Of a stretch of 64,000 nucleotides of DNA, positions 1 to 64,000 are shown piece by piece. Source of the stretch: Malaciobacter pacificus. GTDB taxonomy: Bacteria; Campylobacterota; Campylobacteria; Campylobacterales; Arcobacteraceae. The notes below the pieces were generated by a model. That model was not told the origin of the DNA, did not search any database, and was given only the letters and a program-made list of their open reading frames with translations. Position 1 is the first letter of the stretch, and the number at the start of each line of letters is the position of its first letter. The translations under genes were made by a program, and so were the position numbers. Location: assembly GCF_004214795.1 (NCBI RefSeq), contig NZ_CP035928.1, positions 1,984,001 through 2,048,000 of the forward strand, in the 5' to 3' direction.

Positions 1-1
1 T

Positions 2-469
2 AAATTAACAGGTGTTTATAATAGACATCATTTAGACTGCGTTCTAGAAGATACTGCAAAAATCATAAACAGATATGAAAACAATTATGGTGTAATAATT
101 TTAGATTTAGATAAGTTCAAAGAAATCAACGACACTTTTGGTCATCATGCTGGAGATATAGTATTACAAGAGTTTTCTAAACTACTTAAAGATTCTGTTA
201 GAGAATCAGATATTGTTGGTCGTTGGGGAGGTGATGAATTTTTACTATTAATTCCTTTTATTGACAAAGATTCTATAGAAATTCTTGCTAATCATATAAA
301 AGAAACTATTAATAAATATAAATTCTCATTTGTTGATAAACTAACTGCTAGTTTAGGGGCAACTTTGATAAAAAAAGATGATACAGAAGAGTCTTTAATT
401 TCAAGAGCTGACCATGCACTTTATAAAGCGAAAGAAGAAGGAAAAAATAAAGTAGAAATTCTACTTTAA
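2..469 (+). CDS. Diguanylate cyclase, GGDEF domain (5' partial)
   Basis: This is the C-terminal part of a GGDEF protein, open at the left window edge, with about 155 residues visible. The domain makes the second messenger cyclic di-GMP from two GTP. The translated frame shows a metal-binding segment (LDLDKFKEINDTFGH), the signature RWGGDEF and the terminal SRADHALYKAKEEGKNK motif. An RESD motif lies five residues before GGDEF and fits the RxxD product-inhibition site, so the enzyme should be feedback-inhibited. The sensory or membrane part lies outside the window. Its last codons overlap the end of the convergent glnS gene by 9 bases. Confidence 0.93.
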   Translation, partial: KLTGVYNRHHLDCVLEDTAKIINRYENNYGVIILDLDKFKEINDTFGHHAGDIVLQEFSKLLKDSVRESDIVGRWGGDEFLLLIPFIDKDSIEILANHIKETINKYKFSFVDKLTASLGATLIKKDDTEESLISRADHALYKAKEEGKNKVEILL

Positions 470-2725
470 TTTTTTAGTTACAAGTTCATTTACAACTTTT
501 GGGTTTGCTTTTCCACCAGTTGATTTAAGTACTTGTCCTACAAAAAAGCCAAATAGTTTTTGATTTCCAGCTTTGTATTTTTCTACATTGTCTGGATTTT
601 TTGCAATTACTTCATCAATAATTGGTAAAATAATACTTGGGTCACTAATTTGAACTAAGCCTTTGTCTTCTACTATTTTTTCAGGGCTAATTCCAGATTC
701 AACCATTTCTTCAAATACTTGTTTTGCAATCTTATTTGAAATAGTCTCTTCGTCAATCATTTTTACTAACTGTGCAATCTCTTTTGAACCAAATTTAAGT
801 TCACTTAACTCTTTTTCTTTTAACTCTTTTGCAACATCATTTGCAATTATATTTGCAATAGATACTGGGCTATTTAGTTGCTCTAAAGTCTCTTGGAAGA
901 ACTTAGATAAAACCTCATCTCTAGCTAAAATATTTGAAACTTCATTATTTAGTTTTAGTTCAGTTGAATATTTCTCAAAAAGCTCTTTTTGCTCATCAGT
1001 CATCTCTGCAGCACTTCCATGAACAATCTCTTTTTTAGGTTCTTGTTTTTTTACTACTTTTTCTTTTGGTTTATCTTCACTTTGCGATTTTTTAGCCCAC
1101 GAATCTTTTAATCCAACGATTTTATTAAATACTGGATTTTCATCACTATAATCAACTGAATCAGCATAAAAATATCCTTGTCTTTCAAACTGGAATCTCT
1201 CATCAACTTTATCTGTAATAACTGCTGGCTCAACTAGTGCATCTTTTATGATTGTTAATGAATTAGAATTTAAATCTTCTAATCCTTCAGGTGCTTCATT
1301 TTTATATAATCTATCATAAAGCCTTACTTCAATTTTCTTAGCAGATTTTACATCTACCCATTGAATAGCACTTTTTACTTTTATACCACTTGTATCACTT
1401 CCACTTTTAGAGTTTGGATTATATTCGGCAATAATCTCTACAACATTTCCATTGCTATCTTTGATAACTTCTTTGCAAGTGATAATATATGCATGTCTTA
1501 ATCTAACAGCTTGGTTTGGTGTTAATCTATTATATCCCTTAACTGGATTATCACTAAAGTCTTCTCTTTCAATATAAACTACATTTGAAAATGGAATTTT
1601 TCTACTACCCTCTTTTGGAACATCGTGAGGATAGTATGAAGCTTCTATTTGCTCACTTCCTTCATAGTTTTCAATTGTAACTTTGATTGGGTCAAGTACA
1701 GCCATAACTCTTGGAGCTTTTGTGTTTAAATCATCTCTTATACAAAATTCCAGTTGTGATACATCAACCATTGAGTTTGCTTTTGCAATACCGATTTGAT
1801 CACAGAAGTTTATTATAGATTCTCTTGTATAACCTCTTCTTTTAAGTCCTGCAATTGTTGGCATTCTAGGGTCATCCCAACCACTAACATAGTTTCCATT
1901 TACAAGTTCAAGAAGTTTTCTTTTACTCATAACTGTATAGTTAATTCCAAGTCTTGCAAACTCATGTTGGTATGGTCTTGGAGGAGTAAGATTAAGTTCA
2001 TCTAAAACCCAATCATAAATATCTCTATTGTTTTCAAATTCAAGTGTACAAATAGAGTGAGTTACTCCTTCAATATAATCACTTAAACAATGAGCAAAAT
2101 CATACATAGGATAAATACACCATTTATCTTGCGTTCTAAAGTGATGTGCATGTCTAATTCTGTATAAAAGTGGGTCTCTTAGCTTCATATTAGCTGCACT
2201 CATATCAATCTTTGCTCTTAATACATGTTCTCCATCTTTGAACTCACCGTTTTTCATTTTTTCAAACAGTTCTAAATTTTCTTCGATACTTCTTGAGGCA
2301 AATTCACTTCTCTTCCCAGCTTCTGTAACAGTTCCTCTGTACTCTCTCATTTGCTCTTCATCAATACTATCAACATATGCTTTACCCATCTTGATAAGTT
2401 GTACTGCATATTCATAAATTTCTTGAAAATAATTTGATGTGTATCTAACTTCATCTTTCCATTCAAATCCAAGCCATTGAACTGCATCTTTAAGTGCTTC
2501 AACATATTTTGTATCTTCAGTTGTTGGGTTTGTGTCATCCATTCTAAGATTACAAAAACCGTTGAAATCACTTGCAATACCAAAATTTATACATATAGAT
2601 TTTGCATGCCCAATATGTGGAAATCCATTTGGTTCAGGAGGAAATCTTGTAACTACATTGCTATATTTACCTTTTTTTAAATCCTCTTGTACTATTACAC
2701 GTAAAAAATCTTTGTGCTCACTCAT
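461..2725 (-). CDS. glnS: Glutaminyl-tRNA synthetase with C-terminal GatB/YqeY-type tail
   Basis: Charges tRNA-Gln with glutamine in the cytoplasm. The class I HIGH motif is near residue 38 (PHIGHAKSI), a KMSKS-like MSKRK motif follows the catalytic core, and the GlnRS-type anticodon-binding beta-barrels come next. After a charged Lys/Glu linker (about residues 550-580), residues 585-754 form a helical tail like the GatB/YqeY C-terminal domain, including KLFGFFVGQVLKSTGGKANP. At 754 residues it is some 200 longer than E. coli GlnRS. A YqeY-tailed GlnRS is known from Deinococcus, where the tail aids tRNA-Gln binding. Many Campylobacterota lack GlnRS and use GatCAB. The gene converges on the GGDEF gene with a 9-base overlap. 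Confidence 0.96.
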   Translation of the reverse strand: MSEHKDFLRVIVQEDLKKGKYSNVVTRFPPEPNGFPHIGHAKSICINFGIASDFNGFCNLRMDDTNPTTEDTKYVEALKDAVQWLGFEWKDEVRYTSNYFQEIYEYAVQLIKMGKAYVDSIDEEQMREYRGTVTEAGKRSEFASRSIEENLELFEKMKNGEFKDGEHVLRAKIDMSAANMKLRDPLLYRIRHAHHFRTQDKWCIYPMYDFAHCLSDYIEGVTHSICTLEFENNRDIYDWVLDELNLTPPRPYQHEFARLGINYTVMSKRKLLELVNGNYVSGWDDPRMPTIAGLKRRGYTRESIINFCDQIGIAKANSMVDVSQLEFCIRDDLNTKAPRVMAVLDPIKVTIENYEGSEQIEASYYPHDVPKEGSRKIPFSNVVYIEREDFSDNPVKGYNRLTPNQAVRLRHAYIITCKEVIKDSNGNVVEIIAEYNPNSKSGSDTSGIKVKSAIQWVDVKSAKKIEVRLYDRLYKNEAPEGLEDLNSNSLTIIKDALVEPAVITDKVDERFQFERQGYFYADSVDYSDENPVFNKIVGLKDSWAKKSQSEDKPKEKVVKKQEPKKEIVHGSAAEMTDEQKELFEKYSTELKLNNEVSNILARDEVLSKFFQETLEQLNSPVSIANIIANDVAKELKEKELSELKFGSKEIAQLVKMIDEETISNKIAKQVFEEMVESGISPEKIVEDKGLVQISDPSIILPIIDEVIAKNPDNVEKYKAGNQKLFGFFVGQVLKSTGGKANPKVVNELVTKKLK

Positions 2726-2872
2726 ATTTATTAAACCTTTTATTTGAGAAACTATTGTAAAGAAGATATTTTATCAAATTAGTGCTTATATTGTTTGTTT
2801 AAAAATAATGATACTTTTGAAATACTATTTTTTGAGATAATTAGAGTAAGACTATTATAAGGGGGGTGTAAT

Positions 2873-3040
2873 ATGAAATATTTTTATATATTTATAACAA
2901 TAATATGCATCATACCAACATTTGGTATTTCTATTTTACTCTATTTAATTATTGATGATTTAATAAAATTTAATAATAAAGATAAAGCTCAAAAACTTTT
3001 AGATGAGTCAAACTTTATCAAAGATTTATACAAAAAATAG
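2873..3040 (+). CDS. Small membrane protein, 55 aa, function unknown
   Basis: A short reading frame with a strong purine-rich ribosome-binding site (AAGGGGGG, from about 2859) and an ATG at 2873. The product has one N-terminal hydrophobic helix (about residues 3-30, rich in Ile, Phe, Tyr and Leu), then a charged tail (KFNNKDKAQKLLDESNF) that ends DLYKK. This suggests a single-pass inner-membrane microprotein with a cytoplasmic C-terminus. It stands alone between glnS and a second microprotein gene on the other strand. I do not recognise a family. Start, RBS and composition support a real gene. Confidence 0.6.
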   Translation: MKYFYIFITIICIIPTFGISILLYLIIDDLIKFNNKDKAQKLLDESNFIKDLYKK

Positions 3041-3070
3041 ACTTCTATTTTTTATACTTTAAAGAGTAAC

Positions 3071-3184
3071 TTAAACTAGGTATTCCCACCTTTGATAAGT
3101 TCTTGCAATTCTTTCTATATCATTAATCTTCACAGCTTTAATAATTTTAAATCTACCACTAGTTAAAAATGCCTTTATTCTCAT
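3071..3184 (-). CDS. Basic microprotein, 37 aa, function unknown
   Basis: A small frame preceded by GGAG six bases before ATG. The product is basic (7 Arg/Lys in the first 20 residues) and ends QRWEYLV. It has no signal peptide or membrane segment and is too short for a catalytic domain. It could be a small regulator, a ribosome-associated peptide or a spurious frame. The well-placed RBS and the otherwise empty interval argue for a gene. It lies tail-to-tail with the 55-residue membrane-protein gene. Confidence 0.45.
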   Translation of the reverse strand: MRIKAFLTSGRFKIIKAVKINDIERIARTYQRWEYLV

Positions 3185-3280
3185 TTTATATCTCCTGTGA
3201 TTTTGTAGCGATTATTATACATAATGGAATATTATTTAGACCTTAATAAATATGCTTTTATCTATTCTTTATATTTATTT

Positions 3281-3298
3281 AGTATACTTAAGCATACT
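3281..3298 (+). promoter_or_regulatory. Operator-like palindrome upstream of small HTH gene
   Basis: AGTATACTTAAGCATACT is an 18-bp dyad centred on CTTAAG, with a single mismatched pair. It contains the -10-like TATACT and lies 18 bases before the start codon of the HTH gene at 3317. This position fits an autoregulatory repressor site. A related TATGCTTTTATCT sequence lies about 30 bases upstream. That the HTH protein binds here is inference. Confidence 0.5.
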
Positions 3299-3316
3299 TT
3301 TATCTTGAGGAGAACA

Positions 3317-3541
3317 ATGGATAAAGAAACATTTAAATCAAAACTTAAAGAGGCTGGATTTAATAAAAGAACCTTCTCAGAGTACTTAGGAGTTAAGTAT
3401 CAAAGTGTAAACTCTTGGGGAAACAATGGAAGAGGAATACCTTATTGGGTAGAATCTTGGCTACATTTGTATATTGAAAATAAAAAATGTAAACAAATAA
3501 AAAATGTATTAAAAGATAGCGGAGTTTGTAATTATGGCTAA
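3317..3541 (+). CDS. Small helix-turn-helix DNA-binding protein, 74 aa
   Basis: A predicted small DNA-binding regulator. The N-terminal half reads like a minimal phage-repressor HTH: FKSKLKEAGFNKRTFSEYLGVKYQSVNSWG, with recognition helix around YQSVNSWG. An ATG 93 bases upstream is in frame, but GAGGAG sits just before the ATG at 3317, and that start gives the compact domain. It overlaps the Nudix gene by 8 bases, so the two are probably translationally coupled. A similar 69-residue protein is encoded at 9719-9928. A palindrome over its promoter suggests self-repression. The target beyond its own promoter is unknown. Confidence 0.72.
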   Translation: MDKETFKSKLKEAGFNKRTFSEYLGVKYQSVNSWGNNGRGIPYWVESWLHLYIENKKCKQIKNVLKDSGVCNYG

Positions 3542-3962
3542 GTGGGAACCCAAAACACCATTTCTTGCAGCGGATGGAATAATAAAGCTTTTTGATGAAA
3601 ATAAAAACTTCCAAGGAATTGTATTTATTGAAAGACTAAATGAACCTTTTGGTATTGCACTTCCTGGTGGATTTGTAGATAGAGGTGAAAAAGTTGAAGA
3701 TGCATTGGTGCGAGAAATGAAAGAAGAAGTTACTTTAGATGTAACAATCAAGAAGCTACTTGGTGTTTACTCAGATCCAAGTAGAGATAAAAGATTACAT
3801 TGTGCATCTTGTGTCTATATTTGTAATGCTATTGGTGTACCAAAAGCAGCAGATGATGCAAAAAAAGTATTTATTTATAAAAAAGATGAAATACCACTTG
3901 ATAAACTTGTATTTGACCATAGAAAAATAGTAGAGGATTTTTTAAAACAAGAGCAAATATAA
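3534..3962 (+). CDS. Nudix hydrolase, 142 aa
   Basis: Hydrolyses a nucleoside diphosphate linked to another moiety. The Nudix box is clear: G46, E52, R60-E61 and E64-E65 (GGFVDRGEKVEDALVREMKEEV), with Val in place of the usual Gly after EE. The PGGFVDRGE sequence and the later GVYSDPSRDKR resemble ADP-ribose pyrophosphatase-like members, but substrate cannot be set from sequence alone. Its length is normal for a single-domain Nudix protein. It overlaps the upstream HTH gene by 8 bases, which suggests that regulator and enzyme are made together. Confidence 0.88.
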   Translation: MAKWEPKTPFLAADGIIKLFDENKNFQGIVFIERLNEPFGIALPGGFVDRGEKVEDALVREMKEEVTLDVTIKKLLGVYSDPSRDKRLHCASCVYICNAIGVPKAADDAKKVFIYKKDEIPLDKLVFDHRKIVEDFLKQEQI

Positions 3963-4020
3963 AAGAGGTATTTAAGTGTAAAATCCCTAAAATATGGAAT
4001 TTTTAAAAGAAGGAAACAAA

Positions 4021-4329
4021 GTGGATCCACAAACTGAGAAGATCATTGTTCTTATTATCGTCTTAACAGCAGCTGTTATAACATGGAAAATGGTTAAAGA
4101 TTTTTATATCACAAAATTACATAAAATATTTGCACACTTGATTGCAGTTATTACTTCATCATTTATGTTGTTATCTTCTATGTTTTTATTTATGCCCAAA
4201 GATTATCAAAGAGGTACTGGCCCCGAAGTTGAATTAAGTTTTATGGGTATAGTAACTGTTATAGTTATGCTAGCAGTTTTATATGTATTTTTTAAATACG
4301 TACCTCAAAATAGCGATAAAAAGTCATAA
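4021..4329 (+). CDS. Inner-membrane protein, 102 aa, function unknown
   Basis: Three hydrophobic stretches (about residues 8-24, 36-57 and 72-92) predict an integral membrane protein with a charged C-terminus (NSDKKS). An ATG at 3994 is in frame but has no convincing RBS. The GTG at 4021 has AAGAAGGA just upstream and is preferred. It lies 26 bases before proA on the same strand and may be co-transcribed. No family is recognised. Confidence 0.6.
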   Translation: MDPQTEKIIVLIIVLTAAVITWKMVKDFYITKLHKIFAHLIAVITSSFMLLSSMFLFMPKDYQRGTGPEVELSFMGIVTVIVMLAVLYVFFKYVPQNSDKKS

Positions 4330-4355
4330 CAAAATAAAAATATGAGGATTTAAAT

Positions 4356-5588
4356 ATGCAAGCTTTTTTAGAAGAAGCTAAAAGAACTAGCCGAACTATT
4401 GCAAACCTAAGTACTGCTGTTAAAAACAAAGTACTAAATGATATGGCAGATGCTTTAATGGATCATTGTGATTTCATAATTTCAAAAAACAATCAAGATA
4501 TGTTTGAAGCAAAGAAAAACAATCTTGATGAAGCACTACTTGATAGATTATTATTAACAGGTGAAAGGGTAAAAGCTATGAGTGATGCTATTAGACAAAT
4601 AGCATCACAGCAAGAACCAGTTGGAAGAGTTCTTGATGGTTGGGTTACACAAGATGGATTAAATATCCAAAAAGTATCTATTCCAATTGGTGTAATTGGA
4701 ATCATCTATGAAAGTAGACCAAATGTTACTAGTGACACAGCAGCTCTGTGTTTTAAAAGTGGAAATGTATGTGTTTTAAAAGGTGGTAAAGAAGCTGAAC
4801 ACTCAAATAAAGCAATAGCTATTGTTTTAAAAGAGGTTTTAACTAAAAACAAACTACCAGAACAAGCAATATCACTATTACCAGATTCTAGTAGAGAAGG
4901 TGTAGCAAAACTTATCAAGCAAGATAAATATGTTGATTTAATAGTACCTAGAGGTGGAGAAGCATTAATTCAATATGTTAGTGCAAACGCAACTGTTCCT
5001 GTTGTAAAACATGATAAAGGACTTTGTCACATTTATGTGGATAAAGATGCCGCGCCAAAAAAAGTAATTGATATTTTAATAAATGCAAAGTGTCAAAGGC
5101 CAGGTGTTTGTAATGCAATGGAAACACTACTTATTCACAGAGATATTGCTCAATATTTACTTCCAGGAATTGTGGAAGCATTTGAAGAGCAAGGAACTTA
5201 TTTAAAAGGTTGTCCAGAAACTTTAAAAATAGTTCATATTCATCCAGCAAAACCTGAAGATTTTGATATTGAATATTTAGCAAATATCTTAAATATTAAA
5301 GTTGTTGAAACAATTGATGAAGCTATTACTCATATTGAAAGACATGGTTCAGGACACTCTGAATCAATTTTAAGTGAAAATTATACAACTGTAAATAAGT
5401 TTTTAAATCAAGTTGATGCAGCTTGTGTTTATGCAAATGCAAGTACAAGATTTACTGATGGTGGAGCGTTTGGACTTGGAGCTGAAGTTGGTATTTCAAC
5501 AAATAAACTTCACTCAAGAGGACCTATGGGAATTAATGACCTAACAACATTTAAATACAAAATTTATGGTCAGGGTCAAACTAGATAA
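4356..5588 (+). CDS. proA: Glutamate-5-semialdehyde dehydrogenase
   Basis: Reduces gamma-glutamyl phosphate to glutamate-5-semialdehyde with NADPH in proline synthesis. At 410 residues it has the family length. The aldehyde-dehydrogenase-fold catalytic cysteine is in KCQRPGVCNAMETLL. Other ProA landmarks are GVIGIIYESRPNVT, LPDSSREGV, VPRGGEALI and the C-terminal STRFTDGGAFGLGAEVGIST. proB is not adjacent. The following ABM-domain gene starts 9 bases after the stop. Confidence 0.97.
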   Translation: MQAFLEEAKRTSRTIANLSTAVKNKVLNDMADALMDHCDFIISKNNQDMFEAKKNNLDEALLDRLLLTGERVKAMSDAIRQIASQQEPVGRVLDGWVTQDGLNIQKVSIPIGVIGIIYESRPNVTSDTAALCFKSGNVCVLKGGKEAEHSNKAIAIVLKEVLTKNKLPEQAISLLPDSSREGVAKLIKQDKYVDLIVPRGGEALIQYVSANATVPVVKHDKGLCHIYVDKDAAPKKVIDILINAKCQRPGVCNAMETLLIHRDIAQYLLPGIVEAFEEQGTYLKGCPETLKIVHIHPAKPEDFDIEYLANILNIKVVETIDEAITHIERHGSGHSESILSENYTTVNKFLNQVDAACVYANASTRFTDGGAFGLGAEVGISTNKLHSRGPMGINDLTTFKYKIYGQGQTR

Positions 5589-5597
5589 GGAATAAAA

Positions 5598-5921
5598 ATG
5601 TCTAAAAAAATTTATTGTATCGCTTCATTTAAAGCAAAAGATGGGAAAGAACAAGAGTTATTAGAAGTCTTAAAAGCACTTGAACCTAATACAACTAGAG
5701 AAGATGGATGTATACAATATACAGTTACAAAAAAAATAGATAATCCATATGCAACGGGAACTTCTATGCCAATTGTATTTAATGAAATCTGGGCTTCAAA
5801 AGAGGATTTTGAAAATCACTGTAATAAACCGTATATTACTAACTTTTTTCAAACACAATGTGTTGATGAAGATGGATTAGTTGAAAATTTCAACGTTTGT
5901 GTTTACACAGATGAAGTATAA
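5598..5921 (+). CDS. ABM-domain protein, putative quinol monooxygenase
   Basis: A 107-residue dimeric alpha-beta barrel (antibiotic biosynthesis monooxygenase domain). It shows the usual start (IASFKAKDGKEQELLEVLKAL), the central DGCIQYTV and the FNEIWASKEDFENHCNKPYI segment. Relatives such as YgiN act on quinols, but many members are uncharacterised and function here is only a family-level guess. It follows proA by 9 bases and ends in a bidirectional hairpin. Confidence 0.8.
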   Translation: MSKKIYCIASFKAKDGKEQELLEVLKALEPNTTREDGCIQYTVTKKIDNPYATGTSMPIVFNEIWASKEDFENHCNKPYITNFFQTQCVDEDGLVENFNVCVYTDEV

Positions 5922-5943
5922 AAGAGAAGATTTATTCTCTTTT
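5920..5943. terminator. Bidirectional terminator hairpin
   Basis: Perfect 9-bp arms AAAAGAGAA and TTCTCTTTT around a 6-base loop. It overlaps the stop codons of both converging genes. The A-rich 5' arm and T-rich 3' arm suit termination in both directions. Confidence 0.75.
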
Positions 5944-6571
5944 ATCTAGAGCTTAGCGCAAGTTTTATACTCAAACCAACTAATACTAGACTTGTAAATA
6001 TATTTAAATAACTAAATACCTCTTTTTTAGCTAAAACCTTTTGTCTTAAAATATTTCCTAAAATACCAATTATCGAAAATATAATAAATGCCACTATTAT
6101 AAATATTAGTCCTAAAAAAATCATTTGCAATGGAATGTTTGAACTAGATGTATCTACAAATTGAGGTAAAAATGCTAAAAAGAAAATAGATACTTTTGGA
6201 TTTAAAATATTCATAATAAAACCTCTTAAATATAACTTTTTATACTCTACTTCATTTTGAGTTTGCTCTAAACTAATTGGATCATTTCTGTGTTTAAATA
6301 TTTGATATGCAATATACAAAAGATAAATTGCACCAATATATTTAACAATATCAAAGGCTATTTGTGAAACTTGAAAAATTACAGATATTCCTAATGCAGC
6401 AGCTAGTGTATGAATTACTAAACCACTACATAAACCCAAAGTTGTAACAACAGCTGCTTTTTTTGTTTTAGAGATACCTAAAGTTAATACATATATATTA
6501 TCTGGACCTGGGGAGAGAGATAAAAGTATTGCACTTAATATAAACATTAATAAATTACTATCTTCAATCAA
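5942..6571 (-). CDS. LysE/RhtB-family amino-acid exporter
   Basis: A 209-residue inner-membrane protein with six predicted helices. The family start is clear: FILSAILLSLSPGPDNIYVLTLGIS, where the SPGPD motif is diagnostic. The central YIGAIYLLYIAYQIFKHR and NPKVSIFFLAFLPQFVD are also typical. Members export amino acids such as lysine, arginine, threonine or homoserine lactone. The substrate is not deducible here. It is divergent from ogt. Confidence 0.9.
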   Translation of the reverse strand: MIEDSNLLMFILSAILLSLSPGPDNIYVLTLGISKTKKAAVVTTLGLCSGLVIHTLAAALGISVIFQVSQIAFDIVKYIGAIYLLYIAYQIFKHRNDPISLEQTQNEVEYKKLYLRGFIMNILNPKVSIFFLAFLPQFVDTSSSNIPLQMIFLGLIFIIVAFIIFSIIGILGNILRQKVLAKKEVFSYLNIFTSLVLVGLSIKLALSSR

Positions 6572-6647
6572 TATAATTCCTTGTTATTTACTTATAATTA
6601 ATCTTACTAAAATTATGATAAAATCATTTATTATTTAAAGGATTAAG

Positions 6648-7184
6648 TTGAGAGAATATAAGGCTAAAACCACAGATATAATAACAACTACAAGTTTTCA
6701 TACCCCTTTAGGTGAACTTTTTGCGGCTGCATCTAAAAAAGGTATCGTCATGCTTAGTTTTTTAGAAAAGTATACTTTACAATCAAAAGTTGATATTCTA
6801 AAAAAAACACTTGATTGTGAGATAATTCCCGTAAATTCAAATGAAATTTTTGAAGTATTAAAAACACAACTTGAAGAGTATTTTAATAACAAAAGAGAAG
6901 CTTTTGATATTCCAATGCAAATGGTTGGAACATCTTTTCAAATTGAAGTTTGGAAAGAACTACTTAAAATTCCATATAATCAAACAATGAGTTATAAACA
7001 AATTGCAACAAATATAGGTAATGAAAATGCTTCAAGAGCAGTTGCAAAAGCAATCTCACAAAATATAATACCAATATTAATTCCTTGTCATAGAGTAATT
7101 TCTTCAACAGGAGATATCAGTGGATATAATCAAGGAATACAAAGAAAAGAGTTTTTATTGAAGTTAGAGCAAAATGATAGATAA
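6648..7184 (+). CDS. ogt: Methylated-DNA-protein cysteine methyltransferase
   Basis: Suicide repair enzyme that moves the alkyl group from O6-alkylguanine in DNA to its own cysteine. The active-site motif is IPCHRVISSTG, with nucleophile C147. The DNA-binding MSYKQIAT... and ASRAVAKAIS helix precede it. The start is TTG, with AAAGGA about 6 bases upstream. The length (178 residues) is normal for Ogt. It overlaps the following phosphohexomutase gene by 11 bases, heading a four-gene overlapping run. Confidence 0.95.
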   Translation: MREYKAKTTDIITTTSFHTPLGELFAAASKKGIVMLSFLEKYTLQSKVDILKKTLDCEIIPVNSNEIFEVLKTQLEEYFNNKREAFDIPMQMVGTSFQIEVWKELLKIPYNQTMSYKQIATNIGNENASRAVAKAISQNIIPILIPCHRVISSTGDISGYNQGIQRKEFLLKLEQNDR

Positions 7185-8577
7185 ATCAATATTTAGACAA
7201 TATGATATTAGAGGAATAGTTAATAAAAACCTAGATGAAAATAGTGCTAAACTAATAGGCTACTATTTTGGAAAATATCTAAAAGAAAAATATAATGAAG
7301 AGATTTATATTGTAATTGGTTATGACATTAGACATCACTCAAAGCTACTTTTTGAAGCTTTAGTATCAGGTATTAATTTTAGTGATTGTAAAGTTATTAA
7401 TATTGGACTTGTAGCAACAGGTGTAAATTATTTTGCATCATTTCAAGAAATAGAAATTGAAAAAAATAAAAAAATAAAACCCACTGCTTCTATTATGATT
7501 ACAGGTAGTCATAATGCAAAAAAATATAATGGATTTAAAATCACAGTTAAAAACAAACCTTTTTTTGGAGATGATTTAATTTTTCTATATAATTCTATAA
7601 ATTATATAGAAATAATTAATAAACCTCTTTATATCAACTATGATATAAAAAAAGAGTATATAAAATTCATGATAAAGCAATTTTCTCACCTAAAAAACCT
7701 AGCAATTTCTTTTGCTATTGATTGTGGAAATGGAGTAGCAAATACAGTAATTTGTGATATTTTAGATGAACTAAATTTAAACTATAAAGCACTTCATACT
7801 ACTCCAAATGGTGACTTCCCAAATCATCACCCAGACCCATCAAATGAAAAAAATTTAATTGATTTAAAAAAATTATTAATTAATGATTGTAATTTAGCCT
7901 TTGCCTACGATGGTGATGCAGATAGAATAGTTGTTCTTACTCAAAAATACAATATCAAAGGTGATATGCTAGCCCTACTTTTTTCAAAAACTATGAAAAA
8001 TCCAGTTATTATAGGAGAGGTTACTTATTCTCAAAATATATTTGATGAAATAAATCATAATGCAAAAACAATTATGGATAAAACAGGTTATTCAAACTTA
8101 AGATTAAAACTTAAAGAGTTAAATGCTGATTTAGCAGCTGAAGTTTCAGGACATATATTTTTTAATGATAGATATTATGGATATGATGATGCAATTTATG
8201 CCACTTTAAGAGTTTTAGAGCTTATTTATAATGGTATTGATTTAGATAAAGAGTTAGATTTACTACCAAATGTTTACACAAGTGAGAATATTGAGATAAA
8301 AATTGAAGAGAGTAAAAAATTTATTTTAATAAATAATTTAAAAAAAAGATTAGAAAATAAGTTGAGAGGTTTTCCTTTAATAAAAGATATCATACAAATT
8401 GATGGTCTTAGAATAAATTTTGAATATGGATGGGCTTTGATTAGAGCTTCAAATACTAACCCAATAATACAAACAAAATATGAAGCAACTACATACGCAA
8501 CTGCTATGACTTATAAAAAAGCAGTTGAGAACTTAATAAATGAGGTAATAAATGAAACTAATTGCACTGCAAGTTAA
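7174..8577 (+). CDS. Phosphomannomutase/phosphoglucomutase
   Basis: Alpha-D-phosphohexomutase interconverting hexose 1- and 6-phosphates. The phosphoserine loop is TGSHNAKKYNGFK (S112), the metal loop is DGDADRIV (D246, D248, D250) and the sugar-binding loop contains AEVSGHIFF. At 467 residues it matches the AlgC/ManB class, which acts on both glucose and mannose phosphates. It could link glucose 1-phosphate from the glucosylglycerate phosphorylase at 23.6 kb to zwf. It overlaps ogt by 11 bases and the nitrilase-family gene by 26. Confidence 0.93.
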   Translation: MIDKSIFRQYDIRGIVNKNLDENSAKLIGYYFGKYLKEKYNEEIYIVIGYDIRHHSKLLFEALVSGINFSDCKVINIGLVATGVNYFASFQEIEIEKNKKIKPTASIMITGSHNAKKYNGFKITVKNKPFFGDDLIFLYNSINYIEIINKPLYINYDIKKEYIKFMIKQFSHLKNLAISFAIDCGNGVANTVICDILDELNLNYKALHTTPNGDFPNHHPDPSNEKNLIDLKKLLINDCNLAFAYDGDADRIVVLTQKYNIKGDMLALLFSKTMKNPVIIGEVTYSQNIFDEINHNAKTIMDKTGYSNLRLKLKELNADLAAEVSGHIFFNDRYYGYDDAIYATLRVLELIYNGIDLDKELDLLPNVYTSENIEIKIEESKKFILINNLKKRLENKLRGFPLIKDIIQIDGLRINFEYGWALIRASNTNPIIQTKYEATTYATAMTYKKAVENLINEVINETNCTAS

Positions 8578-9274
8578 AACTAATGAAAATTTTGAAGAAA
8601 ACTTAATACACCTAAAAAAACTAATCTGTGATTGTGAAGAGAATTCTATCATATTAGCACCAGAGATTGCCCTAACAGGTTTTTGTTATGATAGAATGAA
8701 AGAAGCTTCAATATTTGCAATAAAAGCTATTAAAGAGATACAAGAGTTATCAAATAATAAAACCATTGCATTAACTTTTATTACTAAAAAAAATAATAAG
8801 TATTTTAATACACTTCATGTTTTTAAAAATAAAAAGATTTTACATACCCAATCTAAATCACAACTCTTTCCTTTAGGAAATGAACTAGAACATTTTTCAG
8901 CAGGGAACCCTGATGATATTAAAATAATAGATATCGATGGAGTGAAAGTTGCCACGTTGATTTGTTTTGAATTAAGATTTCCAAAATTATGGGAAAAAAT
9001 CAAAGGTGCAGATATAATTCTTAATCCAGCAATGTGGGGATTAAAAAGAAAAGATCATTATGAAACTATTTCAAAATCCCTTGCACTTGTTAATCAATGT
9101 TTTTTAATAGCTTCAAATAGCGCTGATGAGAATATGGCAAAAGGAAGTGCAATTATAAGTCCATTTGGGAATGTAACTAAAAATGATTCGAGTGAAATAA
9201 TAAGTTGTAAGTTCGACATAGACGAGATTAAGAAGGTGCGAAAATATATTAATATAGGATTAGAAAATGATTAA
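8552..9274 (+). CDS. Carbon-nitrogen hydrolase (nitrilase/omega-amidase family)
   Basis: A 240-residue member of the nitrilase superfamily. The catalytic Glu-Lys-Cys triad is visible: Glu in ILAPEIALTGF, Lys in HTQSKSQLFPLGNE, and Cys in ATLICFELRFP. Members hydrolyse amides, often as metabolite-repair enzymes. LICFELRFP resembles omega-amidase-type proteins, but the substrate is uncertain. The start has GAGG upstream and lies inside the end of the phosphohexomutase gene. The gene overlaps the downstream phosphatase gene by 8 bases. Confidence 0.88.
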   Translation: MKLIALQVKTNENFEENLIHLKKLICDCEENSIILAPEIALTGFCYDRMKEASIFAIKAIKEIQELSNNKTIALTFITKKNNKYFNTLHVFKNKKILHTQSKSQLFPLGNELEHFSAGNPDDIKIIDIDGVKVATLICFELRFPKLWEKIKGADIILNPAMWGLKRKDHYETISKSLALVNQCFLIASNSADENMAKGSAIISPFGNVTKNDSSEIISCKFDIDEIKKVRKYINIGLEND

Positions 9275-9722
9275 AATAAACTCTATAATATTTGTTTGTT
9301 TAGGAAATATTTGTCGCTCACCAATAGCCCAAGGGGTAGCAAAACAGTATGCTAAACAAAAAAACTTAGATGTAAAGATTTATAGTGCAGGAACTGGCTC
9401 ATGGCATGTAGGAGAGCCTCCATGTGAAAACTCAATTAAAGTAGCAATGCAAAATGGAATTGATATCTCTACTCAAAGAGCTGTACAGTTTAAATCTAAA
9501 GATATTAATAAATATGATTTGATAATTGGTTTAGATGATTCAAATGTTTCAAATCTTAAAAAATTAGGTGTAACAGAGGTATTAAAATTAGGAGATTTTG
9601 GATACGAGGGTAAAGATGTACCTGATCCATATTTTTTTGATGGGTTTGAAGGTTTTGATAAAGTTTTTGAGATGATTGATATTTGTGTAAGGAATTTAAT
9701 TGATGAAAAGATAGAAAACTAA
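9267..9722 (+). CDS. Low-molecular-weight protein tyrosine phosphatase
   Basis: Cytoplasmic phosphatase of 151 residues. The CX5R P-loop is at C11-R17 (VCLGNICRSP), and the general acid D120 is in VPDPYF. In bacteria such enzymes often act on tyrosine kinases of polysaccharide export, but none is encoded nearby, so the substrate is open. It ends a four-gene overlapping unit with ogt, the phosphohexomutase and the nitrilase-family gene. Its stop overlaps the end of the convergent HTH gene by 4 bases. Confidence 0.95.
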   Translation: MIKINSIIFVCLGNICRSPIAQGVAKQYAKQKNLDVKIYSAGTGSWHVGEPPCENSIKVAMQNGIDISTQRAVQFKSKDINKYDLIIGLDDSNVSNLKKLGVTEVLKLGDFGYEGKDVPDPYFFDGFEGFDKVFEMIDICVRNLIDEKIEN

Positions 9723-9928
9723 TCTATCTTCATCGCTTCTTGTATTTCATCAAAATCTATTCCATTTCTTTTTGCAAGAAGTGCAAGTCTAGTAACTCTT
9801 GTTATATGGGATGGAATTGTTTTATATGTTGTAAAAGTTGTGGCTTTTACACCTATGTGCTCAGCGAATTTACCTTGAGAAGTAAATCCAATTTCCTTAA
9901 TTATTTTTTTAAATTCTTTCTTGTTCAA
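9719..9928 (-). CDS. Small helix-turn-helix protein, 69 aa
   Basis: Resembles the 74-residue HTH protein at 3317: a lysine-rich first helix (NKKEFKKIIKEIGF), then the FAEHIGVKATTFTTYK HTH, then a short helical tail. The start is TTG, because an in-frame stop lies just upstream and no ATG is available. The RBS is weak. Its probable promoter (-10 TATAAT, minus strand, 9961-9966) lies only about 30 bases from the left end of the IS element. Its role is unknown, and DNA binding is the likely activity. Confidence 0.65.
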   Translation of the reverse strand: MNKKEFKKIIKEIGFTSQGKFAEHIGVKATTFTTYKTIPSHITRVTRLALLAKRNGIDFDEIQEAMKID

Positions 9929-9977
9929 AGTCCAATTTTCTCATGTCAAAATTTTGCGGAATTATAGTTTCTTTTAA

Positions 9978-9999
9978 CTAAATTATATATTAAATTTAG
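9978..9999. promoter_or_regulatory. Dyad operator-like site at IS insertion point
   Basis: CTAAATT and AATTTAG form perfect 7-bp arms with an 8-bp AT spacer. The dyad lies just upstream of the small HTH gene on the minus strand, around its -35 position. The right arm includes the TTTAG that was duplicated by the IS. It could be an operator of the HTH gene, or simply a favoured insertion target. Confidence 0.4.
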
Positions 10000-10015
10000 G
10001 AGCCACTTGCAGATT
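10000..10015 (+). repeat. IS left terminal inverted repeat
   Basis: GAGCCACTTGCAGATT pairs with the reverse complement of 11477-11492 at 14 of 16 positions. The adjoining TTTAG at 9995-9999 is the left copy of the target duplication. Confidence 0.9.
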
Positions 10016-10056
10016 ATAAAAAACAACCCGTAATTTAAGCTGATTTAAATTTTAAA

Positions 10057-10126
10057 AAGTTGAATCAAACTTCAGATAAGTTATAATTTTTTACTACAAA
10101 AATTTAACAGAAGAGCGATTCAACTT
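10057..10126 (+). promoter_or_regulatory. Transposase promoter inside an inverted repeat that can mask the start codon
   Basis: AAGTTGAATC at 10057-10066 and its exact reverse complement at 10117-10126, touching the ATG at 10127, form 10-bp arms. The promoter TTGAAT-N16-TATAAT (10060-10065, 10082-10087) would start RNA near 10094, after the left arm. Only RNA reading in from outside the IS would carry both arms and fold over the start. This would limit transposase made from neighbouring promoters, as known for IS10 and IS50. Confidence 0.55.
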
Positions 10127-11302
10127 ATGGAAATTATTCTACCAAAAATATCTTCAAGTCTATCTAAAATGTGGACTAAGGTTTTAAATCTTGAAAATTC
10201 ACTTTTTCCTTCTTTGAAAAGAGAGCTTCAATTAGAAGAGTTGTCAAATAAAGAGCAAAAGCTTATTAAGATATTAGACTTTGCTGCGATTGAAAAAAAT
10301 ATCACTGTCGTATCTATTACAAACACTCCAAAGCATAGAGAAGAGATTGCACGAGCATTTATTGCAAAGAGTGTTTACAATATCCAAACAACCAGAGACC
10401 TTATCGATAGACTTCATAGTGATAGAACGCTGAGGATCTTGTGTGGGTGGAGATATAAAAACGATATTCCAAGTGAGTCTAAATTTAGTAGAGTCTTTAA
10501 GGAGCTCAGTGAGCTTAAAATTGCACAAAAGACGCATGAGCAGTTTGTGAAGGAGTATCTAAGGGATACACTCTTTTTTTATAATGCAAGTGATGCAACA
10601 AAAATACCACTGAGAGAAAAACCTGTAAAAGTTGAAAAAGAAAAGTTTAAACCAAAAAGAAGAGGACGACCTAAAAAAGGTGAAACAAGAGAGCCTAAAA
10701 CACCCAGTATCTTGCAGCAACAAGAAGATATGAAAACCACAAAGCAGATGCTATCTTTGGTATCAACGCAGTGTGGAGTTGGAAGAAAACAGAATTCCAA
10801 AGGCAACTTTGAAACATGGATAGGAGGGAAACTCCATATCAGTGTAGTAGATGGAGATATCCCTATTACTGCTATTTATTCAGGGGCAAATGTTCATGAT
10901 AGCTCAGTAGCACTTCCTCTTATAAACGAGACAAGCAAAAAAGTATCATATCTTTATGACTTACAAGATGCAGGATACGACAGCAATATTATCAGAGATT
11001 TTTCCAAAAAACTAAATCATAGACCGCTTATTGATATCAATCCGAAGAACTCCAAAGAGTTAAAAGGAAAAATTCAACTTATAAAAGATGAAAAAAAGAA
11101 ATTTAAAATTCTAAACCTTACTCAAAGTTTAGATACCCATCACTATAACCAAAGAAGTATGGTTGAGAGAGTCAATAAATACCTCAAAGAAGACTTTGGA
11201 TGCAGTAATATTTATTATAAAGGAGCTACAAAAGTAGCTTCTGTTTTAGCATTTGGTATTTTATCAGTTTGTATTCATCAGAGTTTGAAACTGGTAACAT
11301 AA
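10127..11302 (+). CDS. IS4-like DDE transposase
   Basis: Cuts and moves the surrounding IS. The 391-residue protein has an N-terminal DUF772-like segment, where IARAFIAKSVYNIQTTRDLIDRL and FSRVFKEL are typical. A first catalytic Asp probably lies in YNASDATKIP and the second in LQDAGYDS. The catalytic Glu is in YNQRSMVERVNKYLK, which fits the Y-2-R-3-E-6-K signature. A basic GRPKKGE-type linker lies between the first two (about residues 175-195). The frame is full length, so it may be active. The family assignment below IS4-like is not firm. Confidence 0.9.
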   Translation: MEIILPKISSSLSKMWTKVLNLENSLFPSLKRELQLEELSNKEQKLIKILDFAAIEKNITVVSITNTPKHREEIARAFIAKSVYNIQTTRDLIDRLHSDRTLRILCGWRYKNDIPSESKFSRVFKELSELKIAQKTHEQFVKEYLRDTLFFYNASDATKIPLREKPVKVEKEKFKPKRRGRPKKGETREPKTPSILQQQEDMKTTKQMLSLVSTQCGVGRKQNSKGNFETWIGGKLHISVVDGDIPITAIYSGANVHDSSVALPLINETSKKVSYLYDLQDAGYDSNIIRDFSKKLNHRPLIDINPKNSKELKGKIQLIKDEKKKFKILNLTQSLDTHHYNQRSMVERVNKYLKEDFGCSNIYYKGATKVASVLAFGILSVCIHQSLKLVT

Positions 11303-11476
11303 CTTTTAGCTAAAAACACTAAAAATTAGCCATTTTTAAAACTCAACCATCAAGCACGCACCCAATAATAGTTTTTTATCTAAAATTGACCCATAAAGCG
11401 GTAAAATGATTAAAAGTTTAAAAGATCTGCTTGATAAGCTTAGTAGGTTTACAAATTCACTAGTTTATGATGGTGG

Positions 11477-11492
11477 AATTTGCAAGCGGCTC
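11477..11492 (-). repeat. IS right terminal inverted repeat
   Basis: Read on the minus strand this is GAGCCGCTTGCAAATT. The TTTAG at 11493-11497 is the right copy of the target duplication. The 174 bases between the transposase stop and this repeat carry no gene that I can support. Confidence 0.9.
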
Positions 11493-11525
11493 TTTAGAGT
11501 AAAACTAATATTTTATAGTAAAAAT

Positions 11526-11554
11526 TTGACATTTTAGTTAATATTAAGTATAAT
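11526..11554 (+). promoter_or_regulatory. Consensus sigma-70 promoter of the lytic transglycosylase gene
   Basis: TTGACA and TATAAT separated by exactly 17 bases is a full match to the vegetative consensus. The right end of the IS lies 33 bases upstream of the -35 box, so the IS replaced the native upstream sequence but left the core promoter intact. Confidence 0.8.
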
Positions 11555-11591
11555 ACGGCGCGTTTTTTATGACACATACAAGGGGAAATAA

Positions 11592-12089
11592 ATGAATTTA
11601 AAAATTATTTTTTTATCTTTAATTTTCTTTACTAATATTTTTGCATCAAACTTTAATGCAAATAAACTAACTAAAGAAGATATTAACAAACTAAAAGTTA
11701 TTAAAGAACTTGGACAAAAGCATGGTTTAAGCTATAGTTTAATGGCTATTGCAATCAAAGAATCATCATTAGGTAGATACCAAATCAACGTTGATAGTAA
11801 AGATTATGGTCTATTCCAAGCTAATATTAAAACTGTACTTTCAAGACATAATGTAAAAAACACTTCTTGGAATAGAAATAGATATGCAATGAGATTAGTT
11901 TCTGATATGCAATTTGCTACTAAAAATGCAATTGCAGAACTAACATACTGGAAAAAAGTTCATAAAAATGATTGGAGAAAGGTATGGAGTAGCTACAACG
12001 GAGGTTGGAAATACAACTCAAAAAGAGCTCAAAAATACTCAAGAGACATTGCTAAAATAATCAGAGAACTGAAAAAAGTAAAAGTATAA
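11592..12089 (+). CDS. Lytic transglycosylase (SLT-type), secreted
   Basis: A 165-residue periplasmic murein-cleaving enzyme. Residues 1-18 are a signal peptide (LIFFTNIFAS). The SLT domain follows, with the catalytic Glu in AIAIKESSLGRYQIN, then DYGLFQANI and a later SSYNGGWKYNS motif, all expected for goose-type lysozyme-like transglycosylases. It is small, a single domain without a cell-wall-binding module. The gene is alone, with a strong promoter and AAGGGGA before the ATG. Confidence 0.88.
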   Translation: MNLKIIFLSLIFFTNIFASNFNANKLTKEDINKLKVIKELGQKHGLSYSLMAIAIKESSLGRYQINVDSKDYGLFQANIKTVLSRHNVKNTSWNRNRYAMRLVSDMQFATKNAIAELTYWKKVHKNDWRKVWSSYNGGWKYNSKRAQKYSRDIAKIIRELKKVKV

Positions 12090-12212
12090 ACAAATATTAA
12101 CTATCAGAAAGCTACTTTTAGCTTTCGACCTTCCTTTAAACCACATTCTACTTTAATTTATTTTGTTATTTTATTACTCATAACATCATTAATCTATTTT
12201 AACAATACAAAT

Positions 12213-12227
12213 TGATAAGTATTATCA
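12213..12227. promoter_or_regulatory. Fur-box-like palindrome 1
   Basis: TGATAAGTATTATCA is a perfect 15-bp dyad of TGATAA half sites, about 85 bases before the first frame of the flavodoxin unit. It suits a Fur-family regulator. The fur gene lies 1.8 kb away. Confidence 0.5.
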
Positions 12228-12265
12228 CTATTAATATTAGTTTAAGATTCTTATTGCTATTATTT

Positions 12266-12284
12266 CAATAATGATTATCAATAT
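12266..12284. promoter_or_regulatory. Fur box 2 of the flavodoxin unit
   Basis: On the minus strand the sequence contains GATAATCATTAT, a 12-base match within the classical Fur consensus. It lies just upstream of the 20-codon peptide gene at 12297. The whole downstream unit is therefore probably repressed by iron-loaded Fur. Confidence 0.62.
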
Positions 12285-12296
12285 AAAGGATATCAA

Positions 12297-12359
12297 TTGA
12301 AAAATTTTGAAATTAAAAGTAAAGAAAATATTGTAAAACCAACTGGTTGTACTTGTTAA
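12297..12359 (+). CDS. Cysteine-ended micropeptide, 20 aa
   Basis: A TTG-initiated frame with AAAGGA eight bases upstream. It encodes 20 residues, basic and acidic in the first half, and ends PTGCTC. The stop is 9 bases before the DUF2325 gene, so both are probably on one Fur-controlled message. The C-terminal Cys pair could bind metal or be modified, or the frame may be a translated leader. There is no homology claim. Its short length leaves chance possible. Confidence 0.4.
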   Translation: MKNFEIKSKENIVKPTGCTC

Positions 12360-12368
12360 GGATTAATT

Positions 12369-12704
12369 ATGAGTGTATTAGTAATTGGTGGAGATCAAAT
12401 TTCACAAATAAAAACTATGTTACAAGAACTAGGTGCAAAAACAATTAATCACTGGGATGCAAGAAAAAAATCTTCAGCTCCTAAAAAAAAGGTGCCACAA
12501 AACACTGATTGTATTGTGATGTTAACATCATTTTTAAACCATAATACAATGCTAAAATATAAGAATGAAGCGAAAAAAAGAAATATACCATTTGTATGTA
12601 CTAAAAGATCAGTTTCGTGTGTGTATGATGAATATGTAAAAATTATGGGTATAAAAGATTGTAATCAATGTTATGCAAACTGTAAAGGAGGAAATAATGA
12701 TTGA
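12369..12704 (+). CDS. DUF2325-family protein
   Basis: A 111-residue protein with the DUF2325 pattern: SVLVIGGDQISQIKTMLQELGA at the start, a basic segment KKSSAPKKKVP, then DCIVMLTSFLNHNTMLKYKNEAKKRNIPFVCTKRS. It ends in a Cys-rich tail (DCNQCYANC) that could bind a metal. The biochemical role is unknown. It sits below a Fur box and its last 8 bases overlap the next gene. From memory, Campylobacter jejuni has a like-ordered iron-regulated set, Cj1384c-Cj1383c-fldA. Confidence 0.82.
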   Translation: MSVLVIGGDQISQIKTMLQELGAKTINHWDARKKSSAPKKKVPQNTDCIVMLTSFLNHNTMLKYKNEAKKRNIPFVCTKRSVSCVYDEYVKIMGIKDCNQCYANCKGGNND

Positions 12705-13455
12705 TTTAATCGGATTTAAAAATAATAGTGAATTTTTACCTAAAGATTTTGATACATTTGATTCAAAACAGAAACTTAGACAACTTTTTTTATATATGAG
12801 TAATATTATCTTAAAAGATTTTTGCCACTTCAATAAATATGAACAAAATTTTTTAAGTAATTATAGTTTAAAACAAGCATTTACCTATAAAATTAAAAAA
12901 GATCTTAATATGAACTATGTATTAAGTCATAAAAAAAATAGTTTTAAATTTAATTTATGTAAGAACTCAACAAAAACAATTAATAATTATATTAACAATA
13001 CAAACTCCTCTTTTATTTCAAAAAATTGTAAATTAAAGGTTGCAAAATTAATTTCATCATGTTTTGTAAACAAAGAATTACAATTACTTATTGATAAACA
13101 CTTAGTTTTCCATGAATTTGTATTAAAAAAGTTAAAAAAACTACATAGTGATAAAACTATTATTGATTTAGGAAATGCCATTTGCATTAAGTCTGATGAG
13201 TTTCATGGAATTAAAATATATACTTCATGGAAAGATATCAAGATAAACAAACCAGATATAAAAGATGAACTTGAAAGTGCTATAAAAGCCATAAAAAAAG
13301 GTGAATCTTATCAAATATATCTAGCGTATCCTAAAAATAGTGATTTTACGAAACAAATACCAATTTATGTTAATGAATTAGAAAATCATGAATATCAAAT
13401 AAAAGCAATACCTTATTCATTAAGGTCAATAATTAAAACAAATAGGAGTTTATAA
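12697..13455 (+). CDS. Unknown protein, 252 aa, in iron-regulated flavodoxin unit
   Basis: No family is recognised. An earlier in-frame start exists at 12673, but the ATG at 12697 has a textbook AAAGGAGG just upstream and is preferred. The protein has no signal peptide or membrane helix. The N-terminal two thirds are lysine- and asparagine-rich with scattered Cys. The C-terminal part (about 155-252) looks like a compact alpha/beta domain (KTIIDLGNAICIKSDEF, then IKAIKKGESYQIYLAYP). It overlaps the DUF2325 gene by 8 bases, and its stop abuts the flavodoxin start, implying one translational unit. Confidence 0.75.
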   Translation: MIDLIGFKNNSEFLPKDFDTFDSKQKLRQLFLYMSNIILKDFCHFNKYEQNFLSNYSLKQAFTYKIKKDLNMNYVLSHKKNSFKFNLCKNSTKTINNYINNTNSSFISKNCKLKVAKLISSCFVNKELQLLIDKHLVFHEFVLKKLKKLHSDKTIIDLGNAICIKSDEFHGIKIYTSWKDIKINKPDIKDELESAIKAIKKGESYQIYLAYPKNSDFTKQIPIYVNELENHEYQIKAIPYSLRSIIKTNRSL

Positions 13456-13953
13456 ATGGCAACTGCAATATTTTATGCGACAAGTACTGGAAATACAGAA
13501 GAGATTGCTCAAAAAATAAGTGATGAGTTAGGAGGAATAGATACATTTGATTTAAGTAGCTGTGATATTAGCAAAATGAATGATTATGACAAAATAATTT
13601 TAGGTGGATCTACTTGGGGAGATGGAGAACTAAATGATGACTGGGAAGATGCATGGAGTAATTTTGAATCAATTGATTTATCAAGTAAAACTGTTGCACT
13701 TTTTGGATTAGGTGATCAAGAGAGTTATAGTGATGAATTTTGTAGTGCAATGGGAATAATTTATGAATATGTTAACTCTACTGGTGCAAAAATTGTTGGA
13801 TTTACATCAAGTGATGGATATTTTCATGATGAATCAAAAGCTCAAATAGATGAAAAATTTGTTGGATTAGTAATTGATGAAGATAATCAAAGTGATTTAA
13901 CAGATAGTAGAATAAAAACCTGGGTTGATGATATAAAAAGTGATATTTTATAA
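13456..13953 (+). CDS. fldA: Flavodoxin
   Basis: Small FMN electron carrier that can replace ferredoxin when iron is short. The FMN phosphate loop is FYATSTGNTEEIA at the N-terminus. The isoalloxazine-binding loops are GGSTWGDGELNDDW and FGLGDQESYSDEF. At 165 residues it is a long-chain flavodoxin. In Campylobacterota, flavodoxin serves pyruvate oxidoreductase. It is the last gene below the Fur boxes, and the start codon directly follows the previous stop. A strong hairpin terminates the unit. Confidence 0.96.
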   Translation: MATAIFYATSTGNTEEIAQKISDELGGIDTFDLSSCDISKMNDYDKIILGGSTWGDGELNDDWEDAWSNFESIDLSSKTVALFGLGDQESYSDEFCSAMGIIYEYVNSTGAKIVGFTSSDGYFHDESKAQIDEKFVGLVIDEDNQSDLTDSRIKTWVDDIKSDIL

Positions 13954-13956
13954 AAA

Positions 13957-13990
13957 AATAATATATTAAGATCTTTCTTAATATATTATT
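13957..13990. terminator. Bidirectional terminator between fldA and fur
   Basis: Perfect 15-bp arms AATAATATATTAAGA and TCTTAATATATTATT around a 4-base loop, just after the fldA stop and over the stop codon of the convergent fur gene. The stem is AT-rich. Confidence 0.75.
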
Positions 13991-14420
13991 GACACTCTTC
14001 GCATAAACCGTGTAATTGCATTGAATGACTAGTTATTTTAAACTTATTTTTCTTTGCAATTCTATCTTGTCTTTTTTCAATTTCTTCATCTAAAAATTCA
14101 ACTATTTTTCCACAGTTTGTACAAATTAGATGATCATGATGAGACTTAGAATTACTTTCATATTTCTTTCCATCAGTTCCAAATGCAATTGATGTAATTA
14201 AATCAACTTCTTCTAAAAAACTTAGTGCTCTATATACAGTAGCAATACCAATATTTGTGTCAGGAAACTGCTCTTTTATTTTGTTGTAAACGTCTTCAGC
14301 ACTCAGGTGCTCATCAGCATTTAATAAAATATTTAAAACAATCTCTCTTTGCTCAGTATATTTAAGACCTTTTTGTTTTACAATTTTTTTTAATTCTTCA
14401 ATAGTCTCTTCTGTATTCAT
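13986..14420 (-). CDS. fur: Ferric uptake regulator
   Basis: Iron-sensing repressor of 144 residues. The N-terminal winged helix (KYTEQREIVLNILLNADEHLSAEDVYNKIKE, then IGIATVYRALSFLEEVDLI) is followed by a His-rich metal and dimer region (SKSHHDHLICTNCGKIVEF) and a second Cys pair (LCEEC). The two CxxC motifs form the structural zinc site. A PerR paralogue would look similar, but the flanking fldA and feoAB with Fur boxes favour Fur. It is convergent with fldA and divergent from feoA. Confidence 0.9.
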   Translation of the reverse strand: MNTEETIEELKKIVKQKGLKYTEQREIVLNILLNADEHLSAEDVYNKIKEQFPDTNIGIATVYRALSFLEEVDLITSIAFGTDGKKYESNSKSHHDHLICTNCGKIVEFLDEEIEKRQDRIAKKNKFKITSHSMQLHGLCEECQ

Positions 14421-14510
14421 ATATAAAAATCTCGCCTTTTAAAATATAACTATTAGTATAGCTAAAATTTTTGAAAAACTCCTAATACTATTATTCAAAA
14501 AACTTATGTA

Positions 14511-14533
14511 TTGATAGATATCAAGTCTATCAA
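14511..14533. promoter_or_regulatory. Inverted repeat upstream of feoA, not Fur-like
   Basis: TTGATAGA, seven bases, then TCTATCAA: perfect 8-bp arms about 45 bases before the feoA start. It differs from the Fur site just downstream, so a second regulator is possible. The regulator is unknown. Confidence 0.45.
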
Positions 14534-14546
14534 AGCAAAAAGATAT

Positions 14547-14563
14547 TATAATAATCATTATTA
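14547..14563 (+). promoter_or_regulatory. feoA -10 element overlapped by Fur box
   Basis: A TATAAT at 14547-14552 overlaps the perfect dyad TAATAATCATTATTA (14549-14563). The dyad shares the AATCATTAT core of the Fur consensus. Fur bound here would block polymerase at the feoAB promoter. Confidence 0.62.
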
Positions 14564-14578
14564 GTTATAAGGAATTTC

Positions 14579-14803
14579 ATGACTCTTAATGAGCTAGATA
14601 AAAATCAAACTGCTATTATAAAATCAATTAATTGTGACTCTGTTTTAAAAAATCGCTTTTACTCTTTAGGAATAGTAAAGGGTGCAACAATAAAAATTGA
14701 AGAAGTGACTTTAACAAAAAGTACAATTGAAATAAATATCAATGGATCAAAATTTGCGTTAAGATTTAGTGAAGCAAATAAAATAGAAGTTGAAAATGAA
14801 TAA
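14579..14803 (+). CDS. feoA: Ferrous iron transport protein A
   Basis: A small SH3-like cytosolic partner of FeoB, 74 residues. It shows the typical TLNELDKNQTAIIKSI start and a FYSLGIVKGATIKIEE core, followed by INGSKFALRFSEANKIEV. It lies below a Fur box, and its end overlaps the feoB coding region. Confidence 0.93.
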   Translation: MTLNELDKNQTAIIKSINCDSVLKNRFYSLGIVKGATIKIEEVTLTKSTIEININGSKFALRFSEANKIEVENE

Positions 14804-16901
14804 TAAAACAATCAAAATAGCATTGGTAGGTCAACCTAATGTTGGAAAATCTATGCTTATTAACTCAATTTCTAATGCAAAACTAAAAGTAGGAAACTTT
14901 TCAGGTGTGACTGTTGCAAAAGAGGAAGTTTTCTTAGAGTATAAAAACTACAGATTTGAAATTACAGACCTACCTGGGTCATACTCTTTAACTAACTTTA
15001 CATTAGAAGAAAAAGTAACTAAAAGTTTTTTAGATAATTCTAACTATGACATAATTTTAAATGTAATTGACTCAACAAAGCTAGAAAGAAATTTATATTT
15101 AACAAGTGAACTTCTAGAATTAGATAAAAAAATGGTTATTGCTTTAAATATGACCGATGAAGCAAAAAAAGAGAAAATAGAAATTGATGAAAAACAACTA
15201 AGCAAAATTCTAGGTAAACCATGTATAAAAACTAGTGCTGCAAAAAATAGTGGAATTAGTGAATTATTAGATGAAATTATAAAAAAATTTGAATCTGAAA
15301 AATTACCTACAAAACTAATTTTTTCAGATGTAATTGAAGAAGAAATTACAAATATAGAAAATATTTTAGAAGAGAATGGATTTAAATCACAAGAGACATA
15401 TAGACAATTAGCAATCAAAATTTTAAAAGAGGATGAAGAAACCTATAAATTCTTTCATGACCATCCAATCTGGATAAAATTACAGCCAATAGTAAGTGAA
15501 GCTTTTGAACATATTGCACTTCATTATAATACAAAAAATATGGAAGATATTTTTAATGAAGAAAAACACTCCTTTTCAAAAGGTGCTGTTACAGAAACTC
15601 TAAAAGTTAAATTATCAAATAAAAAATCATTGACTGATAAAATTGATTCTATTTTAATTCATAAACTTTTTGGTATTCCTATTTTCTTATTTTTAATGTG
15701 GGGACTATTTCAACTTACTTTTGAAGTTGGAAATATTCCAATGGACTTAATTGATGCATTTTTTGCTAATTTAATTGATAATACAAAAAATATATTAGGG
15801 AATAATGAGATTAGTTCAATTATAGCTGATGGAGCGATAGCAGGAGTTGGCTCTGTAATTCTTTTCTTACCCAATATTGTAATACTATTTATAGGAATAG
15901 CACTTCTTGAAACAACTGGTTATATGAGTAGAGTTGCTTTTTTACTTGATGGTTTTTTTCATAAATTTGGGCTTCATGGTAAATCATTTATACCTTTAGT
16001 TACAGGCTTTGGATGCTCAGTTCCTGCTTATATGGCTGCTCGTACTTTAAAAAATGAAAAAGATAGATTACTAACTCTATTTATTATTGGGTTTATGTCT
16101 TGTGGAGCTAGACTTCCTATATATGTCTTATTTGTCGGAGCCTTTTTTAGTAATGAAAATGCCGGGAATATACTTTTTCTAATCTATATTTCTGGAGCAA
16201 TATTAGGTTTATTTGCAGCAAAAGTATTAAAAATTATAGTATTTAAAAGTGAAGATGAGCCTTTTGTAATGGAAATGCCAAAGTATAGAATGCCTTCATT
16301 AAAATTGATTTGGCATACTGTATCAAATCAAGCACTAATGTATTTAAAAAAAGCAGGAACTTATATATTAGCAGCATCACTCTTAATCTGGTTTGCATCA
16401 AATTATCCAAAACATTTAGAGTATGAGCAAACAATAGCCACTAAAATTGAGCAAGCATCAACTCAAGAAGAGAAAGCTATCTTAAGTAATAAACTTGCTC
16501 AATATAACCTTGAAAATTCATATCTTGGAATCATAGGTAAAACAACTGAACCACTTTTTGAGCCACTTGGATTTGATTGGAAAATGACAGTTGCCTTAGA
16601 AACAGGATTAGCAGCAAAAGAGATTGTAGTTTCAACTCTTGGTATTTTGTATGGACTAGGTGAAGAGAATGATGAGCAAAGTAAAGGGCTTATAGAAAAA
16701 ATAAGAACTAATATACCATTTGCTTCAGCTATTTCATTTATAGTATTTGTAATGATTTATTTGCCATGTTTAGCTGCATCAATGGTATTTGTAAAAGAAG
16801 CTGGTAGTTGGAAATATTTAGGCTATTTATTTATATTTACAACGACTACAGCTTGGATCATGTCATTTATAGCATATAATATAATTAATTTAATACTCTA
16901 A
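14796..16901 (+). CDS. feoB: Ferrous iron transporter B
   Basis: Inner-membrane Fe(II) transporter with an N-terminal G domain. G1 is GQPNVGKS (residues 10-17), G3 is DLPGS and G4 is NMTD. A helical GDI-like segment leads to the membrane part with two Gate domains. The metal-path cysteine is in VTGFGCSVPAYMAART. The ATG at 14796 has AGAAG six bases upstream. A TTG two codons earlier is less likely. The length (701) is normal. It is co-transcribed with feoA. The gene stops 2 bases before the convergent 16904 gene. Confidence 0.96.
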   Translation: MNNKTIKIALVGQPNVGKSMLINSISNAKLKVGNFSGVTVAKEEVFLEYKNYRFEITDLPGSYSLTNFTLEEKVTKSFLDNSNYDIILNVIDSTKLERNLYLTSELLELDKKMVIALNMTDEAKKEKIEIDEKQLSKILGKPCIKTSAAKNSGISELLDEIIKKFESEKLPTKLIFSDVIEEEITNIENILEENGFKSQETYRQLAIKILKEDEETYKFFHDHPIWIKLQPIVSEAFEHIALHYNTKNMEDIFNEEKHSFSKGAVTETLKVKLSNKKSLTDKIDSILIHKLFGIPIFLFLMWGLFQLTFEVGNIPMDLIDAFFANLIDNTKNILGNNEISSIIADGAIAGVGSVILFLPNIVILFIGIALLETTGYMSRVAFLLDGFFHKFGLHGKSFIPLVTGFGCSVPAYMAARTLKNEKDRLLTLFIIGFMSCGARLPIYVLFVGAFFSNENAGNILFLIYISGAILGLFAAKVLKIIVFKSEDEPFVMEMPKYRMPSLKLIWHTVSNQALMYLKKAGTYILAASLLIWFASNYPKHLEYEQTIATKIEQASTQEEKAILSNKLAQYNLENSYLGIIGKTTEPLFEPLGFDWKMTVALETGLAAKEIVVSTLGILYGLGEENDEQSKGLIEKIRTNIPFASAISFIVFVMIYLPCLAASMVFVKEAGSWKYLGYLFIFTTTTAWIMSFIAYNIINLIL

Positions 16902-16903
16902 AA

Positions 16904-17281
16904 TTATTTCAACTCAAATTGAGTTGAGTAATTTTTACCATCTTCTAAAACTACTTTAAAAGTCCAAAAACCTAACTCTCTACCATTTATATATCTGTAA
17001 TCATAAATTGAACCATGACCTGCTGGAATAATCATATCTCTTTCCCTAGATAATTCACCACTTGGAGAAATCCATTCAATTTTTATTTGCTTATCATAAC
17101 TTGTTCTTGTTACTTCAAATTTACATATAATTGAGTTTTCATCTTCAAGAATTAAACAATCTGCATTTGGTTCAATCTGTTCAAAAATTTCTTCTGAGAA
17201 ATTTTGATTTTCAACTGTTTGTTCTTCAGCATTTATGTTACATATAATTAAAAAAAGAGATAAAAGAATTATTTTAATCAT
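16904..17281 (-). CDS. Periplasmic protein, unknown, about 125 aa
   Basis: Residues 1-18 form a signal peptide (IILLSLFLIICNINAEE). The rest is an acidic linker and a beta-rich domain with RTSYDKQIKIEWISPSGE and a C-terminal WTFKVVLEDGKNYSTQFELK, which reads like a small Ig-like or carbohydrate-binding sandwich. The ATG at 17281 overlaps the end of the upstream membrane gene by 8 bases and starts right at the signal peptide. The longer in-frame extension would bury it. No family is named. Confidence 0.68.
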   Translation of the reverse strand: MIKIILLSLFLIICNINAEEQTVENQNFSEEIFEQIEPNADCLILEDENSIICKFEVTRTSYDKQIKIEWISPSGELSRERDMIIPAGHGSIYDYRYINGRELGFWTFKVVLEDGKNYSTQFELK

Positions 17282-17504
17282 TTTTATTCTCACTTTCAAA
17301 TTCATCAATATTCATATATTTTATAAGCAAATACTTTATAGGTGCATAAAGTGTAGTCATTAAAGCTACTGCTAAAACTAATTGGCCCATTTTAAAAAAT
17401 GCACTCGATTCTTCAAGTATAAGCATAATTAAATAATAACTTAATAAATAAGAAATTATAGCACAAATAATTCCTGAAACTATTACAACCATATTATAAT
17501 TCAT
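17274..17504 (-). CDS. Small inner-membrane protein, 76 aa
   Basis: Two hydrophobic helices (about residues 5-31 and 40-63) joined by a short loop, with an acidic tail (NIDEFESENKND). It overlaps bpt upstream by 11 bases and the periplasmic-protein gene downstream by 8. All three are probably one transcript. No family is recognised. Confidence 0.68.
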   Translation of the reverse strand: MNYNMVVIVSGIICAIISYLLSYYLIMLILEESSAFFKMGQLVLAVALMTTLYAPIKYLLIKYMNIDEFESENKND

Positions 17505-18231
17505 ATTTTTCCCATATTGTATCTTGATCTAAAGATGCTCTATTTTTTAAAACCTCAAAAGGATTATAAGACTCTTTATACCCCATAGAATAATGATCTT
17601 TAATCCAATATCCTAAATAAATATAAGGAATTTTCATCTCTTTTGCAATTTTTATTTGCGCAAGTACTGAAAACTTACCTATTGATAAATCTTGATAGTC
17701 ATGATCATAATAACAATAAATAGCCGAAATAGATTTAGGTAAAACATCAACTAAGGCAACACCAATTAACTTATCATCTCTAACATATAAAAACTCTTTT
17801 GCATACTCTTCTTTTGCATCTACATAAGATTTTATATATTCATTTGGCTCAATTGGAGAATATGGCCAATTCTTTTTCTCATTCATAAATTTATGATATT
17901 TATCATATAAATTTAAATGTTCCATTGTAATAGAAGGAGGTCTAATAAAAAGTTTTGTATCTTTATTTTTTGAAATAACTCTTTTTTCTGATTTTGAGAA
18001 TTTATAATTTGCAACATCAATTCTCATTGAAATACATTTTGTACAAGCTTTACACTCTGGTACAAAATGCATTTTTCCAAATCGTCTCCAACCTCTTTCT
18101 AACATTAGTTGATATTGCTCAGTAGAACAAGAATGAAGATATCTATATCTTATATCAGAGACCTGTTCATTAAAATAAGAACACTCTCTACCCTCTTCTA
18201 CAAATTCAATATCACGATTTAATATATGCAT
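17494..18231 (-). CDS. bpt: Aspartate/glutamate leucyltransferase
   Basis: Transfers leucine from Leu-tRNA to proteins with N-terminal Asp or Glu, making them ClpS/ClpAP substrates. The 245-residue protein has the N-terminal ATE domain (CSYFNEQVSDIRYRYLHSCS, RRFGKMHFVPECKACTKCISMRIDV) and the C-terminal domain (YIYLGYWIKDHYSMGYKESYNPFE). The Cys-rich CKACTKC segment is typical. Aat, ClpA and ClpS are encoded 15-19 kb away. It lies 2 bases after trpA on the same strand. Confidence 0.93.
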   Translation of the reverse strand: MHILNRDIEFVEEGRECSYFNEQVSDIRYRYLHSCSTEQYQLMLERGWRRFGKMHFVPECKACTKCISMRIDVANYKFSKSEKRVISKNKDTKLFIRPPSITMEHLNLYDKYHKFMNEKKNWPYSPIEPNEYIKSYVDAKEEYAKEFLYVRDDKLIGVALVDVLPKSISAIYCYYDHDYQDLSIGKFSVLAQIKIAKEMKIPYIYLGYWIKDHYSMGYKESYNPFEVLKNRASLDQDTIWEKYEL

Positions 18232-18233
18232 TT

Positions 18234-18989
18234 TTATTCGTTTATTTTTTGTTTTATCTCTTTAGCAATGCTAGTAATTTTTGATATTTTTTCAGCGTTT
18301 GATAAACTATCATCTATTAAATGTTTTACAAAAGCACTACCAACAATCACACCATCAACACCTTTTGCTTTTTCTTTACAAGTTTTTTCATCAACACCAA
18401 AACCTATGTATAGTGGTGTATTTGAATATTTTCTAACATTCTCAATAACTTTAGTTAAATCTTCACTTTGTCCACTTCCAGTGATTCCTGCATAAGCTAC
18501 CATATAAATAAATTTTTGTGCATTTTTTGTAACTTCTTCAATTCTTTCTTCACTGTGAGTTGGAGCTACAAATGAAATATTTACTTTGTTATATTTATCA
18601 AATAAAGCTTGTAAGTTTTGAGCCATTTCAAATGGAACATCTGGAATAATAGTTCCATTTATTCCATATTCATCTGCTTTTTGTAAGAATTTTTCAATAC
18701 CATAATGATAAAAAGGATTCATATATCCCATCCATAAAGTATCAATATCTTTTCCAATTTTAGAAGAGACTTCAAATAAGTCTTTTAATTTAAAACCATT
18801 ATTTAAAGCAATTAAATTTGCTTTTTCAATAACCGGACCATCGGCAACTGGGTCAGAAAAAGGAATACCTAATTCTAGAGTATCAACACCAGCATCTTTC
18901 ATATTATATGCTAAATCTACAGTAAATTCACTATCTGGCATTGAAGAAGTTATATAACCTACTAATTTTTTTTCAATATTTTCACTCAT
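18234..18989 (-). CDS. trpA: Tryptophan synthase alpha chain
   Basis: Cleaves indole-3-glycerol phosphate to indole and glyceraldehyde 3-phosphate. The catalytic Glu and Asp are in DTLELGIPFSDPVADGP. The phosphate-binding GFGV and GVIVGSAFVKHL motifs are in the C-terminal half. At 251 residues it is slightly short for the family. trpB is not adjacent, and the rest of the trp genes lie elsewhere. It is 84 bases downstream of eda and may be read from that operon or its own promoter. Confidence 0.95.
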   Translation of the reverse strand: MSENIEKKLVGYITSSMPDSEFTVDLAYNMKDAGVDTLELGIPFSDPVADGPVIEKANLIALNNGFKLKDLFEVSSKIGKDIDTLWMGYMNPFYHYGIEKFLQKADEYGINGTIIPDVPFEMAQNLQALFDKYNKVNISFVAPTHSEERIEEVTKNAQKFIYMVAYAGITGSGQSEDLTKVIENVRKYSNTPLYIGFGVDEKTCKEKAKGVDGVIVGSAFVKHLIDDSLSNAEKISKITSIAKEIKQKINE

Positions 18990-19073
18990 TAAAATATATC
19001 CTATTTACATTAATTGGATTTATTTTATCTAAATTGTACTTTTAATTTTATTGTTTTGATTTTAGCTTGATTT

Positions 19074-19700
19074 TTACTCTTTTATTTTTTCTAATCCCTC
19101 TTTACAAAGTTGAGTAATTTTGTCAAATTCTTTATTCTTTAACATATAGTCTGGAACTATCCAACTTCCACCAATACAAAGTACATTTTCTAACTCTAAA
19201 AACTCATTCATATTATCTAAGTTTACTCCACCAGTTGGACAAAATCTCATTTTAGGGAATGGCCCACCTAAGGCTTTTAGCATTTTAATTCCACCTACTA
19301 TTGAAGCTGGAAAAAGTTTACAGAAAAAAATATCATTGTTTTGGGCAAGCATAACTTCACTTGCAGTTGCAACACCTGGGACTAAAGTAATTTCGTGAAT
19401 ATGAGAAGCTTCTATTAATTCTTTTGAAATACCAGGAGAGAAGACAAACTTTGCACCAACTTTTTTTGCTTCAATTAAATCTTCCTCATTACATACTGTA
19501 CCTGCACCCACATTCATATCAGGAACTTCTTTTGCAATTAATTCTATAGCTTTTAAAGCGGTATTTGTTCTTAATGTAACTTCCATAATATCAATTCCAC
19601 CAGCTAATAAAGCTTTAGCTAATGGCACTGCATCATTTACATCTTTTATAACTATAACTGGTATAATTGGAGATAATCCAATAATTTTTTCTATACTCAT
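19074..19700 (-). CDS. eda: KDPG aldolase
   Basis: Splits 2-keto-3-deoxy-6-phosphogluconate to pyruvate and glyceraldehyde 3-phosphate, the last Entner-Doudoroff step. The Schiff-base lysine is in FFCKLFPASIVGG, and the catalytic Glu is in IMEVTLRT. CPTGGV, the phosphate-binding motif, is present. The length (208) is normal. The start overlaps the edd stop by 4 bases. It is the last gene of the eight-gene glucosylglycerate/Entner-Doudoroff operon. Confidence 0.96.
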   Translation of the reverse strand: MSIEKIIGLSPIIPVIVIKDVNDAVPLAKALLAGGIDIMEVTLRTNTALKAIELIAKEVPDMNVGAGTVCNEEDLIEAKKVGAKFVFSPGISKELIEASHIHEITLVPGVATASEVMLAQNNDIFFCKLFPASIVGGIKMLKALGGPFPKMRFCPTGGVNLDNMNEFLELENVLCIGGSWIVPDYMLKNKEFDKITQLCKEGLEKIKE

Positions 19701-21517
19701 GACCTTTCCTTTCCAACTAAATCAAAAATTGTAGCACCCTCTTCAGCACTACCCACATTTGCTCTAATAGTACTAAATAATTCTCTTCCAACTCCATGTT
19801 GGTTATCTTCAAAAGTTAAATTTGGAATCTTTCTTTTTTGTAGTTTTTCTTCATCAACTAAAAGATTTAATACTCCATTTTCAATATCCATTTCAATTAA
19901 ATCACCCTCTTTAACTTTTGAAATCAAACCGCCATCACTAGCTTCTGGTGTTAAGTGAATTGCACTAGCTACTTTTCCAGAAGCTCCTGACATTCTTCCA
20001 TCTGTTAAAATAGCTACTTTATAACCTCTATCTTGTAGTAATCCAAGTGGAGGCATAAGTTTATGAAGTTCAGGCATTCCATTTGATTTTGGACCTTGGA
20101 ATCTTACAACTGCAATAAAATCTTTTTCTAATTCACCTTTTTTAAATGCATTTTGTAACTCTTCTTGAGATTCAAAAACCATAGCTTTTTGTTTAAAATA
20201 CATATTACCTTTTTTAAGTGCAGAGGTTTTTATTACACATCGACCTAAATTTCCACTAAGTAATTTAAGTCCACCCTCACTGTAAAATGGTTTTTCAATA
20301 CTTGAAATTACATCCTCATTCCTAGAAACTTCAGGACCTTTTTGAAAATAAATCATATTTTTTTGAATAGTTGGTTCAACAATATAATTATCTAAGCCTT
20401 TTCCAACTATTGTTTGAACATCATTATGTACAAGACCTGCTTTTATAAGTTCGCTAATAACTACACTCATACCACCTGCATCTCTAAATGCATTTACATC
20501 AGCACTTCCATTTGGATACATTTTACAAAGTAATGGCGTAACTTTAGAAATAGCACCAAAGTCATCCCAAGTTAAAATAATACCAGCTGCTTTTGCCATA
20601 GCAATTAAGTGAATTGTATGATTTGATGAACCTCCAGTTGCCATAAGTCCAACAATTGCATTTACAAAACTCTTTTCATCTACAATATTACTAATAGAGA
20701 TTTTTTCTTGCGTCATTTGAAGTAAAACTTTTGCTGCTTTTTTTGTAAGCATATCCCTAAGTGGCGTATTTGTATTTACAAATGAGCTATTTGGAAGTTG
20801 TAATCCCATCATTTCAAGTAACATTTGATTTGAATTAGCAGTTCCATAAAAAGTACAAGTACCACTACTGTGATATGAACTTGCTTCTGCTTTAAACAAA
20901 GCATCTTTACTAACTTTACCTGCTGCAAACTCCTGTCTAATCTTTGCTTTTTGAGCATTTGAAATACCTGAAGGCATGGGTCCTGCTGGTACAAAAATAG
21001 TTGGTAAATGACCAAATGTAAGAGCAGATATTACAAGACCTGGAACAATTTTATCACAAACTCCCAGATAAAAAACTCCATCATAAACATTATGTGAAAG
21101 TCCAATTGCACTAGCCATTGCAATATTATCTCTACTAAACAAACTTAGTTCCATTCCTGTTTCACCTTGAGTAATACCATCACACATAGCAGGAACTCCC
21201 GAAGCAACTTGAGCAGTTGAACCTAAATCCATTAATGCTCTTTTAAGTAATGATGGATAAACACTATAAGGTTCATGTGCTGATAACATATCATTATAAG
21301 CTGTTACTATTGCCATATTTGCTGCATCAAATTTTGTTAAAGTCTCTTTTTCATAACTGTTCATAGGAGCAATTGCATGGGCTAAATTACTACAACCAAT
21401 TGAGTTTCTATTTACACCTTTACTTTTTTGCTGACTTACTCTATTTAAATATATTTTTCTACTTTTTGCACTTCTTTTTATAATATTATTTGTAACTTCT
21501 TGTATTATTTCATTCAT
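19697..21517 (-). CDS. edd: 6-Phosphogluconate dehydratase
   Basis: An IlvD/Edd-family iron-sulfur dehydratase making KDPG from 6-phosphogluconate. The 606-residue length matches Edd. Cluster-binding cysteines lie in CDGITQGETGMELS and the GVCDKIVPG segment. ATGGSSNHTIH and TDGRMSGASGKVASAIH are diagnostic, and the last of these is the Edd form of the C-terminal motif. It overlaps pgl and eda by 4 bases each, indicating translational coupling. Confidence 0.96.
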   Translation of the reverse strand: MNEIIQEVTNNIIKRSAKSRKIYLNRVSQQKSKGVNRNSIGCSNLAHAIAPMNSYEKETLTKFDAANMAIVTAYNDMLSAHEPYSVYPSLLKRALMDLGSTAQVASGVPAMCDGITQGETGMELSLFSRDNIAMASAIGLSHNVYDGVFYLGVCDKIVPGLVISALTFGHLPTIFVPAGPMPSGISNAQKAKIRQEFAAGKVSKDALFKAEASSYHSSGTCTFYGTANSNQMLLEMMGLQLPNSSFVNTNTPLRDMLTKKAAKVLLQMTQEKISISNIVDEKSFVNAIVGLMATGGSSNHTIHLIAMAKAAGIILTWDDFGAISKVTPLLCKMYPNGSADVNAFRDAGGMSVVISELIKAGLVHNDVQTIVGKGLDNYIVEPTIQKNMIYFQKGPEVSRNEDVISSIEKPFYSEGGLKLLSGNLGRCVIKTSALKKGNMYFKQKAMVFESQEELQNAFKKGELEKDFIAVVRFQGPKSNGMPELHKLMPPLGLLQDRGYKVAILTDGRMSGASGKVASAIHLTPEASDGGLISKVKEGDLIEMDIENGVLNLLVDEEKLQKRKIPNLTFEDNQHGVGRELFSTIRANVGSAEEGATIFDLVGKERS

Positions 21518-22155
21518 GTGTGATATACCTCCACTTGAATATCTTTGTCATTTAAAACTGCGCTAATTGGCATATTATAAATATCACTGTTTTTTAAAGC
21601 TTTTTGTAAAACTTGAAATTTTTGCTCACCTTCAATATGTAAAAATATATGTTCACAATTTTTAATAGCATATAATGTTGAACTAACTCTATTATAAGGA
21701 GCATTACTTGGTGTAATATTTATTGTTAAATCTTTAGTCTCAAAAGCCTCTTTTAATTTTTCATTATTAGGAAAAAGTGAAGCAGTATGAGCATCATTTC
21801 CCATTCCTAAGACAATAATATCAAAAGGGAATAAATCATTTTGATTTTGCATATTTATAAACTGAGCATCACTTGCTTTATTTTTCAAAAGATAAGTTTT
21901 AACTAAATTTTCATTACTATCTAAACTTGTTGCATCAACTACTCTTTCATCAACTAATCCAACTTTTACATTTGACCAATCTAGACTACAGTTTGAAAGC
22001 TTTTCAAATAGTTTTTTAGGAGTTGAACCACCTGATACTAAAATAGTTGCAAAGCCCTTTCTTAATATTTCTTTTTTTAAAATAATTGCAATTTGAGAGC
22101 TTAACTCTTCAACTAACTCACTACTTTCATCAAAAGCTTTTAATATACTACTCAT
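21514..22155 (-). CDS. pgl: 6-Phosphogluconolactonase
   Basis: Hydrolyses 6-phosphogluconolactone. The NagB/Pgl-type fold shows VSGGSTPKKLFEKL, VGLVDERVVD and IIVLGMGNDAHTASLFP, whose His is the expected catalytic residue. An in-frame start lies 9 codons upstream, but ATG at 22155 overlaps the zwf stop by 8 bases like other joints here and gives the usual start of the protein (213 residues). Confidence 0.93.
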   Translation of the reverse strand: MSSILKAFDESSELVEELSSQIAIILKKEILRKGFATILVSGGSTPKKLFEKLSNCSLDWSNVKVGLVDERVVDATSLDSNENLVKTYLLKNKASDAQFINMQNQNDLFPFDIIVLGMGNDAHTASLFPNNEKLKEAFETKDLTINITPSNAPYNRVSSTLYAIKNCEHIFLHIEGEQKFQVLQKALKNSDIYNMPISAVLNDKDIQVEVYHT

Positions 22156-23611
22156 CGTTCCAACTCCTACCATCTTGGGCAATTAACTGAATAGCTGCTG
22201 ATGGTCCAGAAGAACCTGAAGTATATGTTTTCATAGATGTAAGATTTTCACTCCATCCCTCAATTATTTTATCTGTCCACTTCCAAGCTGCTTCAACCTC
22301 ATCAAGTCTCATAAATAGTGTTGGATTAGCTCTAATTACATCTAAAATTAGTCTTTCATATGCATCAGGTTTTCTTTGAACATTATGTGGGAGATTCAGT
22401 TCTAATTCAACTGGTTGAAGTTTCATTGAAGCTCCAAGACCTGGAGTTTTATTCATAAGTTTTAACTCAATACTCTCTTTTGGTTGTAATGTGATTACTA
22501 ATTTATTTGAGATAATATTAGAGTTTTCATTTAAAAAAATTGAGTGTGGCATATCTTTAAACTGTATTACTATTTCAGAGTTTCTACTTTGAAGTCTTTT
22601 TCCACTTCTTATATAAAAAGGAACTCCACTCCATCTAAAATTATCAATATCAACTCTAATTGCTGCAAATGTTTCTGTATTTGAAGAGTCCAGTTTTAAA
22701 TCCTCTAAATACCCATCAACTGCTTTACCATTTGATGAACCTTTTGTATATTGGGCTCGCACAGTTTTTGTAGAAATATCTTTAGCTTCCATTTTTCTAA
22801 TTGAGCGTAAAACTTTTACTTTTTCATCTCTCACACTATTTGCTTCAAGTGAACAAGGAGGCTCCATAGCTACTAAACAAAGAAGTTGCATTAAATGGTT
22901 TTGAATCATATCCCTTAACGCTCCATAATCATTATAATAACCACCTCTTCCTTCAACACCTACACTTTCAGCAACTGTAATTTGAACATGATCAATACTA
23001 GAACTATCCCATAAGGGCATAAAGATTCTATTTGAAAATCTAAGTGCCATAATATTTTGAACAGTATCTTTACCTAAATAGTGATCTATTCTATATATCT
23101 GGTCTTCATCAAAAAACTCTAAAACCTTATTATTAATCACCCTTGAAGATTCTAAATCCTTTCCAAGAGGTTTTTCTAATACAACTCTAGAATTTTCATT
23201 TATTAAATCCCATTCATGTAACGCTTGGCAGATTGTTCCAAAAAAATCAGGAGAAGTAGATAGATAGTTTATTCTATCTCTGTCTTCATACAAACTAAGA
23301 CTTTTCTTTAAAGCTTCATAATCATTAATATCAGAAAAATCTACTTTTACAAAAAATAGCTGTTTTTGAAATTTTTGAAAAAAATCTTCATCAAAATCAT
23401 CATCAACCAAAAACTCTTTTAACTTCTCTTTTACTAAATTCTCATGTTCAACTTGAGAAATATCCCTTCTTGAAACAGTGATTATTCTACTTTGGCTTGA
23501 AATATATCCATTTTGTCCTAGATGATAAAGTGCTGGCATTAGTTTCCTAAATGCCAAATCACCATGACCTCCAAATAAAATAAAATCACACAAGTTATCT
23601 TTGGTACTCAT
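22148..23611 (-). CDS. zwf: Glucose-6-phosphate 1-dehydrogenase
   Basis: Oxidises glucose 6-phosphate, giving NAD(P)H. The dinucleotide motif is GGHGDLAFRKLMPAL near the N-terminus. The active-site segment is IYRIDHYLGKDTVQN, and later RSGKRLQ is also typical. The length (487) is normal. It lies 12 bases after the GH13 phosphorylase gene and overlaps pgl, feeding glucose released from glucosylglycerate into the Entner-Doudoroff route. A hexokinase is not in the cluster. Confidence 0.96.
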   Translation of the reverse strand: MSTKDNLCDFILFGGHGDLAFRKLMPALYHLGQNGYISSQSRIITVSRRDISQVEHENLVKEKLKEFLVDDDFDEDFFQKFQKQLFFVKVDFSDINDYEALKKSLSLYEDRDRINYLSTSPDFFGTICQALHEWDLINENSRVVLEKPLGKDLESSRVINNKVLEFFDEDQIYRIDHYLGKDTVQNIMALRFSNRIFMPLWDSSSIDHVQITVAESVGVEGRGGYYNDYGALRDMIQNHLMQLLCLVAMEPPCSLEANSVRDEKVKVLRSIRKMEAKDISTKTVRAQYTKGSSNGKAVDGYLEDLKLDSSNTETFAAIRVDIDNFRWSGVPFYIRSGKRLQSRNSEIVIQFKDMPHSIFLNENSNIISNKLVITLQPKESIELKLMNKTPGLGASMKLQPVELELNLPHNVQRKPDAYERLILDVIRANPTLFMRLDEVEAAWKWTDKIIEGWSENLTSMKTYTSGSSGPSAAIQLIAQDGRSWNDE

Positions 23612-23623
23612 AATATTTACCTT

Positions 23624-25360
23624 TTAAACTTTTCCTTTTAACCACATAATTTGATATGGCTCAACTTTAAACTCTCTGGTTTGTTCTGCTTCTGAATCAC
23701 TGAATTCACCGCAATTTGTTGATAACAAATTACATAATGGCAAACTAATACTATCTGGTAAAACACAATTTACAACTTCATTTGAAAAATTATGTATTGC
23801 AACTATCCTTTGCTCATCACCACAACACTTTTTATCAATAACAAAAAGTCTTGAATCTAAATCTAAAAATTCAAATTTTCCAAAAGGATTAAAAGCTTCT
23901 TCATGTGTTCTAATAGAAATTAATCTTTTATAAGAATCAAATACCGTTTTAGGAAGACTTCCTAATGTACTTAATTCATTCTCTAACCAATCAATATTGT
24001 ACTTTTCTCTATTTATTGTTCTATTTTTACCAGAGTGTTTAACTCCATCTAAATAATTTCTTGAACCAACTAATGAATGAAAATAAATTCCAGGAACTCC
24101 AGGCATTGCTAAAACTGCTGCTTGAGTTACTAACATCCTTTTTATTCTAAGAGAGTCATCTTCATTAGGATGAGATAGTGCATCCATATATGAACAGTTT
24201 AATTCATAAGGAGTTTTTGTACCATCTGCTTCTGCTCTAAATGAAACTAATCCCCCATGTTCTTGAACTTTTTCAACCATATAATTAACTTCATTATCTT
24301 CTAATATTCCTTTAATTGGTCTAAGGCCTATTCCATCATGACTTGCAGTAAAGTTAAAAAAACATACTTTATCACTTGGAAGAGTTAAAGTTTTTGCCCA
24401 AGAGGTTAATGTTTTAGTGTTTTCATGCATTATTGAATGAACTAAAAGTGGAGGTAATGCAAAATTATATACCATTTGTGCTTCATCATCTCCACTACCA
24501 AAATATGAAACATTTTCATGGTGAGGCACATTTGTCTCTGTTATAATAATAACCTCAGGTGCTACTTCGTGTAAAACTTCTCTCATAAGTTGAATTAATT
24601 CATGAGTTTGAGGTAAGTGAACACACTCAGTTCCAATCTCTTTCCAAATAAATGCGATGGCATCAAGTCTGATTAGTGTTGCACCTTTTTCAATATAATA
24701 AAAAAGTGCATCAAGAACATTTCTTAAAACCCTATGACTTTTATAATTCAAGTCAACTTGGTCTTTAGAAAATGTTGTCCAAATATTATGAATTTTCCCA
24801 TTATCATCAACAAATTCACTTAAAAGAGGTGTTGCTCTAGGTCTTACAACATTACTTAAATCAATACTAGGGTCCACATCTATAAAGAAATCTTTGAAAT
24901 ACTCATCACCACTTAAATAGGCTCTAAACCAATCAGAAAATTGAGAAATATGATTTATTACACCATCAACCATAAGTCTATACTCTTTACTAATCTCTTC
25001 AATTTCACGCCAAGAACCCATGTGTGGATCAACTGCACTATAATTTACAACAGAAAACCCATCATCAGAAGAGTATGGATAAAAAGGTAAAATATGTATA
25101 GAATTAATAACACCTTTTAAATGAGCATCCATAAACTCTTTCAAAGTGTGAAGTGATGCTTCATGTTCTGTATTTACTTGATCACCATAAGTAATCAAAA
25201 TCACATCTTTTTGACTTAAATGATACTCATTTGACTTTATTCTAGATTTATATTTAAAAATTAAATCAATAATATCATTAACTGCTTGCTTTGCTATTTG
25301 AGGTGGATAAAGTCTATGTAGCCTTTTGTTTATTGTGTGTTCTTTATGTGAAATGTGCAT
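23624..25360 (-). CDS. GH13 subfamily-18 phosphorylase, probably glucosylglycerate phosphorylase
   Basis: A sucrose-phosphorylase-like enzyme of 578 residues. The GH13 nucleophile Asp is in ATLIRLDAIAFIWKE, the acid/base Glu in VIIITETNVPHHENVSYFG, and the third Asp in TASHDGIGLRP. Its neighbours gpgS, gpgP and glycerate kinase point to glucosylglycerate as substrate, giving glucose 1-phosphate and glycerate. Such enzymes are known (E. coli YcjM, Meiothermus). Sucrose or glucosylglycerol phosphorylase activity is the alternative. The start shares one base with the gpgS stop. Confidence 0.82.
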   Translation of the reverse strand: MHISHKEHTINKRLHRLYPPQIAKQAVNDIIDLIFKYKSRIKSNEYHLSQKDVILITYGDQVNTEHEASLHTLKEFMDAHLKGVINSIHILPFYPYSSDDGFSVVNYSAVDPHMGSWREIEEISKEYRLMVDGVINHISQFSDWFRAYLSGDEYFKDFFIDVDPSIDLSNVVRPRATPLLSEFVDDNGKIHNIWTTFSKDQVDLNYKSHRVLRNVLDALFYYIEKGATLIRLDAIAFIWKEIGTECVHLPQTHELIQLMREVLHEVAPEVIIITETNVPHHENVSYFGSGDDEAQMVYNFALPPLLVHSIMHENTKTLTSWAKTLTLPSDKVCFFNFTASHDGIGLRPIKGILEDNEVNYMVEKVQEHGGLVSFRAEADGTKTPYELNCSYMDALSHPNEDDSLRIKRMLVTQAAVLAMPGVPGIYFHSLVGSRNYLDGVKHSGKNRTINREKYNIDWLENELSTLGSLPKTVFDSYKRLISIRTHEEAFNPFGKFEFLDLDSRLFVIDKKCCGDEQRIVAIHNFSNEVVNCVLPDSISLPLCNLLSTNCGEFSDSEAEQTREFKVEPYQIMWLKGKV

Positions 25361-26571
25361 TATTTATTATCCTCTTTTACATACTCTTTAAATTTGTCTG
25401 AGAATTCAGGCATAACTGACCTAACTGTAATCCAAGGTGACATAGAAGGAACTCCCATAGGATCTTCATAAAACTCTTCAGCTGCTTCTTTAATAGCTTC
25501 TTGGAAAGCTTCTACTGTTTTGATCTCTTTTTCTCTGTTATACTCTAAGCCATTTAATTTACTTAGTGCATTATATTTTGAAATTTCAAATCTTGATTCT
25601 TGAAAATAAGTAGCAAGTAAAGTTTTAAATGACTGAACTGAAAATATAACACCCTCTTGAGCCATGATTCTAAAAATTGTTTTTGCAATATCATTTGCCA
25701 TTTTATAAATTCCACCACCGCTATTAGCACTTCCTAAATCTTGGTGTTTGTGTTCATAACTCTCCATTATTTCTGTTTGACAAATTCTTCTATTTGAAGT
25801 ATTTTTATAAACTTCACTTAAAGTAGAAACTTCTAATCCCCAAGTAGGAGAAATTCCAATTCCTCTACCTAAACTTCTAATAAATGAAAATTCACCTGAA
25901 AGTGCATACCTAAAACTTTCCATATAATCTAAATATTTACTTGTTCCATATACTTTTTTTAATGAATTAATTAATGGAGTGTATAAAAGTCTAGTAGCTC
26001 GACCATGAAGTTTATTAGTAACTCTTGAGTAAAAACCTTTATTAAACTCTAAATCAAGTGCAGGATGAACAATAGGATAAAAAAGTCGTGCTGGAACTTC
26101 CCTTGTATAAGTTACAATATCACAATCATGAAGTGCAAAAGCATAAGCATCTTTATCTGTTAATCCATAACCTAACATTGTCCATACATTTCTTCCTTTA
26201 CCAGGAGTATTAAGTCCAGGGAAACCTTCAGCTGTTAAATCATTATAAAGTTCTTTAATTCTTGGACCATCATTCCATAATACATCAACTTTACATGGTA
26301 AAACAGACATCAGTTTTTTAACCTCTTCAAACTGCTCTTTTGTAGCTTGATCTAATCCTAAAATGATTTTATACAGATATTTAACACCCTTTAACTCTTC
26401 AATAATTTTATGCATTGCTGGTGTTTCAAACTCAGAATAAAGGGCTGGAAGTAAAAGAACCATTTTCCTTCTTTTCCCAAACTCCTCTAACTCTTTTTCC
26501 ATATCTTCTAAACTTCTATTACCTAAATCTTGAAGTGTTGTTACAACTCCATTTTGAAAAAAATCAGCCAT
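25360..26571 (-). CDS. gpgS: Glucosyl-3-phosphoglycerate synthase (GT81)
   Basis: Joins NDP-glucose and 3-phosphoglycerate to glucosyl-3-phosphoglycerate, the precursor of the compatible solute glucosylglycerate. The 403-residue protein begins MADFFQNGVVTTL, like marine bacterial GpgS. The acceptor/donor region includes NTPGKGRNVWTML and the metal-binding Asp-Cys-Asp in FALHDCDIVTYTR. Mannosyl transfer is a less likely alternative. It shares one base with each neighbour. Confidence 0.87.
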   Translation of the reverse strand: MADFFQNGVVTTLQDLGNRSLEDMEKELEEFGKRRKMVLLLPALYSEFETPAMHKIIEELKGVKYLYKIILGLDQATKEQFEEVKKLMSVLPCKVDVLWNDGPRIKELYNDLTAEGFPGLNTPGKGRNVWTMLGYGLTDKDAYAFALHDCDIVTYTREVPARLFYPIVHPALDLEFNKGFYSRVTNKLHGRATRLLYTPLINSLKKVYGTSKYLDYMESFRYALSGEFSFIRSLGRGIGISPTWGLEVSTLSEVYKNTSNRRICQTEIMESYEHKHQDLGSANSGGGIYKMANDIAKTIFRIMAQEGVIFSVQSFKTLLATYFQESRFEISKYNALSKLNGLEYNREKEIKTVEAFQEAIKEAAEEFYEDPMGVPSMSPWITVRSVMPEFSDKFKEYVKEDNK

Positions 26572-27725
26572 TATCTCTCCTTAATAACTATTATAAAATC
26601 CATTACATTTGTTCCAGTAATTCCTATTGTAAAGTCATATCCTAAACTTTTAAAAAAACTGTTACTATCACTATTTTCTAAATATTTTTTTGCATCTATT
26701 TTCAATTCATCTATTTTTTTATAAATATCATTATCTACAAAAGCACCATTTGCATCACTATTTCCATCAATTCCATCACTTCCAGCACACAAAAGTGAAA
26801 TTTTTTTATTTACAACTTTTTCAAGTAATAATCTTAAAGCCAACTCTTGGTTTCGTCCACCCTTTCCATTTCCCTTTGGATTAGTAGTAGTCTCTCCTCC
26901 AATTAACAAACAAAAGCTATCATATTTTTCATCATATTTTTTGATTTTTTGCTTTATATATTTTGTAGCATCAATTGAGTTTTTATCTAAAGTAGTTGTT
27001 AAAATCTTTGTTTTATCTACTTTTGATTCAATATATTTTTTAGAAGCTTTTAGGGCAATTTCATTATTACCTATTATTTTATGTTCAAATTTTCCATTAT
27101 TCATAGGTGCTGAACCAATTGTATTTATATCATCACCAATTACATCACTTAAAACTAATACTTTTCCATTGGCTTTAATTTCATTTGCTAATTTTCCACC
27201 TTTGATTTGAGAAATTGATTTTCTAACACTATTTAAAGCTTTTATATCAATTCCACTTACTAATAAAGCCTTTGAGATTTTTGTAAAATCTTCTAAATTA
27301 AGACCATCAATTGGCTTTTCAATAACAGCAGATGCACCACCTGATAAAAAGAAGATAAAGTAATCATTTTTCTTTAGCTGTTTTACTTTTTTAAGTAATT
27401 TTTCACCTACTTTTATACTTTTTTTACTAACTACAGGATGGCTTGAAGTATAGTGTTTGATATATTTTAGTTTTCCCCTTGAAGTTGAAATTGCAACTCC
27501 ATCTTTTATTTTATTCCCTAAGATTTTTTCACACTGTTTAGCCATTGAAAAACCTGCTTTTCCAACACTAAAAACATATAAATTATCAATTTTATTTAAA
27601 TCTATTTTTTCATTATTGATAATTAATATATTATCTTCCAAAGATACATTATCTTTTACAATATTTTTTGCTTTTACTTTATTCAAAGCTTTAAAATATG
27701 TTTTTTCAAGTAGTTTTCTAGACAT
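26571..27725 (-). CDS. Glycerate kinase, MOFRL (GckA/TtuD) type
   Basis: A DUF4147 N-terminal domain and a C-terminal MOFRL domain, 384 residues. Visible landmarks are VGKAGFSMA, SSHPVVSKKS, FFLSGGASAVIEKP, GGETTTNPKGNGKGGRNQELALR and the end GITGTNVMDFIIVI. This class makes 2-phosphoglycerate from glycerate. Placed between gpgS and gpgP, it would salvage glycerate set free by the phosphorylase. It overlaps gpgP by 8 bases. Confidence 0.92.
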   Translation of the reverse strand: MSRKLLEKTYFKALNKVKAKNIVKDNVSLEDNILIINNEKIDLNKIDNLYVFSVGKAGFSMAKQCEKILGNKIKDGVAISTSRGKLKYIKHYTSSHPVVSKKSIKVGEKLLKKVKQLKKNDYFIFFLSGGASAVIEKPIDGLNLEDFTKISKALLVSGIDIKALNSVRKSISQIKGGKLANEIKANGKVLVLSDVIGDDINTIGSAPMNNGKFEHKIIGNNEIALKASKKYIESKVDKTKILTTTLDKNSIDATKYIKQKIKKYDEKYDSFCLLIGGETTTNPKGNGKGGRNQELALRLLLEKVVNKKISLLCAGSDGIDGNSDANGAFVDNDIYKKIDELKIDAKKYLENSDSNSFFKSLGYDFTIGITGTNVMDFIIVIKER

Positions 27726-28512
27726 TTTTTAACACCATCTCATTCCAACCTTTCGCACCTTTAAAAGTTGATTTTTGTATATTTTCATTTTCATATGCTA
27801 CATAATTACCTTCGTGATTTTTTATAATAATTGGTAAATCTACATTTTCAAACATAGCTATATCATTTTGTCCATCACCAAGTCCTATTGATTTTATTTT
27901 ATCATCGTAAAGTTTCTCAAATATTTCAATAGTTTTTTTTATAGCCATTCCCTTATCTTGATTTTCACCCATTAAATGATAAAATCTTCCACCTTTAGTA
28001 ATTTTAATTCCATACTCTTTAGCTTTTTTTGATAATTCAATAACTTTACTTTCATCTTCTATTATGAAAGGTTCTGTAAATCCTCTTTTAACTGATAATT
28101 CACATCTATTAATTGATAATCCAGTTAAAGAAGAGACCTCTTGCAGACTCATATCACTAAACCCTTTCATTTTATACTCATCTTTAAAATTATTATAAAA
28201 TCTTAGAATCTCTTTATATTCTTTTCCTAAAATAAAAACATGAAAATTATCAATTTCATTTAAAAAAGTTAAATCAAAATTATTGTAATTTTTAGGAAAA
28301 TAAATAGCTGCACCATTTTCTATAATAAAAGGCTCTTTTATTCCAACATCATCTTGAAGTAATAAAGCTTCATCTTTTGTCTTACTTGTATTAAAAATTA
28401 AAGGGATTTTTTTTAATAGAACTAATTTTCTAGCTTCAAAAGACTCTTTAAAAGAGTAATTATCGTGATTTAAAAAAGTTCCATCTAAATCCGTGAATAT
28501 TACTGTGTTCAT
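27718..28512 (-). CDS. gpgP: Glucosyl/mannosyl-3-phosphoglycerate phosphatase (HAD)
   Basis: HAD subfamily IIB phosphatase, 264 residues. Motif I is FTDLDGTFLNHDNYSF, motif II is FNTSK, and the C-terminal motif is SIGLGDGQNDIAMFENVD. It resembles mannosyl-3-phosphoglycerate phosphatase. With gpgS nearby it should remove the phosphate from glucosyl-3-phosphoglycerate. It is the first gene of the minus-strand operon and is divergent from panB. Confidence 0.87.
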   Translation of the reverse strand: MNTVIFTDLDGTFLNHDNYSFKESFEARKLVLLKKIPLIFNTSKTKDEALLLQDDVGIKEPFIIENGAAIYFPKNYNNFDLTFLNEIDNFHVFILGKEYKEILRFYNNFKDEYKMKGFSDMSLQEVSSLTGLSINRCELSVKRGFTEPFIIEDESKVIELSKKAKEYGIKITKGGRFYHLMGENQDKGMAIKKTIEIFEKLYDDKIKSIGLGDGQNDIAMFENVDLPIIIKNHEGNYVAYENENIQKSTFKGAKGWNEMVLKNV

Positions 28513-28634
28513 AATTTATGATAACATTAAATAACCAAAACAACAAACTAGATATGTATAAAAAATATACACAAATTTCAATATGTAATATTTTTATAAA
28601 TAAAAAAGATTTTTGTGCTAGAATATTACTTTAA

Positions 28635-28640
28635 TATAAT
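28635..28640 (+). promoter_or_regulatory. Likely -10 element of panB
   Basis: TATAAT 16 bases before the panB ATG, in the 144-base divergent gap. RNA would have a leader of only about 10 bases, which includes GGGAT as RBS. No clear -35 is seen. The rest of the gap is AT-rich, and I cannot place the gpgP promoter with confidence. Confidence 0.4.
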
Positions 28641-28656
28641 TATGGGATAAAATATT

Positions 28657-29466
28657 ATGAGTATAATCAAAAACGATTTTGAAAAAATGAATATTACAAA
28701 AATTAAGAACTCTAAAAATAATAAAAAACTAACAATGATTACTGCATATGACGCACTATTTTCTAAACTATTTAGTGAAATAGCTGATATGATTTTAGTT
28801 GGTGATAGTTTAAATATGAGCTTTGCAGGAAAGCCAGATACTTTAAGCGCAACACTTGATCAGATGATTTATCACACAAATGCTGTGTGTGCTGGCGCTC
28901 CTAAAGCCTTTGTTGTACTTGACATGCCATTTGGCAGTTATATAAATGAAAATCAAGCCTTAGAAAATGCAGCTAAAGTTTATGCACAAACAAATGCAGC
29001 AGCAATTAAGATTGAAGGTGGAGAAGATAGAGCACATATTATAGAACATCTAACAAAAAATTCAATTGCCGTTATGGGGCATATTGGTTTAATGCCTCAA
29101 TATGTAAGAAGTGAAGGTGGATATAAAGTAAGAGGTAAATCTAAAGAAGATGAAGAACAACTTATCAAAGATGCTATTGCAGTTGAAAAAGCTGGTGCAT
29201 TTTGTATCGTTGTTGAAGGTGTTATGAGTGATGTTGCTAAAAAAATTACTGAAGCTGTTAGTATTCCAATTATTGGAATTGGTGCAGGGAATGTAACAGA
29301 TGGGCAAGTTTTAGTTTGGTCAGATATGTTAGGTTTCTTTGAAGATTTTAAACCAAAGTTTGTAAGACACTATTTAAATGGTGCAAAGCTTGTTAAAGAA
29401 GCTGTTAATCAATATAGAAGTGATGTTCAAGACTCTTCATTTCCATCAAAAGAAGAAGAGTACTAA
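28657..29466 (+). CDS. panB: 3-Methyl-2-oxobutanoate hydroxymethyltransferase
   Basis: Makes ketopantoate in pantothenate and CoA synthesis. The 269-residue TIM-barrel protein shows MITAYDALFSKLF, ILVGDSLNMSFAG (metal Asp), LDMPFGSY, AIKIEGGE, MGHIGLMPQYV and IGIGAGNVTDGQVLVWSDMLG, all diagnostic. It is 5 bases before ruvB and divergent from the glucosylglycerate operon. Confidence 0.97.
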   Translation: MSIIKNDFEKMNITKIKNSKNNKKLTMITAYDALFSKLFSEIADMILVGDSLNMSFAGKPDTLSATLDQMIYHTNAVCAGAPKAFVVLDMPFGSYINENQALENAAKVYAQTNAAAIKIEGGEDRAHIIEHLTKNSIAVMGHIGLMPQYVRSEGGYKVRGKSKEDEEQLIKDAIAVEKAGAFCIVVEGVMSDVAKKITEAVSIPIIGIGAGNVTDGQVLVWSDMLGFFEDFKPKFVRHYLNGAKLVKEAVNQYRSDVQDSSFPSKEEEY

Positions 29467-29471
29467 AATAG

Positions 29472-30500
29472 ATGGAAAGAGTTGTCGAAGTAGAATCAGT
29501 ATCTTTTGAAGAGGATAAAAATGAAGTAAGTTTACGTCCTTCTTCATGGGATGATTACATTGGTCAAGAAAAAATCAAGAAAAATCTAAAAGTATTTATT
29601 GAAGCTAGTAAAAAAAGAGGTGAAGCCTTGGACCATATTTTGTTTTATGGACCTCCAGGACTTGGTAAAACTACAATTTCATACCTAATTTCAAATGAAA
29701 TGAACTCAAATATCAAAGTAACAGCTGGGCCAATGATTGAAAAAAGTGGAGATTTAGCGGCAATTTTAACTAACCTTGAAGAGGGAGATATTCTATTTAT
29801 TGATGAGATACATAGACTAAGTCCTGCTGTTGAAGAGATACTTTATCCAGCCATGGAAGATTATAGACTAGATATTATTATTGGAAGTGGACCTGCTGCA
29901 CAAACTGTTAAAATTGACTTACCTAGATTTACTTTAATTGGGGCAACAACAAGGGCAGGAATGTTATCAAATCCACTTAGAGAGAGATTTGGTATGCACT
30001 TTAGAATGCAGTTTTATACTCACGATGAATTAGCAAAAATTATTCAAAAAGCCTCTTTTAAATTAGAAAAAGAGTGTGAAAATGATGCTGCGCTTGAAAT
30101 TTCAAGAAGAAGTAGAGGAACTCCTAGGGTTGCATTAAGACTTTTAAGAAGAGTTAGAGACTTTTCTGAAGTTGAAAATGAACAAACAATTCATTTAAAA
30201 CGATGTAAATATGCTTTAGATGAACTTGGTGTAAATGACAGTGGTTTTGATGAAATGGATATTAGATTACTTGAATTACTAGTATCTAATAAGGGTAAAC
30301 CAATGGGACTTTCTACACTGGCAGCAGCTCTAAGTGAAGATGAAGGAACAATTGAAGATGCCATTGAGCCTTATTTGCTAGCAAATGGATTTATTGAAAG
30401 AACAGCTAGAGGTAGAGTTGCAAGTGTTAAAACATATGAAATGTTTAGACTTTCATATCCTGGAAGTGAAAAACTTGATGACCAAGGAAGTTTATTTTGA
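29472..30500 (+). CDS. ruvB: Holliday-junction branch-migration helicase RuvB
   Basis: Hexameric AAA+ motor of RuvABC. Walker A is [10 protein letters not shown], Walker B is [11 protein letters not shown], and sensor 1 is IGATTRAG. The C-terminal winged helix binds DNA. The length (342) is usual. Its stop overlaps the following permease gene by 4 bases. Confidence 0.98.
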
Positions 30501-31543
30501 AAGCAGTTTATTTCCTAATAGCCATTGCAATTATTACTATTTACTTTATGGTAGAACTATTTAGTCCATTTTTAAAATCAATGTTTGTTGCCTTACTTTT
30601 AACAGTAGCAACTAGTTCACTAACTACATATTTTGAAAATAGACTAAAAACTAGAGTTCTAGCAACAATTGTTATGACTATTGGATTAACTGCTTTATTT
30701 TTCCTACCTATTTTATACTGTATATTTTCATTTGCTAATTTCTTTAATCATGTGAATCAACAAGAATTAATAGCTAGTTTAAATGATTTAAAACTTTGGC
30801 TAGTTGCATTATCTAAAGATTTTACTTTTTTACAAGATTTTGTAACACAAATTACATCTAAAATTGATGTAGGGAAAACTGTACAAAATGTACTATCTAT
30901 TGGTGCATACTTAGGGAAGAACTCTGCAAAATTTATGATGGATATGGTTTTTATTTTAATATTCTTTTTCTTTTTTACACTATATTCAACATCAATTGCA
31001 ACCTTTGTAAAAGATTTACTACCTATTAAAAAAGATGATTCAATAGTACTATTTTATGAATCATCAAATGTGATGACAGTAGTTTTATACTCTATTTTAA
31101 TAACAGCTATTTTTGAAGGTTTTCTATTTGGTTTCTTTTTGAGTTTATTTCATTATGATGGTTTATTACTTGGAGTTTTATATGGTTTTGCTTCATTAAT
31201 TCCAGTTGTTGGAGGAATCATAATGTGGCTTCCTGTAGTAATTTATGAAGCTAGTACAAACTCTATGACAAATGCTGTTATAATCGCACTTTATTCAATC
31301 ATAGTTATATCAATAATTGCAGATACCTTTATAAAACCTATAATAATAAAATATATCAATCAAAGGGTTGTTAAAACTCCAACTAGAGTAAATGAGTTAT
31401 TAATATTCTTCTCAATAGTTGCAGGACTTTCAACAATTGGTTTTTGGGGAATGATTATTGGTCCTGCAATCGTAACATTTTTTATATCAATCATGCACTT
31501 ACTTAAAAAGTATAGTGATGATTTTAAAGAAAATACTCCTTAA
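30497..31543 (+). CDS. AI-2E-family (YdiK/PerM-like) transporter
   Basis: A 348-residue inner-membrane protein with about 8 helices and the family pattern: paired N-terminal helices, an amphipathic central stretch, then [21 protein letters not shown] and the C-terminal [17 protein letters not shown]. Members have been linked to autoinducer export or Na+/H+ exchange. The substrate is unknown. It is coupled to ruvB by a 4-base overlap. Confidence 0.9.
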
Positions 31544-31558
31544 AAAAGAGTTATTTTC

Positions 31559-32305
31559 TTATAAGTCTCCACTTTCACAAACACCCGAGTAAGAAGAGAT
31601 TCCATAATCTAAATTTGAAACAGATTTAAATCCTAAATCTAACATAATTCTTTGACAATATGCACTTCTGCTTCCACTTAAACAATAAACAACTACTGGT
31701 GTTTCTTTTTCATTATTTATTCTCTCTAATGCTTGATAAAATGATGTAGTTGGAATTAAATGATCAGTTCCTTTAATTCTTTGACTTACCCACTCCATCC
31801 ATTCTCTAGTATCTACTAAATTAAATTTGATAATACCTGCTTCTCTTGCTTCAAGTAAAGATTCTAATTCAGCCGCATTTACTTCTTGCTTAGAAAGTAA
31901 TTCCTCACACTCTTCTTTAGTCAATCCTTCATGTGCAGCAACTGCATCATGTAAATGATTCTGTTGTGAAAGTTTTTCAGCATTTTCTTTAGTATTAAAA
32001 ATACCACAGTGACAACTCCCTTTTGAAGGAATTTCATTTGTAAGTGCTGGAACACATGGACACATTCTATTTTCACTATTTGATTCTTGCTCAGCTGGAG
32101 TTTGTCCAATAACCATAAAACATGGACAAAATCTTTTTCCATAAATCATTTTATTTCTAGTTAAACCCATTTGGATAGATTCATTAACTTCACTATCTGG
32201 GTTATAAACAAGTGAGTGTTCTTTTAGTACATTATCTGTAAATTGTTTTGTAAGTTCTAGTTCTATTTGAAACTCTTCAGAGTTTGTATCAATCTTTCTA
32301 ATCAT
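31559..32305 (-). CDS. Ferredoxin:thioredoxin reductase catalytic domain fused to rhodanese
   Basis: A 248-residue fusion. The N-terminal half has the FTR catalytic pattern CPC, CPC, CHC (C60/C62, C82/C84, C98/C100), which in FTR holds a [4Fe-4S] cluster next to a redox disulfide. The spacings are longer than in plant FTR. After a helical linker, residues 155-248 form a rhodanese domain with active-site C208 in VVVYCLSGSRSAYCQ. The ATG at 32305 has AGGAAA upstream and is chosen over an in-frame TTG 8 codons earlier. No FTR variable subunit is adjacent. It may pass electrons or sulfur. Confidence 0.85.
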   Translation of the reverse strand: MIRKIDTNSEEFQIELELTKQFTDNVLKEHSLVYNPDSEVNESIQMGLTRNKMIYGKRFCPCFMVIGQTPAEQESNSENRMCPCVPALTNEIPSKGSCHCGIFNTKENAEKLSQQNHLHDAVAAHEGLTKEECEELLSKQEVNAAELESLLEAREAGIIKFNLVDTREWMEWVSQRIKGTDHLIPTTSFYQALERINNEKETPVVVYCLSGSRSAYCQRIMLDLGFKSVSNLDYGISSYSGVCESGDL

Positions 32306-32366
32306 AATATTTCCTAATATTTTTTTCAAGTGGATATATTATTATAAACTATATTAATTTATGAAA

Positions 32367-32771
32367 TTAATTGCTTTCAATAAACTCTAAAAAAATTTCT
32401 GAAACATCATTAGATGAAAAGCTTCTTTCATCATTAAGTGTAAAATCTCTCAAAATTTCACTCTTTATATTAGTTAAATTTTTTATATTTTTAAATCCCA
32501 TAGACCAATTAGGGAAATATCTTGCATTTGTTTCTTCTTCAAGTAATTCTATTACATCTCTATGACGTGAATCATCTTTTATTTTATTAAAAAGATTAAG
32601 AACATTTGATTTTTCACCTTCTAAACATTGTAAAAAAGTCCGTCCCTTAACTACTAATAAACCAGTTATATTTTTATTTTCATTAGATTTTTTAGCATTC
32701 TTAAGTAGACTTTCTAATTCATTTGTTGAGAAATCTTTATTTGCTGTACTCATATACATAAGTCTATACAT
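32367..32771 (-). CDS. BLUF-domain blue-light sensor
   Basis: A flavin-binding photoreceptor domain with a short C-terminal tail, 134 residues. The key residues line up with Slr1694: Y6 (RLMYMSTA), N30, Q48 (FLQCLEG), W89 and M91 (PNWSMGF). NITGLLVV and DDSRHRDV are typical. There is no output domain, so it should signal through protein partners or oligomer change. The flanking genes are an FTR fusion and aat, with no clear effector. Confidence 0.92.
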   Translation of the reverse strand: MYRLMYMSTANKDFSTNELESLLKNAKKSNENKNITGLLVVKGRTFLQCLEGEKSNVLNLFNKIKDDSRHRDVIELLEEETNARYFPNWSMGFKNIKNLTNIKSEILRDFTLNDERSFSSNDVSEIFLEFIESN

Positions 32772-32873
32772 TCGAAACTCCCACTATTAGAATCATTTAT
32801 TTATTATTATAATAAACAATTTCTTATTTCTATTTAATTAAACAAATTTATACACCTTGTAATTACTAAATGT

Positions 32874-33542
32874 TTAGAAAGTTACCAAACTATATGATGC
32901 TGAATGTATAATATTTAAAAAATTCTCTCTATTTATTGTCTTAGCTCCAAGACTTTTCAAGTGTGTAGTAGGTATTTGACAATCAATTAATCTAAAATTT
33001 TTCTTTTTCAATCGTTGAACTAAATGATATAAAGCTACTTTTGATGAATCATTTACTTTAGAAAACATTGACTCACCACAAAAGATATCACCAATAACAA
33101 TACCATAACCTCCACCAACTAATTCGCCATCCAAATAAGCTTCAAAAGAGTGAGCAAATCCCATCTTATGAATTTTTGTGTAAGCTTTAATTACTTCATT
33201 ATTAATCCATGTTTTATTTTGCTTATTTCTTTTTATTTTTTGGCATTCAATCATTACTTGAGTAAAGTTTGTATCAAATTTAACTTCAAATATATTTTTA
33301 TTAATGCTTTTTTGTAAAGTTTTAGACACTTTAAATTCATTCAATTCTAAAATTAATCTAGGATTTGGACTCCACCATAAAATAGGGTCATTTTCATTGT
33401 ACCAAGGGAAAATTCCATTTCTATATGCAGTTATGATTCTATTTGGGTCTAAATCCCCACCATAAGCTAGTATTCCCTCATCACAGGCAAATTTTGGGTC
33501 AGGAAAAATATGAGAATATTTATTTAAAGGAAATATATTCAA
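32874..33542 (-). CDS. aat: Leucyl/phenylalanyl-tRNA-protein transferase
   Basis: Adds Leu or Phe to proteins with N-terminal Lys or Arg for ClpS recognition. The 222-residue protein shows GILAYGGDLDPNRIITAYRNGIFPWYNENDPILWWSPNPR, AYLDGELVGGGYGI, FCGESMFS and DCQIPTTHLKSLGA, all family hallmarks. clpA and clpS lie upstream on the same strand, with one cytochrome gene between. Confidence 0.97.
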   Translation of the reverse strand: MNIFPLNKYSHIFPDPKFACDEGILAYGGDLDPNRIITAYRNGIFPWYNENDPILWWSPNPRLILELNEFKVSKTLQKSINKNIFEVKFDTNFTQVMIECQKIKRNKQNKTWINNEVIKAYTKIHKMGFAHSFEAYLDGELVGGGYGIVIGDIFCGESMFSKVNDSSKVALYHLVQRLKKKNFRLIDCQIPTTHLKSLGAKTINRENFLNIIHSASYSLVTF

Positions 33543-33581
33543 AACAAACCTTGATGATTTTATTTCGATTATATCGAAGAT

Positions 33582-33611
33582 TTATAAAAAGAGGAAAACC
33601 TCTTTTTATAA
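33582..33611. terminator. Terminator after the cytochrome lipoprotein gene
   Basis: Perfect 13-bp arms TTATAAAAAGAGG and CCTCTTTTTATAA with a 4-base loop, three bases past the stop of the minus-strand gene. The 3' arm is itself U-rich. Confidence 0.75.
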
Positions 33612-33614
33612 TTT

Positions 33615-34310
33615 TTATAGTTTTGAAATAAAATCTGCTAATGCATCAATTTCAGCATCAGATTTTGATGCTACTTGACCTAACATGATACCTTTCATAG
33701 CACCACCATAAGTTCCATTTTTATAACCATTTAAAGCATCAATAATTTTTTGTTTATCCCATCCTGCAATAACTTGAGATTTACCTAATGCTTTCATCTC
33801 TCCTTTTTGACCATGACATGCAGCACACGTTTTATATAATACTTCACCATTTGCACTTGGAGCTTGTGATTGAGTTACTGCTGCAACTGCTGTTTCAGTA
33901 GCTTCTTTAGCAGTTTCTACTTGCTGCGTTGCTGCTTCTTTTACTTCTGTAGCTTTTTGAGTTGTAGATTCAACTACATTTGTAATAGCTTGAGCTGTTG
34001 CTTCTTTAGCTTCATCAATTTTTTTCTCAACTACTTCTTTTGCATCTTGTGCTACAGTTTCAACTGTTGCATTTCCACTCTCTACTGCTTCTTTAGTTTT
34101 TTCAATAACTTCATTAGCAGTCTCTTTAACTACCTCTGCAGTTTTTTCAACTACATTATTTGCTGTTTCAGCAACTTGGTTTTTCGTTTCTTGTGTAGCA
34201 GCTACTTCTTTTACTGCTTCAGTTTTAACTTCTGTTGTAGCATTTTTATCTTCTCCACATCCAGTTAATAAAAATACTGCAACTGCAGAACTTAATATAA
34301 TTTTTTTCAT
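33615..34310 (-). CDS. Lipoprotein cytochrome c with long helical stalk
   Basis: The 231-residue precursor begins with a lipoprotein signal and lipobox (FLLTGC), so it is lipid-anchored in the envelope. Residues 25-150 are a low-complexity helix of Ala, Val, Glu, Lys and Thr, with repeats like VVEKTAEVVKETANEV. The C-terminal class I cytochrome domain has the haem motif CAACH (C162, C165, H166) and Met residues for the sixth ligand. The ATG at 34310 has AAAGGA upstream, and an earlier in-frame start would precede the signal peptide. Its electron partner is unknown. Confidence 0.88.
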   Translation of the reverse strand: MKKIILSSAVAVFLLTGCGEDKNATTEVKTEAVKEVAATQETKNQVAETANNVVEKTAEVVKETANEVIEKTKEAVESGNATVETVAQDAKEVVEKKIDEAKEATAQAITNVVESTTQKATEVKEAATQQVETAKEATETAVAAVTQSQAPSANGEVLYKTCAACHGQKGEMKALGKSQVIAGWDKQKIIDALNGYKNGTYGGAMKGIMLGQVASKSDAEIDALADFISKL

Positions 34311-34405
34311 TGATAATATCCTTTCTATTGAAAAATAATTTTGCATTTTACTTTTATATTACTTAATAGTGCTAATACTTGCTAAAAATTGTATAAAAAT
34401 CGTGC

Positions 34406-36628
34406 TTATGCTTCATAGCTAAACACAAAATCCTCTTTATAATCAATCTTAACTAAACCACCTTTTTTAAGCTTTCCAAATAAAATCTCATCTGTTAATA
34501 CATTTTTAATTTTATCAGAAATAACTCTATTAAGTGGTCTTGCTCCCATCGCTTTATCATATCCAAGCTCTGCTAGTGCATTTTTTGCTTTTGCTGAAAT
34601 CTTAATTTGAATATTTTTATCAACTAATTGAGCTTCTAAATCTTCAATAAACTTACCAGCAACTTGTGACACAATATCTAAACTTAATGAAGCAAATGGA
34701 ACAACTGCATCTAATCTATTTCTAAACTCAGGAGCAAAGAATTTATTAACTGCCTTATTCTCATTTAAAGTGTCATCTTTTGCAAATCCCATAACATTTG
34801 CTTCAGTAGCTCCTAAATTTGAAGTCATAATTAAAATTACATTTTGGAAATCTGCTTTATTCCCACTATTATCAGTTAACTCTGCATTATCCATTACTTG
34901 AAGTAAAATAGACATTAAATCAGGGTGTGCCTTTTCAATCTCATCTAATAATAAAACTGTATGAGGATGTTTTCTAATTGATTCAGTTAATAATCCACCT
35001 TGTTCAAATCCAACATACCCAGCAGGTGCACCAATAAGTCTCGAGATTGTGTGAGCTTCCATATATTCACTCATATCAAATCTTTCAAAATGAATTCCTA
35101 GTTGACTTGATAACTCTTTTGCAACTTCAGTTTTACCAACACCAGTAGGTCCTGTAAAAAGAAAGCTCCCAATTGGTTTTTTATCAAGTCCAAGTCCAGC
35201 TTTATTTCTTTTTATTGATTTAACAATAGTTGTTATTGCTTCATCTTGACCAAATACTCTTCTTTGCATACTTTTTTCTAAAGTTTTAAGAAGTGTAATA
35301 TCAGATTTAGTTGCACTTTTACTTGGAATATGAGCCATTTTTGCAACTGTGTTTTCAATATCTTTTTGAGTAACAGTTATATTAGTAGTTGATTTAGTTT
35401 TAAGTTCAGTTGCTAATAATATCTTCTTAGCAGCTCCAACCTCATCAATTACATCTATTGCACAATCAGGTAAAAATCTATCAGTGATATATTTTTTACT
35501 TAATTCAACCGCTGTTTCAATAGCTTTTTTAGAATATTTTACACCATGATACTCTTCATATTTAGATTTTAACCCTTCTAATATAGTTATACTATCTTCA
35601 ATTGATGGTTCATTTACATCAACTTTAGCAAATCTTCTTGAAAGTGCTTTATCTTTTGAAAAGTCATTCCTAAACTCAGCAAAAGTAGTTGCTCCTATAC
35701 ATCTAAGCTTTCCATTTGCAAGCATTGGTTTTAAAATATTTGAAGCATCCATAGCACTTCCCCCAACACTTCCAGCACCTACGATTGTGTGAATCTCATC
35801 AATAAATAAAATAGAGTTAGGAATTTTAGAAACCTCTTTTAAAAGAGTTTTTAATTTTTTCTCAAAATCACCTCTATATTTAGTCCCTGCAACCATTGAA
35901 CCCATATCAAGTGAAAATACTTTTGCATCAAGTAAAAACTCTGGAACTTTCTCTTCAGCAATTTCTAAAGCTAAACCTTCAGCAATAGCTGTTTTACCAA
36001 CACCTGGTTCACCTACTAATATAGGATTGTTTTTCTTTCTTCGTGAAAGAATTTCAATAACTCTACTAATTTCAGTCTCTCTTCCAATTACAGGATCAAT
36101 ATCACCTTTTTTAGCAAGTGATACTAACTCAGTTGAGTTCTTTTCTAAAACTTTATTTGAATCATCATTTTGATTTTCTATTCCCATTCCATCTTGAACA
36201 TCATTATCTTTATGTGAAATCTCTTCAAGTATATCTACTCTTTGAATTCCAAGCTTATTTAACATATATGCTGCATAAGATTTTTCATCTTTTAATATTG
36301 CTACAAACATATCTTCAACATTTGCATTTGCTCTACCACTTGTTTGAGTATGAGCTACCATATATTCAATTGTTGAAGTTAAAGAAATAGTTTCAACTGG
36401 TTCATCTTCAATATTTTCAGGTAAAACAGGAGTATTTTCATCAATATACTTTTTAATTTCATCAAAAAGTTTATTAGTATCCACACCTAAATCAACAAAC
36501 AGATTTTCTATTGTTTGGTCATGTAGTAGCATTAAAAAAATATGTTCTAAAGTTAAATATTCATGCCGACTACTTTTTGCATAACTAACAGCTTGTGCAA
36601 AAATATTTCTTAATTCTTTACTAATCAT
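34406..36628 (-). CDS. clpA: ATP-dependent Clp protease ATP-binding subunit ClpA
   Basis: Unfoldase that feeds ClpP. The N-domain binds ClpS. D1 has Walker A GEPGVGKTAIAEG and FIDEIHTIVGAG. D2 has GPTGVGKTEVAKEL and LLLDEIEKAHPD. A ClpP-docking loop of the IGF/IGL type appears as VMGF before FFAPEFRNRLDAVV. The 740-residue length fits ClpA rather than ClpB. clpS ends 4 bases upstream. Confidence 0.97.
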   Translation of the reverse strand: MISKELRNIFAQAVSYAKSSRHEYLTLEHIFLMLLHDQTIENLFVDLGVDTNKLFDEIKKYIDENTPVLPENIEDEPVETISLTSTIEYMVAHTQTSGRANANVEDMFVAILKDEKSYAAYMLNKLGIQRVDILEEISHKDNDVQDGMGIENQNDDSNKVLEKNSTELVSLAKKGDIDPVIGRETEISRVIEILSRRKKNNPILVGEPGVGKTAIAEGLALEIAEEKVPEFLLDAKVFSLDMGSMVAGTKYRGDFEKKLKTLLKEVSKIPNSILFIDEIHTIVGAGSVGGSAMDASNILKPMLANGKLRCIGATTFAEFRNDFSKDKALSRRFAKVDVNEPSIEDSITILEGLKSKYEEYHGVKYSKKAIETAVELSKKYITDRFLPDCAIDVIDEVGAAKKILLATELKTKSTTNITVTQKDIENTVAKMAHIPSKSATKSDITLLKTLEKSMQRRVFGQDEAITTIVKSIKRNKAGLGLDKKPIGSFLFTGPTGVGKTEVAKELSSQLGIHFERFDMSEYMEAHTISRLIGAPAGYVGFEQGGLLTESIRKHPHTVLLLDEIEKAHPDLMSILLQVMDNAELTDNSGNKADFQNVILIMTSNLGATEANVMGFAKDDTLNENKAVNKFFAPEFRNRLDAVVPFASLSLDIVSQVAGKFIEDLEAQLVDKNIQIKISAKAKNALAELGYDKAMGARPLNRVISDKIKNVLTDEILFGKLKKGGLVKIDYKEDFVFSYEA

Positions 36629-36632
36629 TTTT

Positions 36633-36932
36633 CTACTCTTCTTCCATAATTGCTTTTAAAGGAAAACCCTTTTCCCTAGCCATTGTTTTAACTTGAGCAA
36701 CTTTAGTTGCAGCAATCTCATAAGTATAAACTCCACATAACTCTTTTCCATTATTATGTATATTCATCATAATTTGTGCTGCTTCATCTAAACTTTTTCT
36801 AAAAACCTTTACTAATACATCTATAACAAAATCCATTGTTGAATAATCATCATTTAATAAAAATACATTATATTTTTTAGGCTCTTGTAATTCTATATCA
36901 TCATTTAACTCTATCTCTATTTCGTTACTCAC
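36633..36932 (-). CDS. clpS: ClpS adaptor of the N-degron pathway
   Basis: A 99-residue adaptor that binds N-terminal Leu, Phe, Trp or Tyr and delivers to ClpAP. The binding pocket motif is FLLNDDYSTMDFV, and the IHNNGKELCGVYTYEIAATK segment holds the pocket His. The acidic N-terminal tail needed for delivery is present. It is co-transcribed with clpA and divergent from bioD. Confidence 0.96.
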   Translation of the reverse strand: MSNEIEIELNDDIELQEPKKYNVFLLNDDYSTMDFVIDVLVKVFRKSLDEAAQIMMNIHNNGKELCGVYTYEIAATKVAQVKTMAREKGFPLKAIMEEE

Positions 36933-37002
36933 ATCAAACCTTTATTATGATAAAATATTATTTAATTTAAAAACATTTATATTATAGCAAAAAAGAGATT
37001 AT

Positions 37003-37635
37003 ATGAAAAAAGATAAAAGCTACTATTTAAACAAATCATTTTTTATAACAGCAACAAATACTGATGTAGGTAAAACTTATGCCTGTGAAAAATTTTTAAG
37101 ATTTTTTCACTCACTTGGATTAAGAGTTGGATATTTTAAACCTTGCGAAACTGGAGTTATTACTAATCCAATAGATGGTTCTAAAATGTTAAACTTAGTA
37201 AAAGAGCTTAATCCCTCTTTTGATGTAACACTTACAGATATTGTTCCATATCAATTTAAACTTCCAGCAGCTCCTTATGTTGCAAAAGGTGAAACAAAAA
37301 TTGATATAGAATTTTTAAAAGAGAAAAAAGCCTTTTTAGAAACTATGTGTGATGTATTAGTTATAGAAGGAGCTGGAGGACTTATGGTTCCTGTAGAAAA
37401 AAATCTATTTATAATTGATTTAATAAAAGAGTTTGAATCAAAAGCTTTTTTAGTAACTCCATCTAAATTAGGATGCATTAATGATACACTACTTTCTATA
37501 GAAGCTTTAAAATCTAGGAATATTGATTTTGAATTTTTTATAAATTTATATGAAGATATTGATAGTTTTGATGAAGTATCAAAACCATTTTTAAAAGAGT
37601 ATTTTGGAAGCTTGAATTTTTTGCAAGATTTATAA
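37003..37635 (+). CDS. bioD: Dethiobiotin synthetase
   Basis: Closes the ureido ring in biotin synthesis, using CO2 and ATP. The P-loop is FITATNTDVGKTYACE, followed by GYFKPCETGV and VIEGAGGLMVPVEKN. At 210 residues the length is normal. No other bio gene is adjacent. It is divergent from clpS with a 70-base gap. Confidence 0.94.
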   Translation: MKKDKSYYLNKSFFITATNTDVGKTYACEKFLRFFHSLGLRVGYFKPCETGVITNPIDGSKMLNLVKELNPSFDVTLTDIVPYQFKLPAAPYVAKGETKIDIEFLKEKKAFLETMCDVLVIEGAGGLMVPVEKNLFIIDLIKEFESKAFLVTPSKLGCINDTLLSIEALKSRNIDFEFFINLYEDIDSFDEVSKPFLKEYFGSLNFLQDL

Positions 37636-37946
37636 AAAATTAGAAAAATTAGAGAGAAATTTCAAAATTTGTAAATTTTTTTCTATCTTTCTTCCTTAAA
37701 AATCACTAGTTTTTTACTACTTTTTACACATTTTTTACACTTCATTTAAGTTTTCTTTCCCTTAAAATAGAACCTAAAGGTACTTTTTGGATTTTAACCT
37801 TAAATTATTTTGCTATTTTTTTTGACATAAAAACAATTCATTTTAATTGCTGTATAACTTTCACAATAGTTTTCAAGTTTAAACTTAAAGTTGAAAATTT
37901 TATGTAAAATAAATATCACAAATTCAAAAAATGAAAGGTAGATAAA
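37636..37946 (+). promoter_or_regulatory. 311-base regulatory interval before the CoA-lyase operon
   Basis: No gene is seen. A TTGACA lies at 37822-37827, but the nearest TATAAC (37853) is 25 bases away, so the promoter is unclear. The end carries nested dyads: AAGTTTAAACTT (37875-37886) inside arms TTTTCAA and TTGAAAA (37870-37897). They lie about 50 bases before the start codon and look like an operator or a leader hairpin. Confidence 0.5.
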
Positions 37947-39077
37947 ATGACTTCTGCAATAGATTTATCTAAATTAACGGCAAATGATGATTTGACTCCA
38001 GTACTTGGCGGTTATTGGCCAGGTATTCAAATCTACTACCCACCGATTAAATTCAACCCATTAGATGGTTCGTATGAAAGTATGGAACAAGCAAAGCTTA
38101 GATTACAAAAGCATGCTTATAAAACAAAAGCACATACAGTTCTATTTGACTTAGAAGATGGATGTAGACAAAAAGCTATGTCTAGAGAGTTATTAATCCA
38201 AGAGTTACCAAAGTTTCCAGAAAGAAATTTCCAAATAGCTGTTAGAATTAACCCATTTAGAACAGAAGAGTACGAAGAAGATTTAAAAATGTTAAAACAA
38301 ATTCACAAATACATTGATGTAATTGTTTTAGCAAAAGCTGGGGAAGTTTACGGTTCTGCAGAAATTAGAGATTTATCTTCATGGTTAGTTTCAATTGGTT
38401 CAAACTTAACAATTCAACCAATCGTTGAGCACCCAAAATCGTTACAAATTGCTGATAGATTAATGGATCACTCAACTGTTAAACATATTGTATTTGGTAT
38501 TCACGATTTTTCAAAAGCAATGGCATATAAAATCACTCCAAAGGGTTGGATTGATGAGTTAGAGACTTTCTTTAATATGTTAACAATGGAAGCAAGAGTT
38601 AAAGGAACTGGGGTTATTGGTGGAGTTGAAGTTATGTTAACACCACACTCATTACCAGATTCTTGTGTTGAGAAAAAAGATATTAGAAGATGGTTAGATT
38701 TACATGGTGATGAAGCTTCAAGAGCTGTTTATTCTCATGCACAAAGAGAGTATGCAATGGGATTAACTGGTAAACAAGTTATTACTCCAAACCATATTAA
38801 TGTATGTAAAGTTGCATTTACTCCATCACCAAATGAAATTGCAAAAGATGTTGCTATCTTAAAAGCTGCATTAGAAGCAGATGCATTATTATCTGGTGCT
38901 ATTAGATATGAAGGTGAGATGTTAGATCCACCAATGTTTGGTAAATCTTTACAAAACTTATTAAGAGCGTATGCTTTAAGAGCATTACCAAAAGAGGATG
39001 AATTATTTGCATTATCTGTATTAAACAAAATGCCAATACATACATTTAAAGAAAACTGGCCATATGGTCAACTGTAA
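37947..39077 (+). CDS. CitE/HpcH-family CoA-ester lyase-like protein, 376 aa
   Basis: A TIM-barrel lyase of the citrate lyase beta/malyl-CoA lyase superfamily. The active-site set is complete: LFDLEDGCR (acidic pair), Arg in VRINPFR, metal Glu in IQPIVEHPKS and metal Asp in FGIHDFSKAM. It is longer than typical CitE (about 290) owing to insertions around 190-260. It probably makes or splits a 3-hydroxyacyl-CoA such as malyl- or methylmalyl-CoA. Malyl-CoA thioesterase activity is also known in this group. First gene of a four-gene operon. Confidence 0.8.
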   Translation: MTSAIDLSKLTANDDLTPVLGGYWPGIQIYYPPIKFNPLDGSYESMEQAKLRLQKHAYKTKAHTVLFDLEDGCRQKAMSRELLIQELPKFPERNFQIAVRINPFRTEEYEEDLKMLKQIHKYIDVIVLAKAGEVYGSAEIRDLSSWLVSIGSNLTIQPIVEHPKSLQIADRLMDHSTVKHIVFGIHDFSKAMAYKITPKGWIDELETFFNMLTMEARVKGTGVIGGVEVMLTPHSLPDSCVEKKDIRRWLDLHGDEASRAVYSHAQREYAMGLTGKQVITPNHINVCKVAFTPSPNEIAKDVAILKAALEADALLSGAIRYEGEMLDPPMFGKSLQNLLRAYALRALPKEDELFALSVLNKMPIHTFKENWPYGQL

Positions 39078-39096
39078 TTTGTAAGGAGATTTTATT

Positions 39097-41616
39097 ATGA
39101 GTGAAAATATTACTATTGAAGTACCTGAATTTTTAAATATTGGTGTCGCTTGTACATCTGCACATGTTGGAACAAAAAATGAAGACAATATTGCAATGGT
39201 TATCGAAGATGACAAATTAGGTACTGATGAGATTACATATAAAGATTTAGCACAAAAATCTGATCAAGTTTGTAATTTCCTTACAGGTCTTGGATTAGAG
39301 CCAAGAGATAGAGTATTAGTTTGTTTAAAAAACTCACTAGCATACCCTATTTCTTTCTTTGGAGCTATTAAAGCAGGTATTATTGCTGTACCTACTTCAA
39401 CTTTATTATCTGGTTCTGAAGTTAAGTACTTAGCAGAAGATTCTCAAGCAAGTGCAATTGTTATGTCTGCAACTATGTATGAAAACTTAGTTCCTTACTT
39501 AGAAAATTGTGATAATTTAAAAACAATTATTGTTGCTGCTTGTGATAATGTTGATGGATTAAAAAAACCAAAAGGTATCAATGTTTATGCTTTAAATGAA
39601 ATTCTTGCAAATACTGATACTACTCCAAATCACTATAAATCTAAATCAGGTGAGCCTGCATATTTAGTTTATACATCTGGAACAACTGGTTATCCAAAGG
39701 GTGTTTTACATTCACATAGGTCACTTGTTGGTAGAACTCCAGCAACTGAGTACTGGTTTGATTTTAAAGAGAATGATAGAATCATGCACTCTGGAAAATT
39801 TAACTGGACATATGTATTAGGTTCAGCACTTATGGATCCATTATACAATGGACACACAGTTATTGCTTATGAAGGTGCAAATGATGCATCAACTTGGATT
39901 GATTTAATTAAAAAACACCAATGTACAATTTTCATTGGAGTTCCAACAATTTATAGACAAATCATCCAAAAAACTGATTTCACTATTAAAGATTGTCCAT
40001 CATTGAGATATTGTATGTCTGCTGGTGAGCATTTATCTGATGAAATGTTAGGTTTATGGAGAGATAGATTTGATCAAGATATCTTTGAAGCAATTGGTAT
40101 GTCTGAGTGTTCTTACTATATTTCACATTCTAAAAACAATCCAATTAGACCTGGAAGTGCAGGATTTGTTCAACCAGGACACACTGTAAAATTACTTGAC
40201 CCTGATACTTTAGAAGAAGTTGAAGATGGAACAGAAGGTATGATTTGTATCGGTGAAGATGATCCAGGTTTATTCTTAGAGTACTGGCAATTAGAAGAGG
40301 AAACTCAAAAAGCTAGACACGACGGATACTTCTTTACAGGTGATTATGCTAAAAAAGATGAAGATGGATATATTTGGTTTATCGGAAGAAAAGATGATAT
40401 TATTAATACATTTGGATTTAGAGTTTCGCCTCATGAAATCGAAAGAGTTGTAAAAACTCACGATGATGTAGCTGATTGTGTTGCATTTGGATTAGAACTT
40501 GGAAAAGATAAAGTAATTGTTGCTATTGCTGTTATTGGACATGAAGAATTATCTCAAGAGAGACTTGATGAAATTCTAGCCTTCTCTCAAGCTAATTTAG
40601 CAAAATATAAAGCACCAAAAGAGATCTTTGGAATGAAAGATTATCCAAGAACTAAAAATGGTAAAGTTTTAAGAAAGCAATTAGTAAAACAATTACATGA
40701 ACAATACCATGCACAAGAAACAGGTGAAGAGATTATTGAGTACAAAGCAAGAAGATCTATGTTATTTGTACCAGCATATAATAAAGCAAATGTATTAAAA
40801 GCAAAATCAGTATTAGCTGATTCTGTTATCTTTGATTTAGAGGCTATTTTACCAGAAAAAAGAGAAGAAGGTAGAGCAACAGTAAAAGAAGTATACAAAG
40901 AAGAAGGTGCAAAATTTGGTGAGTCTGAAAGAGTTCTAAGAATCAATAACTTAGGAAGTGAAGATTTAGCAAAAGATTTAGAATTAGCTAAAGAGATTGA
41001 AGTTGATGCTTTACTATTCTCTAAAATTGAAACTGCAGAGCAAGTTTTAGAAGCAGAGAAATTATTAAATGAAATTAACCCAGCATTGTCTTTAATGATC
41101 ATGATTGAAACACCATTATCAGTTTTAAATATTCAAGAAATCTGTGCAGCATCAGCTAAGGTTGAAGTTGTTGTAGTTGGTTCAAATAAATTAGCTAACA
41201 GACTTCAAATTGATATTAAAAAAGGTTCAAAAGCAATGTTTAACTACCTATCGCAAATTGCGCTTGCTTCTAAAGCATATGGTAAAACTGTAATTGATGG
41301 TCCTCACTTTGATGTTAAAGATGAGTTTGCGTGTGAAGATTCAACTAAAGATGCATTTAACTTAGGATTCGATGGTAAATCACTAATCCACCCAGTTCAA
41401 ATTGAATATATCAATGATATCTTTACTCCAAAACAAGCTGAAGTTGAAATGTTCGAAGGAATGATTAAAGCTTGGGAAGCAGCTAAAAAAGAAGGTAAAG
41501 AAGTTATCATGTACAATGATAAACTTGTTGATGGTTCAAAAATTAAATGGGCGACTAAAATGATTACATTATATGAAACATATAAATCATTAGGTCAAAA
41601 CCTATTTGGTAAATAA
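39097..41616 (+). CDS. AMP-forming acyl-CoA ligase fused to CitE-like domain
   Basis: An 839-residue fusion. Residues 1-545 are an ANL-family ligase: YTSGTTGYPKG (189-202), the hinge GDYAKKDEDGYIWFIGRKDD, and catalytic K523 in RTKNGKVLRK. Residues 552-839 are CitE-like (RSMLFVPAYNKANVLKAK, MIMIETPLS with E671, GKSLIHPVQIEYINDIF). In that domain DLED is DLEA (580-583) and the usual metal Asp of GxxDL is Lys698 (GSNKL), so lyase activity is uncertain. A 2- to 5-carbon acid such as malate, mesaconate, citramalate, acetate or propionate is a plausible substrate. Confidence 0.85.
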   Translation: MSENITIEVPEFLNIGVACTSAHVGTKNEDNIAMVIEDDKLGTDEITYKDLAQKSDQVCNFLTGLGLEPRDRVLVCLKNSLAYPISFFGAIKAGIIAVPTSTLLSGSEVKYLAEDSQASAIVMSATMYENLVPYLENCDNLKTIIVAACDNVDGLKKPKGINVYALNEILANTDTTPNHYKSKSGEPAYLVYTSGTTGYPKGVLHSHRSLVGRTPATEYWFDFKENDRIMHSGKFNWTYVLGSALMDPLYNGHTVIAYEGANDASTWIDLIKKHQCTIFIGVPTIYRQIIQKTDFTIKDCPSLRYCMSAGEHLSDEMLGLWRDRFDQDIFEAIGMSECSYYISHSKNNPIRPGSAGFVQPGHTVKLLDPDTLEEVEDGTEGMICIGEDDPGLFLEYWQLEEETQKARHDGYFFTGDYAKKDEDGYIWFIGRKDDIINTFGFRVSPHEIERVVKTHDDVADCVAFGLELGKDKVIVAIAVIGHEELSQERLDEILAFSQANLAKYKAPKEIFGMKDYPRTKNGKVLRKQLVKQLHEQYHAQETGEEIIEYKARRSMLFVPAYNKANVLKAKSVLADSVIFDLEAILPEKREEGRATVKEVYKEEGAKFGESERVLRINNLGSEDLAKDLELAKEIEVDALLFSKIETAEQVLEAEKLLNEINPALSLMIMIETPLSVLNIQEICAASAKVEVVVVGSNKLANRLQIDIKKGSKAMFNYLSQIALASKAYGKTVIDGPHFDVKDEFACEDSTKDAFNLGFDGKSLIHPVQIEYINDIFTPKQAEVEMFEGMIKAWEAAKKEGKEVIMYNDKLVDGSKIKWATKMITLYETYKSLGQNLFGK

Positions 41617-41626
41617 GGAGACAAAG

Positions 41627-42685
41627 GTGTCAAAAATTAATATGGGTAACTTTTTTGAAGATTTTTCAATAGGTCAAAAAATCATTCACCCACTTCCTAG
41701 AACAATTAGTGAAGGTGATGTATCTTTATACATCGCTTTTACAGGTTCTAGATTTGCATTACACTCTTCAGATGTTATTGCAAATGAGATGGGATATGAT
41801 AAAAGACCAATTGATGATGTTTTAAACTTTCACTTAACTTTTGGTAAGTCAGTTCAAGACATCTCTTTAAATGCCATTGCTAACTTAGGTTATGCAGAAA
41901 TTTCTTTCCCTAATCCAGTATATACAGGTAATACTGTATCTATGACTTCAACGGTTATTGGATTAAAAGAGAACTCTAATGGTAAATCAGGGGTTGTATA
42001 TGTTCACTCTATTGGTGTTAACCAAAATGGTGATGAAGTATTAAACTTCAAAAGATGGGTTATGGTTCATAAAAAAGATAAAGAGACTTCTACAGGTATG
42101 AACGAAGTTCCTACTTTTGCAGAATCTACTCCTATAACTGAAGAGATTAATATTCCAGTAGTTAAATGTGTTGATACAGATGCAACTGGTGGAAAATTCT
42201 TCTTTGAAGATTATGTAAAAGGTGAGAGATTAAACCACCCAGAAGGTATTACTATTGATGATAGTGACCATACTTTAGCAACTAAGTTATACCAAAACAA
42301 TGCTAAGGTACACTTCAACGACCACATGATGAAATCTACTCCAATGGGAGAGAGATTAATGTATGGTGGGATTGTAATTTCAATTGCAAGAGCAATTTCA
42401 TTTAACGGTTTACAAAACGCGCAATGGATGTATGCAATTAACTCTGGTGCTCATGCGAACCCAACTTATGCAGGAGATACAATCTATGCATATACTGAGG
42501 TTTTAGATACGATTGATCATAAAAGAGATGATATTGGATTATTAAGATTAAGAACGATTGCTGTTAAAAATCAGAAATCTTCTGAAATTGAGAATCCAAA
42601 AGGTGAAGATGGTAAGTACTTAAAAAATGTAGTACTTGATTTAGATTACACAGTAATCATTCCAAAGAAAAAAACACAAAAATAA
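41627..42685 (+). CDS. mch: Mesaconyl-CoA hydratase-like double hot-dog (MaoC) protein
   Basis: A 352-residue protein with two MaoC-type domains, the size of mesaconyl-CoA hydratase (beta-methylmalyl-CoA dehydratase) of Rhodobacter and Chloroflexus. Matching stretches are GNFFEDFSIGQ, SLNAIANLGYAEI, VIGLKENSNGKSGVVYV and RWVMVHKKD. The GTG at 41627 has AAGGAG six bases upstream. An in-frame TTG overlapping the previous gene is rejected. It would interconvert methylmalyl-CoA and mesaconyl-CoA. Substrate assignment rests on remembered family sequence and context. Confidence 0.8.
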   Translation: MSKINMGNFFEDFSIGQKIIHPLPRTISEGDVSLYIAFTGSRFALHSSDVIANEMGYDKRPIDDVLNFHLTFGKSVQDISLNAIANLGYAEISFPNPVYTGNTVSMTSTVIGLKENSNGKSGVVYVHSIGVNQNGDEVLNFKRWVMVHKKDKETSTGMNEVPTFAESTPITEEINIPVVKCVDTDATGGKFFFEDYVKGERLNHPEGITIDDSDHTLATKLYQNNAKVHFNDHMMKSTPMGERLMYGGIVISIARAISFNGLQNAQWMYAINSGAHANPTYAGDTIYAYTEVLDTIDHKRDDIGLLRLRTIAVKNQKSSEIENPKGEDGKYLKNVVLDLDYTVIIPKKKTQK

Positions 42686-42712
42686 ATTAAATTTAATTAA
42701 AAGGATAAAAAT

Positions 42713-43696
42713 ATGACACACCCAAATCAAGCATTATTTGAATCTGGTAAATCTTTACCAATTATTCCAACTTGTGAGCACTTTGCAGGTAGTGAGAAGC
42801 TAATCTTAAAAGGTTTCGAAATGCAAAAGAAACTTGGACCTGTTTTTGATATTACTTGTGACTGTGAAGATGGTGCAGAAACTGGTAAAGAAGTAGAACA
42901 TGCTGAAATGATTGTTAGAGTTGTTAACTCTGATGCTAATCCATATGGTATGGCTGGAACAAGAATCCACGATTTCTCTCACCCAGATTGGAGACAAGAT
43001 GTTGATATCTTAGTACCAGGTGCTGGTGAAAAGTTAGCATACATTACATTGCCAAAATCAACTTGTTATGAAGATGCAAAAACTCAAATTGAATATATTC
43101 AAAAAGTTGCTAAAGAAGCTGGTATTTCAAGAGAAATTCCAATTCATATCTTAATTGAAACTCATGGTGCATTACAAGATGTAGAAAAAACTGCAACTTT
43201 ACCATGGTTACAAGTATTAGACTTTGGTTTAATGGACTTTGTTTCTGGTTACCAAGGTGCAATTCCAGCAATTAACATGAGATCTCCTGGTCAATTTGAT
43301 CATAGATTAATTGGTGCAGCTAAAGCAAGAGTTGCTCAAGCAGCTATTCAAAACCATGTTATTCCAGCACACAACGTAACATTAGATCTTAAAAACCCAT
43401 ACCAAACTTATAAAGATGCTGAAAGAGCTAGAAATGAGTTCGGATTCATGAGAATGTGGTCAATTTACCCAACACAAGTACAAGCAATCGTTGATGCTAT
43501 GAAACCAGATTTTACTGAATTAGAAGCTGCTCAAAATATTTTATTATTAGCACAAGATGCTGAGTGGGGACCAATCCAATACGATGGTGAGTTACATGAT
43601 AGAGCTACTTACAGATATTTCTGGGAATTAGTTCAAAGAGCACACTTCTCTGGTGCAAAATTAATGGATGAAGTAACTACAAGATTCTTCTCATAA
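42713..43696 (+). CDS. CitE-family CoA-ester lyase, 327 aa
   Basis: The second free-standing lyase of the operon, of a subtype starting PIIPTCEHFAGSEKLILKGF. The acidic motif is CDCEDGAETGKE, metal Glu in IHILIETHGALQDV, and Asp in LDFGLMDFVSGYQG. The C-terminal lid carries MRMWSIYPTQVQAI and WGPIQYDGELHDRATYR. Likely reactions are aldol cleavage of malyl-CoA or methylmalyl-CoA to glyoxylate plus acetyl- or propionyl-CoA, or citramalyl-CoA cleavage. The following hairpin ends the operon. Confidence 0.82.
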   Translation: MTHPNQALFESGKSLPIIPTCEHFAGSEKLILKGFEMQKKLGPVFDITCDCEDGAETGKEVEHAEMIVRVVNSDANPYGMAGTRIHDFSHPDWRQDVDILVPGAGEKLAYITLPKSTCYEDAKTQIEYIQKVAKEAGISREIPIHILIETHGALQDVEKTATLPWLQVLDFGLMDFVSGYQGAIPAINMRSPGQFDHRLIGAAKARVAQAAIQNHVIPAHNVTLDLKNPYQTYKDAERARNEFGFMRMWSIYPTQVQAIVDAMKPDFTELEAAQNILLLAQDAEWGPIQYDGELHDRATYRYFWELVQRAHFSGAKLMDEVTTRFFS

Positions 43697-43704
43697 TATT
43701 TTAG

Positions 43705-43730
43705 AAATTAAGGCATCTTGCCTTAATTTT
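43705..43730 (+). terminator. Terminator of the CoA-lyase operon
   Basis: Perfect 11-bp arms AAATTAAGGCA and TGCCTTAATTT with a 3-base loop, 8 bases after the stop codon, and a T-rich continuation. Confidence 0.85.
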
Positions 43731-43828
43731 GACATTTTTTAAAACTTCAAATATATATTTCAAAACTAAACATTTTTTTAAATAATTATTCCAAACAGTA
43801 TCAAAAAAGATGATTTTCATTGCTACAT

Positions 43829-43837
43829 TGGTATAAT
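43829..43837 (+). promoter_or_regulatory. Extended -10 promoter of the fumarase gene
   Basis: TGGTATAAT is a TGn-extended -10 element 28 bases before the ATG. No good -35 is visible, as is usual for extended -10 promoters. It shows that the fumarase gene is transcribed separately from the operon terminated at 43730. Confidence 0.6.
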
Positions 43838-43865
43838 ATTTAAATTTCTAAGCAAAAGGGAAAAA

Positions 43866-45359
43866 ATGAGCGTAATTACAGAACAAGATATAGTAGATAG
43901 TATAGCATCAGCATGTCAATATATTTCTTTTTATCATCCAGAAGACTTTGTAAAAAGTATGGTAGAAGCATATGAAAAAGAGCAATCTGAATCAGCTAAA
44001 AATGCAATTGGACAAATTTTAATTAACTCTAAAATGTGTGCAATGGGACATAGACCTTTATGTCAAGATACAGGAAGTGTTAACATCTTCGTAAAATTAG
44101 GACTAAAAGCTAAGCTTGATATTTCTAAACAATTAGAAGATGTATTAAATGCAGGTGTTGCTAAAGGTTATACTGATCCTGATAATACTTTAAGATTCTC
44201 AGTCGTTTCAGACCCAGCAGGTGAGAGAAAAAATACTAAAGATAATACTCCAGCAGTTATTCACTTCTCAGTTGATTCTGAATCTGATAAATTAGATATT
44301 ACAGTTGCTGCTAAAGGTGGAGGAAGCGAGAATAAATCTAAATTTGCAGTATTAAATCCATCTGATTCAATCTATGATTGGGTTATGGCAAATGTAAGAG
44401 AAATGGGAGCAGGATGGTGTCCTCCAGGTATTTTGGGTATTGGTATTGGTGGTAATCCAGAAAAATCAATGCTATTAGCTAAAGAAGCTTTAATGGGTCA
44501 CGTTGATATTCATGAATTAAAAGAGAGAGGTCCTCAAAACGCACTTGAAGAACTTAGATTAAGACTTTATGAAGATATCAATAAAATTGGAATTGGAGCT
44601 CAAGGACTTGGTGGATTAACTACTGTTGTTGATGTTAAAATTTTAGATTACCCATGTCACGCAGCATCTTTACCTGTTGCTATGATTCCTAACTGTGCAG
44701 CAACTAGACACATTCACTTTGAATTAGATGGAAATGGTCCAGCTAAATTTGAAAAACCTTCTTTAGATATTTGGCCAGATATTGAATTACCAATGGATAC
44801 TATTAAAAGAGTTAACATTGAAGATTTAACAAAAGAGAACTTATCTCAATTTAAATCAGGTGATACTTTACTATTATCAGGAAAAATCTTAACAGCAAGA
44901 GATGCAGCTCATAAAAAAATAGTTGAGTACAAAAATGCTGGTAAACCACTTCCAAATGGTGTTGATTTAAAAGATAGATTTATTTACTATGTTGGACCAG
45001 TTGATCCCGTAAGAGACGAAAAAGTAGGACCTGCAGGACCAACTACATCTACTAGAATGGATAAATTTACTAAAGACATGATGGAAATTGGAATCATGGG
45101 TATGATTGGTAAAGCTGAAAGAAAGCAACCAACAATTGATTTAATTAAAGAGTACAAATCTATGTACTTAATTGCAACAGGAGGAGCTGCTTACTTAATT
45201 TCTCAATCAATTAAAGATGCAAAAGTATTAGCATTTGAAGAGATGGGAATGGAAGCAATTTACGAGTTTGAAGTAAAAGATATGCCAGTTACTGTTGCTG
45301 TTGACACTGAAGGTGTTTCAATTCACACTACAGGACCAGCTAAATGGAGAACTATTTAA
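43866..45359 (+). CDS. Class I fumarate hydratase ([4Fe-4S], single chain)
   Basis: Hydrates fumarate to malate in the TCA cycle. At 497 residues the alpha and beta parts are fused. Cluster cysteines lie in RPLCQDTGSVNIF, MGAGWCPPGILGIGIGG and MIPNCAATRHIHFE. The C-terminal part has GPTTSTRMDKFTKDMMEIGIMGMIGKAER and GPAKWRTI. Some class I fumarases also hydrate mesaconate to citramalate, which would suit the upstream mch-like operon. It is set off by terminators on both sides. Confidence 0.93.
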   Translation: MSVITEQDIVDSIASACQYISFYHPEDFVKSMVEAYEKEQSESAKNAIGQILINSKMCAMGHRPLCQDTGSVNIFVKLGLKAKLDISKQLEDVLNAGVAKGYTDPDNTLRFSVVSDPAGERKNTKDNTPAVIHFSVDSESDKLDITVAAKGGGSENKSKFAVLNPSDSIYDWVMANVREMGAGWCPPGILGIGIGGNPEKSMLLAKEALMGHVDIHELKERGPQNALEELRLRLYEDINKIGIGAQGLGGLTTVVDVKILDYPCHAASLPVAMIPNCAATRHIHFELDGNGPAKFEKPSLDIWPDIELPMDTIKRVNIEDLTKENLSQFKSGDTLLLSGKILTARDAAHKKIVEYKNAGKPLPNGVDLKDRFIYYVGPVDPVRDEKVGPAGPTTSTRMDKFTKDMMEIGIMGMIGKAERKQPTIDLIKEYKSMYLIATGGAAYLISQSIKDAKVLAFEEMGMEAIYEFEVKDMPVTVAVDTEGVSIHTTGPAKWRTI

Positions 45360-45372
45360 TAGTTTTCTTTCA

Positions 45373-45399
45373 TTACAAAAGGCTCTTTGCCTTTTGTAA
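45373..45399 (+). terminator. Terminator of the fumarase gene
   Basis: Perfect 11-bp arms TTACAAAAGGC and GCCTTTTGTAA with a 5-base loop, 14 bases after the fumarase stop, followed by pyrimidine-rich sequence. Confidence 0.82.
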
Positions 45400-45516
45400 C
45401 TTATCTTCCCTCTTTTCTAAAATCTTCCTTATACATAAAAACTATTTTTCAATTTTGACTTTGATAAGATGTTATTAATGATATATTTCCTCCAACATTA
45501 GAAATAGGAATAATAT

Positions 45517-46353
45517 ATGTTAATTGACGATTTAAAAGATTACTTAGGATTTGCAGTTGCAGGAAATTTTGCTAACCATCTAGGAGAAGCTGGTGAGGCA
45601 GATGAGTTTGCTGTAATTAAAACAGAAGAAAAAGATGCTCCAAAAGGAATGTTCCCTTTTTATATAAAAGGACATGATAGTTTCTTAGGTACGTATCCAA
45701 TATGTGATGAGAAAATACTTACTCATGGTAGAGAAGGTGATAACCTTCAAGTTGAAGCTGAAGTAGCACTAATTTGTGACTTTGTTTATGAAGATGGTAA
45801 AGTCAAAGATATTATTCCTAAATATTTTAGTGCCTTTAATGATTTTTCAATCAGAATTCAAGATGGAAATAAACTTAGTACTAAAAAAAATTGGGGTCCT
45901 AATACAAAAGGTATCTCACAAGAAATAATAGAGATTGATAATTTCACGGAAAATGGAGTATTAAGTAAATACCATATTGCATCATTTATTAAAAGAAATG
46001 GTATTGTACATGACTATGGTACAACAAGTGCTGTTAAATCATATAGCTACTTCTTTGGACAATTAAAAGATTGGATGATTAATAAACTTAATACCCAAGT
46101 TGATCAAGGTCCCCTTGAAGAATTAACTCAATTTTTAAAAGTTGCAGCTGATGATGCAAAAGGTATTTTAATAGCTGCAGGTGCAACTGCTTATGCAGAT
46201 TTTGGAAAGAAAAACTTTGTACAAAAAGGTGATGAAATTTTTGTATATGTTTATGATGCACACTTTCATTCATTTGATGATATCTATAATGATATGTGTG
46301 GTATGGACACATTCTTAACTAAATGCTCTAAATTACATCAAATTGTAGAATAA
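45517..46353 (+). CDS. DUF5718 / FAH-like protein, 278 aa
   Basis: A soluble protein of a family common in Campylobacterota. The stretch REGDNLQVEAEVALICDF and the later FNDFSIRIQDGNKLSTKKNWGPNTKGIS recall the fumarylacetoacetate hydrolase fold, in which acidic residues bind a metal. The exact reaction is unknown. It stands alone between two hairpins with AGGA before the ATG. The next gene is convergent. Confidence 0.7.
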   Translation: MLIDDLKDYLGFAVAGNFANHLGEAGEADEFAVIKTEEKDAPKGMFPFYIKGHDSFLGTYPICDEKILTHGREGDNLQVEAEVALICDFVYEDGKVKDIIPKYFSAFNDFSIRIQDGNKLSTKKNWGPNTKGISQEIIEIDNFTENGVLSKYHIASFIKRNGIVHDYGTTSAVKSYSYFFGQLKDWMINKLNTQVDQGPLEELTQFLKVAADDAKGILIAAGATAYADFGKKNFVQKGDEIFVYVYDAHFHSFDDIYNDMCGMDTFLTKCSKLHQIVE

Positions 46354-46366
46354 AATACAAAAAATT

Positions 46367-46395
46367 AAAGTATAGAGTTATAAACTCTATACTTT
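46367..46395. terminator. Bidirectional terminator hairpin
   Basis: Perfect 13-bp arms AAAGTATAGAGTT and AACTCTATACTTT with a 3-base loop, between two convergent genes. Confidence 0.8.
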
Positions 46396-46401
46396 CAAAA
46401 G

Positions 46402-46965
46402 TTATAAATCAACTAAAGCTTTAAAAGTAACTCCACATCTTCCAATATTATCTATAAATACATGATTTCTCTCATTGATTTTATCATCTTCTATAAATTG
46501 TTGTTTTACTTCTAATATTACAGGTGTAGTGTCACCAGGAATCTCATATGTATCATAATATTCACAAAATAGTGCACTTTGTGTATTTGCAATCATTGGA
46601 GGGTAATCCTCTAATTCTCTTTTTACTTCAATCTCAAATTTTTCAACTTCGCTTTCATCTTTTGCTAATGGAGTTGCACACTTTTGAACTAATGCTGCAT
46701 CTTCTTTTTTTGCAAAACAAATAGTAGCTTTTTTTGTTTTTAAAATATTTGCTAGTGAGTCTTTTGGAGATCCATCATCTTTTTTACCAATGGCTACTAA
46801 CACTAAAGCTGGATTTGATGAAATTGGAATAAAGTATGAGAATGGAGCACAATTTAAAACTCCATTTTCTTCTGTAACAATCCAAGCAATCGGTCTTGGA
46901 ATAACTGTTCCTGACATAATTTTATATCTATTTAAATCATCAATGTTTTTATAATCTAAAATCAT
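46402..46965 (-). CDS. Flavin reductase-family FMN-binding split-barrel protein
   Basis: A 187-residue DIM6/NTAB-type protein. RYKIMSGTVIPRPIAWIVTEENGVLNCAPFSYFIPISSNPALVLVAIG is the classical FMN-binding start. The middle has SLANILKTKKATICF, and the C-terminal GRCGVTFKALVDL closes the barrel. These proteins reduce flavin or carry it. Its partner is unknown. Confidence 0.9.
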   Translation of the reverse strand: MILDYKNIDDLNRYKIMSGTVIPRPIAWIVTEENGVLNCAPFSYFIPISSNPALVLVAIGKKDDGSPKDSLANILKTKKATICFAKKEDAALVQKCATPLAKDESEVEKFEIEVKRELEDYPPMIANTQSALFCEYYDTYEIPGDTTPVILEVKQQFIEDDKINERNHVFIDNIGRCGVTFKALVDL

Positions 46966-47075
46966 TTTTTTCCCTATTTTTTTCTTTTAACTATAATAAA
47001 TTATATCTAAAGAAGTGTAGTGAAAAAAGTTTTAAATAGTATATTTTAGGAAAATTAAAAGTTTGTTTCTAAAAG

Positions 47076-47300
47076 TTAAATTTTAAACTCTAACTCAACT
47101 TTCTTTGCAGTAACTTCACCCTTTAAAGTTAGATATGTATCATTTAAATATTGCTCTTTTTTTAAATTCTTCAATATTTTTTTACCATCTTTTAATGAAA
47201 ATAAGCCATTTCCTTCTAACTTTACAACAATATCATTTAGTGTTTCATCACTGTGTTTTTTTAAAACTGCAAGTAAAAAAACTTTTTCATTCATATCCAT
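47076..47300 (-). CDS. Small hypothetical protein, 74 aa
   Basis: A lysine-rich protein with no signal peptide: helix (EKVFLLAVLKKHSDETLNDIVVKLEG), then LFSLKDGKKILKNLKKEQYLNDTYLTLKGEVTAKK. The layout resembles a winged-helix DNA-binding fold, but this is tentative. It overlaps the MFS gene end by 10 bases and is last in that transcription unit. A second ATG two codons in is an equally good start. Confidence 0.6.
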   Translation of the reverse strand: MDMNEKVFLLAVLKKHSDETLNDIVVKLEGNGLFSLKDGKKILKNLKKEQYLNDTYLTLKGEVTAKKVELEFKI

Positions 47301-48472
47301 TTTAAAATCCTACTATAATAATAAGCAAATATAATAAAGCCTAAGCCCAATATTGCAGTAATTATATCTAGTGTTGCTAAAGTTGTCATTAAACCTATAA
47401 ATAGAGTTATCAAAGTACATACAAGCATGAAAATCATATCATTGTATGATATTACTCTACCTAAATATTTTTCATCTGTTTTTTCTTGAATTAAAGCATA
47501 AGTTAATGACCATAATGTTGTAGTTGATAAACCAACGAAAAATAAAGCTACTAGTGAAATATAAAAACTCTCTTGAACTAGTGACCAAAAAATAATTGTT
47601 ACACCTTGAAAAAATAATAGGTAATGTAAATTATGTTTATTTACATATTTACTTAAAATTAAAGGACCTATCATCAATGCAACTGCTCTAATTGCATTTG
47701 AAATACCAATTGAAAGAGGAACAGCGATAATTAAAGCATACTCATTTTTTGCTAAAATTGTAATCAAAGCATCAAAAGTCGTTAATCCAACACTAGAATG
47801 TAATAAGATTAAATGTAAAATGATTTTATTGTTTTTTAAATAGTAAAAACCACCTTTTATTAAACTTAATATTTTTTCACTATGATTTGAAACTTTTACA
47901 TCAAAATTAATTGAATAAAATAATATAAATGCACATACAAAAAATAAAGAATCTATTATAAATGCTGTTTTTACACCAACTATATTTACTACAATTCCAC
48001 TAATAGCCATTCCTGCAGCGTAACTAAAAGACCAAATTATTGAGTGTAATTCATTTGCTTTTTGTAAAGCGGGACCCTTTAAAAGTTTTGCAAGTAAAGA
48101 CATCTCCGTTGAAAAAAACATTGAAGCTGCACTCATTCTTATAAAAATAAAAATCATTAAAAGCAATATTTCATCTTTTGAATCAATTGTTAAAAATAAC
48201 AGAGTCATAATAAACTCTGTAGCAATAAGAGTTAACATTAATGGTTTTATTTTAAATCTGTCTATAATAGCACCTGAAAGTGGTGCTATTAAAACAGCTG
48301 GCAAAAAGTGCATAGCTGTAACTACTGAAATAGCTAATTCAGTTGAGCCAATTTGTACTAAAAGAGTATATATAGCAACATTTGAAAACCAAGCTCCAAA
48401 ATATGCAATTAGTTGAACAAAAGATAAATCTCTTACAACCTTATGTGTTTTAAATAATTCAACATAATTCAA
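47291..48472 (-). CDS. MFS transporter
   Basis: A 393-residue major facilitator with about 12 helices, of the EntS/MFS_3-like group: LIAYFGAWFSNVAIYTLLVQIG, LPAVLIAPLSGAIIDRFKIKPLML and a central loop DVKVSNHSEK. It probably exports a small molecule, and the substrate is unknown. It overlaps the upstream molybdopterin oxidoreductase by 14 bases. Confidence 0.9.
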   Translation of the reverse strand: MNYVELFKTHKVVRDLSFVQLIAYFGAWFSNVAIYTLLVQIGSTELAISVVTAMHFLPAVLIAPLSGAIIDRFKIKPLMLTLIATEFIMTLLFLTIDSKDEILLLMIFIFIRMSAASMFFSTEMSLLAKLLKGPALQKANELHSIIWSFSYAAGMAISGIVVNIVGVKTAFIIDSLFFVCAFILFYSINFDVKVSNHSEKILSLIKGGFYYLKNNKIILHLILLHSSVGLTTFDALITILAKNEYALIIAVPLSIGISNAIRAVALMIGPLILSKYVNKHNLHYLLFFQGVTIIFWSLVQESFYISLVALFFVGLSTTTLWSLTYALIQEKTDEKYLGRVISYNDMIFMLVCTLITLFIGLMTTLATLDIITAILGLGFIIFAYYYSRILKWI

Positions 48473-50165
48473 TTTCTATTAAAACCTCTTGATACATAGC
48501 AGAGAAAGTATCTTCATCATCTTTATTTGGAGTCAAATAGTTTACAAATCTATTTCCGGCAAAAAAGAACGCACAGTTATCTTTTATATCATCATTAATT
48601 TTTACATTAAAAATAGCACTTCCATAAGGTGAACTAATTTTAACTTTATCATCATCTTTAAAATTTGTAGCACTATTTAAATATACATTATTATCAATTT
48701 CAAATTGAGAATTTAATGATAATTTATTTTTTGCAGTTATTAAATAAAAATTCTCTTGAGTTTTATTTTTATAAAGAGGCTCTATTTCAACATCTTCTAT
48801 AAACTCAAATGTTTCAAACTTTTCATACTCTACTTTATTTTCTATATAGTAATTTAATATCTCATCTTTATCTTTTAAAGATTCAAAATTAAACTCTTTT
48901 ATTAAATAATTTGCTAAATCATATTCACTAATACTATTATAAGAAGCTTCTTTAACTTTATTTGAAATAGCAATATACTCATGTCCATATGAAAGACGAA
49001 CATCATCTTTTGATAAAAATTCAGTTGATGGAATTATTAAATCTGCATATTCACAAGTATCATTAAAAGTAGTCCCAAAATATACTACAAAAGTTTTTTC
49101 AAGTCCCTCTTTCACAAATTTTGTATTAGGAGCACTTACTACTGGATTAGCTCCTTGGATAAATACTAAATCATAATGTGAAAAATCAACAGTTGGAATA
49201 GCAACTTTTTTGTTTTTTCCTTTATATTCAAACTGTTTTTCATAAGCATAATTTGAGTCACTTAAATACCAAACTCCTCCACAATCTTGTTTATGAATTC
49301 CTACAAATGTTGCAAAAGAATCAATACATCTAGTTATTTGAGCACCTTCAAAGTATTTCTGAACTCCTAAACCTAAAACTATAGATACTGTTTTATCTTC
49401 AATAATATCAAATAGTTTATATACATCATTTAACTCAACTCCAGTTGTAACTTCGTATGAAACTAAGGGTCTATTTTTACAAATATCAAAGAACCAATCA
49501 TTACCTTCAGTATTCTCTTCTAAATACTCTTCATCATCAAGCCTATTCATATATGTTACTCTAGTAAGCATCAAAGCTAATTCATGATCAGTTTTTGGAT
49601 TTAATTGTAAGTGTAGTTCTGATTTCTTAGCTATATCTGTTTTTATAGGATCAATTGTAATAAAAGTTTTATCTTTTACTAAATTATATATATGAGGTGA
49701 AGTAACTGAAAAGTTTCTACCCCAAACAATAATCACATCACTATCAATTAAATCTTGGATTGGTGGATTTTGTACACTTCCTCGTCCTGCTTCAATACCA
49801 GCACTTCCTCCACCATCACATAAACTTCCCTTTGTTAAAACACTTCCATATTGAGAAAAGAAATTTTTAGAAGCACTTTGCATTACACCTAAATTTCCAC
49901 TTCCTTTATAAAATAGTGTTCTTGAAGCTTCTGTATTTTTTAGTTTATCAACTAATATTTCTAAACCTTGTTCTAAAGAAATATCTTCACTATTATACTT
50001 TGCTGTCTGTAAATACTCTTGCTTTAAAAGAGATGCAAAATTAACACATAGTTTTCCATTTGTAACTCTATTGTTTTTTGAACCTTTTACTAAACCATCT
50101 GAATATTCTGCTTGACATGTATCATAGCAATCCATTGGACATGCTACATTATTATTTGAACTCAA
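48459..50165 (-). CDS. Molybdopterin-dependent oxidoreductase
   Basis: A 568-residue member of the DMSO reductase family, shorter than most. The N-terminal [4Fe-4S] motif is CPMDCYDTC (C9, C13, C17), with a fourth Cys in NGKLCVNF. Cofactor-binding stretches are KGSGNLGVMQSA, VIIVWGRNFSVTSPHI and VFIQGANPVVSAPNTKFV. No Tat signal is seen, so it is probably cytoplasmic. Electron donor and substrate are unknown. The start is TTG, with AAGG upstream. The MFS partner is downstream. Confidence 0.88.
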   Translation of the reverse strand: MSSNNNVACPMDCYDTCQAEYSDGLVKGSKNNRVTNGKLCVNFASLLKQEYLQTAKYNSEDISLEQGLEILVDKLKNTEASRTLFYKGSGNLGVMQSASKNFFSQYGSVLTKGSLCDGGGSAGIEAGRGSVQNPPIQDLIDSDVIIVWGRNFSVTSPHIYNLVKDKTFITIDPIKTDIAKKSELHLQLNPKTDHELALMLTRVTYMNRLDDEEYLEENTEGNDWFFDICKNRPLVSYEVTTGVELNDVYKLFDIIEDKTVSIVLGLGVQKYFEGAQITRCIDSFATFVGIHKQDCGGVWYLSDSNYAYEKQFEYKGKNKKVAIPTVDFSHYDLVFIQGANPVVSAPNTKFVKEGLEKTFVVYFGTTFNDTCEYADLIIPSTEFLSKDDVRLSYGHEYIAISNKVKEASYNSISEYDLANYLIKEFNFESLKDKDEILNYYIENKVEYEKFETFEFIEDVEIEPLYKNKTQENFYLITAKNKLSLNSQFEIDNNVYLNSATNFKDDDKVKISSPYGSAIFNVKINDDIKDNCAFFFAGNRFVNYLTPNKDDEDTFSAMYQEVLIEIELC

Positions 50166-50865
50166 TTTTTACTAACCTTGAAAATTTCTCTACATTTTTT
50201 AAAATTAATTCAACTTTATATGAAGAGATATGAGTTGAGTCTGCTACATCATAAATTTTACTAATTTCAACATTACTCTCTTTTCCATCAATATATATTT
50301 TTTTATTTTTTATTGATTCTATATCTTCAATTGGAACAAATATTTCCAATTTTCCTTTAGTTAAATCTTTCGCTTCATATAGTAAAGTTCCAGGGTTTAC
50401 ATAATCTCCTTCTTTTACAGCTATATTAAAAATATAGTTTGATTTTTCAACTAATTTTTTATTTTTAATTGTATCTTTCAAAGTTTCAATTCTAATAATT
50501 AAATCTGCTCTTTGAGTTTCATAATTAATCGCTTTTAACTTTTGAGAATCCTTTTCAAACTTTGATTTAGAAGATACTTTATTTAATCTTTCATAATTTA
50601 AATTCTCAATTTTTATCATTTCATTTAAACTTGCAAGTTTTTTTCTATTTTGTTCTAACTCAATTTCATTTAATTTAGAATCTATTTTTATAATAGTTGA
50701 ATTTTTAGCACTAAAACCTTCTATCTGCGTATTTGCATAAATAACTTTTCCTGATACTGCTGATTTTATACTATAATTTTCATAGGGCATTAGTTTAGAA
50801 TAATATTCACTAGAATATGCTAAACATCCTATAAATAAAGATATCCAAAAACTTTTTTTTATCAT
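50152..50865 (-). CDS. HlyD/MFP-like periplasmic adaptor protein, 237 aa
   Basis: A signal peptide (FWISLFIGCLAYS) leads into a barrel-sandwich start (YSIKSAVSGKVIYANTQIEG), a coiled hairpin (about 65-140) and the second lipoyl half (IAVKEGDYVNPGTLLYEAKD). This is the plan of membrane-fusion adaptors, but no RND or ABC pump is adjacent. It lies 9 bases after batD and overlaps the oxidoreductase gene. Confidence 0.75.
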   Translation of the reverse strand: MIKKSFWISLFIGCLAYSSEYYSKLMPYENYSIKSAVSGKVIYANTQIEGFSAKNSTIIKIDSKLNEIELEQNRKKLASLNEMIKIENLNYERLNKVSSKSKFEKDSQKLKAINYETQRADLIIRIETLKDTIKNKKLVEKSNYIFNIAVKEGDYVNPGTLLYEAKDLTKGKLEIFVPIEDIESIKNKKIYIDGKESNVEISKIYDVADSTHISSYKVELILKNVEKFSRLVKIEFK

Positions 50866-50874
50866 TTTTTATCC

Positions 50875-52326
50875 TTATAATTTTAATTTAATTATCTCTT
50901 TAATTATCTCTTTTTTTATAACTTTAACATTATTTGTTATTTCTAATTTGAAAAGTAATTCATCTAAGTTCTTATCAATATTAATATATATCGCTAATAC
51001 TTTTAAAAGCTCTTTTTTACTTTTTGCTTTTTTTACTTTTTTTATTAGTGGTGTATTATACACCTCTTTTTTTCTTTTTTGATTAATAAAATAGAAATAT
51101 ATAATAATTGTAATTAATGTAAATACAATTCCCAAAATAAAATATACTATATTTTCAAATAGACTATTTTTCTCTACAATAACAGTAGTTTTTGTATTTG
51201 AAATATCTTCTTTTTTTACTAACTCATTTTTATTAGTTAAATTATTAGAACTATTCTCTACATTTATTTTATACTCTTTAGATGAAAGTTCTAATAATCT
51301 ATTCTCATTCTTATTAAAAAAACCTAATTTAATTGATGGAATTGTAATAGATTCATTAGGAATTATAGAAAATACTTTTTCATAACTTCCAACTAAATCA
51401 TTATCTGAAACCTTAGTCTCTATTTTAGGTTTATTTTCATACATAGTTGCATTTTTTATATCAAGTTTTAAATCAGGAATATCAGAAATATTTCCAGTTC
51501 CTGTTATCTTAACTTTATATGAAACTGCTTCACCTTTTTTTAAAAAATCCTTATCTATAGTTGTTTCAATTTTAAAATCACCTATTAATTTTATATTATC
51601 AGGTAGTTTTCTAACATTTAGTGATAATTCATTTGAATAAACTTTGATTTCTTTTGCAATATTCGAAAAAGAGAATCTACTATTGACATCTAATATTTGA
51701 GCTGATATACCTAAAGGCTCTAGTTTTAAATCTCCTTCTTTTAAAGGAATCATTAAAAATTTAAGTTCTTGAACAATATAATTATCAACTTCATAAGTTT
51801 CATTTTCATCTAATTGTTTAAACCAAAAATCTTTAAAATCTGTTTTATTAAAAGATAAATCTATAATTTGTAAATCTTTTTTACGCTTAAAAAGAATTGT
51901 TAAAATAAAATTTTCACCTATATATAAATCATTTTTAGAAGTTTTTATTTCTAAATCAAATAAATCTGATTTAGTTTTAGAAGGTTTTTCTAATATAAAT
52001 TCTTTTTTTTGAGTGTGGTATTCTTTTCCATCAATAATAAATTTTAAAGAAGGAAAAGTAAAGTCACTCTTAGGGAAAAACATATATGTTTTTTTTATTT
52101 TTTTTGCTATTTTTCCATTTAAAACTGTTGTTGAAGTTGAAGTTCCTAAGTTTTGAGGTGAATTACCATCTATATTAATATCACTAGGAAACTCTATATT
52201 ATTTCCGTTTATTTCTATACTAAATTTAAAAGGTTCATTTAATATAGCTTTTGAAGGTAGTTGTAAATCAATATTTGCATACAAAATGTTTACAAAAAAT
52301 AGTAAAAAGAAAACTCTATTTAACAT
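50875..52326 (-). CDS. batD: BatD-family protein
   Basis: A 483-residue membrane-anchored periplasmic protein: signal peptide (FFLLFFVNILYA), several beta-sandwich domains with LYIGENFILTILFKRKKDL and LKKGEAVSYKVKITGTGNISDIPDL, one transmembrane helix near residues 393-415, and a Lys-rich helical cytoplasmic end. BatD proteins belong to the Bat aerotolerance set, usually beside batA and batB, which are absent here. It begins 2 bases after flhA and so is in the flagellar transcript. Confidence 0.85.
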   Translation of the reverse strand: MLNRVFFLLFFVNILYANIDLQLPSKAILNEPFKFSIEINGNNIEFPSDINIDGNSPQNLGTSTSTTVLNGKIAKKIKKTYMFFPKSDFTFPSLKFIIDGKEYHTQKKEFILEKPSKTKSDLFDLEIKTSKNDLYIGENFILTILFKRKKDLQIIDLSFNKTDFKDFWFKQLDENETYEVDNYIVQELKFLMIPLKEGDLKLEPLGISAQILDVNSRFSFSNIAKEIKVYSNELSLNVRKLPDNIKLIGDFKIETTIDKDFLKKGEAVSYKVKITGTGNISDIPDLKLDIKNATMYENKPKIETKVSDNDLVGSYEKVFSIIPNESITIPSIKLGFFNKNENRLLELSSKEYKINVENSSNNLTNKNELVKKEDISNTKTTVIVEKNSLFENIVYFILGIVFTLITIIIYFYFINQKRKKEVYNTPLIKKVKKAKSKKELLKVLAIYINIDKNLDELLFKLEITNNVKVIKKEIIKEIIKLKL

Positions 52327-52328
52327 AA

Positions 52329-54440
52329 TTAAAACTCTAACGTTCCTTCAATAGAGAAGTTTGCTTTAGAATCTAATTCTGCATGAGATAAAACAGCAAC
52401 TTGCAATCCAAATTTTTCATAAATCTCAGAGATTCGTTTTCTTAGACTTGGATCTACTACCATTGCAACTTTATTTAGTCCCTTTGATTCAACTTCATCT
52501 AAAAGTTTTTTAGTACTTGTTACTAAATTATTTATTTCTGCAATTGAAAGCATCAATTGAGAAACACCATGTTGATCTTGAAGTTTACCTATAAATTGCT
52601 GTTCTAACTCAGGTTTAATAGTAACGATGTGTAATATTCCATCTGTGTCTTTAAATTTTTGTGTAATTAACCTATAAAGCTTTGATCTTACATGTTCTAA
52701 AAGTACATCAGGAGCCTTTGTAAATTCTGCTATATCAGCAACGGCTTCTATAATTGTAAGCATATCTACAATAGGAATTTTTTCATGTAATAAGTCTTTA
52801 CAAACTTTTAATAAAGATCCATATGAAGTTAATTTCATAGCCTCTTCTATAACAATAGGGAAATCTTTTTTCAATCTTTCTATAATATCAACTATATCTT
52901 GTCTAGTAATAATATCTTCGGCATGTTTTTTAATTATTTCTGAGATATGAGTTGAAATAATAGTTGGAGCATCAACTACAGTAAAACCTTTCATTAAAGC
53001 TTCTTCTTTCATTGATTCATCAATCCAAGTTGCATCTAAATTAAATACTGGTTCTTTAACTTTTAAGCCTTTTAATTTCTCATTTCCTAATCCACCCATT
53101 GCTAAGAATTTATCAACTTCAACTTTTCCTTTTACCAAAGGAATTCTTTTTAAATATAATTGATACTCATTAGGACCTAGGTTTGCATCATCTGATATTC
53201 TAATTTGAGGGATAACAAACCCTAACTCACTAGCTATTGTTTTTCTAATTGCTCTTATTTTATCTAGTAACTCAGAATTACCTTGAACAAGTTTTAAAAG
53301 TCTTACACCTAATTTTAACTCTAAAACCTCAAGTTTCATAATTGTTTCAAGATTTTTAGATTCATTGTTTTCTACAACTTGTTTTTTTCTATCTTTTAAA
53401 GTTTCAATATCTTCTTTTATTTCTGGTTTTTTCTCAGGAGGATTAAAAAATCTAGTGATAGAGTTTTCCTGATTACTGTCAATCATACTGATTACATATC
53501 CTGTAAACATCATCATTAATCCCATAACGATTAATATACCTGTTGGGAAACCTGGAACAAAACCAAACAACACCATACCTATACCAACAAGTAGTAAAGA
53601 CTTACTATCTTTTATTAATTGAGTAATAGATTGATTTGCAAATTTATCTTCATCCATATTTGAACGAGTAATAATAATTGCAGTTGCAGTTGATAGAATT
53701 AACGCTGGAATTTGTGCTACTAATCCATCACCAATTGTTAAAATCGTGTAGATTTCTCCCGATTGAGCAACACTCATATCATGCTGAAATAAACCAATTA
53801 ATAGACCACCAATTAAATTTACTAATGTAATTATAATACCAGCTACGGCATCACCTTTTACAAACTTCGCAGATCCATCCATTGCTCCATAAAAGCTCGC
53901 TTCAGTAATTAATGCTTTTCTTCTCTCTTGAGCCTCAACATCATCAATAAATCCTGCATTTAAATCTGCATCAATAGCCATTTGTTTACCAGGCATAGAA
54001 TCAAGAGTAAATCTTGCTGTAACTTCTGCAACCCTTGTGGCACCTTTTGTTACAACCATAAAGTTAATAAGTACTAGAATAATAAAAACTATAATACCAA
54101 TTACCATATTTCCACCAACTACGAACTCACCAAATGCTGAGATTATAGAACTAACTGCATCAGGTCCATTATGCCCCTCACTCAATATCGACCTAGTTGT
54201 AGCAATATTCAAAGATAACCTAAATAATGCTAAAATAAGAATTAAAGTTGGAAAAGTTGTTAAATCAGAAGGTTTTTGAATATATAAAGATATTAATAAA
54301 ATCAATAAAGATAATGATAAAGAGATCGTTAAAAAGAAATCTAAAAGTCCCTTAGGTAAAGGGACTATAATAATCATTAATATTGCTACAAAAATTGCAA
54401 CAACAAATAAATCTTTAGAAAAGAATCTTCTTATATTCAT
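52329..54440 (-). CDS. flhA: Flagellar export gate protein FlhA
   Basis: A 703-residue component of the type III export gate. Eight N-terminal helices include the FHIPEP-region motif SMPGKQMAIDADLNAGFI. The cytoplasmic ring domain begins after residue 330, with GPNEYQLYLKRIPLVKG and TIIEAVADIAEF. It lies 12 bases after flgL. Confidence 0.97.
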   Translation of the reverse strand: MNIRRFFSKDLFVVAIFVAILMIIIVPLPKGLLDFFLTISLSLSLLILLISLYIQKPSDLTTFPTLILILALFRLSLNIATTRSILSEGHNGPDAVSSIISAFGEFVVGGNMVIGIIVFIILVLINFMVVTKGATRVAEVTARFTLDSMPGKQMAIDADLNAGFIDDVEAQERRKALITEASFYGAMDGSAKFVKGDAVAGIIITLVNLIGGLLIGLFQHDMSVAQSGEIYTILTIGDGLVAQIPALILSTATAIIITRSNMDEDKFANQSITQLIKDSKSLLLVGIGMVLFGFVPGFPTGILIVMGLMMMFTGYVISMIDSNQENSITRFFNPPEKKPEIKEDIETLKDRKKQVVENNESKNLETIMKLEVLELKLGVRLLKLVQGNSELLDKIRAIRKTIASELGFVIPQIRISDDANLGPNEYQLYLKRIPLVKGKVEVDKFLAMGGLGNEKLKGLKVKEPVFNLDATWIDESMKEEALMKGFTVVDAPTIISTHISEIIKKHAEDIITRQDIVDIIERLKKDFPIVIEEAMKLTSYGSLLKVCKDLLHEKIPIVDMLTIIEAVADIAEFTKAPDVLLEHVRSKLYRLITQKFKDTDGILHIVTIKPELEQQFIGKLQDQHGVSQLMLSIAEINNLVTSTKKLLDEVESKGLNKVAMVVDPSLRKRISEIYEKFGLQVAVLSHAELDSKANFSIEGTLEF

Positions 54441-54452
54441 TTAAGACTTTTA

Positions 54453-55592
54453 TTATCTAATAAAATTAACTAACGATAGTTGGCTTGTTCTATTAATAGT
54501 TGAATAAAGCGCTGTATAAGTTAATTCTAAAGCTTTAGCTTCAATAGCAACTTTTGATAAATCTGCAGCTCCTATTTCAGTTGATAACACATTAAATTGA
54601 GTTAATTTTGAACTAACTCTTTCTAAAGATACTTCAAAAACTCTATTTCTTCCACCTAAATCTGCATGGGCAACATTAACACCATCATAAGCATCTCCAA
54701 TATCATCAACACCTTTTGAAATTCCTGCTTTTGCATCTTCTTCACTAATTGGATTTCCATTAGAATCAACTTTATTTAATGAGTTAACAACCGTATCAAT
54801 AACATCAAAAATACTTGTCTTAGCAATAAGTTTTGTACCATCATCAACTGGGGCTATTGCTGTAAATGTCTCAGGTGAATTTCCATCCCCAACAACACCT
54901 GTAATTTGATTTACTGTTAAATTGCCATCAAAATCATATTGTTCTAAAGTATCATTTGATCCATTTAATTTCCATTGCATTCCTTGCTCATCAAATATCT
55001 TACTATCAGCAGTGAATGTTAATTCTTCACCTTTATATGCTGTAGAAGTTGGGTAATACATCACATCATACCCATTAACACCTCTTTGCCTATAAGAGCC
55101 ATCTTCTACTGCTACTTTTCTTAATTGATTATCTCCATCATAATTTACCTTACCTGAACTATCTTCACTAAAAGGTCTAATTGATGAATCAGATCCAGCA
55201 AATAGATATTCACCTTCAATTTGAGTATTTGCTAAATCTAACAAGTTTTGCTTCATTCCTTCAACATTTACTGCAATTGCTTTTAAGCCTTCATCTGTAG
55301 TTGTTGAAGTATTTGCTTTTATCATTTCTGATTTAACAAACTCTAAAATACTCTTTATCTCTCCAATTGTTGAATCTGCAACATTATTTTGTGCATTCGT
55401 CTTTTGGATTTGAGTTTCTAAGCCTTCATACATTCTTATTTTATCATCAACATAAAGTTGTCTTGCATATAGTTCAGAATCATCACTTCCATTTTGAAGT
55501 TTTTTTCCTGTACTCATTTGATAACTGATTTTTTCCTGAGCAGCATCTAGCATACTCAATCTATATAGTGTTTGTTCTGTTTGAGTAATCAT
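54453..55592 (-). CDS. flgL: Flagellar hook-associated protein FlgL
   Basis: The junction protein between hook and filament, 379 residues. The N-terminus carries the flagellin-like helix SYQMSTGKKLQNGSDDSELYARQL and NLLDLANTQIEGEYLFAGSDS. The C-terminus is LELTYTALYSTINRTSQLSLVNFI. A variable central domain lies at about 150-290. It overlaps fliI by 4 bases. Confidence 0.92.
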   Translation of the reverse strand: MITQTEQTLYRLSMLDAAQEKISYQMSTGKKLQNGSDDSELYARQLYVDDKIRMYEGLETQIQKTNAQNNVADSTIGEIKSILEFVKSEMIKANTSTTTDEGLKAIAVNVEGMKQNLLDLANTQIEGEYLFAGSDSSIRPFSEDSSGKVNYDGDNQLRKVAVEDGSYRQRGVNGYDVMYYPTSTAYKGEELTFTADSKIFDEQGMQWKLNGSNDTLEQYDFDGNLTVNQITGVVGDGNSPETFTAIAPVDDGTKLIAKTSIFDVIDTVVNSLNKVDSNGNPISEEDAKAGISKGVDDIGDAYDGVNVAHADLGGRNRVFEVSLERVSSKLTQFNVLSTEIGAADLSKVAIEAKALELTYTALYSTINRTSQLSLVNFIR

Positions 55593-56893
55593 TGTAATAC
55601 CTTTTTAAACATAGATACGATTTGATTATAATCGTATTGTTCACTTGTACCTTGAGTTAAGAACTCTCTTATTTTTTCTTTTCTTGCCATTGCATTATCT
55701 AATTCAGGGTCCATACCTGATTTATATGCACCAACCCTAACTAACACTTCATTCTCTTTTATTAAAGATAATACTCTTTTTAACTTTAAAAAGCCATTAT
55801 AATGCTCTTTATCAACTACCTTATCCATTACCCTAGATGCAGACTTTAATAGATTAATTGGAGGATAAAAACCTTGTTCTGTTAACTCCCTTGTTAAAAC
55901 AATATGTCCATCTAAAATAGATCTACTTTGATCTGCAATCGGGTCATTCATATCATCACCATCTACTAAAACTGTAAAAAATGCAGTAATAGAACCCCTT
56001 GCATTATTACCTGCTCTTTCCATCAATTGAGGTAATAGTGCAAAAACAGAAGGTGGATAACCTCTTGAAACAGGGGGCTCTCCTGTACTTAAACCTATCT
56101 CTCTTTGAGCCATGGCAAATCTTGTTACAGAATCCATCATTAATAAAACATCATGTCCTTTGTCTCTAAAAAATTCTGCAATTGCCATAGCTGTAAAGGC
56201 ACCATATTTTCTCATCAATGCTGATTCATCACTAGTTGCAGCGATTATAACTGTATTTTCTAAATCATTATTTAAGTTATAATGAATGAACTCAGGAATT
56301 TCTCTACCCCTTTCACCAATTAATGCTACAACTTTAATTTGAGCTTCACAGCCTTTTACAATCATTCCCATAAGTGTTGATTTACCAACTCCAGAACCTG
56401 CGAATATACCTACTTTTTGCCCTTTTCCTGAAGTTAACATTGAATCTATTGCTTTAACTCCTGTTGAAAACCTTTGGTCTATTATTCCTCTTTCTAAAGC
56501 AGGCATTGATACTTTGTTAATTGCTGAGTTATCTTCAATATCGCTAATTTTGCCTTTTCCATCAATTGGTTCACCTAAGGCATTTACAACCCTTCCCAAT
56601 AAGCCATAACCACAACTAACACTTAGACCATCTTTTTGTAAATACACTTTATCATGAATTCTAAAACCATCAATAAAAGAGAAAGGAACTATTGTAAAAT
56701 CATCATCATTAATCGAAGCTACCATACCTAAAACTGTATATAAATGCTGTTCTGATTCTATTCTAACAATATCACCTACTGCAACTTCTAAACCCGTTGC
56801 GTTAATAGTAGTAGTTGATATTTTTTTTATACGACCAAATGCTATAGATAGGTTAGAAGAGTCAATTTTATTTAAAATATCATCAATATTCAT
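55589..56893 (-). CDS. fliI: Flagellum-specific ATPase FliI
   Basis: Export ATPase of 434 residues. Walker A is GIFAGSGVGKSTLMG, Walker B is DVLLMMDSVTRFAMAQREIGLSTGEPP, and the export-type motif GYPPSVFALLPQLMERAG separates it from F1 ATPase. It overlaps flgL by 4 bases and shares one base with the pflA-like gene. Confidence 0.97.
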   Translation of the reverse strand: MNIDDILNKIDSSNLSIAFGRIKKISTTTINATGLEVAVGDIVRIESEQHLYTVLGMVASINDDDFTIVPFSFIDGFRIHDKVYLQKDGLSVSCGYGLLGRVVNALGEPIDGKGKISDIEDNSAINKVSMPALERGIIDQRFSTGVKAIDSMLTSGKGQKVGIFAGSGVGKSTLMGMIVKGCEAQIKVVALIGERGREIPEFIHYNLNNDLENTVIIAATSDESALMRKYGAFTAMAIAEFFRDKGHDVLLMMDSVTRFAMAQREIGLSTGEPPVSRGYPPSVFALLPQLMERAGNNARGSITAFFTVLVDGDDMNDPIADQSRSILDGHIVLTRELTEQGFYPPINLLKSASRVMDKVVDKEHYNGFLKLKRVLSLIKENEVLVRVGAYKSGMDPELDNAMARKEKIREFLTQGTSEQYDYNQIVSMFKKVLQ

Positions 56894-58887
56894 TATAAGC
56901 CATCACACATTTTTTTATAAAAACTATCTTTTGTATTTTCAACTTCTTTACATTTATTCAAATATTCATCTTTTTTAGTATTATTACCAAGTAGTTCATA
57001 AGATTTAAAGATCTCATAATATATTTTTGCCTGATCATTTGGTTTTATTAATCTTGCATTCTCTAAAGAATTTAATAAATATTCTAAAGCTTTTTGATTA
57101 TTATTTTTTTCTTTCTCATATTTTGACAATTCTAACTCTACAAAAGGAGAATAAACGTAAACCTCAAACTCTTTTTGCTTATTATTAAGTTTAATTAAAG
57201 TCTCTTTTGCATTATTCATTTCATTATTTTTTAGTTGATATAAGTACAAATCATAATAAAAGTCGATAATCAAAGGATTATTACTATTTGAAGTAACAAA
57301 TTGAGGATTAAACTTTGCATAGTACAAAAATTTATCTAACATAATTCCATCATTTTTCTTTTTTGCTATTTGATATTTGTACATAAACTCTTTTTCTAAA
57401 ACTTTTTGATTATCAACCATCTCTACCTTTGAAGATAAATCAATAGCCTCATCAATTAAATTTAAACCTAATGCCATTTTTTCTAGGTATAAATATATAT
57501 TTGCATCACGACTTGAATTGAAGGTATCTTTTAGTAAAAGAAAAGCTCTCTCATATGGCACTTCTATTAAACATTCAAAAAATTTTGTTTTTAATGTTTC
57601 ATCTTGAGCAATTTTTTCTAAAGTCTCTTTTCTTGTTGTTTTTAATACATTATTTAATTCATAACATTTATCTTGAGCTAAATAATCTTCAATCATTTCA
57701 ATATTCACCTCATCAAATATAGCATTTATTGATTCATAACCAAACCTTTGTGCTATGCTATTTGAGATTTTTTTATATACTTTTTTACTTTTAATTACTA
57801 AATCAAATTTTTTATCACTTTTATAATTCATTAATTCTTGTAATAAAGCCTTTTGCTCCATAGATTCGGAGTTTTGATATTTACTTGCTACAACAACTGG
57901 CTTTAAAAAACCTTGTCTCATTAATATCTCATCTAAATACATTTTGGCATTTCTTGAATAAATTCCATTTGGATAATCATTTATAATATCTTTATATAAC
58001 TCTTTTGCTTTTTCTAAATAATAGTTTGTTTTATCATACATAAGCATATAAGTATTAGCTAATTTATATTTAAAATCTTCAATTGACTCATCTTTAGTAG
58101 TTCTTGATAATAACTCTTTTAAAATTTCTGTTGCATGCTCTGGCATTCCTGCTTTAATTAATTTATTAACCTTTAAATTTGCTAAATAAGAATCATTTGC
58201 ATAAAATTCTATATTATTTTTTAAAACTTGAGAAATTAACTCATTAGCTTCATCATACTTATTATCTAAAATATAAACATCAAATAGCTCGTCAGCTACA
58301 ATTGTTGCTACTTCTTTATTTTTTGTTTTTGTTAATATTTCATAAAGTGTTTTAGTGGCTGCAAAATAATTTCTTTGATATTTATATACTTTTGCAAGAG
58401 ATATTTTTCCGTAAGTTTTAGTTAATTCATCATCAAAATTATTAATAATTATATTAGAAAAATATTTTGCATCATTAATCTTATTGGTTTGTAGTTTTAA
58501 CTCAACCAATAAAGAGTAAGCTTTAGCTAAATCATACTCATTTATTAATGATGAATTAATTGAATCTTCTAAGTCTTTTGCTGCATTTAAAATTATTCTT
58601 TTAGTCTCTTTTTTTAATGCTAATTCTGAATATAAAATTACAGTATCTGATTTCAAAACTTTTATATTATTTGTGTTTTTAAAGCTACTAATTTGGGCAT
58701 ATGCTTCATCTATTTTACCCTCTTTTGCTAAATTTCTAGCATTATCAATAATATCAAAACCATCAATTATAGCCTGCTTTCTTTGTTCACTTATTTGATT
58801 ACCTGAAGAGTTAATAAAACCATAATAAAAATCTTTTTTTGCAAATAAAAAATTAATACTTAAAACTAAAATTAAAAAAAACTTCAA
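56893..58887 (-). CDS. PflA-like periplasmic TPR flagellar motor protein
   Basis: A 664-residue exported protein: signal peptide (FFLILVLSINFLFA), a short N-terminal segment DFYYGFINSSGNQ, then many helical repeats of TPR/SEL1 type (for example AKELYKDIINDYPNGIYSRNAKMYLDEIL and KALEYLLNSLENARL). Plan and place among export genes match PflA of Campylobacter, a scaffold of the wide Campylobacterota motor. It is somewhat shorter than C. jejuni PflA. The name is a probable match, not proven. Confidence 0.68.
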   Translation of the reverse strand: MKFFLILVLSINFLFAKKDFYYGFINSSGNQISEQRKQAIIDGFDIIDNARNLAKEGKIDEAYAQISSFKNTNNIKVLKSDTVILYSELALKKETKRIILNAAKDLEDSINSSLINEYDLAKAYSLLVELKLQTNKINDAKYFSNIIINNFDDELTKTYGKISLAKVYKYQRNYFAATKTLYEILTKTKNKEVATIVADELFDVYILDNKYDEANELISQVLKNNIEFYANDSYLANLKVNKLIKAGMPEHATEILKELLSRTTKDESIEDFKYKLANTYMLMYDKTNYYLEKAKELYKDIINDYPNGIYSRNAKMYLDEILMRQGFLKPVVVASKYQNSESMEQKALLQELMNYKSDKKFDLVIKSKKVYKKISNSIAQRFGYESINAIFDEVNIEMIEDYLAQDKCYELNNVLKTTRKETLEKIAQDETLKTKFFECLIEVPYERAFLLLKDTFNSSRDANIYLYLEKMALGLNLIDEAIDLSSKVEMVDNQKVLEKEFMYKYQIAKKKNDGIMLDKFLYYAKFNPQFVTSNSNNPLIIDFYYDLYLYQLKNNEMNNAKETLIKLNNKQKEFEVYVYSPFVELELSKYEKEKNNNQKALEYLLNSLENARLIKPNDQAKIYYEIFKSYELLGNNTKKDEYLNKCKEVENTKDSFYKKMCDGL

Positions 58888-58890
58888 AAT

Positions 58891-59940
58891 TTACCTTCTA
58901 TTTTTTAACTCATATACATATGAGAAAATTTCTGCTAAAGCTTTATAAAACTCACTTGGAACTTCTTGCTCGGCTTCAATTTGGTCATAAAGAGCTCTTG
59001 CAAGAGAAGGATTTTCAATAATAGGTATATCATTCTCTTTTGCAATATCTTTTATTTTAATAGCTAAGAAATCTATTCCTTTTGCAACAACTTTAGGTGC
59101 AGAGTCTTTTGTGTTATCATATTTCATAGCCACAGCATAGTGTGTAGGGTTTGTGATTACAACATCAGCATCAGGTACATTACTCATCATCCTTTGCATA
59201 GCCATTTTCATTTGAATTCTTCTAATTCTACCCTTAACTTGAGGATCTCCCTCCATATTTTTAAATTCATCTTTTATCTCTTGTTTACTCATTCTAAGAG
59301 ATTTTGTATAATAATATCGTGTAAAATAAAAATCTATTATAGCAAAAATAATTATAATAAAAAGTATTGCTGCTAAAAAATATATAGTTAATTCAATCAT
59401 CGTAGAAATTGTTGCCATAGTTTCTTGATTCATCATTGCCAAAAAAAGTTTATTCGTAAATAAAAATAGTAGTGTCATTACTGTAATGATAATTGTCAAC
59501 TTCAATGTTAATTTTAAAGCTTCTAATGCCTTTTTTAATCCAAAAATATTTTTTAAACCTTTTATTGGATCAAGTTTTTGTAAATCAAATTTCAATGGAG
59601 CAGCAACAAAACCAAACTGTGCCCAATTCATTATTAAAGTAAGTAGTAAAACCAAAATAAACAGTGGGGCTAAAGCTTTTAACAAAGTAACAACAACATA
59701 TACGGTAATAGACGTATATACAGTACTTGTCATCTCTTCACCAATAAAGCCATAAGAAAAAAGCATTAATTTTTTTATTTCTAATAAAGAAAAAGATGAA
59801 AAGAAAAGTAGATATACTGACCCGAAAAGTAATATTGCTGCACCAGTAACTTCCATTGATTTTGGAACATTACCTTGATTTTTTGCATCTTGGAGTTTTT
59901 TCTCTGTGGGTTCTTCTGTTTTTTCTTCTTCATCAGCCAT
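58891..59940 (-). CDS. flhB: Flagellar export switch protein FlhB
   Basis: A 349-residue export-gate protein with four membrane helices and a cytoplasmic domain that cuts itself at the NPTH motif, seen in DVVITNPTHYAVAMKYD. The N-terminus is EKTEEPTEKKLQDAKNQGNVPKSMEV, the family hallmark. It controls the switch from hook to filament export with FliK. It lies 13 bases after fliR. Confidence 0.97.
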   Translation of the reverse strand: MADEEEKTEEPTEKKLQDAKNQGNVPKSMEVTGAAILLFGSVYLLFFSSFSLLEIKKLMLFSYGFIGEEMTSTVYTSITVYVVVTLLKALAPLFILVLLLTLIMNWAQFGFVAAPLKFDLQKLDPIKGLKNIFGLKKALEALKLTLKLTIIITVMTLLFLFTNKLFLAMMNQETMATISTMIELTIYFLAAILFIIIIFAIIDFYFTRYYYTKSLRMSKQEIKDEFKNMEGDPQVKGRIRRIQMKMAMQRMMSNVPDADVVITNPTHYAVAMKYDNTKDSAPKVVAKGIDFLAIKIKDIAKENDIPIIENPSLARALYDQIEAEQEVPSEFYKALAEIFSYVYELKNRR

Positions 59941-59953
59941 AATTAACCCTTAA

Positions 59954-60703
59954 TTATTCAAATTTACTTATAAAATAGTTAGTAAATGTTTCAGTAAATA
60001 CTTCCATTCCTAAAATTAAAAAAAGAAATATTAATCCAAATTTTAACTGAAAAGTAATTATAAATGGAGAAAAAGCTGGCATTGATTTTGTACCATAGCC
60101 ATAATAAACATCCATAATAAATCCTATAAAAAAAAGTGGTAATGCAAATGCAAATGCAAATGCAAACATTCTTTTAATCTCATCAATTGCAATTTGAATT
60201 CCATCATATGAAAATATGTCAAATGTTCCTAAATGAATAATAGAAAAACTTTTCAGCAAAATAACTATTGTCATTTCATACATACCTGTTTGAAAAAAAA
60301 CCATCAATGCAATCCAAAAAAGAAGCTTAGAAATTAAACCCTCTTGAGATCCTGTAGTTGGATCAAACATCATTGCCATTGATAAGGCAGTTGAATATCC
60401 AACAAAGTCACCTATAATTTTTACTGCTGAAAAAATTATATTTATAAACATAGAAGCAACTAAACCTAAAGTAATTTCACTGATAATACTTATTAAAAAA
60501 TTACTTTCATTTATATCTGAATTTATATTTACCAAAGGAAAGATAAACACAGTGATAAAAAAGGCTAAAGCAACTCTAATAGTTGGTGAAATTGCAGTGT
60601 GGCCAAACACTGGCATAAAAGCTACAAAAGCTAGAATTCTAGCAAGTAAAAGTAGAAAGTGAAATACAATTTCACTATTAAATAAAGAAAAAAATGCTTC
60701 CAT
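59954..60703 (-). CDS. fliR: Flagellar export gate protein FliR
   Basis: A 249-residue membrane protein with about six helices. LLLARILAFVAFMPVFGHTAISPTIRVALAFFIT and IIFSAVKIIGDFVGYSTALSMAMMFDPTTGSQEG are diagnostic. FliP and FliQ are not in the window. It shares one base with fliK. Confidence 0.95.
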   Translation of the reverse strand: MEAFFSLFNSEIVFHFLLLLARILAFVAFMPVFGHTAISPTIRVALAFFITVFIFPLVNINSDINESNFLISIISEITLGLVASMFINIIFSAVKIIGDFVGYSTALSMAMMFDPTTGSQEGLISKLLFWIALMVFFQTGMYEMTIVILLKSFSIIHLGTFDIFSYDGIQIAIDEIKRMFAFAFAFALPLFFIGFIMDVYYGYGTKSMPAFSPFIITFQLKFGLIFLFLILGMEVFTETFTNYFISKFE

Positions 60704-63312
60704 TACATATAATCTGTATTTTTTTCTTCTTGTATTTCATTTTCCTCTATAGATTTTAATATCTCTTGATTATTAAGATTTTGTCCTGAGCTATTATTCT
60801 GATTATTTTGATTAGAAGACTGATTATCGCTAGAAGAACTAAAATTTAAATTAAATTTAGTATTTTCATCAAATAGTTTATTTAATGAATTTCTTAAACT
60901 ATTTTGATTCTCAATCATAGCATCTAATGTAGTTCCACTTGATACACTCATACTAATTGTTAAGCCATTATCTCTATCATTTCTCATTACAATTGCTATA
61001 GCTCCAAGTGTTGCAGGATTTAAATTAATTCTAAATGCTGTTACAGGAGGCTTATAATTTTCATACATTTGTCTTGCAACATCAGACATCATTTGCCCCA
61101 TTTGTTGTCTTGCTCCGACTATTTTTGTTTGGAGTGATTGAACAAGTGTATTGTTTACATTTAATGCCATATCATCAACAATATTTATAGTATCTTCTAG
61201 TAATGCTTTACTTGCTTCAATAGAAGAAGTAATCATACTTCTTAAATCCATATTTAATATATTTTTATTAAAAGCAAGTTTATCTAAAAGATTATGTCTA
61301 TCTAGTTTATCAATATCTAATTTTTTCACAGTTTTTACAGCTTTTTGTATGTCAATATCTTCTAATCCAAGGTCTAACATATTTGCACTTGTTTTAACTT
61401 CTTCAATAGAATTTGCATTTGAAGCTAAGGAAACAGCTTCATTTTTATTAAATAAAGATTGATTTGAAATTATATTTTTTTGACTTCCTAAATACATACT
61501 AGTTAAAAAATCATTATCTTGAGTCTGTTTTTGACTACTTGTAATTTCATTTCCAAAAACTAATTGCCTATTTTTTTGTATTAATTGGTCCATTAAAGTT
61601 GAATTATTCTTTTGTGCAGTATCATCTACTTTTTTAGTTTTTAACAATTCTTCTTTTGAAATATTTACTGTATTTTCAGTTGATGAGGAATCTATACTAT
61701 TTAACGAATCAAAAGCTTTAGCAACTTCCTCATTTGTATTTGAAGATTTAACTTCTACTTTATCAGTAGGTGAAATAACATGTGTTTTAAGAGTTTCATT
61801 ATTACTATTTTCTTTTGATTCATTTCTTTCATTATCTGCAATTACTTTTGAAGATGATTCAGTCAATATTTGTGTCTTATTATTGTTATCTTCCACAACT
61901 TTTAACTGTACATTATCTATTTTTTTCTCTTCACTTATTGTATCTGATGAATCAGCAATATTTTTTGCTTCTTCATTATTTAAAGTTAGATTTATGTTTA
62001 CATTCTTTGTCTCAATATTTGAGTCTGTACCCTCTTTTATTATCTTAGTATCTTCTATTGTATTTACTGAATCAGCAACTTTTTTTGCTTCTTCATTATT
62101 TAAAGTTAAATTTATATCTACTTTCTTTGTCTCAACTTTTGAGTCTGTACCCTCTTTTATTATCTTATTATCTTCTTGAACTTCTATAATATTATTAATA
62201 TCTTTAGTATTGTTATTTGAATCAATATCTTTCTTTGCTTCTACCATTAACTTATCTAACAAAGATGATTTTGTTTCAACTTTTGGATTTTCTAGTTCAT
62301 TGTTAATATCTGTGTTTAAGTTTTGAGTCTTATTATTTACCTCTTCATTATTTAGCTTAACTCCAATATTCTGATTAGTTGATAAATCTTTAACAGCCTG
62401 TGATTTTGTCTGAGTTTTATTAAGCTCATCTTCCACTATTTTTACTTCTTTAGATTCTATTTGACTAGGTTCTTTTTGATCAACTTTAATATTTATACTT
62501 TGAATATTATTTTGAGAAGTTATATCTTTACTTATTTCTTGTGTAAATTTATCTGATAATGATTGTTTTACTTCAACTTTAGCTTGACTAGCCTCATCTA
62601 AATCAATACTTTTATTTACATTTGGTGTTTTAACAAGCTTTTGATTATTATTTACTTCTATCTGTGCATTTCCGCTATTTACTATATTTTGTGATGTGAG
62701 TGTTCCTGCTTGTGTATTTTTATTATTATCTACTACTTTTACTTGTGTATTTTCTGTTTTTATTTCTTCTTTTGTTTCACTGATTGATGTATTTGAAACT
62801 ATTTTTGTTTCTAAATTATTTAATGATGAACTTATATCAAGTTTTTTTACTTCTGTATTAGAATTTAAACTCTCTTTTTTATTTTTATGCTCTTCTTTAA
62901 TATTAACTGTATCATTTATATTTACAGTATTATTCTTTGAGCTTATGTCTTTTTTAGCTTCAGATACTAATTTGTCTAATAATGAAGATTTAATTTCAAC
63001 TTTTGTTTCACTAGTCTCTTGTGTTGAAACATTTACATTTAAATTTTGTGTTTTTACCGTCTCATCAATACTATTTACTTTTAACTCATTATTACCATTA
63101 TTTGATATATTCTGAGATATATTTGTTGGTGATTGATTTTTTTCATTGATTGTAGTTTTTGAAGTTTCATCAATATTACTAAAATTATTTTTTAGTAAAG
63201 AATCAAATAATGATGACTCAGTTTTTTCACCTTTAGTTTCTAAAGGTGATGTTTTAGTACTAGTGCTAGTTGTTGCTGTCTCTAAAATTAAAGAGTTAAT
63301 TTGCTTTGCCAT
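60703..63312 (-). CDS. fliK: Flagellar hook-length control protein FliK, repeat-expanded
   Basis: An 869-residue protein, about twice the usual FliK. The C-terminal domain that contacts FlhB is clear: PVTAFRINLNPATLGAIAIVMRNDRDNGLTISMSV and IENQNSLRNSLNKLFDE. Residues 1-620 are Asn-, Lys-, Thr- and Ser-rich with internal repeats: three copies of a DKL..EAKKDI..NN-type unit and two adjacent 40-residue copies. FliK N-termini act as a molecular ruler, so a long one suggests a long hook. It is followed by fliR and preceded by flgC. Confidence 0.9.
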   Translation of the reverse strand: MAKQINSLILETATTSTSTKTSPLETKGEKTESSLFDSLLKNNFSNIDETSKTTINEKNQSPTNISQNISNNGNNELKVNSIDETVKTQNLNVNVSTQETSETKVEIKSSLLDKLVSEAKKDISSKNNTVNINDTVNIKEEHKNKKESLNSNTEVKKLDISSSLNNLETKIVSNTSISETKEEIKTENTQVKVVDNNKNTQAGTLTSQNIVNSGNAQIEVNNNQKLVKTPNVNKSIDLDEASQAKVEVKQSLSDKFTQEISKDITSQNNIQSINIKVDQKEPSQIESKEVKIVEDELNKTQTKSQAVKDLSTNQNIGVKLNNEEVNNKTQNLNTDINNELENPKVETKSSLLDKLMVEAKKDIDSNNNTKDINNIIEVQEDNKIIKEGTDSKVETKKVDINLTLNNEEAKKVADSVNTIEDTKIIKEGTDSNIETKNVNINLTLNNEEAKNIADSSDTISEEKKIDNVQLKVVEDNNNKTQILTESSSKVIADNERNESKENSNNETLKTHVISPTDKVEVKSSNTNEEVAKAFDSLNSIDSSSTENTVNISKEELLKTKKVDDTAQKNNSTLMDQLIQKNRQLVFGNEITSSQKQTQDNDFLTSMYLGSQKNIISNQSLFNKNEAVSLASNANSIEEVKTSANMLDLGLEDIDIQKAVKTVKKLDIDKLDRHNLLDKLAFNKNILNMDLRSMITSSIEASKALLEDTINIVDDMALNVNNTLVQSLQTKIVGARQQMGQMMSDVARQMYENYKPPVTAFRINLNPATLGAIAIVMRNDRDNGLTISMSVSSGTTLDAMIENQNSLRNSLNKLFDENTKFNLNFSSSSDNQSSNQNNQNNSSGQNLNNQEILKSIEENEIQEEKNTDYM
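61931..62170 (-). repeat. 120-bp tandem duplication inside fliK
   Basis: Two direct copies, 61931-62050 and 62051-62170, with a period of exactly 120 bases (40 codons). The shared core reads IIKEGTDS, then NLTLNNEEAK. They are similar but not identical at the DNA level, so the duplication is fairly recent, and it keeps frame. Confidence 0.8.
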
Positions 63313-63318
63313 AATTTT

Positions 63319-63780
63319 CTACGCATTTAAAATATCTAATGTTTTAGAATCAATATTTTTATGAGTATTAAATGCAGCAACATTTGCTTCATATGACCTC
63401 ATAGCCTCAATTAAATCTACCATTTCAACTACAGGATTTATATCAGGATATGCAACATATCCATCTTCATTTGCATCAGGATGAGTTGGTTCATACCTCA
63501 TAACTGGTTTTGCATCAGATTCAATAATAGATTTAACACCAACACCTCTTAATGCTAAATCAGAGTTTTTGTCATTTGTTCTTTCAACATCATTTGAATT
63601 TGTTTTTTTACCCTCTGCTAATAAAATATCTTCAAATACAACTTGTTGTTTTTTGTAAGGTCCACCTTCTTCTGTATGAGTAGTTTTTGCATTTGCTATA
63701 TTTGCACTTACGACATTAATTCTAGTTCTTTGAGCACTCATTCCTGAGCTTGATACATTATAACCATCAAAAAAACCCAT
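63319..63780 (-). CDS. flgC: Flagellar basal-body rod protein FlgC
   Basis: A proximal rod protein of 153 residues. The N-terminus is GFFDGYNVSSSGMSAQRTRINVVSANIANAKTTHTEEGGPYKKQQVVFEDIL. The middle has GYVAYPDINPVVEMVDLIEAMRSYEANVAAFN, and the coiled-coil end is KTLDILNA. It follows fliE by 12 bases. Confidence 0.96.
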   Translation of the reverse strand: MGFFDGYNVSSSGMSAQRTRINVVSANIANAKTTHTEEGGPYKKQQVVFEDILLAEGKKTNSNDVERTNDKNSDLALRGVGVKSIIESDAKPVMRYEPTHPDANEDGYVAYPDINPVVEMVDLIEAMRSYEANVAAFNTHKNIDSKTLDILNA

Positions 63781-63792
63781 AATAACTCCTTA

Positions 63793-64000
63793 CTATATTT
63801 GCATTTTCATAATTTCTTTGTATGCATTAATTGCTTTATTTTTTGTTTCTAAAGCTAATTTCAAAGAAAGTTCTGCTTCTTCTATTTGTTTAACTGCTTC
63901 TTGTAGATTAGTAACTTTTCCTGTTGCTATACCTTCCATAGCTTTATAACCTTGTACTTGTTGGTTATTTACTTCATTAACAGCGTCTTTTAACATCTTA
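63793..64000 (-). CDS. fliE: Flagellar hook-basal body protein FliE (5' partial)
   Basis: The C-terminal 69 or so codons are visible, and the frame is open past the right window edge. VQGYKAMEGIATGKVTNLQEAVKQIEEAELSLKLALETKNKAINAYKEIMKMQI matches FliE, which joins the MS ring and rod. An internal ATG at 63996 is not the likely start, because FliE is usually about 100 residues. Confidence 0.92.
   Translation of the reverse strand, partial: KMLKDAVNEVNNQQVQGYKAMEGIATGKVTNLQEAVKQIEEAELSLKLALETKNKAINAYKEIMKMQI

Follow-up and report, generated by a model that had tools for sequence, protein, structure and literature searches.

The Mg ion of malyl-CoA lyases is coordinated by a Glu and an Asp (Glu141 and Asp168 in RsMCL of R. 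sphaeroides), and two further acids of the DLED loop (E44/D45) hold metal-bound waters. The chemistry is done by an Arg and by an Asp of the lid; this lid closes over the adjacent subunit's active site, on which its Asp acts (PMC3832036). Both metal ligands were described by Zarzycki & Kerfeld as "absolutely conserved" across the CitE-like superfamily, and the characterised CitE-like lyases as well as the thioesterase require Mg or Mn (PMC3832036). A fusion of CaiC and CitE (AB1918) was noted in 2007 in the genome paper of A. butzleri, where the passages on AB1917-AB1921 propose a 3-hydroxypropionate/citramalate-like pathway that interconverts glyoxylate + propionyl-CoA and pyruvate + acetyl-CoA via mesaconate/citramalate (PMC2147049). 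Judged by gene order and content, this is very likely the same cluster as the one analysed here in Malaciobacter pacificus, within a stretch of 64,000 nucleotides referred to as the window.

The gene cluster and its fusion gene

The genes in the window are ordered lyA, fusion, MaoC-type hydratase, lyB and class I fumarase (Table 1). The fusion product is an intact AMP-forming acyl-CoA ligase joined to a CitE/malyl-CoA-lyase domain, with Pfam matches to AMP-binding (residues 27-397, E 3e-74), AMP-binding_C (447-523) and HpcH_HpaI (553-766, E 2e-32). Its ligase half carries the full set of features of AMP-forming (ANL) acyl-CoA ligases, namely PF00501 together with PF13193 and the P-loop (residues 192-202), linker and catalytic Lys motifs, with GRKDDIINTFGFR starting at residue 430 and PRTKNGK at residue 517. 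This half is strongly conserved among fusions, and orthologues of the whole fusion protein (64-90% identical) are found in Arcobacteraceae, Sulfurospirillaceae and some Gammaproteobacteria. The linker shows 0% identity to distant fusions, though the domains on both sides align, and residues 540-552 have low pLDDT in the full-length AF2 model. As this model is poor overall (pLDDT 69.8, pTM 0.51), the domain arrangement of the fusion is left uninterpreted. A search of plasmids gave no convincing fusion of the ligase-CitE type, the top matches being separate genes or less than 37% identical. An antisense ORF of 153 residues (40641-41102, minus strand) lies inside the lyase domain and is taken as a chance frame.

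Table 1 Coordinates of the fusion gene, its parts and the neighbouring genes in the window
Feature	Position	Strand	Basis
lyA, free-standing CitE-like lyase, 376 aa, catalytic residues intact	37947..39077	+	alignment of 86 sequences
Fusion gene, 839 aa, acyl-CoA ligase + degenerate CitE-like domain	39097..41616	+	ORF translation, Pfam
AMP-forming acyl-CoA ligase domain, aa 1-535	39097..40701	+	PF00501/PF13193; all ANL motifs
Variable linker, aa 536-548	40702..40740	+	identity and pLDDT
CitE/malyl-CoA-lyase-like domain, aa 549-839, TIM barrel + C-terminal lid	40741..41613	+	PF03328, AF2
DLEA, aa 580-583, shortened DLED loop, one of two metal-water acids missing	40834..40845	+	alignments
E671, remaining metal-ligand Glu, in IETP (670-673)	41107..41109	+	fusion alignment
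GSNKL, aa 695-699, K698 in place of metal Asp	41179..41193	+	fusion alignment
D812, lid Asp	41530..41532	+	fusion alignment; role from malyl-CoA lyases
MaoC-type hydratase (mesaconyl-CoA hydratase-like)	41606..42685	+	PF19315, E 4e-25
lyB, second free-standing CitE-like lyase, 327 aa, intact	42713..43696	+	alignment of 84 sequences
Class I fumarase/mesaconase-like protein, often, not always, in cluster	43866..45359	+	PF05681/PF05683

Both free-standing lyases carry the acidic motifs that the initial annotation had attributed to them: DLED (68-71) and GIHDF (184-188) in lyA, CDCEDG (49-54) and GLMDF (172-176) in lyB. Alignment gaps aside, the catalytic residues of lyA (DLED, R100, E161, D187, D327) are invariant in 86 sequences and the equivalent residues of lyB in 84, whereas the fused lyase domain shows the lowest conservation in the cluster. 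lyB is closely related to two solved structural-genomics entries titled citrate lyase or putative lyase, 3qqw (Reut_B4148) and 3r4i (Bxe_B2899), and here belongs to a conserved two-lyase cluster. In most Arcobacteraceae the cluster is followed by a gene for a DUF5718 protein (45517-46353 in the window), even where the fumarase gene is absent. In one other cluster (L039 of G018, 8527-9591) the MaoC gene is seemingly split into two ORFs, possibly through a frameshift in the gene or contig.

The genome from which the window is taken contains only three PF03328 proteins, all within this cluster. Searches of this genome gave no malate synthase G and no full isocitrate lyase, the only match to the latter family being a short one in a 297-aa frame that is read as methylisocitrate lyase. 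This enzyme content fits the pathway proposed for AB1917-AB1921, with C5-dicarboxylates as the presumed substrates. In one gammaproteobacterium, the unfused form of the cluster (L203 of G587, 4662-16921) adjoins genes for methylisocitrate lyase, malic enzyme, PEP synthase with its regulator PpsR, and a GntR regulator, a neighbourhood that points to C3/C5 anaplerosis.

Metal site, fold and selection in the fused lyase domain

The fused domain retains the TIM-barrel HpcH_HpaI domain with its C-terminal lid and, in the window, the metal-ligand Glu (E671), the catalytic Arg (R615) and the lid Asp (D812). K698 stands where Asp168 is found in RsMCL, and the adjacent Glu-Asp pair of the DLED loop is missing. 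The initial annotation had placed DLEA, E671 and K698 correctly and had described the metal Asp as lost, which a wider comparison bears out: among 41 dereplicated fusion sequences, position 698 is K in 25, N in 7, T in 5 and S, Q, A or R in one each, with Asp in none, as opposed to Asp at the equivalent column in 18/18 outgroup CitE sequences. It had further treated DLEA as a substituted DLED. Instead, one residue has been deleted, as every alignment puts a gap in the motif (DL-EAILPE versus DLEDAVAPD), and E582 pairs with the fourth DLED position in multiple alignments. Conservation of the Lys across fusions, which had been suggested as a check, does not hold; the constant feature is the absence of Asp. 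A catalytic or Schiff-base role of Lys698 is rejected on the basis of the same variation.

Other residues of the site are retained to differing degrees. Position 671 is E in 35 fusions, D in four, and A and Q in one each (6/41 non-Glu), position 615 is R in 37 and K in four, and the lid Asp is kept in all 41. Two fusions (L121 and L126) have neither metal acid. Pocket residues G695, N697, D734, K761 and H765 are invariant, which, together with the retention of E671 in 35/41, indicates that ligand binding may have been retained at the site. Given that Asp is absent from every fusion, is present in all 18 outgroup sequences, and that the equivalent residues of lyA and lyB are invariant, the difference can be attributed neither to chance nor to a general relaxation of the cluster. 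Based on these residues, the fused domain has very probably lost Mg-dependent lyase activity.

A normal Mg-dependent lyase would need another acid to fill the metal site. E671 is retained, the fold is normal, and a compensating acid may come from elsewhere in the domain, for instance E743, which is invariant and specific to fusions. However, no conserved acid lies near GSNxL in the fusions, E743 as the nearest candidate begins the helix after strand 7, and E671 itself is missing from L121 and L126, making this explanation very unlikely. Alternatively, the domain could remain catalytic through a metal-free or altered mechanism, such as thioester hydrolysis or an aldol step via other residues. 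The retention of E671, R615 and D812 in most fusions and the new, invariant E743 and N697 would agree with this, as would the existence of thioesterases and dual lyase/thioesterases among CitE relatives (PMC3832036, PMC6689899) and the presence, in most unfused relatives of the domain, of the Glu reported in the lid of the thioesterase group. Yet position 698 varies without constraint, two fusions have A or Q at 671 and four have K at 615, leaving no conserved acid-base or metal set except D812, and the dependence of characterised lyases and the thioesterase on Mg or Mn also speaks against a metal-free reaction. An altered mechanism is thus judged improbable.

The isolated domain is predicted by AF2 as a complete fold with lid (pLDDT 91.3, pTM 0.88), and its model is closest to 5ugr, a malyl-CoA lyase (Z 34.0, rmsd 2.3 over 285 aligned residues), followed by 5vxs, human CLYBL (Z 33.8). 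In the closest pairs of fusions, dN/dS of the domain is mostly 0.06-0.14 and slightly above that of the ligase, with higher values in two close pairs that include L116, whose ORF stops at the contig end. When all pairs whose ligase dS does not exceed 1 are taken, the median is 0.20 for the domain and 0.16 for the ligase. The domain is therefore under purifying selection and is not decaying. Its conservation, the lowest in the cluster, and the long stem branch of the fusions (1.2 changes per site) could be taken as signs of useless baggage decaying after fusion, an extremely unlikely account that is contradicted by a dN/dS near 0.1 and by conservation: the domain contains no stops, has 54 invariant positions and has never been lost from fused genomes. 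Low dN/dS and a complete predicted fold rather suggest that it is selected for something besides standard lyase chemistry.

Unfused relatives and the proposed partner of the fused domain

A scan of GTDB contigs, with searches around the matches, found the fused form of the cluster in Arcobacteraceae, in Sulfurospirillaceae and in several MAGs of Gammaproteobacteria. In Pleionea and other Gammaproteobacteria the same cluster consists of separate genes for lyA, ligase, lyD, MaoC and lyB, where lyD is the free orthologue of the fused lyase domain (34-43% identical), the ligase is 55-60% identical to that of the fusion, and lyB is usually divergent. Unfused lyD has DLQE or similar instead of DLED, and its lid Asp is mostly replaced by Glu, while the metal Glu and Asp are mostly retained. 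A second unfused group (L128, L200-L202) has lost the metal Asp, and L213 both ligands. In one gammaproteobacterium a 751-aa ORF without an NCBIfam match at 1e-10 lies between lyD and MaoC (L210:10169-12421).

With the metal-site columns removed, a maximum-likelihood tree places all fusions in a single clade (support 100/100) that branches from within unfused lyD; long-branch warnings apply to this tree, chiefly for outgroup rows. On it the fusion arose once, from unfused lyD and ligase genes, and the presence or absence of the metal Asp needs three changes on the tree. As the basal fused rows are gammaproteobacterial MAGs, the fusion would appear to have arisen there and then moved to Campylobacterota.

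The distribution of the genes links the domain to lyA. In the samples surveyed, the 38/397 Campylobacterota genomes with lyA are exactly those with the fusion, and the 6/369 Gammaproteobacteria with lyA are exactly those with the ligase orthologue. Evolutionary rates of the five proteins were also compared branch by branch on a shared topology of 60 genomes with 116 branches. Over the 33 branches of unfused genomes, the rate of lyD covaries with that of lyA (partial Spearman rho 0.71; 95% bootstrap interval 0.45-0.86) and with none of the ligase (0.22), lyB (0.00) and MaoC (0.01). A regional mutation effect would be expected to reach the ligase as well, since its gene is usually placed between those of lyA and lyD. 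In the fused part, lyD follows the ligase (0.53), as would be expected of one polypeptide, and lyA covaries with the ligase too (0.33), but lyA-lyD stands at -0.08, so the lyA-lyD signal of the unfused set does not recur. Rate covariation in unfused genomes supports lyD as a partner of lyA, without proving the partnership, and gammaproteobacterial lyD most likely evolves with active lyA because both form a mixed oligomer.

These observations can be brought together if the fused domain acts as a pseudo-lyase subunit, paired with active lyA and tethered to the ligase by the fusion, an explanation that stands at about an even chance. Having kept the CitE/malyl-CoA-lyase fold and lid while losing the Mg centre for aldol cleavage, the domain, as a descendant of the free subunit lyD, would assemble with lyA in the way CitE proteins form trimers or hexamers. 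With a pseudo-lyase subunit covalently tied to the ligase, such an oligomer would keep ligase and lyase together, and a new C5-dicarboxyl-CoA ester could pass from one to the other within it. D812 may serve in the active site of lyA: it is the only catalytic residue kept without exception, and the corresponding Asp acts on the neighbour's site in malyl-CoA lyases, which fits such a role. Its invariance could also be structural, as the lid residues L810 and W818 are likewise invariant in fusions, and action of D812 in trans on lyA is only tentatively suggested. The full arrangement, in which the metal-free pseudo-lyase, covalently carried by the ligase, lends its lid Asp to lyA and a dead paralogue thereby forms the base of a channelling complex of ligase and lyase, is possible but on the doubtful side.

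Against lyA as the partner stand the fused rates, which follow the ligase, and the small size of the unfused test; against a pseudo-lyase, most unfused lyD retain both metal acids and may be active. Perhaps, the domain instead serves its own ligase only, as a non-catalytic oligomerisation or CoA-ester-sensing module (a homotrimer scaffold or feedback site) without contact to lyA. Besides the rates in fused genomes, the fusion-specific invariant pocket pattern (GSN/GTN-x-L, IDG, DGK, HP) that persists despite the lost metal site would agree with this. In unfused genomes, however, lyD tracks lyA and not the ligase, and in G424 the ligase orthologue adjoins MaoC in a cluster with neither a lyA nor a lyD orthologue beside them, the CitE genes nearby being ordinary ones with intact metal-ligand motifs. 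A module for the ligase alone is hence regarded as rather unlikely, and that the fused domain partners lyA is a proposition for and against which the weight is about equal.

Of the roles offered by the initial annotation, binding of CoA thioesters without cleavage and hand-over of product to a partner lyase fit the repeated loss of metal ligands, the retained fold and purifying selection, the co-occurrence with lyA and the rate covariation where the genes are unfused. Another mechanism via Lys698 is unlikely, as the Lys is not conserved.

Comparison with known systems

A superfamily described with invariant metal ligands thus contains a whole orthologue group, spread over two phyla, that departs from this description, and the metal site was lost more than once while the domain stayed under selection. 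Unfused proteins with the metal acids, unfused proteins without them and fused proteins without them form a natural series for asking what role a non-cutting lyase subunit plays. Annotation of the Arcobacter fusion gene as a malyl-CoA or citrate lyase is advised against, and the two lyase reactions of the cluster are narrowed to lyA and lyB. The literature search returned nothing on a pseudo-CitE, or on this fusion besides the A. butzleri genome paper, and among the papers listed for BbsCD, considered as a precedent for a catalytically inactive partner within a CoA pathway, there was no such statement. In the A. butzleri paper, the passage on these genes names each of the three CitE proteins as a possible malyl-CoA lyase and does not mention the missing metal site (PMC2147049).

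With malyl-CoA lyase, CLYBL and (S)-citramalyl-CoA lyase (PF03328), the fused domain has in common the fold, the trimer-type C-terminal lid and most pocket residues; it differs from them in the missing metal Asp, in a DLED loop that is one residue short and in the attached ligase. The malyl-CoA thioesterase group of R. sphaeroides has Glu in place of the lid Asp, a feature common to most unfused lyD (PMC3832036). The fused domain has the lid Asp and so falls outside this group, and unfused lyD differs from the group in lacking the DLED pair. ATP-citrate lyase also combines a ligase and a lyase in one polypeptide, and the likeness lies in CoA-ester synthesis joined to a C-C lyase partner. Its components are nevertheless of a different kind, a citryl-CoA synthetase-type ligase and a citryl-CoA lyase as opposed to the AMP-forming PF00501 ligase and PF03328 domain found here, and the lyase joined in the present fusion lacks its metal site.
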